DNA from: Viola odorata
Lineage: Eukaryota; Streptophyta; Magnoliopsida; Malpighiales; Violaceae
Direction: 5' to 3'
Assembly: GCA_963691705.1 (NCBI GenBank)
Contig: OY829545.1
Location: forward strand, 38,737,475-38,801,474
DNA length: 64,000 nucleotides
How positions within the stretch are numbered: the first letter of the stretch is position 1; the number at the start of each line of letters is the position of its first letter. A program made the position numbers and the translations under genes. The notes beneath the pieces were generated by a model, which searched no databases, was not told the DNA's origin, and was given only the letters and a program-made list of their open reading frames with translations. Positions 1 to 64,000 of the stretch are shown piece by piece.

Positions 1-1
1 C

Positions 2-40
2 CCAACGAGTAACCGGAGGGAACAAACCCGGTACAGTTGG
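2..40 (+). other. Two nested stems, Tat-1 copy
   Basis: CCAAC (2-6) pairs with GTTGG (36-40), and inside it ACCGG (12-16) pairs with CCGGT (28-32). The homologous site in Tat-2 is 22788-22831, where the outer stem is CCAGC/GCTGG. The changed base pair is compensated on both sides, which suggests that pairing matters. Confidence 0.55.
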
Positions 41-639
41 CTAGATGAGTATGTGACATGAGTGACATCTTGGTGGGATAGCGCCAAGCGAGCTTGGAGA
101 GTACGTGGCAACACCCCAAGGTAATTAAGACACTTTGTCATATGTCGCTACTAACACAAACAATAAGTGAATTAATTAGTTTTCGATAATTAACAATTTT
201 GTCATTTTTTCGAAATTAAATTTTGTACGAGTCAAACTAAAAATCGGGGTTGGTATGGTCGGGAAGTCGTCGAAGAGACGAACATTTTGGTACGAACGAT
301 TTTCAAATCGGACACTTGTGGCCGGAGTTGTGCCAGGCCAACGGCACTGTTCACGCGGGAATGGGCTTGGCCCATTCCCTTTTAAATTCTCATGGGCCAG
401 GCACTATTCCTGGCCCATTTTTCACTTCTTTTCATTCTTCAATTGGGCCCAGCCCATTTTCAATTGTTTTCAAAACTTCGGATCACTTTTTTTCGTAAAA
501 TACTCGTATGCTTCGTATGATTATTTGTCGTACTAACACTTTTAATTTTCTGTAATATCAACTGTTTATTTTCTGTAAATATCAACTGTTTAATTATTCG
601 CACTTTACATTTCAGCAATTTACTTTCAGCAATTTAAAT

Positions 640-1100
640 TCAATACAGCCTACATGGTCGGTCGCAATATCAACTGTTTATTTTCTGCAATATTCAACTG
701 CTTTAATTTTTCGCACACTGCTGGAAATCCTTCCGCAACTTATCAACTGTTTAATTTTCCGCACTTTAATTTTCCGCAATTTACTTTCAGCAATTTAAAT
801 TCAATACCGCCTACATGGTCGGTCGCAATATCAACTGTTTATTTTCTGCAATATTCAACTGCTTTAATTTTTCGCACACTGCTGGAAATCCTTCCGCAAC
901 TTATCAACTGTTTAAATTTCCGCACTTTATTTTTCCGCACTTTAAATTTCAGTAATTTAAATTCAATACCGCCTACATGGTCGGTCGCACTTATCAATTG
1001 TTTACTTTTCCGCACTTTATTTTTCCGCACTTTAAATTTCAGCAATTTACTTTCAGCAATTTAAATTCAATACCGCCTACATGGTCGGTCGCATTTTAAT
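640..1100 (+). repeat. About 161-bp tandem repeat, four copies
   Basis: The phrase CCTACATGGTCGGTCGCA recurs with its CATGG at 653, 814, 976 and 1080, giving spacings of 161, 162 and 104. Units are AT-rich and noncoding; the reading frame across them is an artefact of the repeat. Confidence 0.8.
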
Positions 1101-1330
1101 TCTCGTAAATATTCAACTGCTTTAATTTTTTTTGCAAACTGCTGGAAATTCTTCCGCAATCTATCAACTGTTTATTTTCTGCAAATATCAACTGTTTATT
1201 TTCTGCAAATATCCAACTGCTCATTCTCTACATTATCAACCTGTTTTATTTTCTGCCAATCACCAAACTTTTTATTCCCTGTAAATCGCCCCTAGCATTT
1301 AATTTTTCTGCACTTATCAAAACAACATTT

Positions 1331-1800
1331 AAATTCTCGTATGCGTAAAATCAATCATTTTTCGCATGCAATCAACCTAGCACTTAAATTCTCGTATGCG
1401 TAAAATCCATCATTTTCCGCATGCAATCAACCCAGCATTTAAATTCTCGTATGCGTAAAATCCATCATTTTTCGCATGCAATCAACCCAGCATTTAAATT
1501 CTCGTATGCGTAAAATCAATCATTTTTCGCATGCAATCAACCTAGCATTTAAATTCTCGTATGCGTAAAATCAATCATTTTTCGCATGCAATCAACACAG
1601 CCTTTAAATTCTCGTGTGCTTAAAATCAATCATTTTTCGCACGCAATCAACTCAGTATCTCATTTTCGTATGCGTAAAATTCATCATTTCTCGCATGCAA
1701 TCAATTGTCGCCATTTATTTTCATGCACTCATCAAGCTCAGCATTTAATTCTCGTATGCGCACAATCCATCATTTTACGTGTACAATCAATTGTCATTTA
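1331..1800 (+). repeat. 55-bp tandem repeat with internal hairpin, about eight copies
   Basis: The motif CTCGTATGCGTAAAATC starts at 1336, 1391, 1446, 1501, 1556 and 1611, an exact 55-base period, then decays around 1665, 1720 and 1751. Each good unit contains ATGCGTAAAA and, after seven bases, TTTTTCGCAT, which pair over ten positions with one mismatch. The array lies inside the LTR-like insertion. Confidence 0.85.
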
Positions 1801-2581
1801 AAATTTTCATTGCTCAGTTATTTCTCAAGCTATCACTAACACTCTCGTTTTGTAGGTTAATTTTAAGCTTCGCTCGAAAGTACGCCTCACAAGTCCTTTT
1901 TATTTATTCGATGCTTTTCGCAAATATCAACTGCATGCATGATATATAGAACTGCTAGAATTAAAATCAACCCACATGAACAACGTGTTTAAAGATTTGC
2001 TTAAAATGCCATGTTCATATGATTTTAAATTCTCGCTTGTATTGACTGCATGTACATGGGGACTTTCGATCCCACTTCAGTTTTTCACTTTAAAATCAAT
2101 CATTTAAATTGGTACTCTGTTAGCCATCCATGTTAGGATCACGTAGTAATTAAGTTAATCATGCATGGCCCGATGATGAAATAAGAGGGCGCTCATTCAG
2201 TATTACGGAAAATTCAGTCCCATCACGATCATAAAAGAGACTAAAGTGACGATTCCTCTGAGGGCCCCCTTTTTCAAAACGCATTTTATAAAACACCTTT
2301 TTAAACACCTCTCTCATCAACCAGTAACCGTTTTCGGATGTGACTCGGGTGCCTAACACCTTCCCGAGACCATAATACGACCCCGAACCTTTGTCTGGCG
2401 TCCGGACCCCTTTTTTGTGCCTTTAGTTTTTTTACTTATTATATTTCCTATGCCATGACGATTAGGGTTCCCTAAGCCTAGCAACCAAATTAGGATGGTG
2501 ACTTCATTGCATGCTGCTAGGCGTCCCTTTTACGCCGAGCATCTGAAGGTCCCAAATTTCGTTGCACACTCGCGAATTTTT

Positions 2582-4310
2582 TTAAATTTCCGAGGCGCGA
2601 CAGAACCCATTTTGGTGAATATTACTTAAGTCGACCTGGTGTGTGGCGGGCCTGGCAGAAGTCACTGTGCTCAAGTCAGCCACCAAGCAAGGAGTCTCAA
2701 CGGACGCAAGGGAAGGAGAGATTGTCGGAGCGGTCGCAGGGACAAAGAAGACGCTAGGAGGAGACGGAGGGGAACGAGAGGACGTTCCTATGTTGAGACC
2801 AAAACCATCGGCCTGGAAAGGTGGAAAGTCGCTTTCCGACAGGTCACCTATGAAGCCTAGTGGATGGCTAGGAGGAGGAGGTGACGCGCCGAAAGAAGAA
2901 GAAAATAGAGGAAATAACGTGGAGGCAGCCCTGTTCCCCGACAGCTCAAAGGCTTGATCACCTAGCAAGGGGCTAGTGCCAGTGACACCTTCCTGCCTTT
3001 CCTGATCGGCGGCAAGACCATCCGATGAAGGGGCATCCCCGCCAAGGCGCGACCTCTTAGGACCAAGAATATGTGTCAGGTCCATACCGTCACGGGAAGG
3101 AACAGTAGAGGAAGCAACAGTGGTATCCTACGGAGAAAAATAGAGAGAATAAAGGGACAAGTAAGTGGAATAAATAAATTGAGGAGAATTTGCAAGAACA
3201 ACCTCAGAAACCGTAATAGAAAGACGAGTAGGAGCGATGACGCGAATATGGATAGTCCTTCTCCTCCTCTTGGTAATTGGAGGTCGAGAAGATGACGCTT
3301 GAGTAGGATCCGCACTTGTGGAAGAAATTGGCTCAGTGGCCGAAGCAGCAGTAACCTCCGCGTGAGGACGAGAAGAAGACTCAAGCGCAGAAGTGGACGG
3401 GTGCGCAACGTTAGCAGCGGCACCAGCAGTAGCAGAGGCAAGAGCCTCTTTTCCCCTTCTCCGCTGAGCCCTTTTCTCTCACTTCTTGATACACTCAGGT
3501 TTCCATCCGGCTGGAGGATCTGTATGAATAAGAGAAAAATGTCAGAGTTAGTACCGATAGGGAACAACGAATGAAATGGAGGGTGCTCACTTTTGATACA
3601 GCCTCGGATGTCGCCCTGGCACGCGAGCTCGCGAGTATGAACACCAGGAATCCCTATCAAATTGAGCAATTTGTCCAACCAACCTTGCTCAAGTGGTCCT
3701 AGGAGCGGTCTCCCACCCCAGGCGCCGTCCCTGATGCTCAAATTGAACCCACTCCGCCACAAAGGCTCAGGCAAGGTGACGATAAAAAACCCTTTTTCTA
3801 GGCGTCTATAGAGGATTCAAGATGTAATAATTTCCAAGTAAAGGGTTTTAATGAGTCATCGTCATAGCGAGTCGATATCGCTATGACACCATTACTATGA
3901 TTATACAGTTGAAACAAGGATCGAAGCAGCAATAGAGAGGGTGATTCAATCCCTACGTGTCTACAAAGAACTATAAAGGCATAAATGCCACAGTAAGCAT
4001 TTGGGCTTAGCTGGGCAGCGTTCAAATCAAACTCAGAGAATAATTCTGCAACTAGAGGATCCAGAGGAAGTCGAAAACCATAGTTAAACATTTTGGCGTA
4101 AAGAATCCTACGGTTGCCAAGTAACTCGCTGTTGAGACGAAGCGACCTAGGGGCAACTCCAGTGGAATACCCATCCAAATGATCAAGGTTGGCATTATAA
4201 TTTCGCAACCGTCGCCGAAGAACGGCGGAGGAAGCAATGGTGGAGACTGTATTCTCAATATCTCTTTCCCTAGCAGGTTGGGGTTGGAAATAGCGACGAT
4301 TGCGAGCCAT
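2582..4310 (-). pseudogene. Antisense gene aORF2 of Tat-1, Transposase_28-like, three exons
   Basis: Exons are 4310-3591, 3519-3203 and 3127-2582, with introns 3520-3590 and 3128-3202 bounded by GT/AG and conserved in Tat-2. The N-terminal part (from about residue 75) has YAKMFNYGFRLPLDPLVAEL and NAAQLSPNAYCGIYAF, resembling the Pfam family called putative gypsy-type transposon (Transposase_28). It is followed by a basic Ser/Pro-rich linker and a domain starting MDLTHILGPKR. Lesions are a TAG at 3798-3800 replacing the Trp of the Tat-2 copy, a one-base deletion just after it and a TGA early in exon 2. The C-terminus, which continues into a coiled coil in Tat-2, is cut off at about 2600 by the LTR-like insertion. 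The function of this family is unknown to me. Confidence 0.75.
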
Positions 4311-4465
4311 GAATAAAGCTAAAATAAGAGTAGAGTAGAAGGTACCTTTTTGAGAAAGAAGGTTGGGGCACCCAGGCGGTGGCGGATCGCAAAGAGAGGA
4401 AGAAAAATTGTGTTCTTTTCTTAAGGAAAGAAGCAGCAAAAGATGAGAAAGGAGTATGGGAAGGG

Positions 4466-4473
4466 TTTTATAA
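4466..4473 (-). promoter_or_regulatory. TATA box for aORF2 of Tat-1
   Basis: TTATAAAA on the minus strand, about 156 bases before the ATG at 4310. Tat-2 has TATAAAAAA in the equivalent place (25972-25980). Prediction from sequence and conservation only. Confidence 0.5.
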
Positions 4474-4980
4474 CCTTAAGACCCAAGTGAAACGATAGTT
4501 CAAGCGATCATTGCATGTGACGTGTCAAAAATAATAGACGCGGGAAACGGGTATAGTCCTAGGCGAGTGAAAAGACGCTTTCAGCCTCACCATTCCCCTA
4601 GCGCTCCCACCTGCAGACACGTGTGCCTAGAACATCATGATTGTCTCTTTTGCATCAACAAAAGAATCCAGAGCATTAAATGCTCTGAAAAGTGGAATCA
4701 GGCCCAACGAAAGAGAAGACAAGCGACAACGCTGTGATACGCAAAAAGTATAGCACATATCGATAGTACAAGGAGACAAGCGATAAGTAAACTCAGTAGG
4801 AAGGTGACACCACAAAGGTACATGTGTTATTCGGCCAAGTATACAGGATTTATTACTTATTACAAAGCAAGGAGGTGAGCTCAAAGTTCAAATTGAAAAA
4901 ATAGTAACAACATAACAACAGATAGTAAAGTCACACCTTAATCAACCGACATCGAATGGGCCTTCCATGAGGTCGCCTCA

Positions 4981-7147
4981 TCACTCCTCCTCGGAGGAAA
5001 AGAAGCCTTCTTGGCTCTTATCAATCTCTTTCATCTTTGCGGAGGCATACTCGGCAACCTGAGCAGGATCAAAAGCCCTACCGTGGCACTGATCCGCGAA
5101 TCCAGCAGTAAAGGCCCGTACTACCTTCTCCTTCCACCAAGTCACCTTCGACGAAGCCCTCGCCCAATCAGCATCACGGGATGATATCTCTTCGTAAAGA
5201 AGAGAATTCTTTTTCTCGGCAGCTACCAACTCAGCCTCCAAAGCTTCAACCTTGGCTTTTCCTCTAGACCTCTCCCGAGCAAGGTCAGCACGACACTTGC
5301 GCAGTTCAGCTTGGGTATATTTCTGAAGCTGCGTCAGTTCTTCCACTTTAGCCAAGGCACCCGAATCTTGAAACTGCTCACTGTGGGCCTTGATAAAGTA
5401 ATGAAGTTCCCGGAAGACGGCAAGACAGTTATTCATAACGCGTGCACGCTGAACATGAGGAGGAAGTTGCAGTAACCTATTCTCATCCTCAGGGACGAGG
5501 AACATCTCGCATGCCAAGATAGTTGTGGGTTGGTCTCGCGACAAGGGGTCTGATACACCCAAGGCACGAAACCCGTCAGTCCCAAACTTTGACAAATCCA
5601 GTTGGTGGAAAGGAGCCCCTTCGGGCCCGTCAGGGGAGAGGTCAGCAACAAAGGAAGGGGCAGAACTACCAACCGAACCGCCGACATCTCGAATAGAAGT
5701 GAGGAATAACGGACAAGGGGACTTTGGTAGAAAATAAGAAGAACCAGTCGTACCCTGAACTGGTGCCACCACGTCAGGGGTACAGGAACCAATGGGCGAA
5801 TGTGGAGGCTCCATGACAGGAGTGGAGTCTGCCACCCACGGCGATACCATCGCAGCTACGGGAACCCCGTTAGGAGGAGACGACCCCGGAGTCGAGGAAG
5901 TGTCGCCTGGTGGCGCGACAACCTCTCCAGTGACACCAGGTGAAGCGGCAGCGCGAGGAGCGGCAAGGATTATCGCTGGAGCCGGGGTAGGCCGAGCAGC
6001 AATATTCGCCACCCGACTCTCGCTTTCCTCCCTCAGCTTCTTCCGTTGTGCTACGGAGGCTGGGCGAAGACTCAGCTCTGTATCCATGTCCTCCATATCC
6101 TCAGCCCCGTAGGAAAAAATCTTCGTCTCAATTATCGGCGAACCAGAGCTGGACCCTTTCTTCTGAGTTTGCAACCAATTCTCCATGAAGCGAGAAGCGC
6201 GGGTAGTAGTGCCACACTCCCTCGAAAGAGCCGCGCCTGAAGCCCTTTTCATTATGGGCACGCAGCGGTCAGCCTGTGTCCTAGTAGAAGTAGAAGGAGT
6301 TATCGCTGGAGACGGTAAAATCTTTGGAGGAGCGTCACCCTTTGAAAGTGGACGAGCGACAGTATCCCCTGCGAGAAGCTATGTTAGTAAATAAGGGATG
6401 AGTAAGATAATGACAAAGCCCAAAAACTCACCTACGGTACACTCAGACAAAGGCCTATACAAGGCAAAATTCCGGATCTGGAAGGACGACTCCATCTCCA
6501 GCAAGGCGTTGGCCTGGCCTAACTCTTCCCTAGATAGAACTACTGGCTTGACCCAATCAACAACACCCAGGTTGAAGCCAGAGCGCTACAGATGAGAGGG
6601 TAATTCGACAATGAAGAAACCACTCTTCCAGTCTTCGACGCTCTCCTCAAATCCTTGAAATCTTTGCCAAAAAGCCCAGACTAAGGCATCACCCCACCTT
6701 GGGGTAATGTCAACTAAGCCGTTGTGACAGACTAGAGTCAAAAACTTGCGAAACAAAGCGACAGAGGGAAGGAGAATATCTTTCAACTCGCAAGCGCGAA
6801 GGAAAGCGTAGATGCCACTCCACGAGGAAGGGGTGATCTGCGCAGGGTTAAGCCCATACTCACGCAGTACATTCTCTAGTGTGGTATGAACAGGGAGATG
6901 GAACCCACACTGAAACATCTTAAAATAAAGCATCCTAAGAGTCCCCTAAAGTCTGTCGTAAAGCCTCATAATGCTAGTAGGAATAGAAGGACTATAACCC
7001 CTGGGGAAAGTAATGCCATTGCTTTCTAATTTGAGACGCAGAACAGTGGGGGCAAGTAAAGATGCTAGGGGTGTTCTCGATTTCAAGATCTCGAGGGGCT
7101 GCCCCGGGGATAACCAGAGAGCCGGACTGAGATCTCATGCGAGGCAT
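4981..7147 (-). pseudogene. Antisense gene aORF1 of Tat-1, Transposase_28-like with coiled coil
   Basis: Starts MPRMRSQSGSL at 7147; exon 1 runs to 6432, intron 6370-6431 (62 bases, the same length as in Tat-2), exon 2 6369-4981. Exon 1 carries the Transposase_28-like domain (FKMFQCGFHLPVHTTLENVL, ITPSSWSGIYAFLRACEL, WKSGFFIVELP). Exon 2 is open throughout: an acidic Ser/Pro-rich linker, a conserved block DPLSRDQPTTILACEMF, then a long charged coiled coil (roughly the last 150 residues) ending SQEGFFSSEEE. Exon 1 has a frameshift after the TAG at 6992, a further stop near 6950 and a TAG at 6586-6588 in place of Trp. Exon 2 has kept a 426-codon frame although exon 1 is dead. Confidence 0.75.
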
Positions 7148-7539
7148 GACAGGTAAGTAGCAAAAGGTAAGTAGCAAGATCTAGCAGAATACCTTGAAAA
7201 AGAAGGAGAGGAGCGAAACTAATAGGCGGATCGTCTGGGTACGAACGAGAGAATTTCCTCGGAGCGAGCGAAAAAGCGAAAAGAGATCTGAAATTTAAAA
7301 GAAGAACAAAAGAGTAGAAAGAAGGAACGGATTTCCTTTTAAGAAAGGCGGCTAAAGACCAAACGACCAAGCAGCCCATCGCAGCAGGACACGTGTAAAA
7401 TAAAAGCAACACGTGGAAAGATTCTGACAGGAAACTTAAAATCAGGCACCCGCCTCTAACCTTGTGAGGGAAAAATGGTGCATCGCAAGAAGTCAAAAAA
7501 GATGGTTGTGTGAAGCGATAACTAGCTGGTCAGCGTCAG

Positions 7540-8944
7540 TTACCCCATGAGGCGGCACAACGCAAAAAGAAAAAAAACTATCCCCAGCCCCTTGAAGCCA
7601 AAAGTAGACAGATCCAAGCGATAGGAAGTGGCTCCTTGAAGACCTTGAGAAGATAGATTGGCGGTAAAGGAAGGAGAGAGGCTTTCAGCGGAACCCCCAG
7701 CCCCTGAGATAGAAGTACAGAATAATGACGGAAGGCCATTAGGCAGAGGAATGGCAGGTGCAAGATTTGGGACGGCGACGTCAGGAATAAAAGACGAGAT
7801 AGGAAAGTCAGGAGCGGCAGTCGGAGGAGGAAGGTTGACCTCCGACGGAGCCTTGGGAATTTCAGGAGAAATATCGGTCGACACCTCGGCTGCCACCGCT
7901 ACCTTAGAAGTGCTTGCGCCCCCGAAAGAGCCAGTCCCGGTAGCAGGGGTTTCGCTAACTTTATTCGAAGCAGCCGCAGCGATGGGGTTGCTACCTCCCG
8001 TGCGTAGTTTCTTACGCTGAGCTGCGGAAGTGTGACGAAGCCCGGAATCATTGTCCATGTCCTCACTATCGCTGTCGGATATTTCAGAGGAACGTCTTTA
8101 TCGCTCAACGGTTGGTTTTCAGTGTCACCTGCCAACAGGACATATCAGAACATTGAATTAGCTGAAGCGATAACGAGAGAAAAGAAACTTACTTATAATA
8201 CACTTCTCTATAAGCATGTGCAAGGCAAACTCTCTAATGCGGAAGGACGATTTCAACCCCAGCAACATGTTCGTCTGTCGGAGCTCGTCCCTAGATATGG
8301 TTGATGGATTTGTCCAAATGGAGTCATTGAGACACCGATTGAAACCTCCGGGCTAGGGGCGGAAAGGCAAATTCACAATAAAGAAACCGCTCTTCCAACC
8401 CACCACGGTCTCTTCGAAACCCCAGAATCTCTGCCAGAATGACTGCACTAGTGCGTCACTCCATCTTGGGGTGATATCTACCACGCAGTTGCGGCACCTA
8501 AAGCTAAAAAACTTGCGGAATAAATTGATAGACGGGACAAGGATGCCCCGCAACTCGGAAATACGAATGAAGGCGTGAATCCCACACCAAGAAGGAGGCG
8601 TAATCTGAGCCGGATTAATGTCATATCGTACTAATAATCTTTTCACTGCTTCATGGACGGGAAAGCGAAAGCCATGAAGGAACATGTCAAAATACACCAT
8701 CCTATCGGCCCCCGATAGGGGGTCATGAAGCCGATAGCCGGCATCAGGAATTCTAGCGGAATAACCAGGGGGAAAAGATGCTGTTTTCCTCCAACTCTGC
8801 ATCTAATACCACTTGATCAACGAAAATACTAGGAGTTCTCTCTATTTCTAAATCTATAGGCTGCTGGAGAATCTGGAGACTCCTCAAAGACCTATTTGCG
8901 ACCAGAGGCCACTGAGAATCTTTGGGTATTCTAGATATGCTCAT
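7540..8944 (-). pseudogene. Third antisense Transposase_28-like gene, only in Tat-1
   Basis: A paralogue of aORF1. It starts MSISRIPKDSQ at 8944, frameshifts near 8780 and then reads VYFDMFLHGFRFPVHEAVKR, ITPPSWCGIHAFIRISEL and WKSGFFIVNLPFRP (8353-8750). An intron with GTAAGT donor near 8190 and TTGGCAG acceptor near 8128 leads to an exon with the MDNDSGLRHTSAAQRKKLR block (8058) shared with aORF1. The C-terminal conserved block and coiled coil are missing: the frame runs from FGFKGLG into unrelated spacer and stops at 7540. Tat-2 has no counterpart, so Tat-1 gained it by duplication or Tat-2 lost it. Confidence 0.65.
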
Positions 8945-8999
8945 AATGAATCTGCAAGAAGAAAATCTGAGGGAAAGAGGTGAAGTACCTTGAATCAGA

Positions 9000-9420
9000 A
9001 GGCGGAGGAAAAACCTTCTACACCGGCGAACGGTGGTCGTAACTTCCTTCGGAGAAAAATCTAGAGAGAGAAGGGAGAAATTTCAAAACGAGAGCAAAGA
9101 GTATTAAAAGAGAGCAATCACTCTCTTTTAAAGGCTGAGTACGAAGAAGTTGAACAGCCTATGAAAATGGGGCACGTCCCCAAGTAAAAGTGGCACGTGT
9201 GAAAGCCTCAGAAGGGTATTTATGTCTACGCATTTATATCTTCTAGAAGAGGTAGTTGCTGACAATTAGTTGCAAATAGTTGCAGTTAGAGCAACGGTTA
9301 ATTTCTCAGCGATAGCCAGCCAACAGAGGGGCTAACGCCTAAACATGCAAGACTAAAGAAGTAAAACATTATGAAATTCAATAATAAGCCATACGGCATC
9401 TACAAGGGAATGCCAAGGGC
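9000..9420. other. Spacer between antisense genes
   Basis: No coding sequence seen. A TTTAAAAGAG stretch read on the minus strand near 9128-9138 could serve as a TATA box for the gene starting at 8944. The segment around 9390-9420 matches the Tat-2 spacer near 28980. Confidence 0.4.
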
Positions 9421-9424
9421 TGAA

Positions 9425-9850
9425 TCAATCATCGTCAGGCCAATAGGAAGGCCAGTACCAATACTCCTTGTCTGAGAATGGAAGTTCCTCATCAATGAAA
9501 GGAGGGAACCCGTCAGCTTTTCGCTCAGTACTCCACATTAATGGTTTGGAATCCTCTTTTATATCAGAAGGTGCCGCCTTGACGACGGTATCGCTCGGAG
9601 GAACCTTCTCTTCGAACCAGTCGGTAGGAGGAGATGATTTTTTATCCTCACAAACCGGAGGGGCTGAAAATGAAGAAAACCAGCCGGTGCTGCTGATCTT
9701 CGCTCTCTTCTTTGGCCTTTTCTGATCACCGCGGTGGTGCAATCGCTTTCTCAGGCACGATGGCGAAGGAGGGTCATCCGAATCCGACGTGGTTGGAGGG
9801 GTTGGGCGAACCTCACGTTCGTCGGAAACCTGATCGTATGAGTCAGCCAT
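9425..9850 (-). CDS. Antisense small acidic protein, Tat-1 copy
   Basis: An intact 141-codon frame starting MADSYDQVSDERE and ending in an acidic aromatic tail, WYWPSYWPDDD. It has a Pro/Ser/Asp-rich N-terminus, then a basic patch (KRPKKRAKI, residues about 43-51) that could be a nuclear localisation signal, then Ser/Lys/Pro-rich sequence. The Tat-2 copy (29009-29497) shares MADS, the TPPTSDSD stretch, the Lys/Arg-rich patch and the acidic tail, so conservation supports a real gene. I know no function or domain. Confidence 0.65.
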   Translation of the reverse strand: MADSYDQVSDEREVRPTPPTTSDSDDPPSPSCLRKRLHHRGDQKRPKKRAKISSTGWFSSFSAPPVCEDKKSSPPTDWFEEKVPPSDTVVKAAPSDIKEDSKPLMWSTERKADGFPPFIDEELPFSDKEYWYWPSYWPDDD

Positions 9851-9987
9851 GAAGAACGAGAGTCAGTAGCAACAGAAAAATACTAAGAAGAAGATGAACA
9901 GAAAAAAAAGAAAAGAAGGATTACTTCCCATAAATAGTCGGAGTAGCAAGACTCTTCGATTTTCTCTAGGCCTGAAAAGAACATGGT

Positions 9988-10446
9988 TTAATGCATCTCG
10001 AGAAGATCAATCATAATGGCAGAATCAGGTCCTTCGGGCACGCCTGTTGGGAATTTTTCCACAGTCAAGAAATACAGAAAAACTGCCCAATCAGTTAGGG
10101 TAGGGACATCCCTCAAGGCCTCCTCCACCGAAGTCAGCTCAGAAGCGGTGTTCCTCATGCTCTTCAAGCAGCAGTTCAGCAGGTCCTTCCTCTGCTGCAG
10201 CAAGGCGATGGCTACTTCAATACGGCAGGCGGCGATGGCCAACTTGGAGACATTCCCGATGGGATTGAAGTCCTCCATGGACGCGGACCCAATCCTGGCC
10301 TGGATGGGGGCCATCATTCCCCGAAGCTCCAGGATATCTTCGCCGGACTTTGTCATCATGTTCTCCAGGAAGCTGATGTCACCCTCGGTAAGATTTTTGA
10401 GGGTCAGAGCCTTAGAGATCAGGAAATTTCTGGTGAGATCTTCCAT
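9988..10446 (-). CDS. Antisense small helical protein, Tat-1 copy
   Basis: An intact 152-residue frame starting MEDLTRNFLISKALTLKNLT, almost entirely helical in character. The Tat-2 copy (30051-30437) aligns throughout: both have NFL-SK--LRNLT near the start, EDILELRGM / EDMLELQGM, and QQRKDLLNCCLKSMR / QHRKDLLGCCLKSMR. Absence of breaks in both copies, beside badly broken neighbours, suggests that this was the gene last held under selection. The Tat-1 protein has an extra C-terminal 25 residues. No domain is recognised. Confidence 0.7.
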   Translation of the reverse strand: MEDLTRNFLISKALTLKNLTEGDISFLENMMTKSGEDILELRGMMAPIQARIGSASMEDFNPIGNVSKLAIAACRIEVAIALLQQRKDLLNCCLKSMRNTASELTSVEEALRDVPTLTDWAVFLYFLTVEKFPTGVPEGPDSAIMIDLLEMH

Positions 10447-10508
10447 GAGAAATTGGCAAAAAAGGAGCAGAGAGAATGTGAAGAATTGGCACTGGAATAA
10501 GGGTCGCA

Positions 10509-10514
10509 TTTATA
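10509..10514 (-). promoter_or_regulatory. TATA box for the antisense helical-protein gene
   Basis: TCTATAAATG on the minus strand, about 63 bases before the ATG at 10446. Tat-2 has TCTATAAATAG 82 bases before its ATG. The shared position in divergent DNA argues for a real core promoter. Confidence 0.6.
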
Positions 10515-11320
10515 GATCCAGAGCAATAATTGTTCACTTGGGAATCTCGAAAATCTGGCCGCTCCGATTATCTAACAGCGATAGGAGAGAAGGCTGACGT
10601 GGAGCTTCTAAAAGATGCCCAAAATGCTCAAGCGGAACATGTACTAAGGTCCATGACAACATAACGCCATGCGATTTGTAGGCGGCCCATAGCATAAAAA
10701 CCGCGCAATATCGCAGGTGGCTCCGAGCAGCGTAAAACCGCTTCGATATTGCAGGTAGCAACGGCGTAAGACCGCACAAATCGTAGGTAGTTTATGAGGA
10801 GAACCATATCGGTTTACAAATGGCTTACGCGCTTGAAAAGAGAAAGCGATATGCATAAGCGAAAACCTATGGAGGTAACTAGAATCTATCATTACTTAAT
10901 ATTTTACTAACAGGACATATTTGAAAATATGCAGAAAAGACAGGGACGTATCGCTTTCAGAATGATGTATAGAGTCCTGAAGAGGTAACATCATGATACT
11001 CTACCTCACCAATGTTGGTCGTATCGAGCATATTGCGGGGATGTCAGCGTTACAGTTTCCGCGCCTCACCGACACAACTACAACGCCCTCTCCACCGACA
11101 GTTCGATCACCACCCTCATTATGACCAATGGCTAACTCAAGGGATTTGTTCCCATTATCTGACCCGCTAACGGAGATCCTGTGCCTTTGTACTATCAGAA
11201 GAATCCGAAAGAGTCCGAAAATTCTTGCGAATCCGCCACAGTATGAAAGGGGTAGCATTTCTCCAAAGGCAGAGAAAGAAGCCCTTGGTAAACACTCGGG
11301 CTCATTTTCAGTTGGGCTTA
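10515..11320. other. Noncoding spacer before the Tat-1 3' LTR
   Basis: No convincing gene. The last 40 bases (11281-11320) are conserved with the same place in Tat-2 (30627-30666) and with 49840-49880 read on the minus strand, marking the 3' internal end of this family. Confidence 0.6.
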
Positions 11321-11839
11321 TGATAACAATTGATGAAATGCCAAGGGTACATTCGTCATCTCACCCGTGGACAAGGGCAGACCCCTGTAGACCTTGACTT
11401 ACTCCGGCACTCGGTTGCCGCCCGCGATAAGCTGTGCACCCTGGGATAGTCGACATCAGCGTGGGGCGCCCACATGGCGTCATCCTATCCCAGGAAGGTC
11501 GATAGCATCACATAGGCGATATCCCGTCAGCGATATCATGTCTGGGGACCCACATGACGTCACCCTGGTGACGTCATCTTGGGCGTTATCTCCCCTCGAT
11601 AACGCCCCCTAGGGTAACGCCTTCTCTTCTGCCTATAAATACCACCCCATTCTAGATCTAAAGTAAGAGCAAATTCTCTACTAAAATCTCTGCAGAATTT
11701 CATAGCCATACTAACTTAAGCATCGGAGTGTCTACGTCGGAGCCCCCCCGGTGCTTTGCAGGTACCACGGACAACAGCCACAGTGATTCCGGACAGCCAT
11801 AATCCTTATTCCGCCTCCGAAGAAACTCAAATCTTATCA
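11321..11839 (+). repeat. 3' LTR of Tat-1
   Basis: Begins TGATAACAATTGATG and ends CTTATCA (TG...CA). U3 contains two TGACGTCA palindromes (11555-11562 and 11569-11576), and TATAAATA lies at 11634-11641, followed by the downstream motif GCATCGGAGTGTCTACG also present in the Tat-2 3' LTR. Compared with Tat-2 the U3 is largely diverged while the ends, TGACGTCA motifs, TATA box and the CGGAG stretch are kept. Confidence 0.9.
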
Positions 11840-11859
11840 TAGGACAACATAGCTTAATT

Positions 11860-12440
11860 GCTAATGCCTTTTTTGATAAGATAACAAATGTAGCAACCTT
11901 GTTGAAAGAATGGCAAGATGGGAGTGATTATGAGTTAAGCATTTTGGCTGATAGCATGAAGGAGAAGCTTGACAAATATTGGGGAGATGTCACAAAATAT
12001 AATTCTTTATTCTACATTTATTCCATTTTAGATCCAAGAAATATGTTTGTGTATGTTCAGTTCTCTTTAAATGATTTGCATGGAAGTGAAAGTGGTGGGA
12101 GAATGGGGAAGAAAGTGAGGGAGGAGATTGGTAAATTATACCATTCCTATATTGAAATGTACAACCCAAGGAAGGAAGGAGATACAATAGAAGGTGACAA
12201 ATCAAGAGAAAGAAGAAGAAGTTTAAATGTTAAGGCTGCACAGTTAATGGATGCTAGAAAGAATAAATTTAAAAATTTTAAATTTGATTGTGGTGCTGCT
12301 GCAGAGGGTGGTTCAGAGTTAGAGTTATATCTACAAGAGCCTGCAGTGACTGATGACAATGAGTTTATTTTACTAGATTGGTGGAAAAAACATTCTCCAC
12401 GATTCCCAATTCTATCCAATACGGCAAGAGATGTCTTGGC
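11860..12440 (+). pseudogene. hAT transposase fragment, C-terminal half
   Basis: An open frame reads DKITNVATLLKEWQDGSDYE, then DKYWGDVTKYNSLFYIYSIL, LDPRNMF, and the dimerisation segment WWKKHSPRFPILSNTARDVL. This is the C-terminal region of plant hAT (Ac-like, RICESLEEPER-type) transposases. The catalytic N-terminal half is absent on the left, where Tat-1 abuts, and the frame leaves the hAT alignment right after ARDVLAV, before the usual PVSTVASES block. It is a dead fragment. hAT genes often carry a BED zinc finger at the N-terminus, not present here. Confidence 0.85.
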
Positions 12441-12489
12441 AGTTCTAAGTACTCCTTTTGTGTGCCCTTGTACTTGTTGCATGTCAACG

Positions 12490-13080
12490 TTTTGTGTGAC
12501 CTCTCGGTCTAGATCCTAACCAAGAGCCTCTATGGACTAAGACTTATTTCACAACGAGCCGGAGCACATCAATAAGTCGTAGTGTAATGGAGCATTTTAA
12601 GAGGATCTAGCCCGTTAGTTTATCACATAAACAACTAGGAAAACAAACATGACAATGATGGGAAGTCATGAAGAACGCAGTGGAAAGGAAACAACGAAAG
12701 ACCCAAGAGAAAGGAAGGATGTTACTGGAGTAGTTACGGATGGAAAGATGGAAGGAATGAGCGCGATGATGATACTTGGAACATACTTGAACAAGATAAA
12801 GGCCACACAATTGAACAATAAACAAAGCTCTTAAATTTCACACACAAACTCGGTCACTTGAACAACAAATAATCGAATACCAATGATAGGAACAATTACA
12901 CAATAAAAGTGATAAGTTCCTCGGTGATTAATGGAGGAGTAGTCTCAACTCAATACATTAAGAACCAAAGATGAGTCTAGGGTGAAGTTGGGAGGAGTAT
13001 TCTCACTTTATACTAGGGATACAAAAAAATGGCACTTGAGACGGTTTTGCCCTTGTAAGGACGCTCCCTTCTTATGGCTG
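12490..13080. repeat. Two A-type gypsy LTR fragments in inverted orientation
   Basis: 12490-12571 is the reverse complement of the end of the A-type LTR seen at 50485 and 52938 (GAGCCGGAGC). From 12571 the same LTR end appears in the other orientation (AATAAGTCGTAGTGTAATGG). GACTTATT (12541-12548) and AATAAGTC (12571-12578) are exact complements. The rest, to about 13080, is a degraded version of the LTR body, with the GGAGGAGTATTCTCA phrase shared with 53320-53400. Confidence 0.55.
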
Positions 13081-13089
13081 GCCTTGGCT

Positions 13090-13730
13090 ATTTTCATGGG
13101 CTTTGAAGCTCATGTGTGATGGAAAATGCTGGAAAATATAGCCTGAGCTTGTATGCACTTGGTTGTGTTCTCGGGCAATGGCGAGGGAAACCTCATGGGT
13201 TGCTAGGTATTGCGCGGGTGGCTTTATGGCTTCGGTGCGGGAGATCTTCATGCGTTGGCCGACTATGGTATGAGGTCTGCGAAGGTTGCGAAGGCCCACG
13301 GGTGGCCTCATGCGATGCTCGATGTGTGCATGAGCCTTGCGATGGGGCCTAATGAGAATTCTAGCTAGGGCATGATACCTGCGATGCTTGCAAGGCGCAC
13401 AATATGGCCTTGTGCGATGTTCGGCTATGACATGAGACTTGCGAGGAGGCCTCATGGTTTTTCTGGCCAATGCATGAGCCTTGCAATGGATGGCCTAGGG
13501 TTTTCCCGATAGCGTGCACATGTGGTCTAGGTAGGCGTGGGCCTCACCTAGGGTCTCCGATAGGCACGCGCCTGAGTCTTGGCTTTCGATACGGTGCTCG
13601 AGCACCATCAAGACTTGGTCCTCGGCTTGGGGTGCTTATTTCCTCATCTCGGCCTCAATCCAAAGTGCTAGATTTTTGGCTTTGCTAAGGGTTATTGATC
13701 CTTGAGGCCTAAAAATGAGCTCAAATCGCG
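13090..13730 (-). pseudogene. C-terminal tail of a gypsy polyprotein (A-type)
   Basis: Read on the minus strand, 13720-13600 gives a degenerate GPITRSxAKxL linker followed by LWIEAEM and QAEDQVL, matching MPQGPITRSMAKKLTLWMEA at 53970-53930. Downstream is a His/Arg-rich low-complexity tail (HRMRPP, HRRPHA-like repeats) also shared with 53534-53803. The GPxTRxxAK motif is typical of the stretch after integrase in plant Ty3/gypsy polyproteins. In-frame stops are present. Confidence 0.5.
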
Positions 13731-13739
13731 CATGACTAA

Positions 13740-14386
13740 CTTACCAAACACAAAATGGGTTTCGACAATAGGCAAACTAAAACTTAACAATTACTAAGCA
13801 AATCAGTAGATAACATGAAAACTTAATTCATCAAGACTAGCCAAAGAGTTAAGATCTTCGAAATTCAATGACAACCTTTTAAATAAATGAAAAATAAATT
13901 TTATCCATGTATACTTAGAAAACTTTCTACTATAAAGTTTTAAGCATGCATGCCTTAGTTGGCTAAAGAATCACATACTCCCTCCAGTTTTGAAACAATG
14001 TCGTTTAAGACATTGTGCCTCCGACTGCTTTTGAATGTCGTTCTCACCTCCCTATACATTTTCTGCGTTTGTCTAACGATTATACCCTTACCACCAAACA
14101 AAGGCGTGAGCATCATCCTGCTCTGCCATTCTCAAGCTTCTCTCTCCCAAACGAAAGAAAGTCGTTCGAATTTTTAGGAAATTTGAAAATCAAATTGGGT
14201 AAGAAATGGAAATTTGGGATGTCAATCACCGTGTTCACTATATTTTCTTTGTATTTAATCAACTTTTATTTCGTCTTCTCTAGCCATAATTTCCTCCTTA
14301 ACTCCATAGAGAATTAGGGTTTAATCATCTTGCTGAATTCCATCACCGAAAGCATCGACTATTGGGAAGATTCTCAATACGACTCC
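13740..14386. other. AT-rich unique DNA upstream of the acidic repeat gene
   Basis: No retroelement homology found within the window. It would contain the promoter and leader of the gene at 14387-15007, but I see no strong TATA box; TATATTTTC near 14240 is the best weak candidate. Confidence 0.3.
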
Positions 14387-15007
14387 ATGGTTGAATTTTT
14401 TGATTCCATGAACATGGTCGTCCGAGATTCCATTGGAATCAGGGAAGAGGCCGAGGATTCGGTGATTAAGGATTGCGGCGAGGAAATAGAGGCAATCATG
14501 GAGGATTTTGGCGAGGAGATAGAGCCAATCGTGGAGGATACCTATAATAATGATGGGAATGTGGTTTCGAATGTTGTGATTGAGGATTCTGGCGAGAAGA
14601 TGGAGGCAATCGTGGTGGATACCTATGATAATAATAGGGATATGGTTTCGCATTGCGTGATTGAGCATTTTGTCGAGAAGATGGAGGCAATCGTGGAGGA
14701 TACCTACGATAATGATAGGAATATGGTTTTCGATGCCGTGATTGAGGATTACGATAGGGAGATGGAGTCAATCATGGAAGACACGAGTGTCAAGTCCATG
14801 GTTTCTGAATCACAACCCAAAGTGATTTATGATTTTGACTTGAATGAACCCTCTACTGAAGAGAAACTATTGGCAGCCAAGGATAACGGAGGAAGAGATT
14901 TTGACCTCAATAAGCTCCCAATTGCAGGTATGTATGAGTCGGAGGACCCAAGTTGGGAACCAGCATTTATTGAAATGTTGCGTCTCCTACTTCTATCTTT
15001 CTACTGA
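14387..15007 (+). CDS. Acidic repeat protein with DLN (EAR-like) motifs
   Basis: A 206-residue acidic frame from the ATG at 14387. Residues about 42-134 are three tandem 27-residue units plus a partial fourth, with the core GEKMEAIVVDTYDNNRDMV and only conservative changes. The C-terminal part has YDFDLNEPS and DFDLNKLPI; the second fits DLNxxP, the EAR repression motif that recruits TOPLESS-type corepressors. This points to a possible nuclear regulator, inferred from the motif alone. A CAGGTATGT donor-like site at about 14926-14934 falls just after the second DLN motif, so the last 26 codons may be intron. The gene matches no transposon protein I know and sits beside the Tat-2 insertion. Confidence 0.55.
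   Translation: MVEFFDSMNMVVRDSIGIREEAEDSVIKDCGEEIEAIMEDFGEEIEPIVEDTYNNDGNVVSNVVIEDSGEKMEAIVVDTYDNNRDMVSHCVIEHFVEKMEAIVEDTYDNDRNMVFDAVIEDYDREMESIMEDTSVKSMVSESQPKVIYDFDLNEPSTEEKLLAAKDNGGRDFDLNKLPIAGMYESEDPSWEPAFIEMLRLLLLSFY
14510..14788 (+). repeat. 81-bp coding tandem repeat
   Basis: Units at 14510-14590, 14591-14671, 14672-14752 and a partial to 14788, in frame within the acidic gene. The exact multiple of three and conservation of hydrophobic spacing suggest expansion under coding constraint. Confidence 0.8.
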
Positions 15008-15222
15008 TGATAGTAAAGGATTAGTTGTGGTTTTTTGTTGATAAGCATAATTGTGTTGTGGATGTAAATAGAATGGTTGAACCTTGCTTGTAAAGAATAT
15101 TTTTTGGGTTTCGTTAGCAAGGGAATTTTGTAGTGGTGTTGTGCAATATTTTCCCTCTGGCTGAATGATGTAACTAGCAAATTAAATATTGATGTTATTG
15201 AAGTTTCATCTGAGTTTGAGCA

Positions 15223-15227
15223 ATGAT
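15223..15227 (+). repeat. Target-site duplication ATGAT, left
   Basis: ATGAT here matches ATGAT at 31200-31204, directly outside the two Tat-2 LTRs. The empty site would have read GAGCAATGATCTTTG. Confidence 0.95.
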
Positions 15228-15598
15228 TGATAACTATCGATACCACAGAAGCGGCATCTCCACTACCCCGCCGGGTGACCCGGCCAGCATACTGTACCCG
15301 TCGTGGGAGACGAGGCCTTGTTCATGCCGCCCTTAGCTTGGCGACCGACCCTGGGATGGTCGACATCAGCGGGGGGCTCTCATGCGGCATCCCATCCCAG
15401 GTCATCCATGACGTCATCCCGCATGACGTCATCCCATATGACGTCGCTGAAGGCCACTCCAACGGCATATATCATCCCAGCGACACTTGCCAGGGACTAT
15501 TCCCACCAGCGACAAGCAGGTGATGAAGACCCCAGTACAGTGTTCCCGACCAGCCTAGATCAAGCCGATCCTGATCAGTATCCCCCGGACTCTTATCA
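15228..15598 (+). repeat. 5' LTR of Tat-2, promoter region deleted
   Basis: 371 bases against 533 for the 3' LTR. Relative to the 3' copy it lacks about 145 bases after ACTATTCCCACC (15494-15505), which removes the TATA box, the start site region and the CGGAGTG motif, plus about 16 bases of U3. The three TGACGTC motifs remain at 15409, 15424 and 15439. Confidence 0.92.
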
Positions 15599-15600
15599 AA

Positions 15601-15619
15601 TGGTGCTTTCATTGAGAGC
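15601..15619 (+). other. Primer-binding site of Tat-2
   Basis: TGGTGCTTTCATTGAGAGC starts two bases after the LTR. It begins TGG, complementary to a tRNA CCA end. I do not assign the tRNA. Confidence 0.65.
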
Positions 15620-15684
15620 TTTGGTTAATTAAGTGAGTTTTTCCTTAGTGACCAAGCTCTGTTCTTTCTGAGAGTCTAAGGATC

Positions 15685-17157
15685 ATGGCTTCAGATTCAG
15701 AATCTACACCCCCTCATACTCGTGGGGTTCACGCGCGTAGGGAACTTTTTTCCACGTCTTCGTCAAGTACATACGTCACATCACGTGAAACATCTTCTGC
15801 GCAGACAGACTTTCTTTTCGGGCTGACAGCTGGCACCTCGTTTTCTCAAACGGGCACCCCGTTTTCCCAAATGGGTAGCCCGTTTTCACAAATGGGTTCC
15901 CTTATTTCCTCAATGGGTGCCCCGTTTTCTCACACGGGTGGATCCAGTCACTCCGTCCCTCCGCTTGTAAGTTCTAGGGTGGATGGCCCAACTACTCCCT
16001 CGGTAAGGTCGATGTTAGCTCTTCGTGCCCACTTGGACTATTTGATTGGGATAGCCGCAGGCTCCACTTCTAGTGCAGTAACATCAGGTGTGTGTCCTCG
16101 AGTTATTTTCACCCCGTCTATTATCGCTGATCGACCAGTATCGCCTCGTCTCCAGGAGAGCATCCCTCTGACCTCACCAACGATAAGTATGCCATTCAGC
16201 TTTACGCAATTGGCAGACGGACAAGAGGAGCACTACAACCGCGGATACCGTGGATTCCTGTCTCCCAAGTGGAGCGACCGGTAGATGAATACCGAGAGCG
16301 CTGGGATGGCAGGAGAGAGGGAGCCGGTAGGGAGGTATCTATGGAGCGGAGTGAGAGATCAGGCAGTAGGAGGCGACGATCCCGTTCGCCTAGGAGTCGT
16401 AGCAGGTCTCCTAGGCAGCAACGCACCCCGGAGCCTCGAGGGCACAGACGACACCGCTGGTCATCCTTTCACCCATCGTGTGAGGGCACAGGCGACACAT
16501 GTCAAGCTCCCCACGGAATCATACGATGGCACCAAAGACCCCATCTCGCATCTTAATAAGGTGAAGGATTTCGTCCAGTTTCAAACGCATAATGACGCAG
16601 CGTTGTGTCAGATATTCGTTATGACATTATCAGGGGTAGCCCGCCTCTGGTTTGAAGGACTTCCTACTCGATGAATTGATAATTTTCGGCAGCTAGAGGC
16701 TAAGTTTAAGAGCCGCTTCAGCACAGCTATCCCCATTCGAAAGTCCGCAGCAGCCTTGTTTGATATATGTAGAAAACCAGAGGAGTCTTTGAATAGTTAT
16801 CTTGGTCGTTTTGATATGGAAATATCGTTAACTCCTGGTATTACTATTGATTTCGCCATAGAGGCTCTGAAGCGGAACTGTGGATATGGGAAGCTGAGGG
16901 ATACACTGATGGTGGATCCCCCAATAACTTTAGACGCGTTAAGGTTGAAGGCTCACAATTATGCGAGAATGGAAGAAGAGGAATACAGAAACAGGATACG
17001 GGATACGCCCCAGAACGCCCCTCCTGCTCCCACGGCTCAAGGTAGTGTGACCCACGACACCCGTCCGGGTGACGAGTCACCCAGCGGAAAGATTACATTC
17101 CCAAGGCGTCGAGTCGCCAGAAGGGTAGTTACTCTAGAGGAAGGGGCGGCAGTATGA
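15685..17157 (+). pseudogene. gag: gag of Tat-2
   Basis: A single reading frame from MASDSESTPPHTR, interrupted only by TAG at 16282-16284 and TGA at 16672-16674. The N-terminal region contains a seven-residue repeat (15841-15945). The capsid-type core (Retrotrans_gag family) spans 16500-17010: ESYDGTKDPISHLNKVKDF, QIFVMTLSGVARLWFEGLP, then after the stop FKSRFSTAIPIRKSAAALF and ESLNSYLGRF. An Arg-rich segment precedes the end. It overlaps the next frame by four bases (ATGA at 17154), an arrangement suited to reinitiation or frameshifting. The stops look like simple base changes. Confidence 0.88.
15841..15945 (+). repeat. 21-bp coding repeat in gag, five copies
   Basis: Units of 21 bases encode FSQTGTP, FSQMGSP, FSQMGSL, ISSMGAP and FSHTGGS. 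In frame, within the gag N-terminus. Confidence 0.85.
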
Positions 17158-18479
17158 ATGTTCAGCGACAGGGGGACCCCCCTAAGGGTCGAACGTATGA
17201 TCCCGACCTTCTTCCCCTTACACTCCGACGAGCGGAGATCTTAGCCATCATTCAGCAGCGGAACCTGCCGATCCGTTATCCAGCCCCTGTGAAGCCAGGG
17301 GTGGTCATGGGAGGAAGGGAAAATGCTTTTTGTAAATTCCATAAGGTTAAGGGGCATTCTACAGAGGCATGCAGGGTATTGAAGTTAGCAATAAAGCGCC
17401 TGTTGGAAGAAGGCTATCTTGGAGAATTCGCCACTCGTATGAGAGAAGAAACCAGGAGCGACCCTCCCCACGGGGCGTTGGGTGACCATCAATTGCCTCC
17501 TCCCCTCGGGAACACCGGAACTTCTGAGGCAAAGGGGAAAGAAGCGCTAATGATGTATGACGTGGACATCCCTATTATTAACATTATCGCTGGGGGGGCG
17601 TCGTTCCTGGATGAGATTACCCCAGCAACACCCGTGACAGGAGAGAAGCGAAAACGGGATGGCCAGCCGGTAAAAAAGGGAGCGATTGACGCGCTTGACA
17701 GGATGGTAATATCTTTCTCCGAAGAGGATGAGAAGGGCCTCGTCTTCCCTTACAATGACGCGCTAGTAGTCACACCGGTTGTTAGGAGCCATGGCGTGCG
17801 AAGGACCCTCATTGATAATGGCAGTGCGGTAAACTTATTTTCGTTGGAAGCATATAATCTCCTGAAACGCCCTGCCACGGAACTGGCGCCTTGCAAGAAA
17901 CCAATTATTGGAGTGGACGGCATTCCTATACCTGTGATTGGAGTCACAACGCTGCCTGTGCATTTTAGAGAAGATGCGTCGAGACGATCAGAAGAGTTGA
18001 TGTTCTTGGTCGTGGATCTTATTCTACCGTATAATGCCATTCTAGGACGGCCATTCCTCAATCGTTTTGGGGTGGCGGTATCTCAGAAACACCTCAGAAT
18101 GAAATACCCCTCCTGGGAAGGGGTAGTATCGATCAAGGGGGATCAAAAGTTAGCCGTCGAGTGTTATTCACTCATGATTCAAAAAAGTTGTGATCAATAT
18201 GTGTGTACGGCAGCGGATCCCTATGAGCAAAGGGACGAAAGGCGAACCCAACCAGTGGATGCGATGGTGTCCATCCCTGTCCAAGGCAATGGTAAGGCGA
18301 GCTTCCAGGCTAGTGACAAGTTGACCCTTGAGGAGAGGGCACAATTGGCCCGACTGTTGAACAAGTGCAAAGGAGAGTTCGCGTGGAAACCGACGGACAT
18401 GCCTGGCGTATCTAGGGAAGTGGCTGAGCATCGACTCAATGTTGACCCGGGCGCCACGCCAGTTCAACAGAAGCGGTGA
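17154..18479 (+). CDS. pro: Zinc-knuckle and aspartic protease part of Tat-2 pol
   Basis: An open frame of 441 codons. Near residue 60 is FCKFHKVKGHSTEACRVLK, a zinc-knuckle-like sequence typical of Tat gag-pol. The retropepsin centre is TLIDNGSAVNLFS (about residue 220), where DNG replaces the usual D[ST]G. The flap/C-terminal signature NAILGRPFLNRFGVAVS follows around residue 290. The frame ends with the start of reverse transcriptase (PGATPVQQKR) at a TGA (18477-18479) that lies in the same frame as the rest of pol and probably arose from CGA. The DNG protease triad is common in plant Tat elements as I recall. Confidence 0.88.
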   Translation: MNVQRQGDPPKGRTYDPDLLPLTLRRAEILAIIQQRNLPIRYPAPVKPGVVMGGRENAFCKFHKVKGHSTEACRVLKLAIKRLLEEGYLGEFATRMREETRSDPPHGALGDHQLPPPLGNTGTSEAKGKEALMMYDVDIPIINIIAGGASFLDEITPATPVTGEKRKRDGQPVKKGAIDALDRMVISFSEEDEKGLVFPYNDALVVTPVVRSHGVRRTLIDNGSAVNLFSLEAYNLLKRPATELAPCKKPIIGVDGIPIPVIGVTTLPVHFREDASRRSEELMFLVVDLILPYNAILGRPFLNRFGVAVSQKHLRMKYPSWEGVVSIKGDQKLAVECYSLMIQKSCDQYVCTAADPYEQRDERRTQPVDAMVSIPVQGNGKASFQASDKLTLEERAQLARLLNKCKGEFAWKPTDMPGVSREVAEHRLNVDPGATPVQQKR

Positions 18480-20230
18480 GCATTCTCCGTGGAAAAGTCG
18501 GCGGTGATTGATAAGGAGGTAGTACAGCTGATGGACGCAGGATTCATCCGAGAAGTTCAATACCCCACTTGGTTGGCCAACCCCGTCTTAGTCCATAAGC
18601 CCAATAGAGACTGGCGCATGTGTATTGATTTCACTAACTTGAATGATGCTTGCCCTAAGGACTGTTATCCGCTCCCTCGGATTGATCAGTTGGTCGATCA
18701 AGCGGCAGGGTACGCATTTTTGAGTTCCCTGGACGCCAATTCTGGATATCATCAGATTCCTATGGCCAAGGAAGATGAGGAAAAAATGGCATTTATAACT
18801 CCGAAGGCCACCTACTGCTACACAGCAATGTTGTTTGGTTTAAAGAATGCAGGGGCGACCTTCCAGCGTATGGCCAACAAAGTGTTTGAAAAGCAAATCG
18901 GGAGAAATGTAGAAGCGTACGTAGACGATGTACTGGTCAAGAGCAGAAGTTTCAGTGACCATCTGGCCGATTTGCAGGAAGTGTTTGATGCATTAAGGAA
19001 GTACCAGATAAAGTAGAACCCCCGCAAGTGCGCGTTCGCATTCCAAACAGGAAAATTCTTGGGGTATGTGGTAAGCCAAAAGGGCATCCAGCCGAACCCG
19101 TCAAAGATTAAGGCTATCCATGATATGGTATCGCCACGAATCCTCCAGGAGGTTCAGAGATTGACAGAACGCGTCATTGCTCTGGGGCGATTCATCTCTA
19201 AGCAGGGCGAGAAATGCTTGCCGTTCTTTAAAGTTATACGTAAGAAAGCTTCTTTCGGATGGACGCAAGAGTGTGAAGAGGCGTTCGTGGGCTTGAAAAC
19301 ATACTTGTCGTCCGACTTGGTACTAACACGACCGGATCCGAGCGACACTCTATTTTTGTACCTCGGCGTCGCGGATGAAGTGGTCAGTGCCGTTTTGGTC
19401 CGAGAGGACAATCACGTCCACCGTCCCGTGTTCTTTGTTAGCCATGTGTTAAAAGATACCGAGGTGCGATATACCCACATTGAAAAGGTGGCATTCGCCC
19501 TGCTACAGTCCACACGGAAGATGGACAGGTACTTCCAGGCCCATCCAGTTATCGTGCTCACGGATCAGCCGTTGAGAAGAATTCTTAGGAAACCAGAATC
19601 CTCGGGGAGGATGTTGATTTGGTCAATTTAGCTAGAACAATACGGATTACAGTACAAAGCTCGGGCATCTGTAAAAGCTCAGGTTCTGGCAGATTTTATC
19701 TCCGAGTGTACATTTACTGGGGACAAGGCGGCGGAGCCGCTCGAAAAGAAAGAAAGTGATGCGAAGGTCCCATTCTCAGAGGCCCCCGCGGATACATGGG
19801 TCGTCTATGTAGACGGCGCCAAAAATCAGGAGCTGGCGGGAGCTGGCATATATATGATCGGGCCACACAATGTGCAGGTGTGGTACGCCATTAGAATCCT
19901 GAAGCCATTGTCCAACAACGCAGCAGAGTATGAAGCGTTATTGGCGGGGCTTAGAATAGGAAGAAGCCTTTTCGCTAAAACTGAAAGTGACTTGGTAGCA
20001 GGAGCCCCACGGTTGAGAATACGAGGGGACTCCAAATTGATAATCGATCAAGTCTTGGGACATTCCCAAGCTAGAGAACCGATCATGGCGCAATACCTCT
20101 CAAAAGTGAAAAAGGAATTGGCAGAAATGGAACAAAGCGGCGTGTGTGTTACTTTCGAACACATCCCGCGGGAGGACAATACAGAGGCAGATATTCTTGC
20201 CAAGGCGGCAGCTAACCAGGAGGTTGTCCT
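18480..20230 (+). pseudogene. pol: Reverse transcriptase and dual RNase H of Tat-2
   Basis: Continues the protease frame. Reverse transcriptase: DAGFIREVQYPTWLANPVLV, WRMCIDFTNLNDACPKD, SLDANSGYHQIPM, LFGLKNAGATFQRM and the catalytic AYVDDVLVKS (18916-18945). Stops are TAG 19014-19016 and TAG 19629-19631, both in frame. The gypsy RNase H follows (FVSHVLKDTEVRYTHIEK, VLTDQPLRRIL). A second RNase H of the Tat type starts WVVYVDGAKNQELAGAG (19798), with NNAAEYEALLAGL and LRIRGDSKLII, giving the D-E-D residues, and DNTEADILAK at the end. The doubled RNase H is a lineage marker for Tat. Confidence 0.92.
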
Positions 20231-20379
20231 ACCAGAAGGCGTGTACTATGAGGAAAGGTCATTACCGTCTTTCATGGAGGAACAGTTGTCGCTATGTGTG
20301 GAGGAGATTGAAAAGGACTGGAGAGTCCCTGTGATAAATTTTTTGAAACACGACGAGCTACCCAGCAACAGTACAGAGA

Positions 20380-21482
20380 AGAAAAAAGTGCTGAAGCAAG
20401 CGGCAAGGTGCACTTATTATGATGGGGAGTTAATTCGGAGATGTTTCTCACACCCGGCCTCAAAATGTATAACGGAACAAGAAGGCCTCCATACCCTGCG
20501 AGAGATTCATGAAGGCATCTGCGACATGCACGTGTCGGGTGGTACCATGGCCGCGCAAGTGTTCCGGTCAGGATTCTATTGGCCCACTATTCGCAGAGAT
20601 TGTAACAACTTTCTGCAGTCATGCCATAAATGTCAAGAATTTGCCAAAATCCCTCAACGACCTGCCACTGAAATATCTCAGATTGTGGCACCTTGTCCTT
20701 TTGCCAAGTGGGGAATCGATATTTTAGGCCTTTTTCCTAAGGCCAGGTCTCAACTGAAATTCGTAATTGTGGCGGTGGACTACTTTACCAAATGGGCAGA
20801 AGCGGTAGCGGTAGCCAGTATTATGACGGAAAAGGTGTGGCACTTCTTTAAGCACCAAGTGATCATGCGTTTCGGGGTGCCTCGTGTGCTAGTTAGCGAC
20901 AACGGGGCACAGTTTACCAGCTGCTTCTTCAAAGAGCAATGCGAAGAATTCTAGATCGAACAGAGGTTTTCCTCTGTGGCGCATCCTCAGACTAATGGCC
21001 AGGCGGAGGTAACCCTATGTAATGTGGGCTTACCGCATGACCGTGAAAACTAGTACGGGGAAACACCCTTTGTGATGGCCTTTGGTACTGAAGCGGTAAC
21101 GCCTATCGAAATTGGGACCCTAAGCTTGAGAGTGGAATATTTCAAGGAGGAATTAAATGAAGAGAGGTTACGAGCTAACCTTGACATGTTGCCTGAGGCG
21201 CGCAAGGAAGCTCTCTTGAAAATAATGCACTACAAAAGAAGAATGGCGCGGTATCACAACAGACATGTTAGGGAGTGGCTGCTCAAAGCGGGAGACCTCG
21301 TGCTTAGGGACAAACGAGCGGTGGGCCAACGAATGTGGAATCTCAGCTCAAACTAGGAAGGCCCGTACCGCGTCACTCGTGTTATCGGAAAGGGGGCGTA
21401 TCACCTCGAAATGGTTGACGGTACTCCCTTACCTAACTCTTGGAATATTGCTAGATTAAAATTGTATCATGCTAGAATTTGA
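20380..21482 (+). pseudogene. int: Integrase of Tat-2, broken
   Basis: The zinc-binding HHCC region is HEGICDMHVSGGTM to SCHKCQEFA (20500-20640). The core starts KWGIDILGLFPKA (first Asp), then VAVDYFTKWAEAV and VLVSDNGAQF (second Asp). TAG at 20953-20955 interrupts; the third acidic residue sits in NGQAEV (about 20998-21015). Straight after it about 90 bases are missing relative to what the family needs, joining to WAYRMTVKTSTG in another frame, and a second shift restores the frame before FVMAFGTEAVTPIEI (21072). A further TAG lies at 21354. The C-terminal GPYRVTRVIGKGAYHL matches plant gypsy integrase tails. Confidence 0.9.
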
Positions 21483-22190
21483 CATGCCGTTGGGCATGGT
21501 TTTGAAATTGAAAATGTTGACATGCCATTGAGCATGGTCTTTGAAATTGAAAAATCGACATGCCGTTGGGCATGGTCTTTGAAATTATGATTAAAATTTC
21601 GACATGCCGGTGGGCATGGTCTTTGAAATTATGAAATTTTGACATGCCGTTGGGCATGGTTTTGAAATTATGAAATTTCGACATGCCGGTGGGCATGGTC
21701 TTTGAAATTATGAAATTTTGACATGCCGTTGGACATGGTCTTTGAAATTATGAAATTTTGACATGTCGGTGGGCATGGACTTTGAAATTATGAAATTTCG
21801 ACATGCCGGTGGGCATGTTCTTTGAAATTATGAAATTTTGACATGCCGTTGGGCATGGTCTTTGAAATTATGAAATTTTGACATGCCGTTGGGCATGGTT
21901 TTGAAATTATGAAATTTGTGAAAAATCGACATGCCGTTGGGCATGGTCTGGAAAGTATGAAATTTTGACATGCCGGTGGGCATGGTCTTTGAAATTGAAA
22001 AATCGACATGCCGTTGGGCATGGTCTTTGAAATTGAAATTGAAAAATTTGACATGCCGTGAGCATGGTCTTGAAATTATGGAATTTTTACATGCCGTTGA
22101 GCATGGTCTTTGAAATTGAAATTTCGACATGCCGGTGGGCATGGTCTTTTGAAATTGAAATTGAAATTTCGACATGCCGGTGGGCTTGGT
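21481..22190 (+). repeat. About 39-bp hairpin tandem repeat, roughly 18 copies
   Basis: Starts immediately at the pol stop. Each unit opens GACATGCC(G/A)(T/G)TGGGCATGG, followed by TCTTTGAAATTATGAAATTT with length variants. CATGCC and GGCATG are exact complements around a four-base loop (GTTG or GGTG), so almost every unit can form a 6-bp stem. The loop alternates between two forms while the stem is constant, with rare broken copies (about 21730, 22050, 22180). Matches the Retand hallmark of a tandem repeat after pol. Confidence 0.92.
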
Positions 22191-22263
22191 CTAACAATTG
22201 CTGTGGAAATATTCTTGTTCCTTGTTGGTTGTCTATGTAATGTGCAGATAACCAGGAAAGGAG

Positions 22264-22752
22264 GATGTCGGGGGTGAAAAGTCCTAGCCTTGGGGGCAGA
22301 ATGGGCTAATGCAGACGGGTCGTCAAGACGAGGCACGCCCTGGCGATCCTAATATATGGTGCTGGAAGTGAAAAATTCTGGCCTTGGGAGGCCGGCCCTG
22401 ATCAGGCGGCTCGCCAAGAGGAGACACGCTCCAGCACTGTCGGGAGTGAAAAGTCCTATCCTGGGAGACCCAGAGAGGGCACGCCCCGACTCCCCAGGGG
22501 GTGCAAAGTCCTATCCTTGTGACAGCCCGCGCTCACAAAGGCGGATGATCATTAAGTGAGGCACGACCCTAGGGAAGATAAAAACTCCACCTCGCAAGTG
22601 AAAATCCTATCCTTACGATGGTAGCGCTAACATAGGCACCTCGTTAAGAGAGGGCACGTTCCGATGTGTGAGGGCAACGCTGAGGAAGTGAAAAGTCCTA
22701 TCCTCGTGATGGTCAACCCTGATCAGGCGGCGCACTGAGAGAGGGCACTTCC
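22264..22752 (+). repeat. Array of six structured repeat units
   Basis: Units at about 22266-22347, 22359-22437, 22439-22490, 22493-22574, 22590-22673 and 22684-22752. Shared order: variable 5' arm, one purine, GTGAAAAGTCCTATC, a second variable helix, AGAGAGGGCAC, a dinucleotide (usually GC), variable 3' arm. Outer arms pair within each unit although their sequences differ: GTCGGG/CCTGGC, GTGCTGGA/TCCAGCAC, GTCGGG/CCCGAC, CCCAGGG/CCCTaGGG, CCTCGCA/TGTGAGG, GGAA/TTCC. The inner helices also pair, for example CTGGG/CCCAG, TTGTGA/TCACAA and CTCGTG/CACtGAG. No coding frame fits. Described as a repeat; a structured RNA is my inference. Confidence 0.7.
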
Positions 22753-22787
22753 CGGCCGATTAAAGAAATGAGAAAGGTCACGGTACC

Positions 22788-22831
22788 CCAGCTAGTAACC
22801 GGAAGGGACAAACCCGGTGAAGTTTGGCTGG
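22788..22831 (+). other. Two nested stems, Tat-2 copy
   Basis: CCAGC (22788-22792) pairs with GCTGG (22827-22831); inside, ACCGG (22798-22802) pairs with CCGGT (22814-22818). Homologous to 2-40 in Tat-1. Confidence 0.55.
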
Positions 22832-22837
22832 AAGAGT

Positions 22838-23100
22838 ACGTGACACGAGCGACATCGGGGGAGATCGCGCCAAGTGAGTTGGGAAATGTGCGGCCACACC
22901 CCAAGGTAATTAATATATTGTAGATGTCACTACTAGTGAAAATGATAAGTGAAAATGTGCAGAAAATTCGGCACAAGCGATATCTCGGAAGGATCGCCCT
23001 AAGAAAGTGAGGAGCGTGTGCGGCAATGGCCCACGGTAACTAAGGTTTCTCGGGAATATGATGCTACTAACAAAAGTTATAAGTAAATGTGCAGAAAATC
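22838..23100 (+). repeat. About 130-bp direct repeat, two copies
   Basis: The stretch ACGAGCGACATC...AAGGTAATTAA...AAATGTGCAGAAAAT (22842-22967) recurs in diverged form as ACAAGCGATATC...CGGTAACTAAGG...AAATGTGCAGAAAAT (22973-23098). Tat-1 bases 50-175 match the second copy best. Noncoding spacer. Confidence 0.65.
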
Positions 23101-23467
23101 TAGTAAAATGTCAAAGCGATGGAACACTTGGAAAATAATGACGCCGCGGAGAAGCAGAGCGTCCAAAGGGGAGATCCAGTCATCTCAGCCGTGGTACGAG
23201 ATAATGATGAGGAGCGGATCTACCCCATTGCGCAGAGAGAAATGGAAGTTGAAAGGCGCAGGCCACATCAGTTTAACGGTGGCAACCAGTTTTGGAAAGA
23301 AGCGCTAACGAAAGTAAAGTGAGAAGGATCACCGATAAAGTAAAATGATAGCAAATTTTGCAAGCTATTTGTACAGGAGGGGGTGCTTGTGTAAACAAAA
23401 AGCCCCGAAAAAGCATAAAAAGGACAAAGAAGTCGGGTCGCATGATGGACCAAAAGAGAAGTGACAT

Positions 23468-25801
23468 TTATGGCCCGAGCATGCCGTTGTCCCCCTCGTC
23501 AGGTCGTGGCCTCTTCGCTTGACGGTAGCCCTCTTCTGTGAGGAACCCAGACTTTTGCTTGAAGAGGCGGATGATGGCGTCAGCGTCGAAGAAATGGCGG
23601 CCGTCACGCTCAATGAAGCAGTCGGCCATGAGGCTTGCAGTTTGTTCCATAAACCATTTGCACTTGTCCGTTGTTTCCTCCGTAAGAGCGGCATACTTAC
23701 TTTGCTCCACTTGAAGGGCGGTATCCCCCGCGGCCCGGAGTCCTTTGGCCTCTTCCAACTCTTTCCTCGCAACTCCCAAACTGTTTTCCACACATTGTCG
23801 CTCCTCAACACTCTTCCGCGGCTCCTCTTGAGTTTTATGAAGGTCCCTTTGATACTTGCTAATTTCTTCCAAGAGCTAGTGGTTAGTGTTGCGCCATTCC
23901 TGGGAGGAAGATTGGAGAGAGCTCATTCATCTCGTCACATTCCTAGACCAGTAATGGAAACCCTGAAAGCTAGAGAACAGATGAGTCCTTATCTGCTGCA
24001 GTTGCTCGCCCTCGGCAACAGAGAGGAAGTCCTGCTCTTCCTCCTCAACTGACAACAGATGTCCTGCCAGTAAGGCGGATGTCGCTAGGGAGTTGTTGCC
24101 TCTTAACGCTGGGAACCCGCGCTAGCGAATGTTGCTTAAATCAACTTGATGGGTGGCGGCTCCGCTGGAGAGTATAGTTCTTAGGTCAGCCACCATGCGC
24201 GGAGTGTCCACCGGGGGAAGAGAGGGAAAGACTGTCTGAACAGCAGTAGGAACGAAGAAGACATCAAGAGGGGACGGAGGGGAACGATTAGATGGCCCAG
24301 CGTCAATGTTGAAAACCCCAGTTGGTACGGAAGAAAAGTGCTCCTCTGTAAGGTCCTCCAGAAAGTCCAAGGGATTGCCTAGAGGAGGAGATGATGCGGC
24401 CAAAGAAGAATGAAGAGTCGCAGAGGTAGCCCCGTTCCCTGCTAGGCCAGAGCCTTGGTTATCTGTCAAGGGACCGGTGTTGGCGATGCCGTTCTGCCTA
24501 TCCTGACCAGCGGCAAGGTCGTTCGCTGAAGCTGAGTCCTCATCAAGACGCGGTCGCTTGGGGCCAAGAATACCCGACAAATCCATGCCACCACGCGAAG
24601 GAGTGGCAGAAGAGGCAGCAGCCGCGGTATCCTACGACCAAAAGAAACAGGGGAATTAAGAAATGGACACAAAACATATAGACGGAGGGAATCTCGTGAA
24701 AAAACCACCTGAACAGGAGGACGGGTAGGCGCAATAACGCGAAGGCGGAGAGTTCTTCTCTTCTTTCTTGCAACGGGAGGACGAGAAGATGACGCTTGGG
24801 CAGGAACAACGCTAGGGGAGGAAACTGGCTCAACGGCTGGTGTGGCAGTAGCCTCCGCTCGGGGAAGAGAAGAAGACTCAGGCGCAAAAGTGGACGCGTG
24901 CGTGGTGTCAGTCACGGCACCAGCTGAGGTGGCAGAAAGAGCCCTTTTTTCTCTCTTCTGCGGAGCTCTTCTCTCTCTTTTCTTGATGCAATCAGGTTTC
25001 CACCCGGTGGGAGGATCTGTAGAAGCAAGAAATGAATGTTAGAGTTAGTATTGGCATGGAACGGTGAACAAAGGGACGGTGCTCACTTTGAATGCAATTC
25101 TGGACGTCGCCCTGGCACGCGAGTTCGCGAGTGCGAACACCGGGAATCCCCGACAGGTTGAGCAGCTTGTCCAGCCAGCCTTGGTCAACTGGTCCTAACT
25201 CTAGCCTGCCACCCCAGGCAGAGTCTCTGATGACGAGATTAAACCCGCTCCGCCACAAAGGCTGGGGCAGATTGATGATGAAGAATCCTTTCTTCCAAGC
25301 ATCAATAGAAGATTCAAGGAATAACAGCTTCCAGGTAAAGGGGTTTAGAGCTTCAACATCATAGCGAGGCGATATCGCTATGATGCCGTTGTTATGGTGG
25401 TACAATTGAAAAATGGAGTGAAGTAACAACAAGGAAGGAGATTCATTCCCTATATATCTACAGAGGGCTATAAAACCATAAATGCCGCAGTAGGCGTTTG
25501 GACTTAATTGGGCAGCATTCAGATCAAATTCAGAGAATAACTCGGCAATTAAGGGATCTAGAGGCAACTGAAAACCATAATGAAATATTTTGGCATAAAG
25601 AACCCTACTGTTACCAGGTAATTCGCTATTAAGGCGAAGGGACTTTGGGGCAACTTCAGTAGAATACCCCTCCAGCTGGTCGAGGGTAGCATTATAGCTC
25701 CGCAGGCGCCGTCGAAGGACGGTGGTGGAAGCAATGGTAGAGGCAGTAGCGTCAATATCCCCCTCCCCAGCAGAGCGGGGATAGCGGCGATTATGAGCCA
25801 T
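23468..25801 (-). pseudogene. Antisense gene aORF2 of Tat-2, Transposase_28-like, three exons
   Basis: Exons 25801-25087, 25016-24709 and 24631-24122, introns 25017-25086 and 24632-24708 with GT/AG ends. The three exons join in frame for 510 codons without a break. Domain order: Transposase_28-like region (YAKIFHYGFQLPLDPLIAEL, NAAQLSPNAYCGIYGF, AWKKGFFIINLPQPLWRSGF), basic linker, Ser/Pro-rich region, MDLSGILGPKRPR block. TAG at 24122-24124 is probably a mutation: the same frame continues through VEEEEQDFLSVAEGEQ and a Glu/Lys-rich coiled coil to 23468, with more stops between 23930 and 23870. The coiled-coil layout parallels aORF1. Antisense genes of this type are reported in Tat elements, but their role is unknown. 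Confidence 0.78.
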
Positions 25802-25971
25802 GTGCAAGGTTAAAAGAAGGATAGAGAGGAAGGTACCTGTGGTGAGAAGAAGATCGGAGCACCCGGGCGGCGGCGGATCATAGGAAGAAGAAGGGGGATT
25901 GTCTTTTCTGTTCTTCCTTTCCGTCTTTGAAAGAGAAAGGTAACAAGAGATAAAGAGAAAGCACGTGGGGG

Positions 25972-25980
25972 TTTTTTATA
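25972..25980 (-). promoter_or_regulatory. TATA box for aORF2 of Tat-2
   Basis: GGTTATAAAAAAC on the minus strand, 171 bases before the ATG at 25801, matching GGTTATAAAAC at the same place in Tat-1. Confidence 0.55.
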
Positions 25981-26471
25981 ACCCTAAGGACTAAAGGGGA
26001 CGACGGGTTAAGCGATTGTAGTGTGTGACGTGTCAAGGGCAAAGAGACGCGGGAAGCGGGTGCAATCTCTGAGGAGCGAAAAGACATGCTCAGCCCGCCA
26101 GTCTTTTAGCGTTCCCCTTTGATGACACGTGGGCTTAAAGCATCATGGCTATCTCCCCCGTATCAAATAAAAGAAGTCAGAGCATTAAATGCTCTGGAAA
26201 GGGCGCAGTCAAACCCGGCGCAAAGGAGCGGCAAGATGTAATGACACAGCATGCAAGAGGTAAAGTGCGAAGAAAAGATAGTCAAGCGACATGTGATAAA
26301 GGGCGACATCGTTAAGAAGCACGCATTATTTGGTCAAGATCTGTTAATTATTACAAGCAAGGAGGCGACGACAAAATCCAAATGGGAAAAATAGCACAAC
26401 AAGGGAGTAAGTAAAGAAGCGACATCCACAATCAAGCGGCATCAGATAGGCCCTTCCCAGGCACTGATCTG

Positions 26472-28485
26472 CTACTCCTCTTCGGAGGAGAGGAAACCCT
26501 CTTGGCTCTCATCAATCCCTTTCATCCTGGCGGAGGCATACTTGGCGACCTCAGCGGGGTCAGCGGACCTGCCGCGGTGCTGATCTGTCACCCCGGCGAT
26601 AAAGGCTTGTTCGGTTTTCTTCTTCCACCAGGTCACCTTCTTGAAAGCTTTTGATAGGTCCGCATCGTGGGAGGCCACCTCCTCAAGAAGGAATGGATTT
26701 TTCTTCTTCTCAGCCACCAGCTCAGCCTCTAAAGCTTCAACCTGGGCTCTTCCTTTAGATCTTTCCCGAGAAAGGTCAGCATGGCACTCGCGCAGTTCGG
26801 CCTGAGCGCGTTTGTGGAGTCGCGACAGCTCCTCTACCTTGGCCAGGACACCAGAGTTTTGAGATTGGGCACCACGAGCCTTGATGAAGTAATGAAGTTG
26901 TCGAAAGGCAGCAAGGCAGTTGTTCATGACGCGCATATACTGAACTTCGGGAGGAAGTTGCAGTAGCTTACTCTCCTCCTCGGAGGCGCGAAACATTTCA
27001 CAGGCCAAGATAGTTGTGGGCTGATCTTGTGATAAGGGGTCTGATATACCTAGGGCACGGAACCCGTCAGTCCCAAATTTTGACAGATTTAGCCGGTGAG
27101 AGGGGGCCCCTTGAGGCCCGTCACGGGAAAGATCAGCAACAAAGCAAGGGGTGGAGATACCGCCCAAACCCCCAATGTCTCGAATTGAAGTAAGGAACAA
27201 TGGACAAAGGGACTTCGGGGGAGAGTGAGAAGAACCAGGTCCGCTTGGGACTGAGGGACACACGTTGGGAATACAGGGGCCAATGGGCGAATGTGGATGC
27301 TCCATGACAGGAGCAGAATCCGCAGCGGATGGTGGCATCGTTGCGGCAGGTGAGGTCTTGTTGGGGGAAGCCAACCCCAGAGTCGAGGAAGCGGCACCCA
27401 GTGAAGCGGCACCCTTCATAGTGGTGTCGGGAGAAGCGGCAGTCTGGGAAGCGACGGTAGCTGCAGCGTCGCTTGGAGGAGATTGAGCAGCTATCTTGGC
27501 CACTTGAGCCTCGCTTGCTTCCCTTAGCTTCCTTCGCTAAGCTGAGGAAGCGGGGCGGAGGCTCAGTTCCGTGTCCATGTCCTCCATATCCCCGATTCCG
27601 TAGGAGAAAATATTTATCTCAGTCACTAGCAAACCAGACCCGGACCTCTTCTTCTGGCTGGGTAACCAGTTTTCCTCGAAGGGGGAAGTGCGGAAGGAGG
27701 AACCGCTTTCCCTGGAGAGAATCTCGCCTAAAGCTCTTTTCTTTATGGGCATACGGTGATCAGTTCGAGCCCCAGCGGAAGTAGAGGGAGCAGTCGTTGA
27801 AGGGGCGACAACCTTGCGAGGAGCGTCACCTTCGGAGAGCGGTTGAGCGACGGTATCCCCTGCGAAAAGTTATGTTAGTAAGCAAGGGCTAAGCAAAGCA
27901 GCGGCGATGCTCAAAAGCTCACCTATGGTACACTCAGTTAAAGGCCTGTACAAGGCAAAGTTTCAGATCTGGAAAGAGGCCTCCATCTCCAGTAAGGCGT
28001 TGGCCTGATCCAACTCTTCCCTAGACAAAGGCGCTGGCCTCGCCTAATGAACCACCTCCAGGTTGAAATTAGGACGCCACAGGCGAGAGGGTAATTCGAC
28101 AACAAAGAAACCGCTCTTCCAGTTTTCGACGTTCCCCTCGAATCCTCGAAATTTCTGCCAAAAAGGCCTCACTAGAGCATCATCCCATCTTGGAATAATA
28201 TTAATGAAGCCGTCGCGAAAAACCAGAGTCAAGAACTTGTGGAATAAAGCGACAGAGGGAGCAAGAATATCTTTTAATTCGCAGGCACAAAGGAAGGCGT
28301 AGATGCAGCTCCATGAGGGAGGGGTAATCTGCGCAGGGTTAAGCCCGTGATCGCTCAACACACGCTCTAGCGTGTCATGAACTGGGAGGCACCGTAAAGA
28401 TGCTAGGGGTGTTTTCAAGCTCGGGATATCGAGAAATTGGCCTAGGGGTAGCTAAAGAGCTAGATTGAGATCTCGTGCGAGGCAT
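26472..28485 (-). pseudogene. Antisense gene aORF1 of Tat-2, Transposase_28-like with coiled coil
   Basis: Exon 1 28485-27923, intron 27861-27922 (62 bases, GTGAGC...CGCAG), exon 2 27860-26472. Exon 1 begins MPRTRSQSSSLATP but has lost about 120 bases after ENTPSIFT, shifting the frame into LPVHDTLERVLSDHGLNPAQ; the domain then continues with ITPPSWSCIYAFLCACELKD and WKSGFFVVELPSRLWRPNF. Exon 2 has one stop (27537-27539) in the SAxRRKLRE block, then is open for 343 codons through DPLSQDQPTTILACEMF and a coiled coil ending SQEGFLSSEEE. Exon 2 aligns end to end with Tat-1 4981-6369. Confidence 0.78.
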
Positions 28486-28539
28486 GATAGATAAAGCAGT
28501 AAAGGAAAATCAAAAGCAAGATCAAGCAGAATACCTTGA

Positions 28540-29008
28540 AAGAGAGAAGGCTGAAATTAATGGGCGAGTCGCCTGGATGCGAACGAGAGAATTTCCTCTG
28601 AGCGAGCGAAAAATGAAGAGAGTTCTGAAGTATAAAAGGAGCAAAAAGGTACGAAGAAGGAGCGTTTTTCCTTTTAAAAGAGATAGTGGAAAATTCAGCC
28701 AGAAGGGCAACCTATCACAGCAAGACACGTACGGGACGAGTGTGACACGTGGAAAGACCCTGACAGAAACTTAAAGTCAATCGCTCGCCTCGAATGTCGT
28801 AAAAGAAAGACTCGTTAATTACAAAAAAACCCACAAAGGCGGTCGTATGAAGCGGCAATTGGCTGTCCAGCGGTAGTTATCCTATGGGGCGGCAATTATA
28901 GCAAAAGCAAAAGCGAAAAGAAAAAGACAAGCGACACTTCGTTTCATTTCATTCTGTTTTATTCATTGAAAGAGAAAGCCAGCGGCATCTACAATAAGTG
29001 CGACATCA
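28540..29008. other. Spacer between antisense genes
   Basis: Noncoding. A TTTTAAAAGG TATA-like stretch on the minus strand near 28670-28680 may serve aORF1. The stretch 28870-28925 matches Tat-1 7510-7580, marking where the third Transposase_28 gene of Tat-1 would lie. Confidence 0.4.
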
Positions 29009-29497
29009 TCAGTCTTCGTCCGCCCAGTGTATGTCATAAACGTAATCATAATCTTCCGGAGACGATGGCAACCCGCTGTTATAGAAAGGAAATGGCTCGC
29101 CAATCTCGAAAGTTCTTTTACCAAGCCCACTCGCGGAACCTGTCGTAGGGGCAGTTTCTTCCTTTGAAGCGGCATGGGAGTTTTCCTCCAGGGTCGAGGT
29201 AACCAATCCTGTGGCGGCATCTTGCGTGGAAGTCCTGTCCTTGGGAAAAGGGCAAGGGACGGATGGTGACGCTTCATTCTTTTGCCGCAGCGAAAGGTAG
29301 TGAGGTTCAAAGCCGGCAAAGAAGGATTCGAAAGATTGTTTCTTTATTTTCTTCAATCTCTTGTGACCCCGGCACTTCACGGAATGTCTGGGAGGCCTTC
29401 AGGGGGGTGTGAGTGGAGGATTGTCGGAGTCAGGAGAAGTCGGAGGGGTCGGAGGAGAATCGCGGGTGGCAGCATACAAAAAATGAGAGTCAGCCAT
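29009..29497 (-). pseudogene. Antisense small acidic protein, Tat-2 copy
   Basis: Starts MADSHFLYAATRDSPPTPPT at 29497. A TGA at 29399-29401 (likely from CGA) breaks the frame, after which the same frame continues with a Lys-rich patch (GHKRLKKIKKQSF), a Ser/Pro/Thr linker and an acidic aromatic tail (EDYDYVYDIHWADED). Same layout as the intact Tat-1 protein at 9425-9850. No known domain. Confidence 0.65.
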
Positions 29498-29573
29498 GGA
29501 AATATCAGTAAGAGTGAGAAGCAAGAAGGAAAAAAGTGAACAAAGAAGGAAAGAAAGAACCCCATTATATAGC

Positions 29574-29581
29574 CGAGGTGA
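29574..29581 (-). promoter_or_regulatory. TATA box for the antisense acidic-protein gene
   Basis: GCTATATAATGG on the minus strand, 77 bases before the ATG at 29497. The Tat-1 counterpart region has only a weak TATTTAT. Confidence 0.5.
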
Positions 29582-30050
29582 GGTGAGGAGGCGTGCCTGC
29601 CTTTTCGCGTATTATCGAGGACAGTTAATGCTATCAGAGATAACGTCTGTTGGCGGAGAAAGATCTGACTCCGCAACTGTCAAAAGTCTGCACCAGCCAG
29701 AAGGCACCGAAATCGTTGCCCAATCCGTTAACACCAAAAGCGGCGCAAAATATATTCAGAACGGATGCGATATGGGAAAATCATCATTATGAGCTAGGTA
29801 GGCAAATAAAGTTACGGGATCCCAAGGGACACCAAGCTCACAATAAGTGGGAACAAAAATTGTTTTCTAAGAAAGATGATATGAGAAAGAAGAAAAACAT
29901 TGACAGTGCGGAAGTGAACGAGGGAAAGCATGTTTATTTATTTAAAGGGCTCAGCGGCCCGAGATTACAAAAAGGCCTTACGGCCCGGAGTTACAAAAGG
30001 TGGCCCCAGAGGAGCACAGAGAGACATGCCAAGAGGATCCCCATCGCTGG

Positions 30051-30437
30051 TCAGGCATTCGATCTAGCGTCATCATCTTCCCATTCCAGGAAAGGAATTT
30101 CCCTCAGGTCATCCGCAAGAGCCGTCAGTTCAGAAGAATAGGCCCTCATGCTCTTCAGGCAGCATCCCAGCAAATCCTTCCTATGCTGTAGCGTTGACAT
30201 CAGCAGCTGAATCTGAGAAACAGCCACTGACAGCTTCACCGCTTTCTCCACGGGACTGAAATCCTCAAGGGTAACAGCAGCTTGTCTAGCTTGCAGGGGA
30301 GTCAGCATCCCCTGGAGCTCCAGCATATCCTCCGAGGTCTTAATGCTCAGCGAACCCAGGAAATCAGTATCTGCCTGAGTTAGGTTCCTCAGGGCATGGG
30401 TTTTGGAGAGCAGGAAGTTTTTGGTGACTTCGTCCAT
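30051..30437 (-). CDS. Antisense small helical protein, Tat-2 copy
   Basis: An intact 128-residue frame starting MDEVTKNFLLSKTHALRNLT and ending EWEDDDARSNA. Predicted all-helical, no transmembrane segment. Conserved with Tat-1 9988-10446 over the whole length, including RKDLLGCCLKSMR. It is the gene nearest the 3' LTR and the only antisense gene unbroken in both elements. It may act with the coiled-coil proteins, but nothing in the sequence proves this. Confidence 0.7.
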   Translation of the reverse strand: MDEVTKNFLLSKTHALRNLTQADTDFLGSLSIKTSEDMLELQGMLTPLQARQAAVTLEDFSPVEKAVKLSVAVSQIQLLMSTLQHRKDLLGCCLKSMRAYSSELTALADDLREIPFLEWEDDDARSNA

Positions 30438-30518
30438 AAAGAGAAGAGAGATGAAGAAATTCGAAGAGAGAGGTGAAAAAGCTGTGAGAGTTATGAGGCA
30501 AGTGCAAAATGAAAGGCC

Positions 30519-30526
30519 TATTTATA
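30519..30526 (-). promoter_or_regulatory. TATA box for the antisense helical-protein gene, Tat-2
   Basis: TCTATAAATAGG on the minus strand, 82 bases before the ATG at 30437, a strong plant-like TATA box at the position conserved in Tat-1 (10509-10514). Confidence 0.65.
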
Positions 30527-30666
30527 GACTTCAGAAAAAGGCATTTTGAAGACATACCTTTATCGATCGTTGAACCCACATTGGGGGAGAAACCTCTGAA
30601 GGGGCAGGACCGGAGACGCTGTGATAGCCCTTGGTAAACACTAGGGCTAGTTTTTGTTTGGGCATA

Positions 30667-31199
30667 TGATAACTATCGATACCACAGAAGCGGCATCTCC
30701 ACTACCCCGCCGGGTGACCCGGCCAGCATACTGTATCCGTCGCGGGAGACGAGGCCTTGTTCATGCCGCCCTTAGCCTGGCGACCGACCCTGGGATGCTC
30801 GACATCAGCGGGGGGGCTCTCATGCGGCATCCGCACGGCGGCATCCCATCCCAGGTCATCCATGACGTCATCCCGCATGACGTCATCCCATATGACGTCG
30901 CTGAAGGCCACTCCAGTGGCATATATCACCCCAGCGACACTTGCTAGGGACTATTCCCACCCCTTGTCGGTACACTCCTTCCTTTGCCTATAAATACCCC
31001 CACCTTTTCAGACAAGAGGGTAAGCCTAAGATAGCGTATTGAACCCCTGCCATTTTTGCTATTGACACTGACTTTGGCATCGGAGTGTTTACGCCGGTGA
31101 CCCCCTCCGGCGCTTTGCAGGTGACGAAGACCCCAGTACAGTGTTCCCGACTAGGCCAGATCAAGCCGATCCTGCTCAGTATCCCCCGGACTCTTATCA
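30667..31199 (+). repeat. 3' LTR of Tat-2
   Basis: 533 bases, TGATAACTATCG...ACTCTTATCA. Includes TGACGTCA at 30863 and 30878 and TGACGTCG at 30893, each 15 bases apart, and CCTATAAATACC (TATA at 30989-30996). Apart from the two deletions in the 5' copy, the LTRs differ at only about a dozen positions by eye over some 370 bases. Confidence 0.95.
30863..30900 (+). promoter_or_regulatory. Triple TGACGTCA motif in U3
   Basis: Three TGACGTC(A/G) palindromes spaced 15 bases, the consensus for bZIP factors of the TGA/CRE type. The motif is also kept in the diverged Tat-1 LTR and in the minus-strand LTR at 43795-43802. Confidence 0.6.
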
Positions 31200-31204
31200 A
31201 TGAT

Positions 31205-31620
31205 CTTTGTTTGGCAGTTTAGTTTTAGTTTATAATTTTCCTTGTTTGGCAGTTTAGTTTCAGTTCATAATTTTCCTTAGTTTGAGCAATGATCTCTGTT
31301 TGAGCAATGGTTTGTATTTCAGTTTATGATTTTCTTTGTGGTTTGTGATTCCAATTTGAGCAATGATCTCTGTTTGAGCAATGGTTTGTGTTTCAGTTTA
31401 TAATTTTCCTCTGTTTGGCAGTTTAGTTTCAGTTTATGATTTTCCTTGTGGTTTGTGATTCCAGCTTGAGCAATGATCTTTGTTTGAGCAATGGTTTGTG
31501 TTTGAGTTTATGATTTCCCTTGTGGTTTGTGATTCTATTTTGAGCAATGATCTCTGTTTGAGCAACGATTTCTTATTCAAGTTTTGCTGTGATCTATTTG
31601 TGGTTGATGTAAATTTGGTT
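31205..31620 (+). repeat. Imperfect tandem repeats in host DNA right of Tat-2
   Basis: TTTGAGCAATGATCTCTGTTTGAGCAATGG recurs in parts near 31273, 31352, 31466 and 31541, mixed with GTTTGGCAGTTTAGTTTC. The left flank of Tat-2 ends in the same GAGCAATGAT, so the element landed inside this repeat. Confidence 0.7.
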
Positions 31621-31800
31621 TGCCAGAATTTGTATATTTTGTTTGCTAAAATTTGACTGAAAAAATTGAACCAAATACAAGAAAATAAGGCAAAAGAAAG
31701 CACAGGGAGAATATGGCAAGTACTACTCCATGAAAGAGCGTTTATTGAAACACCATTACAGAGAGTTTATTGAAAGGAAAAACATTACATGAACCATAAA

Positions 31801-32163
31801 CTAATCTTGGGTAGGAATGGTTGGCATGACATTCGCAAACCTATTGAGCTCATCAATAGAAGCCCTCACATTGGTTAGTGCTAGCTGCATCACATCCCTC
31901 TTTTGCTCCATATGAGCAATTGTAAGAGACAGATGGGCGATGCAAGTACCTAGGGAATCAATAGCTTGAAGGGCCAAATCCTCTTCATCATCATCATTGA
32001 TGTATTCGTTCCTCTAGCTCATTTCCTCCACTCTCTCTATCAGCTGCGAGATGTCATGATTTATTTGCAGAACTTTGTGTTCAAGCTGGACAATATCATC
32101 TTAGAGATGAGTACTGACTAATCCCACGGAGTTGAGGAGTGCTATCTTATCCCTGCGTTCCAT
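31801..32163 (-). pseudogene. Small coiled-coil protein gene, two stops
   Basis: From ATG 32163 the frame reads MERRDKIALLNSVGLVSTHL, TAA (32101-32103), DDIVQLEHKVLQINHDISQL, TAG (32014-32016), then an acidic DDDEEDLAL stretch and AHMEQKRDVMQLALTNVRAS to a stop at 31801. About 120 codons, heptad-like throughout. A TATAAA at 32273-32278 (minus) stands 110 bases upstream. The C-terminal helix pattern recalls the antisense helical protein of the Tat elements, so it could be a relic of that gene family, but similarity is weak. It may also be a host gene. Confidence 0.5.
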
Positions 32164-32564
32164 TGTTAAAAACCTGCAATGAAATTGAACTAGCGCAAAG
32201 AAAATAAAGAGCAGAGGAAACGAGGGAATTGTGGCAATTTAGGGTTGATAAGAGTGTTATGAAAGGAAAGAATTTATAGAGGTGAATTAGGGTTACTAAG
32301 GGTTGTGTGAACGGGTGTCTATGAAACGGTGCTATAGTTAGAAAGGTAAAAGGTTGCCAAAATTTCAGGAATCTCATTGTGTATTGCAGAGGCAATAGAA
32401 TCCTTTTGTTAATAGACTTACCAAGTGTCAATAACACCATATAAATAAGAGAAAATTGAGAGATTACAAGACAACACAAATTAGTAGAGGTTAGAATGAC
32501 AATACTAGAAAAGCATTCTGCAGCAAAATTCCTATCCAACAGTAGTAGGGAAAATATGTTGTTG
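32164..32564. other. Unique AT-rich DNA
   Basis: Promoter side of the coiled-coil pseudogene; nothing else recognised. Confidence 0.3.
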
Positions 32565-34382
32565 CTACCCGATTTTGGATTTTCTCGTCACAACTTCACG
32601 TACTTTTTCGCTTATCGCGGTTAATGACTCATCTAGGTCAAAGTTCTGTCGATTCTTGGTCTTAGGTTAGGCTGTTTAACATTTCGCGTCATTTCACGCC
32701 TTTTAATATTTTCGTACTTTCAACTGTCTTTTCGCTCGAACTTCTATCAGCCCCGAGTAAGTTCCCTCGGACCATCGATCGAGCATGTTATTTCTTTAGT
32801 TGATAATTACCTACTATTTTTCTCTTCCACGCCATCTCATTTGGTTTCGTTTAATTTTTTCCGTAATGGCATTTATTTTACGTCCGAACTTTTGACATTT
32901 CCTAAAGAGAAAATAAACATGTTAAACCAAACTACGCATTTATTCCTTGTATACTAGTTATCTTGTCTTATTTTTCGGCACATTTTGTTCCCCTTGGTTC
33001 GGATTTATTTTCATTTTTGAGCGACTTCGCTCGTACCAAAAATATCCCGTTCGTATCCAAATTCATGCATTAATGCCAATTAATGCATGTTTTTCCAAAA
33101 TCACATTCATGTTCCTCCAGCTCGCCACCGACTCGCCTTTGATCAATCCGGCCATCCCCAATCCGGCCATCCTTAGCCACACAGAATCCCTAGCTAGCTC
33201 CCTACCCCGGCCTAGATTCATCAAATCCGGCCATCCCCAATCCGGCCATCCTTGGCCACATACAATCCCAACGACCCCTCCTTTTTTTCAACCCTTACTA
33301 TCACCAATTAAAGCCATTTAGGGGTTCTATTCCAACTCGAACTAGAACCCCTAAATGGATTGAAAAGTGTCCTATTTCCGCAAGGATTCGGTTGGAGCTC
33401 TACGATTCATTTACTGAGGGATCACTTCTATGGTATCGTTCGAGAACTTTTCGGCCAGTTAGAACGAAGTGGGAATCAGAGCCCTAGCATATTGATACGA
33501 GCTCAGCAGCCCAAGCAAAGCCCACGCATGGCCCGACCACTAGGAGCCAAGCCATGGTCGCATTGCTCATGAAGACGCTGAGAACCGAGGAAAGCCATGC
33601 GAAGGCCGCTGAGCGTTGGAGCCTATGCGTCCAGGCCAATGACTTGACTCGCAGCCTCACGCCCGAGTCCGAGTCCCACAGTGAGGTCACGCCTACGAGC
33701 ACCATCAAGGCCAGCTCGAGGGCTAGCCTCAAGGCCGCGCCTAAGCCCATCATCAAGGTTGCGCCTTCGGCCAACCTCAAGGTCGCGCCTTTGACTAGCA
33801 CCAAGGCCGCGCCTAAGCCCAGCACCAAGGTCGCACCTTCGGCCAACGTCAAGGTCGTGCCTTCGACCAACAACAAGGCCGCGCCTAAAGCCAGCCTCAA
33901 GGCCATGCCTCGGCCTTTGGCCAGCGCCTAGGCCCATCAAAGCCAAGCCCATGCCCAATGCCGTGCCCTTCAAGTTAAGACCCCTTTGTCCAAGGGTAGT
34001 ATGGGTTTTTCCCTTGTAAATATCAACACTATAAATAGAAGGGCTTAACCTTCTATTTTCCTTGCTTTTGATTTTGAGATTTCTCTCTTAAGTCTTAAGC
34101 CGCCTAGGCCAACCCTAGGGATCTTCGATCCTAGCTTTCCTTTTTGGTTGTCCTTTTGAACGATTGTAATGGCTTGAACTTCATCTCCAAGCCTTGTTGA
34201 TATATAAAACATCTCGTTCCTTTCCTTTCAAATACTATCCGCTGCAACTCCTTAGAATTCAAACACCATCGTCGTTCCATCCATCCATCCGATCGTCCGT
34301 TTGTCAAGCCAACCGAGCCCGAGACTAGGTCCGGCCTTCAACAAGACATGTCCAAGCCTCTTACGGCGCTTGGACCGTATCA
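32565..34382 (+). repeat. 5' LTR of gypsy element C (left end uncertain)
   Basis: The right end GACCGTATCA (34382) is followed by the primer-binding site. TATAAATA at 34030-34037 places a promoter inside. The left end is taken at TGTTGCTACCC near 32565 because unique DNA lies before it, but no second LTR is available to check. Subrepeats include a doubled AATCCGGCCATCC block near 33150-33260. Confidence 0.5.
33728..33919 (+). repeat. 24-bp tandem repeat in U3, eight copies
   Basis: Eight units of exactly 24 bases with the form (N)TCAAGG(C/T)CGCGCCT(N)8. It could encode an eight-residue repeat (LKAAPKPI, IKVAPSAN and so on), but it lies upstream of the LTR TATA box, and the frame around it shows no other gene-like feature. 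Confidence 0.85.
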
Positions 34383-34384
34383 AG

Positions 34385-34396
34385 TGGTAGTGGAGC
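34385..34396 (+). other. Primer-binding site of element C
   Basis: TGGTAGTGGAGC two bases after the LTR. The same sequence follows the A-type LTR at 52938 (read minus), and TGGTAGCGGAGC follows D LTRs, so these families use related primers. Confidence 0.7.
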
Positions 34397-35470
34397 CCAG
34401 TTATCTCACGGTTGCATTTTCCATCATTTTGAGGCACTTCCACAGTTCAAAATCATTCCCACGTCTTTCTAGTCATTTTCGGCCATTTGGGTATTTTTGA
34501 GTTTTTGGCCATTTTTCCTTATTTGATCCATCTAAAACACCTTGTTCATATTATTTTGTGTTTGTGGTTGGATTAAATAGATTCTCCTTCATCCCTTTCT
34601 TCAAAAACGAATTGGTAAGCTTGCTTGAGTTCATATGTTTAGCCAAGTGCCAAAACAAGTGTCTTGTGTGCCATGTGGAGCATGTGGGCCGAATTTGTTT
34701 GCTAGTATAGGTGTCATTTCACATACTTGGTGCACAATAGGCCACATCACCTTAATTTTACACCTTGTGTTACAAATAGAATATACATAAGGATATTCTA
34801 TTAAGATATTTTGTGCATACCTACTTGCCACATCACCGCCACCTCACCTAGTAGCTCTCTTCTTTAAAATTGTGCTTCGAGTTCATACTACACGTCTTAC
34901 ACTCAATACGTTTGTGACTTGTCTTTCACTTGGAGCTCTCTTGCACTCACAAAAGAAAACAAAACAAAAGAGAATTCAAAAAAAAAAAATGAATGATGAT
35001 GACAAGTGAGTCAAAGCAAGGGACTTGAGCGTCTTTTCAACCTGAGAGCTACTTGAGACGTGCGTTTGATTAAAAGAAAAAACCTTGTTGTTAGCTATCT
35101 TTTATTTCTTTCCTCTCGTTTCTTGAGTCTTTTGTGCTAGCTTCCTTCGAGTCCTCGGTATTTCCTTGTTGTTTCTTACGCTATTTCTACTCAAGTCTAA
35201 GTGGGCGCGCCCTTCTACTTCGTGCATCACCTTAGACTTTCCGTGCCTTTACTTCGTGCCCTTGTTTTCTTTGCGAGTCCCGTACCTACTCAATTCTTAG
35301 AGTTGTGTTGGTCTATGTTGGTTTGGGGCTTGAGAGGGACTAGAGAGATGTGAGGAGGGGAATTTGATAGAGAGAAGAGCGAAACACGAGCAGAAACATG
35401 AGAGGGAGGGAACTAATGTTTATTTCCATCGATATTTTTGTGTTTGTTCACTGTGCAGGTACTTTCAGCT
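34397..35470 (+). other. Untranslated leader of element C
   Basis: About 1.07 kb without coding capacity. It ends GTGCAGGTACTTTCAGCTATG, where TGCAG just before the gag ATG resembles an intron 3' end; the same layout occurs before the gag starts at 50288 and, on the minus strand, 51662. Confidence 0.5.
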
Positions 35471-37056
35471 ATGTCTCACAGCCGAGTCCATTCTACGGGC
35501 TCCAATGAGTCGGTTCACTTGGAAGAGCCAATGGGAGGCCGAGAGGAGGGCATGTCCCAAACGGACCTCGCAAGTCTTTTGGCCCAAATGGACGAGAGGG
35601 ACGCGCTGAGGGATGCGCAGATGGCTACGCTTATGGCGGACATGCAAGCGCGCGAGGATGCTAAGTTTGAAAGGTTCATGGCAGCCTTCGCCCCAAGACA
35701 ACAACCACCAGTCCAGCCGCCGCTCATAGCCGACCCTCCACCATGAGCTGATCCTCCACCACTGGCCGACCCACCACCACCCACTAAACCACCACCTTAC
35801 CATCCACCAAATCACCCCGACCGCCTAAAGTAACCCGCAACCCACTTCCACCAAACGACATAGCCAAAGAACCCCAAAGACATCGACTACTATGTCTTCA
35901 ACCCGCACCATGTATGAGGAAGGAAGGGCTGAGGGCATTGCAAGCGGCAACCATAAGGTCTCGTCTGGACCCCTCTTGGGGCGCCTACAACAAACAGGCC
36001 CCTTCGCCGACCAACCACCCACCCATCACCAATCCGAACCTCTACCTAGAATGACACACTTTCCTAGACACCACCGTGCAAGCTACCCAAAACACCGACC
36101 CCAATCTGCCAATACATCGAGTCAATGACTATGTGCCTCCTCGGCCACCACCTAGACTTAAGGCATTGACGCCTCCAAGACCAAATGACCCACCCATAGA
36201 TCCACCTGGACATCCGGAGTATGAGGAGCCGAATGGGGGAAGGGGAAATAGGCACCAAGCCGAGAGGGAAAGGAATCAGAACAACGACCCGAAGATCACC
36301 TTGCCTAGTTTTGATGGTCAAGAAGGACCCGATGCCTATTTTGATTGGGAAAATAAGATGGAACGTGTGTTCGCTTGTTATGATTACTTGGAGGAAAAGA
36401 AGCTTAAGCTAGCCGTGGTAGAGTTGCCCGGTATGACTATTAAATGGTGGGATCTTATCTTGATCACGAGAAGGCTTGAGGGGATAAGGGTCGTGACCAC
36501 TTGGGGGGACTTCTAGCGGAAATGTACTGCCGGTTCATCCCGACCTATTATATAAGGGACCTACATATCTGCCTCCAAAGCTACCGCCAAGGGTCCAAGA
36601 GTGTGGACGACTACTACAATGAGCTCATGACGTTGGTTATGAGGGCCGAGCTTCGGGAGACCGCCGAAGCCACCATGGCTCGCTTTGTGGCCGGCCTTCA
36701 CAAGGAGATAGCCGAGACTTTGGACTTCCATACTTATGCCGACATCAACGAGTTGCTCCACCTCAAGACCAAGATTGAGAAACAAGTGAACCGTAAGTCC
36801 AAACCTACAGCCTATAACTCATCTTCTACTCCTTCTAACGCCTACAAGAAACCGTGGCAAAATTCTAGCAAAACACCTTTAGCAGCACCAAACACCTACC
36901 GAGCCCCACAACCCAAACCAAAACACTACCAATCCCTACACCATAAAGGTCAGCCCTAAACACCGACCAACCCACAAGGACCCGCAACTGAGACATTATA
37001 TGTTTTAAGTGCGGAGGGAGTGGCCATATGAAGGCCGAGTGCATCAATCGGGTGAT
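35471..37056 (+). pseudogene. gag: gag of element C
   Basis: Begins MSHSRVHSTGSNESVHLEE with a helical segment MDERDALRDAQMATLMADMQ, then a Pro-rich stretch broken by stops (35744 on). The capsid core appears in another frame: KITLPSFDGQEGPDAYFDWE, ELPGMTIKWWDL (36076-36516), then a one-base shift at about 36510 to MYCRFIPTYYIRDLH, GSKSVDDYYNELMTL and EATMARFVAGLHKEI. A further shift brings the zinc knuckle CFKCGGSGHMKAEC (about 37008-37050), a CCHC box. At least three lesions. Chromovirus-like gypsy gag. Confidence 0.82.
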
Positions 37057-37183
37057 GATGATCCAAAAGGATGGGGGCGAATGGATTAGTGAGGGCTAAG
37101 AAGAGGAGGAAGAGAGCCCGAGGGAAAATGAAGAGGGTGAGAGTTGCCCTAGTGATGCGGATGAGGAATATGACTATGTTGAG

Positions 37184-37642
37184 GTGCCGCAATGCCTCCT
37201 AGTGAGGAGGGCCTTGAGTATTAAGGGGAGGGAGGAGGATGCCTCCATAGCTCAAGGGGAAAATATGTTTCATACAAGGGGGATCGCCCACGGCATGGTG
37301 CTCTCTATTATTATTGACAATGGAAGTTGCGCCGATGTGGCTAGCACACTTCTAGTTCACTCGTTGGGTTTGCCGACCACCAAACACCCTTATCCTTATG
37401 TCTTGAACTGGTTTGATGATGGGAGCATGGTCAAGGTGTAAAAGCAAGTGCTTGTGGCTTTCAATATCGGCGGTTATGTGGACCAACGCCTTTGTGATGT
37501 GGCGCCGATGCAAGCAAGCCATTTGCTCCTCGGTCGGCCATGGCAATACGACCGAAAGGCTATTCACGACGGGTTCAAGAACAATTACAAGCTTGAACAC
37601 GGGGGCCGCAAGTTTTTGATTCCACCCTTGGCACCGAGTTAA
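37184..37642 (+). pseudogene. pro: Protease of element C
   Basis: Reads MFHTRGIAHGMVLSIIIDNG, with DNGS as the retropepsin centre, a TAA/TAG break near 37439-37441, then SHLLLGRPWQYDRKAIHDGF, the typical C-terminal protease signature of plant gypsy polyproteins, and stops at 37642. No reverse transcriptase follows; the element ends within the next 100 bases. Confidence 0.8.
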
Positions 37643-37848
37643 GTCTTTGAAGACCAACTCAAGCTTGAGAAAGTACTACACTTTATCAAACAAGCTAAAA
37701 CCAACAATCAATACACAAATCGCAAAGGTCTTCAACAAACTAAAGTATTACGTGAAATAAAATTCAACCTACTAGCATGCATAACAAGTGACTACTAGAT
37801 GGAAAGTTTCACATCTAATGTCTAGTGATATCAATCTAAGCATAACAC

Positions 37849-37938
37849 TTAATCAAACAAGCTGAAACCTATGTCATCATCCTCACACTCCTCCTTCTCT
37901 TCCTTCTTCTCCACTACCTTGGCAGCAGCAGCTGGGGC
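37849..37938 (-). pseudogene. Last exon of an acidic ribosomal P protein
   Basis: On the minus strand, after an acceptor-like TCTGCCCCAG, the frame reads AAAAKVVEKKEEKEECEDDD then IGFSLFD and stop (TAA at 37849-37851). An Ala-rich hinge, Lys/Glu-rich run and terminal DDD-GF-LFD are diagnostic of the stalk proteins P0/P1/P2, whose tail binds elongation factors on the large ribosomal subunit. The N-terminal domain is not seen within the window, so this is an exon fragment, probably captured or left by rearrangement. I cannot say which of P0, P1 or P2. Confidence 0.7.
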
Positions 37939-38046
37939 AGATAAGCAAGTTTTATTACAATCTAAGCAAGAAACTGATGGTTTTAATCAAACAACATAGT
38001 AATCCATAAAGGAGAAACAACAAAAAATAAACCTTCAAGTACTCCT

Positions 38047-38385
38047 TCACATCTCTGAAATTGTTGGCTCTAATACCAATTTCGTCAAATCTAAAACATA
38101 AAAGTTCAAGTTAAGTTAAAAGAATTAGGGGATAACATTGTAATGTAAACATTAAAGAAAATAAGTTAAGCTCTTACCAGAATCCAATTTATCAAGTTCA
38201 TTTATGTTCTCCTCCACAATGGGTTCATTGGATGTCCTAATCCAATCTTGGGTGCGTATAAGTGCTTGCACAACTCTATGTGTAAGAGAACTCCTAAATG
38301 AATCAAGGACTCTCCCACCAGTGCTGAATGAAGACTCTGATGCCACTGTGGAAACAGGCATCAGAGACATTGCGGGTGAGTTATG
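38047..38385 (-). pseudogene. hAT transposase 3' end, two exons
   Basis: Exon 38385-38178 reads MSLMPVSTVASESSFSTGGR, VLDSFRSSLTHRVVQALIRT, QDWIRTSNEPIVEENINELD. A GTAAGA donor (38177) and TTTTAG acceptor (38091) bound an 87-base intron, after which the frame reads DLTKLVLEPTISEM and stops at 38047. This is the very end of a RICESLEEPER-type hAT transposase. Upstream coding sequence is lost at about 38385. Confidence 0.8.
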
Positions 38386-38639
38386 GATTTCTTGGATGAC
38401 CAGTAGACATGACCTTAAGTCACAATTTGAGGGTTTTTTGGTTGTTGATAACGAAGATTACAATAAGAAAGTAAAACTGGAAAATGTTTCTTAGCAGGTT
38501 TCTTGCCCAAGACAGATGATCAGAGGTGTGAAAACAGTTATGAGAAGAATCCTGATAAGAGCATCAGTGAGCTATGTTATTTATGGCTCGATCATGGATT
38601 CAATGATATTCATCCACACAAAAAAAAAATTACTTATTT

Positions 38640-39540
38640 ATGAATGAATTTTTAGTCAGAATATCTAGAAATTCGGTTAGAAATTAACGATTTTGACAAA
38701 ATTCCATCAGAAATGTTCCGTCATAATTCGGTCCGTAGAAGGCTTAAATTTTTGACTGAAATAGTTGTCGGAAATACCTTGCGATGAAATTGCTACGGAG
38801 ACATCGTCGAAAAGAACCTCCGTCGAAAACATTGTATTTCTAGAACACGTTTCGACGAAGACATTCGATAGAAAATTTGAGACATTTTCGACCGAAATTT
38901 CCATCGCAAACTTTTCCGACCGAAAGTCCATAGAAAATATCAAGCTATTTAAAGCTAACACGACAATAATTTCAAGCTATTCCGACAATATGTTAAATGT
39001 ATTGCGGCCACAATTCTTCGTTGTTATTTGTTTCCGACCGAGACTCCGTCAAAAATATTAAGGTAATTTGAAGTTATAACAGCAAACATTTTGTGTCACA
39101 AAATGTTTTCGACCGACATTCGGTTGAAAATTGTCCCAGTTGAAAATTGTTCCAGTAGGAAATGTTTCCGACCAAATTTCGGTCAAAAATATTTTAATTT
39201 GCGATGGAAAAATATTTTGTCGAAAAATATTTCAACCGAATTTCGCTAGAAAATCTTTTCGGTTGAAAATTGTTCCGGTTAGAAGATTTTTTTGACCGAG
39301 TTTCAGTCGAAAATAATTTATTTTGCGACGGACAAATTTTCCGTTGAAAAAATATTTTTGACCATTTTTAGGTCATAAATATATTAATTTGCAACGGATA
39401 AATATTCCGTCGCAAAATCTTTTCGACTGATTTTCAGTCGAAAATGTTTCCGGTTGAAATTTTTCTAGTGGAAACGTTTCCAATCGAGTTTCGGTCAAAA
39501 ATGTTTTAACTTTCGACAGATTAATTGTCCGTTGAAATGT
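38640..39540. repeat. CACTA-type subterminal repeats
   Basis: Many degenerate copies of TTCGACCGAATTTCGGTCGAAA and TTGCGACGGAAAAATATTCCG, short inverted motifs in both orientations. Such arrays lie inside the ends of plant CACTA (En/Spm) elements and bind transposase. The terminal CACTA bases themselves were not found. Confidence 0.6.
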
Positions 39541-40780
39541 TCAAATTTTTACTCTTTTTATATTATCCAACATTTAGTAATTTTTTTTTAATTTGATTAA
39601 TTAATATTTACTAATAATAAATTATTTGAGGAGTAATTAAAATAAATAACTTTACAAACATTCAATCCAATTCTCTTAAATAAAATAAAAGATTTATTAT
39701 TTTACAAGCAATTTCCCTGAGTCATATATATGAAGACATAATAACAACCATTGAAGAAAAAATTAAAGACCGAACATAAAATAAGTACATTACAATAAAT
39801 TGGTACAAGGAACAAAATAAGATTTAAAGTCATTACATCAACTTTCTAACTAAAAGAAGAAAACCACTCAACTATTTTTCATCTATATATACCCACAAAT
39901 CCAAGATTGTTTAATTACCAATTTCTATTACAATCTTAACTATGTTAATATGTATATTATTAATTAATAACATCTAGTACTCTTGAATTCTGCATATTCA
40001 ACATTAATTACTACAGCTGGCCGAAACTTTCAGCTCAATTTCACACCAAGAACACAACCCATAATAGTAGAATTAGAATTTTTATTGCTTACCTCATAAG
40101 GGATCAGTTCGTTGTCGCCGATGTCAAAGATCAATCACCCTACATATTCTACAAACATATCTTATGTCATCCTTTAATATACACACGCATGCACAATATG
40201 CATTCGCAATATTGATGTAAACATCGGATATGTTTGTAGAATATGCGGGGTGATTGATCTTCGATAACCCTACATATGTTTGTAGTATATAATTAACATA
40301 CACACTTTACCAAAACAATGTATATAGAGGCTTGTTTTGTGCCTTTCACAGGCGATGTGGTATTTTTCCTAAAGATATTTCTGACGGAAATTCGGTCGAA
40401 AATATCGTCAGAAAATAATTGGGGAAAAATTTGAGATTACTGGTGCCAAAGTGAAACGACGCCATTTTGATTCCAAAAATTCCAATTTTGGCTCACCTTT
40501 ACGACGGCATTTCCGACCGAAACTCCGTTGGAGAGTAATTGGGGGGAATATGTTATAGGATGATTTGGCATGCACAATGTATAGAAGATGACATCTGGTA
40601 TGTCTGTCGAATATGCGGAGTGATCGATATTAAATATCGAGAATAAATTTGTTATCCATTACAATTTGATCAGATGTATATAAAGGCTTATGTGGTATTT
40701 TTCTGTGATTTCCGATGGACATGTCCGTCAGAAAAGCCGTTGAAAAAATAACTAATTTACATTATGACGATAAAATATCA
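39541..40780. other. AT-rich CACTA interior with further repeat motifs
   Basis: No gene. Contains the long inverted repeat at 40129-40259 and more GACGGAAATTCGGTCG-type motifs at 40380-40420, 40500-40550 and 40705-40745. Confidence 0.45.
40129..40259. repeat. 33-bp inverted repeat
   Basis: 40129-40161 (GATCAATCACCCTACATATT...) is the reverse complement of 40227-40259 with two mismatches; the spacer is 65 bases. A weaker third copy of the arm (CCTACATATGTTTGTAG) follows near 40269. Confidence 0.85.
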
Positions 40781-42090
40781 TCCTCTATATCCTCCCCACC
40801 ATTATCATCATCATCATCGTCGTCGTTATGAGGCCTAGGTAGATCTTGGATTGCCCGTTGCCTTTCCAACTCTTCTCGCATCAGCGTCATCTACTGAGCC
40901 ATCTGGGCAGCCATATCTTGCTGCAGCTGCCACCTTTGTTGCTCCAATCGCAGCTCCACTTATGAACTATAGCAACAAAAATAATTTAAAATAAAGGAGT
41001 TACAAGACTTTACCAACAGTTCTGTAGTGTTGTTGAAGCTTCGGCTACAAGAGGTGTAAGTGCCATATTCCTTCTGTTGCCCCTCTGCCCCAGTCCATCG
41101 ATTTTTTTTTTTTCGTTCAGATTTGGCTCGGAACTCTAGGGTTGACCAATGGTCTCACAAGTGATCCCACACCTCTATTGACACACCCGAAGGAGGCTTG
41201 TTTTTCTTGGCCTCCTCATAGGTACCGTGCTGCTTCAGCGCCCGCTTGCACTAATTGTACTGCATATTTTTAAATCGATCGGTAGAGATGCTGGCCCATA
41301 AATTTTTAACTTCGGTATCAATACTTGCGTCCCATTGATACTTTGCCTATCATAAAGGAATATTATAAATGTCAATCAACACTACGTAATTATAATTGTT
41401 ATGCATATATATAATGAATAATAAAGATGATAATTAAAAATGAACAAGTTAAAGAAGGATGACCATACTTTAAACTCACTCCATAACTGCTCCTAAGTTT
41501 GCTCGTCGAATTCGCTCCAGGAGTGCATGGGTTTATTATACCACCTCCTTGAGGACATGGTGATCTCCCTCAAGCTACCGTGGCCAATGAGGTTGCACGT
41601 AGAATAATAACAACACAAAGCATTTACTTCATAAATTTCAAAATAATATATTAAAATACATATATACATCATATTAAAATATTACAATAATTTGTTACCT
41701 ATTTTCCCTTATCCAAATCTTGGGTCGGTCATCATCATTAGAAGGAACAATTGGCTCCTCGGCTGAAGGTGGCTGTTGTGGCTCTGGAGGGTCTTCATGA
41801 GGGGGGTGGTTTGGCATCAGACCTATAATAGGATCATAGTCACTCATGTCATCGATACCCTGCGTCTCAACATGCTGACGGTGAGGCTGACCGATTCCCG
41901 ATCCGTGCGAAGATCCAGAATAAGGCCGAGGTTGTGGAGAGTCTACATTAGATCCCCTATGTGGGCAACAACCTCCTAATAGTACTCTAGTACCACCGCC
42001 TCTACTGGATCTACCACCCCTTCTAGCACGGCCTGTACGACCATAACCGATCGATCTACCAACGGAACGCTCACGATCATTACTGCGCAT
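40780..42090 (-). pseudogene. CACTA Transposase_24 (TNPA-like) gene, broken
   Basis: Exon 1 (42090-41701) is open: MRSNDRERSVGRSIGYGRTG, Arg/Gly-rich, then acidic/Pro-rich to RPKIWIRENR with a GTAACA donor. Later exons on the minus strand give MHSWSEFDEQT, stop, EQLWSEFK (41540-41475); AKYQWDASIDTEVKNLW to PPSGVSIEVWDHL, stop, DHW, then SERKKKNR and GTYTSCSRSFNNTTELL (41350-41030); and a Gln-rich helix with DDDDDDDNGG near 40790-40970. The W--L--HW...K-KNR...G--SF pattern is that of the Ptta/En/Spm plant transposase family (Transposase_24), the DNA-binding accessory protein of CACTA elements. Three or more stops. Confidence 0.65.
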
Positions 42091-43200
42091 GCGTATCTGT
42101 TCATAAAATTTATATTGTTATCAATATTTCCAAATTACTATAAAATTAACACAAATAATTTAGACATATAACACTTATTGCATTAAGAAAAAAATCTTAC
42201 AACACTGGCTAAGTTAGTTAATTACCTTAAGAATACATTTTATTACCATAAATATAATTTTTATCATCACCAACAATTCATATCACTAATAACTTTACTA
42301 GCTTAAGCGTAAATTTATTACCATAAATTCTATACACAATTTGGAAGATAAAATTATAAATATGATTTGTAAATAATTTTTGTCGGTGCGTATTTAATTT
42401 AATAAAAACAAAAATGTAAGAAAAAAGCTTTCTATAGAATTTTCGTTAGAAATGTTTTAGTAGATAAAATATGAATCCTATGGTTTCCTTGCTTCTACTT
42501 TAGTATATTCCTTCCATCGATTGTTTTACACCTTAATTGGCATCGCTAAACTTCTAATTATTGTACAATCAACTCAAACAACTAATTATGTATACATTCA
42601 ACGCAATTAACCAATTTATCCAAACAATAATATATACAATCAACTCAAAAAATACAATTTTAATATTAAAAGCCAAATAAATGACAAAAATAATACTAAC
42701 CTTGTCATGTTTTACGAGAAATAATATACCGAATTATCGATCACTACTCAAACAAAAAAATTAATTTTAATTAATACACGCAATAAATTTGAAAAAAATA
42801 AATAACACAATATAATTAATTAATATGCTCACTTGTCACTGGACGTGGCCGGTAGCTGCTGCTGCGCTGCTGTCGCTGGAGATGCTGCTATGCTACTGTC
42901 ATATGAGATGAGAGGGCCAAAGATGAGAGAGAGGTTGCTGACGGAGGAGAGGGTGGGAGATGAGAGAGATAGAGAGGACAGAGAGAGGAGAGATCAACAG
43001 AGACAAATAAGATAGGGTGGTTTGATTTGTGTGGTACGCAGGTGGCTGCGGTGCAATCCCTATCTAGAAGAAAATGATGTGTTTTGAGGGATTTTTCGAC
43101 GGAATGATGTGTGCTTGTTGAGGGCACGATCAAATAATTATAAGTTATCACATGCAACAAAAAAGATTGAAGACAGTGGCAAGAAGTTTGATCCACAGAG
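42091..43200. other. AT-rich DNA and CT-rich leader of the CACTA gene
   Basis: Mostly A/T. At 42900-43010 the plus strand is purine-rich (minus strand CTCTCTC-rich), as in many plant 5' leaders. No gene supported. Confidence 0.35.
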
Positions 43201-43912
43201 ACTAGGGCAAGACGCTAACTTTCATGCATGACAAAGATAAACAAACCGAAAATAGTAACACAAGGGGGGTTGTTGTTATTGGTTAAACGAGTTTAACAAA
43301 GGCAGAGATAGAGCTAACAAGACAAATAATGAAAACTAACGTAGGAGGCACGACAGAAGGGAAAACAAAGTAGAACGTAAAAAAGGAAATAGAATAACAA
43401 GTAAAGAGATAAAGATGTAAGGTTAATGGAGAAAAGATTCCTAGCAAAGGTTTTTCTCCAGTTGCGTCTAGGCCTAGACAATCATTGGCGCAAAAATATT
43501 TGATAAGCGCCCAGAGTCACTGTTGCGGCAGTCTGTCAAACCTGCGAAAGCGGGGTAGAGATTATGGTCGTCCAGAGTCACTGTTGCGGCAGTCTGTCAA
43601 ACCTGCAAAGCGCCGGAGGGGGGCTCCGGCGTAGACACTCCGATGCTTAAGTTAGTATGGCTGTGTAATTTGGGAGAGATTCGGGTAGCAATTCTGGTCT
43701 TACCTTCGATCTAAAAAAGGGTGGTATTTATAGGCAAAAAGAGAGGGTGTTACCAATGGGGGCAGGCGTTAACGGGGGAAGATAACGCCCAAGATGACGT
43801 CAGCAGGCGTCAGCTAGATGAGATATCACCAGGGCTGTCTGGGATAGGAGGATGCCGTGTGCGGAAGCAGATGTCGCGTGCGGAAACGGATTCCGCGTGG
43901 GTCCTCCCTCCC

Positions 43913-44778
43913 TGATACGATCCCAAGATGTATCATGCATGGCACATCGTATGTTCGTAATAAGCAGATTAACAAGCAAATGGAGTCCGATTTGAGAGAA
44001 CAGAGACTTGATGGAAACTTCAAGATGTTAGCTTCCCTTTGGGACACGTTTTAGATCAATCGGACGGATGGATCAAAAGTTATACTCGTCGAGATTTCCC
44101 TGTGCAGAATGGACGTGATTACGCCCTATCCCGGCGTAATTACGCCAAGACCAGTAGCATCGAGCTCCAGCTGATGTGATCACGCCACACACTCGACGTA
44201 ATCACGACCTGGCTGTTCCAGATTGCGCCAAAAAGGGAATTATGGATTTATTATGGTTTTTCCTGATTTGGTGATTTCTATGCTTTATTAATTATGGATT
44301 TATTTAATTAGTTTCCTTATTAATTAGCTAAATTAGTTTAGATTTATTTTAATTACTTAATTAGAAGTTCTATTAGGAGAAGGTTTCTTATTGTAAGGAT
44401 TTAAGATTTTCTCCTATTTAAAGGAACCACCCTCTTCATTATTTGGTAGATTCTTTTTGAAATAAAAAACCAGAGAGTTTTCTCAATTGTTCTTCGTGAA
44501 CCTTGTCCCTCATTGAGTCCGGATAGTCGATTAGGATAGCAAGTAAAACCCAAAAATCCATTCCATTGAGTCGTCGCCCAAGGTTGATATTCACAGGTTG
44601 AATATAGGTCACGGGATCGAATCAAGAACCTCACTTGAAATCAATTAGGTTGGTTGACACAGGTTGTCCTCAGGTCTAAGCTCGTACTTGTTGAGTTTAT
44701 TTTCTGCATTCGAAATCCAAGCCTAGAACTAGATCGGGAATTACTTGTTACGCATCCTACGCAACTAGGATCGTATCA
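43913..44778 (+). repeat. 5' LTR of D1
   Basis: TGATACGATCCCAAGATG...ACTAGGATCGTATCA. CCTATTTAAAGG near 44413-44424 is the likely TATA element. Terminal short inverted repeat TGATACGATCC/GGATCGTATCA. Confidence 0.95.
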
Positions 44779-44792
44779 GTTGGTAGCGGAGC

Positions 44793-45601
44793 AAAGGCGT
44801 TCTACGGTTTGGTATCTATCCATCTATCCTTTACGGTTTTTAATTGTTTTCTTTGTTGAGATTGATTCTTCTTCTACTCCGATCTAAAATCAATCTCCTT
44901 GCATCCCGTGTGTTAGTTATTTGTGTGTCGAGTCGATCTAGGATTTCTAGATCTTGTTTGCGTCTTTGTGTGTGCAAATCGTTGTGCGATTTGTAGTGCC
45001 TTTTAAATACAAAAATCCAAAGTGTCTTTAATTTAATTGTTATTTAGTTTCATTCAAGAGTAAAAAAACAAAAAAAAACAAAAAAAAGAAGAAGAAGAAG
45101 AAGAAGAATAAAAAAAAAGGGTCGAAAAATATACAAAATACTATAGAGTATTGTGAAGTTATTACAAAAAGAATCATTGGATTTGGTGGTCAGAATTGAA
45201 AGATATTGAAGTTGCAAGTTGTGAACTTTAAGATCGTGCGCACAGTTCATTCGCGAATTTGTGAATTATTCGAGTTGTTCAAGTCTACTTGAGCCTCTCC
45301 TTGATTCCTATATATTGAACTCTACTCTAGTAGCGTACTTGCTTAATTGATTGATCGTTGCAATTACGCGGGTACCTTACATCCAAATTATTTTTGAAGC
45401 TAGTTGTCTTTGCGAGTCTTCTTGGAAGCTTTATTGAAACTCTTGAGTCACTAACTTGGCGTTGAACAATTGGAGGAATTTTTGAGTGATTTTGTGAGCT
45501 TATTAGAGAGTTTAAACACGAGGGTAAACACGTGAGGGAGTGCTAGGCTTAGTACAATTTTACGCTATTTGTTCGTGTTGTGAATTTTAGGAAATTACAA
45601 G
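44793..45601 (+). other. Leader of D1
   Basis: No coding capacity. Includes an A-rich and GAAGAA microsatellite run (45060-45120) and the phrase CACGTGAGGGAGTG shared with the leaders of the A-type elements. Confidence 0.6.
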
Positions 45602-46051
45602 ATGACAAGAGGTGCAGGCATGTATTCAGACTCGTATGTATATAGTTACGGGGATGAGGCCTATGATAGGCCAAGGCGTGTGCGGAGAGAAGGGCAACAT
45701 CGTTCTGATTTTGAAAATAGAGATGATATCAATCTGGGAAAAACAAAGATGAAATATTCTTCTTCTTATCCTAGCGTTGTGCCAAGCAGGCCTCCGGTAT
45801 TGAGGGAGGCGACTTGGACGAAGCAAGAAAAGAAGGGGAGGTCGATCCTACCGGTGCTTCCTTATGATTATGGAGTTACGCATACAACTTCAAGTGTAAC
45901 TAAAGGGAAGGCAGAAGTGTTTGTCGAACAAAAAAAGAGAGACGATGTGTTTGGACCCAGAGGAGTTAGGATGTTGGAGACGGTTCTCGAACGTCTAGCG
46001 GCAATGGAAGCCCACCTCCAAACAGTTTCGGGCGAGGTGGAGATAGTTTAG
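45602..46051 (+). CDS. D1 gag-derived N-terminal frame, ending at UAG
   Basis: 149 codons starting MTRGAGMYSDSYVYSYGDEA, basic and Tyr-rich, with a C-terminal helix ETVLERLAAMEAHLQTVSGE. It ends at TAG (46049-46051), and the very same frame continues open into the next ORF, so the two may be one protein joined by readthrough or a mutated single gene. No capsid core recognised. Confidence 0.55.
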   Translation: MTRGAGMYSDSYVYSYGDEAYDRPRRVRREGQHRSDFENRDDINLGKTKMKYSSSYPSVVPSRPPVLREATWTKQEKKGRSILPVLPYDYGVTHTTSSVTKGKAEVFVEQKKRDDVFGPRGVRMLETVLERLAAMEAHLQTVSGEVEIV

Positions 46052-46057
46052 GCCAAA

Positions 46058-48799
46058 GTGGGGGGGACACAATTGGGAGTACCCTCTACGAACTTTGCAA
46101 TCAATCACAATGTCGCAACTAGTTCTCATACATCCATACCGAAAGCTTCACCCTTCAAGGGCAGGGATGACCCCAACACATGTTTGGCAAGAGATGTTCC
46201 TTCTTCAATTCGTGTGCGAACGCGAGATATTTTATGCCACACATGCACAGGTCGAGGGCACACTTCAATCCAATGTCCCAACAATAAAGTGAGCATTAAA
46301 GATCATGGTATGAGGAAGTGTATTCAAGTTGAAGATGTCAAGACTACTCATCCACAACATGTTCTTAGCAATAATGATGAGACTAAGGGAATTCAGTTGG
46401 CTGCCCTTATTAGTAGTGTTACGAATGTGCAAGGTGAGATGGTAGCAGGTGATGATGGACATGTGATGGTCTTATCCGAGAATGCTAAGGCGCTTGTTGA
46501 GCACAATGTGAGTGTACAAGAAAAAGTTTTTGCCGAAATTGAGAGTGCTAAAAATATTGAGAGCAAAAAAAGAGAGTTGAGTGAAAAGAAAGAGAGTGAG
46601 AAAAATAGCCGCCATGAAAAGAGTGAGCATAGGAAAAGAGATGAAATAAAAAACAGCCCCCATGAAAATAACAAGCATGGGAAAAGAGATGAGAGATTAA
46701 AACATTTGCATGAAAAGAGTAAGCATGCAGAGAGTGGCATCGAGAGATCAAAAGGAGAGGAAAAAGAAAGGAAATTGAGTGTTTATGCCAGAGGGAGAGA
46801 AGTGAGCAAAATCTGTTTTGGCGCAAGCCACCAAAAACTGAATTTTGAGCCATTGCGCTTAGATTTTCCTAACCATAACCCATTTTTTTTCTCTTCTATT
46901 GTTGTTTCTCTTAATGTGCAGGGAAAGATAGGGTTGTTGGGAGAAGAGAAGGACCATTCTTTGCTGCCAAGAGAGCTTAAGGAGAACCAATCATCCATAG
47001 TGCCTAGTTCGGCTAATCCTAGTCACAACCGTATGGTATGCCTTCCTTTCCTTAGGTTTGATTTGTGTGAGTATATGAACATCATTAATATTAATGGTAC
47101 TGGTATTAAAATTAATTTAATTAATGATGATTATATACAAAAACCAAAGGCCAAGTTATATGCCTTTGAAAACTACTTGCGAAAGCGCAAGCGGTTTGGT
47201 GTGTTGGCTAGGCCGAGAGGTATGGATCTTACTTTCCCTAACACAAAATTATTTGAATCTTCACATATATTTATATTGTTTGATCATTCTGCCGTATGTG
47301 AGATTTATGATAAAATTATGGGTAAGTCGACTGGACTTGAGGGAACTCTATTCAAGCGTGATCACTTATTTAGGTCACATGACCTTTTGCGAAATTTTGA
47401 TGAATATGATGCGTTTGATAGTTTTTTGGTGAGTTTTTGTGGTATGATTGAAATTACTAACTTGGTTTTAAGGAGTGTTATGTCTTTACATGATGTTTCT
47501 TTAAGTTTTGATAGTAATTTTAATGAAAAACCCTTTTTCGCGACGTTGCTTGAGTTTTTACATAGATTTAATCCTTATGCCACTAATTCTGATTTTTATA
47601 GAACTTATAATGATTATTTAATTGAAATAAGATCTATGTTTTGTATGCATAAAGTAGATCATAGCAAGCATGAGCGCTTAATTTGGTTGTGTAGATCGTT
47701 ACACAATTTGACTGTGTGTTGGTCATATCACAATAGGTTGATGCGTCATCATGGAACAACTATTACTAGCATATTCTTTAAGGATGTTATACTTTCACAT
47801 GTTGTTCCTTGGAGTGTTATTAGTAAGTGTAGGGAGGATTCCCTTAGCGACTCATTGAGAAAATTGTGGAGGAAGTTGAGCACGAAGAGGCTAAATTGGA
47901 CACCTTGTCAACCAGAGTTGGGAGTTTCTAACCGCATGGATAAAAGAACGCTTGGTTCTGTATGGCATGTCTTGGTTTGTAAGTATATCTTTGCATGGGA
48001 AGAATGTCTTCCTTTTCTTTTATTGTCTTACTACCTCTGTTGTTTGGTTCATATGATATCATTCGGTTTGATATTGCTGCCTTTGAAAGTATTACTTAGC
48101 ATAGGTGGCAGTAGGAAAATCGAGGTGATGTCGATAGCACATGGACAAGCCAAGCGTTATGGTGTACGATTGAGTGTCAAGATGACATTTATGAGGAACC
48201 ATGGAAGGAGGCGCGAGTCCTTCAAGATATATACTTGGGTTTGGCAGTGCTTACGCCAGAAACGGTCTCCAACCCAAGTACCAGCAGACATGGCCACTTG
48301 GGGCAATGGTCCTACACAACGTTTTGTCATATTCAATGACATCGCAACCAAGTTGAACTTAAAGGGTTGGTATGGTTCCATTTGTGATTATTTTGATGTT
48401 ACTAACTTAAGGTATTGTCCTGTAGGTTTAGTTCCGAATTCGAGGATGAATCCTTTCCAAGGGGGAGAGAATGATGTGAATCCTAGTGCATCAGAAGGAC
48501 TACCCTTGAAGCCTAACGGACCAAATGATGTGAATCCTAGTGCATCAGAAGGAATACCCTTGAAGCCTAACGGACCAACGATTCGCGCGAGGAACAAGGA
48601 GTTGCAAAGGAAGTCATCACAGTTCATCTACAGAGAATTAGAATACGAGGAAGTCCCACATCTTGTGAGTTGTTTCAAGTGCACACAAATTGTGTGTGTT
48701 GTGGATTACACCTGTTGGCAACCAAGGAAGCGCAAGAGATGGCGAATGTACATTGAGTGTGGAATTACCGGACTTCCTGGGATAGATTATGTTGATTAA
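46058..48799 (+). CDS. D1 chimeric 913-codon ORF
   Basis: Open throughout. Residues 60-73 are a CCHC zinc knuckle, CHTCTGRGHTSIQC. Residues about 165-245 are Lys/Glu/His-rich with HEKSEHRKRDE-type repeats. Residues about 325-570 (MVCLPFLRFDLCEYMNIINI onward) match nothing I know. Residues about 573-650 are a decayed integrase core: FFKDVILSHVVPWSVISKC and RMDKRTLGSVWHVLVCKYIF followed by AWEECLP, with the catalytic Asp positions lost. Near 805-842 is the polyprotein tail: a 54-base exact-length duplication (NDVNPSASEG twice) and GPTIRARNKELQ. Protease and reverse transcriptase are absent. Confidence 0.7.
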   Translation: MGGTQLGVPSTNFAINHNVATSSHTSIPKASPFKGRDDPNTCLARDVPSSIRVRTRDILCHTCTGRGHTSIQCPNNKVSIKDHGMRKCIQVEDVKTTHPQHVLSNNDETKGIQLAALISSVTNVQGEMVAGDDGHVMVLSENAKALVEHNVSVQEKVFAEIESAKNIESKKRELSEKKESEKNSRHEKSEHRKRDEIKNSPHENNKHGKRDERLKHLHEKSKHAESGIERSKGEEKERKLSVYARGREVSKICFGASHQKLNFEPLRLDFPNHNPFFFSSIVVSLNVQGKIGLLGEEKDHSLLPRELKENQSSIVPSSANPSHNRMVCLPFLRFDLCEYMNIININGTGIKINLINDDYIQKPKAKLYAFENYLRKRKRFGVLARPRGMDLTFPNTKLFESSHIFILFDHSAVCEIYDKIMGKSTGLEGTLFKRDHLFRSHDLLRNFDEYDAFDSFLVSFCGMIEITNLVLRSVMSLHDVSLSFDSNFNEKPFFATLLEFLHRFNPYATNSDFYRTYNDYLIEIRSMFCMHKVDHSKHERLIWLCRSLHNLTVCWSYHNRLMRHHGTTITSIFFKDVILSHVVPWSVISKCREDSLSDSLRKLWRKLSTKRLNWTPCQPELGVSNRMDKRTLGSVWHVLVCKYIFAWEECLPFLLLSYYLCCLVHMISFGLILLPLKVLLSIGGSRKIEVMSIAHGQAKRYGVRLSVKMTFMRNHGRRRESFKIYTWVWQCLRQKRSPTQVPADMATWGNGPTQRFVIFNDIATKLNLKGWYGSICDYFDVTNLRYCPVGLVPNSRMNPFQGGENDVNPSASEGLPLKPNGPNDVNPSASEGIPLKPNGPTIRARNKELQRKSSQFIYRELEYEEVPHLVSCFKCTQIVCVVDYTCWQPRKRKRWRMYIECGITGLPGIDYVD

Positions 48800-48834
48800 G
48801 ATTCGAGGACGAATCTTTCCCAAGAGGGAGGGAA

Positions 48835-49700
48835 TGATACGATCCTACGATGTATCATGCATGGCACATCGTATGTTCGTAATAAGCAGATGAACAAGCA
48901 AATGGAGTCCGATTTGAGAGAACAGAGTCTTGATGGAAACTTCAAAATGTTAGCTTCCCTTTGGGACATGTTTCAGATCAATCGGACGGATGGATCAAAA
49001 GTTATACTCGTCGAGATTTCCCTATGCAGAATGGACATGATTACGCCCTATCCTGGAGTAATTACGCCAAGACCAGTAGCATCGAGCTCCAGCTGATGTG
49101 ATCATGCCACACACTCGACGTAATCATGACCTGGCAGTTCCAGATTGCGCCAAAAAGGGAATTATGGATTTATTATGGTTTTTCCTGATTTGGTGATTTC
49201 TATGCTTTATTAATTATGGATTTATTTAATTAGTTTCCTTATTAATTAGCTAAATTAGTTTAGATTTATTTTAATTACTTAATTAGAAGTTCTATTAGGA
49301 GAAGGTTTCTTATTGTAAGGATTTAGGGTTTTCTCCTATTTAAAGGAGCCACCCTCTTCATTATTTGGTAGATTATTTTTGAAATAAAAAACCAGAGAGT
49401 TTTCTCAATTGTTCTTCGCGAACCTTGTCCCTCATTGAGTCCGGATACTCGATTAGGATAGCAAGTAAAACCCAAAAATCCATTCCATTGAGTCGTCACC
49501 CAAGGTTGATATTCACAGGTTGAATATAGGTCGCGGGATCGAATCAAGAACCTCACTTGAAATCGATTAGGTTGGTTGACACAGGTTGTCCTCAGGTCTA
49601 AGCTCGTACTTGTTGAGTTTATTTTCCGCATTTGAAATCCAAGCCTAGAACTAGATCGGGAATTACTTGTTACGCATCCTATGCAACTAGGATCGTATCA
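48835..49700 (+). repeat. 3' LTR of D1
   Basis: Same length as the 5' LTR; most differences are C/T or G/A transitions, as expected from methylated-cytosine decay. Confidence 0.95.
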
Positions 49701-49839
49701 CCCCCCTGCTAATGTCGACCATCCTAGGATTCCTCGGCCAAGGCGGGGCGGTAGCTGGGTGGCTGTCGCCAGTCAAGGTCCGGCCTTGACTTGGGGTAAA
49801 AAGACGAATGTACCCTCGGTGCTTTATCAATTGTTATCA

Positions 49840-50050
49840 TAAGCCCAACTAAAAATGAGCCCGAGTGTTTACCAAGGGCTTCATTCTCGGCTTCTAGAGG
49901 AGTATTACTTCTTTCGTATCGCGGCAGTTTCGCCAGGGTCTTCGAGTTTCTCTAACTCTTTTGTCATTCAAACCATGCCTTTTCATTCCCTGTATTAGTC
50001 AAAACTCGGTATCTTTGTACTAGATACACGATAGCAAAGCAGGTAACGCG
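49840..50050 (-). mobile_element. 3' internal end of a Tat element
   Basis: Reverse complement of the 40-60 bases preceding the Tat-1 3' LTR (GCCCTTGGTAAACACTCGGG), extending with weaker similarity to about 49930. Marks the LTR at 43501-49839 as a 3' LTR on the minus strand. Confidence 0.65.
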
Positions 50051-50287
50051 AACCGAACGCTTGCGAGAACCTTAGGCCGCAGAGAGGATGCCGACCAAGT
50101 TGATTGTGGTGAGGTTGTAGCGATAACGCTCGTCATAAACTAGAACTGATAACACTAGCGATGTATCCAAACTAATAACACTGGTATTTTCCATGACATG
50201 TTTTATAACCCGAGTGAAACACGTGAGGGAGTATGCGTTCACTACTTATAAAAATATTAGTTTGTTCATTTTTGCAGGTGTTTCACC

Positions 50288-50506
50288 ATGTCATCCGAGA
50301 GTGTGATGGGCAATTCACATCAAGGAGAGGCTTCGGTCATGCCTAAAAATGTGTCCAAAGCACTCACCAACTTGACTCTTACACTACAAACCATACAAGC
50401 AACGCAACAAGCAATGCTAGCGAAGCTTGATGACATGGGTTGTGTTGCGAGTGAGCAATCTGCAAGGTGCGAGGGCAAGTGCACTGATAAGCTCCGGCTC
50501 GTGTGA
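50288..50506 (+). pseudogene. gag N-terminal fragment of a C/A-type gypsy element
   Basis: Starts MSSESVMGNSHQGEASVMPK after TTTTGCAG, with a helical segment LTNLTLTLQTIQATQQAMLA. It is cut at about 50484 by the A-type LTR starting at 50485. Layout matches gag starts at 35471 and 51662. Confidence 0.6.
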
Positions 50507-51060
50507 AATAAGTCGTAGTGTATGGAGACTATTGGTTAGGACCTAGCTGGAGAGTTTACTCACATATAAGACAAGGAGAATGAATGAATGAAACAAGCAA
50601 ATGAGTCTCGGGGAGCAGCAGAATAAGAAGGAGACAATCACAAGGATGGGAGGAGGTTACCGTAGGAGTTTGGGTGGAAAGGTCGAGATGATGAACACGG
50701 TGAATAGTATGGAACTTGCACGAGAACTTGAAGAACACAATGAAGAAGGCAGTAAGCAATACTTATGTATAGTTCATTCACAAAATGGAACCCAATGGTT
50801 ATAAGTCTAGCTCACAACACAAATAGCAATCTCACGGTCACAAGGGTAGATTTCCTAAAGAGAGATAAGGAGGAGTATTCTCAACTCAAACTATCTCTCA
50901 ACGAAGGGGGTGAGTTTAGAGGTGAAGGAGAGGACTATTCTTACTCTACAATTCACTCAAAAACTAAACTACCTAACAAAAGAAGAAGTTGGTCTTTTTA
51001 TAGTCGCGAGCTAACAGTATGCCATTTAGGGTAATAACGGTATGTTGTTACCTTCGGCTT
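50485..51060 (-). repeat. A-type LTR, left copy
   Basis: TGATAAGCTCCGGCTCG... is about 85-90 percent alike by eye to 52938-53515, including the TATAAAAAGACC promoter box on the minus strand (about 50993-51004). The right border is not fixed because the next bases are decayed. Confidence 0.7.
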
Positions 51061-51239
51061 CTTACAATTAAAATGCAGAATTTTGGAATTAATTCTGCTG
51101 AAATGGCCCCATGGTTGCGCTTCATTTCACTGCCCGTGGCCAACTATGCCGCTAGACATGGGGTCTTCAGCCTGGCGTGGACCATGGCCCTGTGGCGACC
51201 TAGTGGTGAGGCTCTCATGCAGGTATTCCCTCGGTTGTC

Positions 51240-51662
51240 TTAGGCATACTTTTCTCGGATAGCTTGAATTTGACTCTTAGACACGGTAAGGTTAGAGTGG
51301 GATATTTGCTTCCGGGGACCCATAGTGAGAATGTTTGGGAAGACTCGACTGGCCACCCCCTCATATTCATCAAGGTCAGCATCACTATCTTGGCCCTTTT
51401 CCTCGATCTTGCAAGTGACATGGTCCTTGTTTGGCTCGGCGGGGGCCTTGGGAGTTACGGCACTAGGAATAGCAGGGCATATGGAGGCCTCAGCCGGCTT
51501 ACTTTGACCCAACATGAAATTTTGGAACATGGACATTAGTTCATTATGTCTATGCTCCATTACGGCTTGGCTCTGTTCCATGGCCTCAAGCTTGGCCAGC
51601 AAAGGGTTGTTGGTTTTGTCGGACTTGACATCATTATTGCCTACCACGCTTGCTTTGGACAT
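51240..51662 (-). pseudogene. gag: gag N-terminal half of an A-type element
   Basis: From ATG 51662: MSKASVVGNNDVKSDKTNNP, a helix AKLEAMEQSQAVMEHRHNEL, a Pro/Ala-rich linker, DADLDEYEGVASRVFPNILT and SQIQAIREKYA, stop at 51240. The capsid core and zinc knuckle are missing: the interior is truncated and joins the left LTR. Confidence 0.65.
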
Positions 51663-51689
51663 TATGTGTTTGTGTACCTGCACACTCAC

Positions 51690-52923
51690 TTAAATGTTAG
51701 TAAATAATCCCTCCCTCACGTGTTTTAACTCTCGTGTTTGGTCACTCGTAAAAGTCAGCCTCACAAATCACTCAAGAAAACCCTACATAAGTTGCTTGCA
51801 AACAACACAATGCTTATTGCAACCAACCTTGTGGTTCAAGTCAAGTGATGTTCACAACTATCTTTACCAATGCTCAAGAATTTAAAACAAGATGAAAGAA
51901 ATATTTTAAAAGTACAAGGCTTAGGGAATACTAGACAAAACGTGGAAGGAGACATGAAAGAAACGCAAGACTCAAGACACAATACTCGGTAGGCCTCAAT
52001 TGGAGGTTTAAGTTTGGGACTCAGGCCAAAATCTTTTTGGTCAGGGCAAATATTCTGAAACTTTGTAAGAAACAAGATAAAAGATGGAGGTGAAAGGTTT
52101 TGGTCAGGTGGTGATGGAATGGAACAGTCTTGGCCACTCACTCTCGTCACGTCCTAACTAGCCAACTTAGGGTAGGGTACTTTTTGGGTTTTGTATTGTA
52201 CTTCTTTTCTTACTTTTTTTTTTGTTTTTCGGATTCCTTCAGGTTTTTGCTAGACAGAAGAGAAGCAATCAAAGGCTATGTGCTAGTTTAGTGCTTGGTA
52301 CCCTGCCACTAAATGGTTTCTAGCTAGGGAGGAGAGAGGTAGACTAGGTGTTAGTTAGGGGATTTCTAGAAAAGTGAGGTGAGAGGTGATGATGGCGCCG
52401 CTGGCTTGTATTTAATTCATGGAGGGACATTTAATGGTCGGCGACGTGTGAAATGGTTGTTTAAAGGGAAACTAGGTTTGTTAGGATTTTGAATGGATTT
52501 TTGGATTAAACTCCCTCACTCACTCACCAAGCTTGAAGCTTGAAGTTGAACTTGGAAGAACACCAAGACAACACCTTTCTATTTTTGACCTCTTGGACCG
52601 TAAAAAGTTGAAATAAAAATCATTACTTGATCTCCAATGAAACTAGGATGAAAGGGGTACAGTTTAGATGCAAGAAACACTGAAAATGGTGGAGGAAAAC
52701 TTGGTTGAAACTTTTCACAAGATGAACACTCAAGAACTTTTAAAGATGGAAACTTTTATACCTCTCGGCAAAGATGGCCAAAAAGCACAAAATATCCACA
52801 AACACAACAAGAACTCAAGAAGGGAAATGTTGAAGATACTTTATGGAAGGATTTTGATAGAAAGTTGGAAGCTTTTTGGTGGGAAAATGAAGACACACGA
52901 ATATAAACTCTAAGGCACCAAGA
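51690..52923 (-). other. Leader of the A-type element
   Basis: About 1.2 kb between the primer-binding site and gag on the minus strand, noncoding, with CACGTGAGGGAGG near the gag end, as in D1. Confidence 0.5.
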
Positions 52924-52935
52924 GCTCCACTACCA
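52924..52935 (-). other. Primer-binding site, A-type element
   Basis: TGGTAGTGGAGC on the minus strand, two bases after the LTR end ATTATATCA. Identical to the element C site. Confidence 0.75.
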
Positions 52936-52937
52936 CA

Positions 52938-53520
52938 TGATATAATCCGGCTCACGTAGAATGAGCCTTAGTGTATGGAGACTCTTAGTTAGGACCTAGC
53001 CTGGAGAGTTTACTCACACGCAAGACAAGGAGAATGAATGAATCAAACAAGCAAAGGAGTCTCAGGGCATCGCGGAATAATAAGAAGACAATCATAAGGA
53101 TGGGTGGAGGTTACCGTAGGAGTTTGGGTGGAAAGGTAGAGATAATGAACACGGTGAATAGTATGGAACTTGCATGAGAACATGAAGAACACAACGAAAA
53201 AGGCAGTAAGCAATACTTATGTATAGTTCATTCACAAAATGGAGCCCAATGGTTACAAGTCTAGCTCACAACACAAATAGCAATCTCACGGTTTCAAGGG
53301 TAGATTTCCCAAAGAGAGATAGGGAGGAGTATTCTCAACTCAAACTATCTCTCTCAAGGAAGGCGGTGAGTTTAAAGGTGAAGGGGAGGAGTATTCTCAC
53401 TCTACAATTCACTCAAAAACTAAACCGCCTAAGAAAAGAAGAAGTTGGTCTTTTTATAACCGCGAGCTAACGGTATGCCGTTTAGGGTAATAATGACATG
53501 TCTCTTAGCCTCAGTCTTTA
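52938..53520 (-). repeat. A-type LTR, right copy
   Basis: Ends at 52938 (TGATATAATCC on plus). TATAAAAAG at about 53450-53458 on the minus strand. Flanked on one side by the primer-binding site and leader and on the other by a polyprotein tail, so it is shared by two elements. The right border may extend beyond 53520. Confidence 0.7.
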
Positions 53521-53533
53521 AAAGTTTCAAGCT

Positions 53534-54035
53534 TTAGCGCGCGCTCGGTTGATGGACTATATGGGTTGCTAAGGTTATGCGGGATGGCCTCATGGTTTGT
53601 CCGAGTGAGGCATGAGGTGAGCAATGGTTGCGATGTGCGTAGGGTGGCCTCATGCGATGTCTAGTAAGGGCATGAGCCTTACGATAGGGCCTCACGAGAT
53701 ATCCTATCAAGGCATGAGGTCTGCGACGGCTTCGATTCCCATGGAATGGCCTCATGTGATGTCCGGCTAGGACATGACGCTTGCGATAGGTGCTGGTGGC
53801 CACGCGAGTGGCCTAGTGCTTGCGATGGAAATGTGGATGACTCGTGGGCCTCGGTATGGTGTGTGATAAGCGTCAAGGTCTGATCCTCCGCTTGGAGAGC
53901 TTCTTGGGTCATTGTGGCCTCCATCCAAAGCGTGAGCTTCTTAGCCATACTCCGCGTGATTGGACCTTGTGGCATGGTGTTCTCGACCTCTAGGTTAGGT
54001 GGGTTCATGATTGAATCACGCACGCATGGGTACAC
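53534..54035 (-). pseudogene. C-terminal tail of a gypsy polyprotein
   Basis: From 54035 on the minus strand: PPNLEVENTMPQGPITRSMA, KKLTLWMEATM, QAEDQTL, then a His/Ser/Arg-rich repetitive tail. GPITRSMAKK is the linker type found after integrase in plant gypsy proteins. Same layout as 13090-13730. The integrase itself is not present. Confidence 0.55.
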
Positions 54036-54258
54036 TCAATACACTAATCCACCCAATTCCAAATCCTCTTCTGCATTTAATTATGAATTAGTAAGGGAGG
54101 TGAATGGAGTAAAAAATATGAGTGAGAAAAACAACTCGCATGAATAGAGTGAGCTTGCGATTGAGAGCGAGTGTAAACATGATGTACCTAGTGTTTGTAT
54201 TGTAAAAGAGGTTATGGTTTATCATATGAGTGAAAAGAGTGAGGAAACACAAGAGAGG
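54036..54258 (+). pseudogene. D-related ORF fragment, left of the Athila insertion
   Basis: Reads YELVREVNGVKNMSEKNNSH, then SELAIESECKHDVPSVCIVK and YHMSEKSEETQ, resembling the Lys/Glu-rich region of the D1 long ORF. It continues at 62389 after the Athila-like element. Confidence 0.5.
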
Positions 54259-55652
54259 TGACTGGGGATGTCGAGCCCGTCAAAAATAAATAAATATTAC
54301 AACTCGCTACTAAGAACAAATTGCTTGTAGATAGCAGTAGGAGGATCAAACCACAGAGAGCAATGGTACAATTCTTTGTGTGAAGTTATCATGACCAAAT
54401 AACATTTAGGTGAAATGTGGATGTTTGTGATAGAGCTAAAATAGAAAAGTAAATGGAGCATGCACTGTCCCTGGCCAAGAATGAGCTTCTTGGTCAAGGA
54501 TATTAATTCGGGAGTAGAGATCTAGTATGAGAGAAATCCCTAATAGAGGCTGGCGGCTATGAGACAAGATATACTATCATCGATGCAGAGATGTTTATCT
54601 TCAATCCACATAGTTGCTATAGGATCAAGGTACGCTTATGACCCCTGCTTCCCTCCTATATCAACACTACCTCGGGTACGCTTAGAGATGATGCCTTACC
54701 AATCAGCACTTTACTGGTTAAAGGGCTAACCGTGTTGGCAGCTGGTTCGAGTCGATTACACCTCTACGGTGCGTTCGTCCTCAATGGCTTAGGGGAAGAC
54801 AACTCCAGACTAGTATCCTCGATCGTCAGTCGGGACTGGATCTGATTAACCTTTCTCCCTACCATTTCCTGGATACACCCAGTAGCGCGTAGGAGTTTAC
54901 TTCGATGTCCTTGGTTGATAATCCACAACCAAAGGGAATGATAGTTGTGTTATCTACTCGGTTCTAGGTTAGCTACTCCTACAATCAAACAAAGAACACG
55001 TTAAGAATAATCATGAGATCAATTAAATGCAGATGTAAAGATTAATAAGAATGATTAGATCTCATGCATATTCATGCTCATGCCTTATTGCCTCTACTAA
55101 GAAAAGGGTGTTTAGCTACTCGTACACATAATTAAAAAGCAAAATAGCAGTGTATTAAAAATAGTGGAATATCCTTCATTTCCGAAGGAGCAAAATGTAT
55201 GTGAAAATGTATCGGAGATCCAAAATCAGAGAAGGAAGAGTATATAAAGTTCTCTCTTCCTAGAAAATAGGCGGGGAAAAGGGAAATTAAAATCCTAATT
55301 AATTTAAATTGTATTTTTGATTTCTCTCATCCTCACATGAAAATATTATTAGATCAAGATCAGTAGGGCGTATCCCCAATCCATCCATAATCAATGCTCC
55401 AATCATCAGGGATTCAATCTGTTGTTTGCTCCAAAGATATCTGCAGGCGAGGCGCGGCCAGGCGAGTCTGTCTTGGTCCAGAAGGCTGTCTTGGTCAAGA
55501 AGGTTGCCTTTATTCAGTCTACTCTAATTCTGGCCAATCATGCCCGATTCTTCTCCTTTTCTGACCACTGCCTCTTTTAGGCTGCCTCCTGCATACCATT
55601 CAAAATCGCGAAAGATAAAGTGGTGAAATCCACTACAATTAAAGCTCAATCA
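54259..55652 (-). repeat. 3' LTR of the Athila-like element
   Basis: 1394 bases; on the minus strand begins TGATTGAGC and ends CCCCAGTCA. The full-length copy; the 5' LTR is half this size. Confidence 0.9.
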
Positions 55653-55695
55653 AACCCCCCCCCCCCCCCCCCAACACACACACACACACACACAC
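55653..55695 (-). repeat. Polypurine tract as an 18-base C/G run, plus (CA)n
   Basis: Plus strand: AA, 18 C (55655-55672), AA, then (CA)n to about 55695. On the element strand this is a poly-G tract directly beside the 3' LTR, the position of the plus-strand primer. Confidence 0.8.
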
Positions 55696-56770
55696 TTCGA
55701 CTTATGGTTGCCCCCAAGTATACTGACTCTAAAATAAATAAAAAGCACACATAGAAAGATAAGAATCAGAGAACACTCGTTATCAACCATTCGTCCAATC
55801 ACATAGGGCGCTCAAATAATTTATTCTATGACTCCTAAGCCAAATTACTGAGACCTAACCAATACCCCAAACATCCTGTACATACATAGCCAGAACTTAG
55901 GTACTTCGTGATAAAATCTCGCAATTGAATCTTGACAAACTTGTTCGGTCTTCCTATGTTTCCCTTTTCTTACATGAACTGCTCTCATATTTACCATTGT
56001 TTTTTAGCCTAGCAATTTACCAACATTTTTTGACACTTCGTGAGTAGTTTCCTGGATGTTCCTACTTAATGAGGCGAGAACACCAGGACAAAATACTTTT
56101 CCTTTACATGCTGAGGTAAAATTCTTAGTTCTTTAGATATTCATGCTTAGTGAGGCAAGAATACTAAAGCATTTATTCTTATTGAATGGCCCATCTTTGA
56201 ATTTTTGCATGGCAGTTCTATGCATAAAGGTCCACAAGGTAGGACAAAACAGTTATGTATGGTTCTCTTGTAGATTTTGTTACTAAGCACTTGGGTTATG
56301 GATCTATGTACATAAGGGATGTTTAAAGAGTACCAGGAGTCGTACTCTTACAGGTATTGGTAATGTTAACCCAATTACTTGCCTTAGTAATATGGTATGG
56401 AGTCACAAAATAAAGCATTTTTACTGCCTAAGGGGGTGCTCAGAATGTTTAAAGACAGGTTGGGTTTTGATTCTTAAAAACAAGCAAAACATGCAATCTA
56501 TCTAAAAACACACAGAAAAAATCGAAAGGAAAATCATGCAGTAAAATTTTAAATGTCCTAAAAACTAATACAAATCATGCAGATACAATTAAGATACTCA
56601 AAACAAGCAAGTTACCTCCCCCCCACACTTATCGGACACATTTTCCTCAATGTGTAAAGGCAAGACATATGGACATGCAATGACACTAAAAATTGAAAGA
56701 CTGAAATATACAAAATGGAGAAAATAAGGATGCGACCTGGGGGCATTTAATCAGACTCTGCGTTTGAAAA
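55696..56770 (-). other. Untranslated 3' region of the Athila-like element
   Basis: No coding sequence. A loose repeat AATGAGGCGAGAACACCAGG / TTAGTGAGGCAAGAATACTA appears near 56070 and 56140. Confidence 0.5.
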
Positions 56771-56773
56771 TAT

Positions 56774-58379
56774 TTAGATGTGAAAGGGTGGTCTTTGCGG
56801 GGTAGGTCCCGAGGGCATGGGAGGGACTGGGGCGTGTTCCTCGTCTAATTTTTTATGTAGATTGAGTAGGGAGTCAAAGAGGTTATGGCTCATGATGAAA
56901 GATTGGTCCTGAGAGTCCTTAATGACCTGTAGGATGGAGTTTGTTATCCTCTGCTCGGCAAGGAGGGCAGTTGCTGCCTGTTGGGGAAGAGCTGGGGCTT
57001 CTCCTGCCAATCTATTCTCTTCATATTCCCCTGGACTTATCTTGAGGGGTGCTAGTCGAAAGGGCGCTGCAGAGTTGTTAAAAATCCTTTGCTCCTTCGT
57101 TGTAGCTCCTGCATTATAACAAACAGCTCCTGCATTCACTCTTTTTGCGGGACATTCGTTCAATTTTATGGCCGTATTTTTTCCGGTTTTATAGGCGAAA
57201 GTGGTTAAAATGTATCCCAGGATCATGCCTTGCTTGAAGGCAGAATGGTTGACTTCTCTAGCCATCCAATAGCCAGGACTTACCTTCACACCTTGGTCTT
57301 GCCGAAAAGGTTGACAGCGAGGAATCTGTGGAGGATCATGAGGGCTGGATCACAAAGCTTGGAAGCTTTGGACAAGGCAACAAAAATAGTTGTTGGATCA
57401 TTAGTTAAAGTCCTGTAGACTTCAGTTGTATCCTAGCCATCAGGGATCTCATAAAAAGTGCTAGAATACTAGCTAGGCTGGTCTTTGTGGTTGTGCACAA
57501 ATCCTAGAAGCACATCAAAATCATGCAATCTTAGGTGGTGTCGAACGCCATACAATCTAAATTCAATCATATTGCCAGCACGAATGTTAGGTCGGGTCTT
57601 GAACTTCAAATAAAGGGCATGTGTATTAAACCAAAAACTGGAATTAAATTCCAAACATAGTTCATAGTATATAGGTTGTGCAGGGAAGAAAAGTAATCCC
57701 CGCCCAATTTTCTCACCCATTACCTTCACCCTAGCGTGCAATCCCATGCGATATTTTAAGTCATCGTCCATGATAAGGCAGGGTCCGATTGAACAATTGT
57801 TCAAACGATAAGCAAGTTTGTAACCAAAATAATCTTCATTGAATTCTAGCCACCCCCCATATTGCGAGGCATAAGGAAGGAGTGGAATGTTACCTGAGCT
57901 AGATTTCGTAAGAGGCTCCAACTGGGAGCAAGATTCAAGTATTTCCATTGGTGCCTTTCCTTCTCTGTGCCTTGGGTCAGGGAAAGAGGAAGATCTAGCG
58001 ACGGTAGTTGTTGTTGTGGAGGTGATTGTAGGAACTGAGTGTTGGACACTCAAATGGGAGCATTGGCCAAGATAGATGCTACCCTGGTCAAGCAAGGTTG
58101 TGGGAAGTCCATATTGTTGGCGATGCGCCTCTCCACGGCTGCACAAATTTCTTGGGACACCAGTGTCCGTATGGTTGGTTGTTCTTCGCCGACTGTTGGT
58201 TGCCGGGCTGGAAGGGGACCCAAGATGCCTTCTCTCGTCACTTCTGTTTCCAATGTAGGGATTGGGGTTTGGGAAACTAAACCGCGAGGGTTACGTCTTA
58301 TCACCCTGGCTATTATTTCTAGAGGGGTTAGGGGGCGGTCAGATGGAGGAGTGGAGGACGATGAGTTAGATCCTGCCAT
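56774..58379 (-). pseudogene. Athila ORF-1 / envelope-like region
   Basis: Three pieces on the minus strand. 58379-58050 gives MAGSNSSSSTPPSDRPLTPL and ends at a frameshift. 58146-57469 gives LPYASQYGGWLEFNEDYFGY, ARVKVMGEKIGRGLLFFPAQ and IEFRLYGVRHHLRLHDFDVL, resembling the Athila ORF-1 family (plant retrotransposon domain found after pol). 57289-56774 gives MKVSPGYWMAREVNHSAFKQ, GMILGYILTTFAYKTGK and a helix near TALLAEQRITNSILQVIKDS. Some Athila elements carry envelope-like proteins here; no membrane segment is convincing in these remains. Confidence 0.6.
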
Positions 58380-58529
58380 TGCAGACTGTAGTGAAGTTCG
58401 GGTTGTAAGAGGTGAGAGGTTGCTGAAGAGTTTTGAGTGTTCGAGGGTTATGGAAGTAGTAGGGTTTTATTTTCCGTCTCCCCTTTCTTTTATACTTTTC
58501 GCGAGGTGTGCGTGAAAAACTGCCTTTCT

Positions 58530-59477
58530 TCACCGAGAATGGTTTTCTTTCTTGACCAAGGCGGGTGTTCTTTGCTCCATAGATATTCTTGGTGCGATGT
58601 TCGGTGCCTGCACAAGAGAAGGTAATAATTCATTGTTAGCTCTTAGAATTTCAGTAAAATTGGATAGAGTTCTTAAAACATTGAGCTTATCTATGTTTTC
58701 TACATTATCACTATGCATAAAATGCTCTTTTCTCAACCTGGTTAAAATTTCCTTACTAAGAGAGGAATCAAACGGGTCAATCTCATATTTGTTATCGGCA
58801 GGCGGCTCATAAGCATCTATATAGTTCAAACTATATGCCTCGTAAGGGTGTGTGGCCTTATCATACATACTAAATTTAACAATTTGACCACAATACTCAA
58901 GAGAGAGAGAACCGTGATAGACATCAATCAAGGCTCTAGCAGTTATCAAGAAAGGTCTGCCCAAAAGGACATCAGTGGAGTTTGTAGATAAATCCCTATT
59001 CATGTCAACAATATAAAAATCAACGGGGTAAATGAAATTATCAACTTGAACAAGAATATTTTCGACAACTCCCTTGGGGTAGATTATCGATCGGTTTGTG
59101 ACTTGGATGACCACTTTGGCATCCTTCATAATTCCTATGCCTAGATTTTCGTATTCTTCTAGGGACAAAATATTGATTCCAACTCCCAAATCGCATAAGG
59201 TTTTTTCAAATTTTTTCTTGCCTATCTTGCAGGGGATGTTGAATGTCCCTTGGTCCGAGCACTTCTCTGGAAGTTTTGACTTGGATATTGAGGAGACATT
59301 CCTGGTAAGGATATTTTGTTCGTCACCTCCAAGTTTCTTCTTGTTAGAACATAAATTTTGAAGGAATTTTGCATGACAGGGAACTTTTGTAACTAAATCA
59401 ATCATAGGCATGTTGATTTCCATTTTTTTAAAGGTATCCATAAATTCCCGTTCTTCTTCTTTCTCTTCTAGAGACAC
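58530..59477 (-). CDS. pro: Aspartic protease region of the Athila-like element
   Basis: An open 315-codon frame: EFMDTFKKMEINMPMIDLVT, CKIGKKKFEKTLCDLGVGIN, ILSLEEYENLGIG, IVDMNRDLSTNSTDVLLGRP and FLITARALIDV. The retropepsin centre is DLG, usual for Athila as I recall (in place of D[ST]G), and LLGRPFL marks its C-terminal loop. The frame stops where reverse transcriptase should begin, and homology to pol ends there. Confidence 0.8.
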   Translation of the reverse strand: MSLEEKEEEREFMDTFKKMEINMPMIDLVTKVPCHAKFLQNLCSNKKKLGGDEQNILTRNVSSISKSKLPEKCSDQGTFNIPCKIGKKKFEKTLCDLGVGINILSLEEYENLGIGIMKDAKVVIQVTNRSIIYPKGVVENILVQVDNFIYPVDFYIVDMNRDLSTNSTDVLLGRPFLITARALIDVYHGSLSLEYCGQIVKFSMYDKATHPYEAYSLNYIDAYEPPADNKYEIDPFDSSLSKEILTRLRKEHFMHSDNVENIDKLNVLRTLSNFTEILRANNELLPSLVQAPNIAPRISMEQRTPALVKKENHSR

Positions 59478-59874
59478 GAGAGAAACATCTTCATCAATCT
59501 TTTTCTTTTGTTCAGCGGCTTCTTATATCTCTTGTTTGGCATAGAAGGTGTCGTCTTTTGTTGTTGGAATTTCCTTTACTTCTTCCAATTCTTCTTCAAC
59601 CTATTTGTGTGGTGTGGATTTGTACCTCCTCAAGGATTCCATTGCTTTCTCCCAATTCATATTGATTGGCTTCTCTTGCTTTTCCTCATGTTCTATTGTC
59701 TATTTCTTTTTAGGTAGATTTATATTGCTCCTCAAACTGATCGAGCTGACATTATAAATGGGGTTGCTCAGCGCAGAAGGGGGCGATAGCTCTTGTTGAT
59801 CAAGACAACGGTTCTCTGTCAATTGGCTGAGGTGTTTCTGAATTTCCACCAAAGTGGCTGCTAAGGTTGCTTGC

Positions 59875-60742
59875 TGATACGATCCTAGTTGCGTAGGATG
59901 CGTAACAAGTAATTCCGGATCTAGTTCTAGGCTTGGATTTCGATGCGGAAGAATGATAACTCAATTCGACTATTTAACCCTGCTAATATCCGTGTATTAG
60001 AAAACCTAAACTTATCGAATGAGGTTCTTGAAACGATCTCTAACCCTGCTAATATCCTGTATTAGCCAAACTAGAGCTACGATTCAATGGAGTGGATGTT
60101 CAGGTTTTACTTGCTATCCTAATCGAGTATCCGGACTCAAAGAGGGACAAGGTTCGCGAAGAACAATTGAGAAAACTCTCTGGTTTTTTTATATTTCAAT
60201 ATAACGTCCATAATAATGAAGAGGGCGGCTCATTTAAATAGGAGAAAACCCTAAATTCTTACAATAGGAAACCTTCTCCTAATAGAACTTCTAATTAAGT
60301 AATTAAAATAAATCTAAACTAATTTAGCTAATTAATAAGGAAACTAATTAAATAAATCCATAACTAATAAAGCATAGAAATCACCAAATCAGGAAAAACC
60401 ATAATAAATCCATAATTCCCTTTTTGGCGCAATCTGGAACTGCCAGGACGTGATTACATCGAGTGTGTGGCGTGATCACATCACCTGGAGCTCGATGCTA
60501 CTGGTCTTGACGTAATTACGCCGGGATAGGGCGTAATCACGTCCATTCTGCACAGGGAAATCTCGACGAGCATAACTTTTGATCCATCCGTCCGATTGAT
60601 CTGAAACGTGTCCCAAAGGGAAGCTAAGATCTTGAAGTTTACATCAAAACTCTGTTCTCTCAAATCGGACTCCATTTGCTTGTTCATCTGCTTGTTACGA
60701 ACATACGATGTGCCATGCATGATACATTCTGGGATCGTATCA
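59875..60742 (-). mobile_element. Solo D-family LTR inside the Athila-like element
   Basis: 868 bases, the reverse complement of the D1 LTR, from TGATACGATCCTAG to GGGATCGTATCA. Target duplication CTTGC at 59870-59874 and 60743-60747. No internal D sequence on either side, so it results from LTR-LTR recombination. Confidence 0.95.
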
Positions 60743-60898
60743 CTTGCATATTTGCTTGGGCAGCTTGGTTAGCTTTGAGAGTGGTTAGGGTGTCTTCAAT
60801 GAAAGTTCTTCCTCTGGGTACTTGTAGCGGTGCATTATTTTGATTGTTGCTGGGCTCATGTTTGATCCAACCTTGGTTGCGTTTCTGGCCTGATAAAC

Positions 60899-61632
60899 TT
60901 ATAGAAAGATTTTTATGAAGTTAGTAATTACAGCAACTTGATGTTCTAATCTATTTGAATGTAAAGAAGGAGCAAGAATAGCGTGATCTACTGTTGAGCT
61001 ATTATTATGACAATTTTCAGCCATAGTTTGAAGTAATGATTTAGCTCGGGTTGGAGTCAGGTCTTCTAAAGATCCTCCGGCGGCTGTATTGTTTCTTTGT
61101 CTGTCCTTCTGGCTCATCCCATTGTAGAAGTATTGAATTAGAGCATGATCTGCCACTCCATGGGTTGGGCAGATGTCTTGCAGTTCGTTGAATCTCTGGT
61201 AATACTCTCCATAACTTCCCTCATTCGTTGCTCAACTAACACTAGGTTTTTTCTAATTGTTGCGGCTTTGTTTGCATTCCGATACTTGCTCAAAAAAGTT
61301 GCTGACATCTGAGCCCAAGTACTTATAGTGTTGTGGGGCAAACTATGGAACCAATTCTTTGCTGAATCTTCCAATGTCCATTGGAAAGCTCATAGCTTTG
61401 TTCGCTTAATAGGAACATCTGTAGGTTTGAGGATGTCACATTCCAAGTGTAGATTCCTTAGATGGATGCAGGGACTTTCATTGGAATGACCATGAATTTT
61501 TTTCAAATTATGGATAATGTCAGTCTTGATGGTCCAATCATGATCCATCGGTGGTAAAATGACAGAGGAATAGGCCTCTTGCTCTGATGCCTGGTTCAAC
61601 TCCCTTAAAGTCTGCTTGATTGGCGAATCCAT
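60899..61632 (-). pseudogene. gag: gag of the Athila-like element
   Basis: From ATG 61632: MDSPIKQTLRELNQASEQEA, then after a stop at 61390 EDSAKNWFHSLPHNTISTWA, QMSATFLSKYRNANKAATIR, and after a frame change DHALIQYFYNGMSQKDRQRN and LTPTRAKSLLQTMAENC. This is the Retrotrans_gag core as found in Athila/Calypso elements. At least two breaks. Confidence 0.82.
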
Positions 61633-61686
61633 GGATTCAATACCTAGACATAAAATAATTCAACACAAAGATCAGTATTTGTTTGC

Positions 61687-61704
61687 TCCCTGGCATTGGC
61701 GCCA
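61687..61704 (-). other. Athila-type primer-binding site
   Basis: TGGCGCCAATGCCAGGGA on the minus strand, five bases after the 5' LTR; closely matches the tRNA-Asp type primer site that I recall for Athila elements (TGGCGCCGTTGCCGGGGA). Confidence 0.85.
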
Positions 61705-61709
61705 AAATT

Positions 61710-62383
61710 TGACTGGGGATGTCAAGCCCATCAAAAATAAATAAGAATTACAACTCGCTCCTAAGAACAAATTGCTTGTAGATAGCAGTAAGAGGATCGA
61801 ACCATAGAGAGCAATGGTACAATTCTTTGTGTGAAGTTATGATGACCAAATAACATTTAGGTGAAATGTGGGTGCTTGTGATAGAGCTAAAATAGAAAAG
61901 TAAATAGAGCATGCACTATCCCTGGCCAAGAATAAGGTTGTTGGTCAAGGAGATTAATTCGGGAGTAGAGATCTTCGATGCAGAGATGTTTATCTTCAAT
62001 CCATAGAGTTGATATAGTATCAAGGTACGCTTATGACCCCTGCTTCCCTCTTGTATCAACACCACCTCAGGTACGCTATGAGATGATGTTTTACCAATCA
62101 GCACCATGCTGGTTAAAGGGTTTACCGAGTTGGTCGTCCTCAATGGCTTAAGGGAAGACAACTCCAGACTAGTATCCTTGGTCTTCAGTCGAGACTGGAT
62201 CTGATTAACCTTTCTCCCTACCATTTCCTGGATACACCCAGTAGCGCGTAGGAGTCTACTTCGACCTCCTTGGTCAATAATCCACAACCAAGGAGAATGA
62301 CAGTTACGTTATATACTCGGTTCTAGGTTAGCTACTCGTAGAATAATCACGAGATCAATTAAATGCATATTCATGCTCAATCA
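61710..62383 (-). repeat. 5' LTR of the Athila-like element, internally deleted
   Basis: 674 bases. Both ends match the 1394-base 3' LTR, but the middle is missing: after GCATATTCATGCTC it jumps straight to the end AATCA. Smaller deletions near 61975 and 62130. Confidence 0.88.
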
Positions 62384-62388
62384 AGAGG

Positions 62389-62624
62389 GCAAAAATTTTG
62401 AGAGAAGAAAGTGAGGAAACAATTCGAGAAAGTGTTGCGATAGCTAATGATCTAATGAGTGTGCCTTTGAGCAATGAGGATCATTTAGCTAAATCTAACA
62501 TTGAAATTTCTTTTTCTTTTGTTTGTATGTCGCTATTGCAGGAGTTAACCTCGGATTTTGTTAAGGATTTGGGAGCTTATAAGGATCCTTTCCTAAAAAA
62601 CATTCCTACCCAATTCCATTAGTA
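62389..62624 (+). pseudogene. D-related ORF fragment, right of the Athila insertion
   Basis: Continues the frame broken at 54258: REESEETIRESVAIANDLMS, VPLSNEDHLAKSNIEISFSF, LQELTSDFVKDLGAYKDPFL, stop at 62622. Similar in composition to the D1 long ORF. Confidence 0.5.
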
Positions 62625-62697
62625 TATAGAGGTGTACCCCTAGCAACTTCTTCCTTTCCTTCCGCTAGCTTCCCAAGTAACAATCGTAGCATAATTG

Positions 62698-63672
62698 TGA
62701 TACGATCCCAAGATGTATCACACGACTACATGGACAAAGTGTCAAGACATGATGGAGCGGATGGAGTCCGATTAGGGATTAAAAATGCTTGATAGAAACC
62801 TCTATGTGTTATATTTATTGTGTCCAAATTTCAAGACGTTTGGACGAGTGGATCATCCAAAAGATTAAGCCAACATTTTCATTGACAGTAGTCCTACGCA
62901 GACAAGGACTCTAAGACGCATCAGGCGACTTTGTCCGAACCTAGCCGGTGCTGTACAAGTCTGAATCATGTGATTGACTACGTTTTGGAAACATCAGGAT
63001 GTTAGCTTTCGTTTGGAGCAAGTTTCCGACCATTTGGCCCAGTGGTTTGAAAGTTATATAAGTCGGCATTATGGTGTGTAGTGTGTACGCGAGACAACAT
63101 ACGACTTGAGGTTTCGGCCCAAACCTTGGCCCGATGATGGAGAACTCGACATGGGCTGCTGGAATATATTTAAATATATTTATATTTACTTTAATTTGTT
63201 AATTAGTTAATTAGTTAATTGATTAATTAGTTAAATAAGTTATTTTCCTTAATTAGAACTCCTACTTCTATTCCTATTAGGGTTTGCTAGTAAACTCTTT
63301 ATAAGGAGCCGTTTAGCTCCATTATTGAGTTGGCTATTATTTTGATTAAATTGAGACTTTGTTCTTTCAAATTTCTGCCCATTTTTCAAGTGCTGAACCT
63401 TGTTCCTTCTCAAGTCCGCAATACTCGAGTCGTCAACAAGTAAAACCGAAATTGTATCCTACTTGTTCGTCTGCCCTAGGTTGATATCCACAAGGGATAT
63501 AGGCTTAGTGATTCGGCCAAGGACCCTCCTTTATTCAGACTAGGTTGGCTGGTGCTTATCGATCAGCAGGCTTACGTTGTCTAGGCAAGTTATCTTATTC
63601 TGCATCAAAATCTATCTTTGAGCAACGATCAGAATTACGTGTTACGTATCCTACGCAACTAGGATCGCATCA
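62698..63672 (+). repeat. 5' LTR of D2
   Basis: 975 bases, TGATACGATCCCAAGATG...GGATCGCATCA, diverged from D1 but with matching ends and the TTATAAGGAGC promoter-like box near 63300. Confidence 0.85.
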
Positions 63673-63674
63673 GT

Positions 63675-64000
63675 TGGTAGCGGAGCTTAAGGCGTTCAAA
63701 GATTGGTAAGTATCTTTATTTTTTTTCAAGTTTTCTTTGCTGGAATCGGTTTCTTCTTCTACTCCATTCTAAGACCGATTTCCTTATGTGCTTGGTTCGT
63801 TACGTGATTGTCAATAGAGTCGAGCTAGGGTTAGCTCTTGTTTGCTTCCATTTTTCTGTCAAAAATATAAAATCAGTCCATCAAAGTGTCATTGTAGAAA
63901 TTGTATTTCAATATATATCTATTGAAGTCCGATATCAATGACAAAGGGTCCGTTGGAAATCTGTGTTTGTTAGGAATCTGAATAAAAAAGAACCAAGTGA
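63675..64000 (+). mobile_element. D2 primer-binding site and leader, runs off the window
   Basis: TGGTAGCGGAGC (63675-63686) followed by sequence homologous to the D1 leader (44793-44930), including GATTTCCTTATG-like and CTTCTTCTACTCC phrases. The gag frame would lie past the window end. Confidence 0.8.

Follow-up and report, generated by a model that had tools for sequence, protein, structure and literature searches.

The window, i.e., the whole 64,000-nucleotide stretch of Viola odorata DNA analysed here, carries an LTR retrotransposon bounded by target-site duplications (Table 1). On its plus strand the Pfam matches of the pol region follow in the order RVT_1, RT_RNaseH, RVT_3, H2C2, and rve, with RT_RNaseH in the ORF at 19059-19631 and RVT_3, then H2C2 and rve, in the ORF at 19854-20954; a Pfam search of the gag/pro frame (17154-18476) gave no match. 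The Retand lineage of Tat is described as having an aRH domain between RNase H and integrase (PMC6317226, in the part available) and an antisense Transposase_28 ORF between pol and the 3' LTR (PMC11963269). Both features are present, the aRH domain (RVT_3) sitting between RNase H and integrase and the Transposase_28 ORF lying on the minus strand, as is the long pol-3'LTR region of such elements, which extends for ~9.2 kb from the end of integrase homology (~21480) to 30667 and is longer than the 2.9-6.6 kb range given in PMC11963269. Judged by its domain order and antisense ORF, the host element fits the Retand lineage of Tat (PMC6317226, as far as its available text goes; PMC11963269). Among the best 120 integrase relatives in a protein collection, the named ones were plant proteins with 34 to 42% identity, and 0 of 17 pattern matches in a viral contig collection were confirmed; for Transposase_28, 2 homologues were found in the search.

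Table 1. Annotated features of the retrotransposon and of the array, in window coordinates.
Feature	Position	Strand	Remarks
LTR retrotransposon, Tat/Retand type	15228-31199	+	LTRs start with TG and finish with CA; target-site duplication at both ends
5' LTR	15228-15598	+	5-bp target-site duplication ATGAT at 15223-15227
Primer-binding site (PBS) TGGTGCTTTCATTGAGAGC	15601-15619	+	Assigned as PBS by position
Putative 5' splice donor GTGAGT, after the PBS and before the gag ATG	15633-15638	+	Sequence kept in 3 fetched elements
pol region, split open frames in the window copy: gag/pro, RT, RNase H, aRH, integrase	17154-20954	+	Pfam
40-bp tandem repeat, hairpin-forming	21478-22192	+	Upstream of 3' splice signal; hairpins in fold
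Predicted branch point CTAAC, U-rich tract, 3' splice site GTGCAG/ATAA	22191-22247	+	Just upstream of array
Unit 1	22267-22344	+	P1 GTCGGG/CCTGGC; R1 78.1 bits; each P1 pair kept in 30-32 of 32 copies
Unit 2	22359-22437	+	P1 GTGCTGGA/TCCAGCAC; apical loop CUGAUCA
Unit 3, short, without apical extension	22439-22490	+	P1 GTCGGG/CCCGAC; P4 CTGGG/CCCAG
Unit 4	22493-22574	+	P1 CCCAGGG/CCCTAGGG
Unit 5	22588-22668	+	P1 CACCTCG/CGATGTG; CGAGGTG in nearly all other copies
Unit 6	22679-22756	+	P1 GCTG-A-GGAA/TTCC-CGGC; loop CUGAUCA
Predicted mini-intron 1 (GTAATTAA..CTACTAG..GTGCAG)	22906-22962	+	Sequence reading
Predicted mini-intron 2 (GTAACTAAG..CTACTAAC..GTGCAG)	23036-23094	+	Downstream of mini-intron 1
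Antisense ORF, Transposase_28 (PF04195)	24992-25807	-	Pfam E 5.1e-7
3' LTR	30667-31199	+	Target-site duplication ATGAT directly after

The 5' LTR is ~160 nt shorter than the 3' LTR, and the segment that it lacks includes a TATA-like box near 30989 of the 3' LTR. Outside the element, a hAT transposase fragment was found on the plus strand at 11899-12519 (PF14372, PF05699), together with short tandem repeats at 14498-14784 and 33684-33915 (periods of 81 and 24 bp, respectively).

Tandem arrays between pol and the 3' LTR have been reported as frequent next to pol in Retand elements, family-specific, and of unknown function (Vicient 2025, PMC11963269), and the array described below shares with them the lineage, the region, and the antisense Transposase_28 (TRP28) ORF. 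In that study arrays were scored by Tandem Repeats Finder, which did not report the present array when run on the window, and the available main text holds nothing on RNA structure or splice signals and does not describe the module (PMC11963269).

The six-unit array and its pairing

Shortly after the 40-bp tandem repeat, which itself follows the integrase, lies an array of six units (22267-22756). The original prediction had proposed such an array at this place, and six units sharing one architecture are indeed there, although the end it gave, 22752, falls 4 nt short of the last arm. From 5' to 3', each unit comprises a variable helix P1; a purine opposite a dinucleotide (GC, GA, GT, or TT); GUG/CAC; an AAAAGU bulge; CCU/AGG(G); an AUC/AG loop; the inner helix P4 (CUU/AAG, a bulged U, and four more pairs); and, at the tip, a 7-nt apical loop with a C-G closing pair. 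The AAAAGU bulge is one nt shorter in many next-to-last units, and some MFE folds of GC-type units pair GUG with CGC, not CAC, so that the P2/P3 register given here is provisional. The blocks previously held to be constant in all six units proved less uniform, GTGAAAAGTCCTATC being exact in units 3 and 6 only and AGAGAGGGCAC in units 3, 5, and 6; neither are they wholly single-stranded, as had been claimed, since parts of them pair mutually (GUG/CAC, CCU/AGG). As to coding potential, all six frames of the array contain stops (4-12 each).

The central proposal, that the arms differ between units yet pair within each unit, was borne out. There are 720 possible assignments of 5' to 3' outer arms, and the pairing of the true assignment is reached by only 3, itself among them; for 8-nt inner arms it is reached by the true assignment alone (1/720); with 10-nt inner arms the result is weaker, 22/720 assignments being as good as the true one. 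The outer arms of units 5 and 6, which had not been listed before, are paired as well (Table 1). Moreover, RNAalifold returned the same structure, unaided, from a plain MAFFT alignment of the six window units, in which 89.2% of the cells are paired, 10 are double changes, and the covariation score is reached by 0/500 shuffles. The number of further pair types was unremarkable, being reached by 59/500 shuffles for the six units and by 313/500 in another count. Folded alone, the whole array stretch of 507 nt was only slightly better than its shuffles (z -1.5). The evidence for the predicted array structure is, in this sense, comparative and not a matter of single-sequence folding.

Individual pairs were further compared among 32 copies of the same family (family A), skipping L032, L033, L035, L036, and L037, whose aligned stretch was under 450 nt. 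Unit 5 has its C.U mismatch in the window only, the pair being C-G in 31/32 copies. In unit 1, the pair 22270/22341, G.U in the window, is G-C in 29 copies and G.U in 2, and the G.U at 22268/22343 is present in 23 copies, with U-A in 9. The outer arm predicted for unit 4 (CCCAGGG/CCCTaGGG) stands, except that its middle A-T is paired in 1/32 copies only, the window's own; the inner arms proposed for this unit (TTGTGA/TCACAA) represent a local alternative, and relatives support CUU-GUGA/UCAU-U-AAG with a bulged U.

The block right after the array (22757-22830) is conserved between families at roughly 70-85% identity, and may hold another covarying hairpin (ACCGG..CCGGT in the window, ACCAG..CTGGT elsewhere).

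Related arrays and covariation across families

Searching the V. odorata genome at the DNA level yielded 1443 first-look candidates; 40 copies were scored, at 94-100% identity and with the window among them, and these constitute family A. Overall, 67 array loci were cut out; two arrays had been cut twice (as L062 and L063, and as L027 and L053), leaving 65 distinct loci, all from one genome, with 4-7 detected units each (368 listed units; six units in 46 loci); 40/65 belong to family A or a near cluster. Integrase-like sequence lies upstream of the array in 60/65 loci (the integrase-context and loop-class counts and the first splice-signal counts with their controls were made on 66 loci, with L063 dropped and L053 included), and among the five loci without such a match four have long 40-bp repeats and one, L017, other sequence.

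A pattern that excluded the window's own units matched 7 places, against 0 for a reversed control, namely four family A variants and three copies of a second family, family B (L032, L035, L036). Family B shows ~73-76% pol identity to family A, has, in these copies, no 40-bp repeat upstream of the array, and carries five units, whose P1 sequences differ from those of family A yet pair again. The hairpin stems of the family A 40-bp repeat read ATGCC/GGCAT, and this repeat was not seen in the family B loci read. A second window-excluding pattern matched 283 places (0 for the reversed control). Model R1 derives from the six window units themselves, so that its scores on them are by construction; in 30 loci cut from the 283 places, the first 30, all on contig C1, it gave 174 matches, 6 of which were counted twice because L062 and L063 are one array. 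Clustering at the chosen threshold yielded seven sequence groups, of which one resembles A and one B. The motif patterns had 0 matches in a viral contig collection and 0 in a genome contig collection.

For the tests of covariation, 81 non-redundant units, a few of them incomplete, were aligned without structure. They derive from 374 units that had a neighbour within 260 nt, the others having been excluded; of the 382 units listed, at least one (in L039) is a false match. Since related sequences can mislead pair counts, columns were simulated independently along the unit tree. The whole structure is paired in 1355/1505 cells (90.0%), against a mean of 78.6% and a maximum of 86.2% in 1000 such simulations. 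P1 is 83.8% paired (null mean 66.7%), matched in 0/1000 simulations, and P4 is 89.2% paired (null mean 76.8%), matched in 1/1000, its double-change count being reached in 13/1000. Furthermore, kept double changes amounted to 19 branch events, against a simulated mean of 4.8 and a maximum of 12 (200 simulations). P2 and P3 drew no support from the tree-aware test, 283 and 75 of 1000 simulations pairing as well, because they are too conserved for it. R-scape had been suggested as a check; in our analogue, a structure-free all-pairs test of the 81 units, no pair attained E < 0.05, a P1 pair ranking first (E about 0.19) and a P4 pair second (E about 1.05), whereas P1, P4, and the whole pass the tree-aware structure test. 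The support is, consequently, tree-aware and for helices; for single pairs it is not at the R-scape level.

In alignment A6, which holds 37 units from 7 loci taken by choice, leaving out the second units of L046 and L039 (short), 87.3% of 797 cells pair, falling to 38-48% when partner columns are slid by 1-3; 13/22 pairs show two-sided change, with 63 such cells against 25.6 in shuffles (0/500 reach). Of all helices, P5 is the one least well kept, at 71% paired. In alignment A5, model-fitted and comprising 150/174 matches, 88.8% of cells are paired and 245 are double changes (0/500 shuffles), but as many pairs with two-sided change arise in 94/500 shuffles. From alignments made without structure (6, 11, and 37 units), RNAalifold returned the helices P1, P2, and P3 together with the base of P4; MFE folds contain the P2 register plus at least 4 P1 pairs in only 39/81 units.

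Tandem arrays without an assigned function are common in Retand elements (PMC11963269), and the units might be decayed tandem repeats that are complementary by chance. Across families, however, pairing exceeds what the cross-unit, slid, and tree-aware controls give, which makes this explanation scarcely credible. Related families outside the window support the proposal that the Tat element contains a structured RNA whose stems covary, and the outcome that was to count against it, pairing lost while sequence is kept, is the opposite of what we saw: sequence changes and pairing mostly stays. Comparison of sequences thus establishes a predicted module, its repeated use, its place after the integrase, and the keeping of its pairing under sequence change, and the fold is very probably real and has been under selection.

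Complementary arms could also arise at the DNA level, by template switching, palindrome correction, or recombination, without selection on RNA. Hairpin-bearing 40-bp repeats adjoin the array, and the excess of G.U over A.C, 111 against 57 cells in the 81 units, is not significant after thinning (29 against 19 in 22 units, with a bootstrap interval from -1); in family A, minority states comprise 22 G.U and 22 A.C. Against such an origin, conservation of the core is strong outside the variable helices, the bulges stay at their positions (purine/dinucleotide, U in P4), and units tend to retain position-specific identity, so we regard it as improbable. As for the strand, MFE folding gave the sense strand a modest advantage (mean z -1.94 vs -1.50), and a sense-strand RNA is suggested by the sense-only splice signals described below and by the G.U excess, the latter not significant when thinned.

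No credible match to the module was obtained from Rfam. There were 0 matches in the window at the gathering score; under relaxed thresholds only ceN70 (26.1 bits vs 65, minus strand, E 0.0029) and bxd_4 (E 2.6) appeared near the array, and, in 6 related loci, one weak miRNA match outside the array (E 0.27). ARAGORN found 0 tRNAs or tmRNAs in the window. A new class of self-cleaving or otherwise catalytic RNA, arranged in tandem like multimeric ribozyme transcripts, would accord with a compact conserved core with bulges inside free helices and with the tandem repetition. Nevertheless, no Rfam ribozyme matched, relaxed thresholds included, and six cuts in its own genomic RNA would seem harmful to the element; we hold this very improbable.

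We found no description of such a module in the open-licence literature searched, and the word fragment 'transpos' does not occur in the accessible portion of a study on new structured RNAs in plants (PMC12218528). Two known systems invite comparison. ENE elements clamp poly(A) by a U-rich internal loop. An ENE triple helix aids the mobilisation of Evade, a plant LTR retrotransposon (PMC12501189, from the text at hand); as far as that text allows, both are structured RNAs in plant LTR retrotransposons, but the module has no U-rich loop (an ENE-type U tract was absent, by eye, from the conserved loops of 37 aligned units), occurs in several tandem copies, and lies just after pol. Sireviruses carry repeated palindromic motifs with a constant CGG-CCG signature, likened to transcriptional activators (PMC2829016, in the sections available). 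On that partial account, both are repeated, dyad-symmetric, and placed in non-coding parts of plant LTR elements, whereas the arms of the module vary and covary around a constant RNA-like core.

Splice-like signals and possible roles of the array

Splice-like signals flank the array (Table 1), the upstream acceptor resembling those of plants. In counts that are not independent, 40/65 loci being A-like, YGCAG lies 19-36 nt before the first unit in 56/65 loci (20% of control windows) and CTAAC within 130 nt upstream in 57/65 (21% of control windows). Likewise, a mini-intron pattern (GTAA..branch-like..TGCAG) occurs within 420 nt after the last unit in 44/65 loci, against 0/65 on the reverse strand and 69/670 in a random-window control that overlaps true sites; 42 of the 44 matches are 58-62 nt long, and they start 135-290 nt after the last unit. 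Between PBS and gag, the window and 3 fetched elements share a donor-like TTAAGTGAG[T/C], a PBS having been found in 3/9 stretches and not in 6. In family B about 95 nt (by eye) separate the integrase end from the acceptor, and a donor further upstream is therefore suspected. The resemblance of UAUCCUU to U12-type 5' splice sites was set aside as probably due to chance.

The main rivals to the protein-binding reading set out below are a leader role in spliced RNA and kissing-loop dimerisation. In the former, the array would lie in the 5' UTR of a spliced subgenomic RNA, joined from the leader GTGAGT to the post-pol GTGCAG, and control its translation or stability. The conserved acceptor context and the donor-like sequence speak for it, and the available part of PMC2829016 states env-type spliced RNA with predicted acceptor sites for BAGY2 and Athila. 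However, the only sense frames downstream of the array in 10 loci are stop-to-stop, reach 145 aa at most, and share no pattern in where they lie or how long they are; the donor was read in only 4 elements. We consider such a leader role rather unlikely.

The apical loops bear on the second rival. Their class tends to follow unit position, with C/UUGAUCA in the last unit, UAAYAUA/ACA in the next-to-last, and UCACAUA/UCACAAA or UCGUGGA in the third-last (11, 11, and 23 of 66 loci unclassified, respectively), so the units have largely kept their identity across families and were not homogenised. The palindromic tip attributed earlier to units 2 and 6 was confirmed, both loops being CUGAUCA. In retroviruses, the palindromic apical loop of the dimer initiation hairpin drives RNA dimerisation, and CUGAUCA, which holds the palindrome UGAUCA, might similarly let the first and last units pair mutually or with a second genomic RNA, serving dimerisation and co-packaging. 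CUGAUCA or UUGAUCA is present in 40/65 last units and in 38/60 units fifth from the end.

The module is absent from another young Retand-type family of this genome (L077, L078, L079; best 5 bits in 3 copies) and is therefore not universal. In favour of kissing loops, 3/3 copies of this array-less family keep one hairpin, GTCCTG-CTG-ATCAGACGG, that differs from the apical hairpin of the array only by 3 inserted nt (L077 about 1138-1160, with a like place in L078 and L079). Conversely, other positions in the arrays have mostly non-palindromic loops (UAAYACA, UCACAUA, UCGUGGA) or loops unrecognised by the loop patterns, 8/65 last units have CUGAUCC, unit 3 lacks the apical extension, and P5 is the helix least kept. 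On balance, dimerisation by kissing loops appears unlikely, if worth serious consideration. The same family has a similar acceptor context after the integrase and hairpin repeats of its own, with the loop UGUCUU[A/C]GUAAAC and the stems CUAUCUG/CAGAUAG and UACCUG/CAGGUA (5 in L077 at 1184-1350, 3 each in L078 and L079); such modules after the integrase may thus be a recurrent habit of Retand elements, on the basis of three copies of one family.

Retroviral RREs, CTEs, and packaging or dimerisation signals are multi-site structured RNAs on genomic RNA with repeated binding sites, and those of RRE/CTE type promote the export of unspliced RNA via a bound protein. The reading that we tentatively prefer, at somewhat less than even chances, is that the array acts as a sense-strand, cis-acting structured RNA in which about 5-7 copies of the module form a multi-site protein platform deciding the fate of the RNA. 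From its place between conserved acceptor and mini-intron signals, we infer that the array would be transcribed and would fold in the genomic RNA, the spliced RNA, or both. In each module, two helices that may take any sequence provided that they pair enclose a conserved, asymmetric core (GUG/CAC, AAAAGU bulge, CCU/AGG, AUC/AG loop), and the repeated core could be the landing site for Gag, the antisense-encoded Transposase_28 protein, or a host factor, these binders being our guess. Given the place, the repetition, and the free helices around a fixed core, the bound protein may decide whether the RNA stays unspliced, is exported, packaged, or spliced, as with retroviral RRE, CTE, and packaging signals. 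The likeness is in layout, the module differing in forming several separate tandem units, and no sequence relation is claimed.

A more specific version, distinctly unlikely as a whole, would be a Rev/RRE-like switch, in which the leader donor and the post-pol acceptor make a spliced RNA, the array is the response element, and the Transposase_28 protein or Gag binds the core and keeps genomic RNA unspliced, exported, and packaged; families would then have exchanged hairpin modules at this one site, the families described here carrying the module array and another the UGUCUU[A/C]GUAAAC hairpins.

Some plant genomes are rich in Retand elements (PMC11963269 cites 15,904 copies for maize and 4,800 for Silene latifolia), whose long pol-3'LTR region has no explained function. 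In this context, a covarying, multi-copy RNA module between splice-like signals provides a testable case for retrovirus-like RNA regulation. Its covariance model offers a marker to trace the module across plants, and the module may explain the persistence of arrays next to pol.
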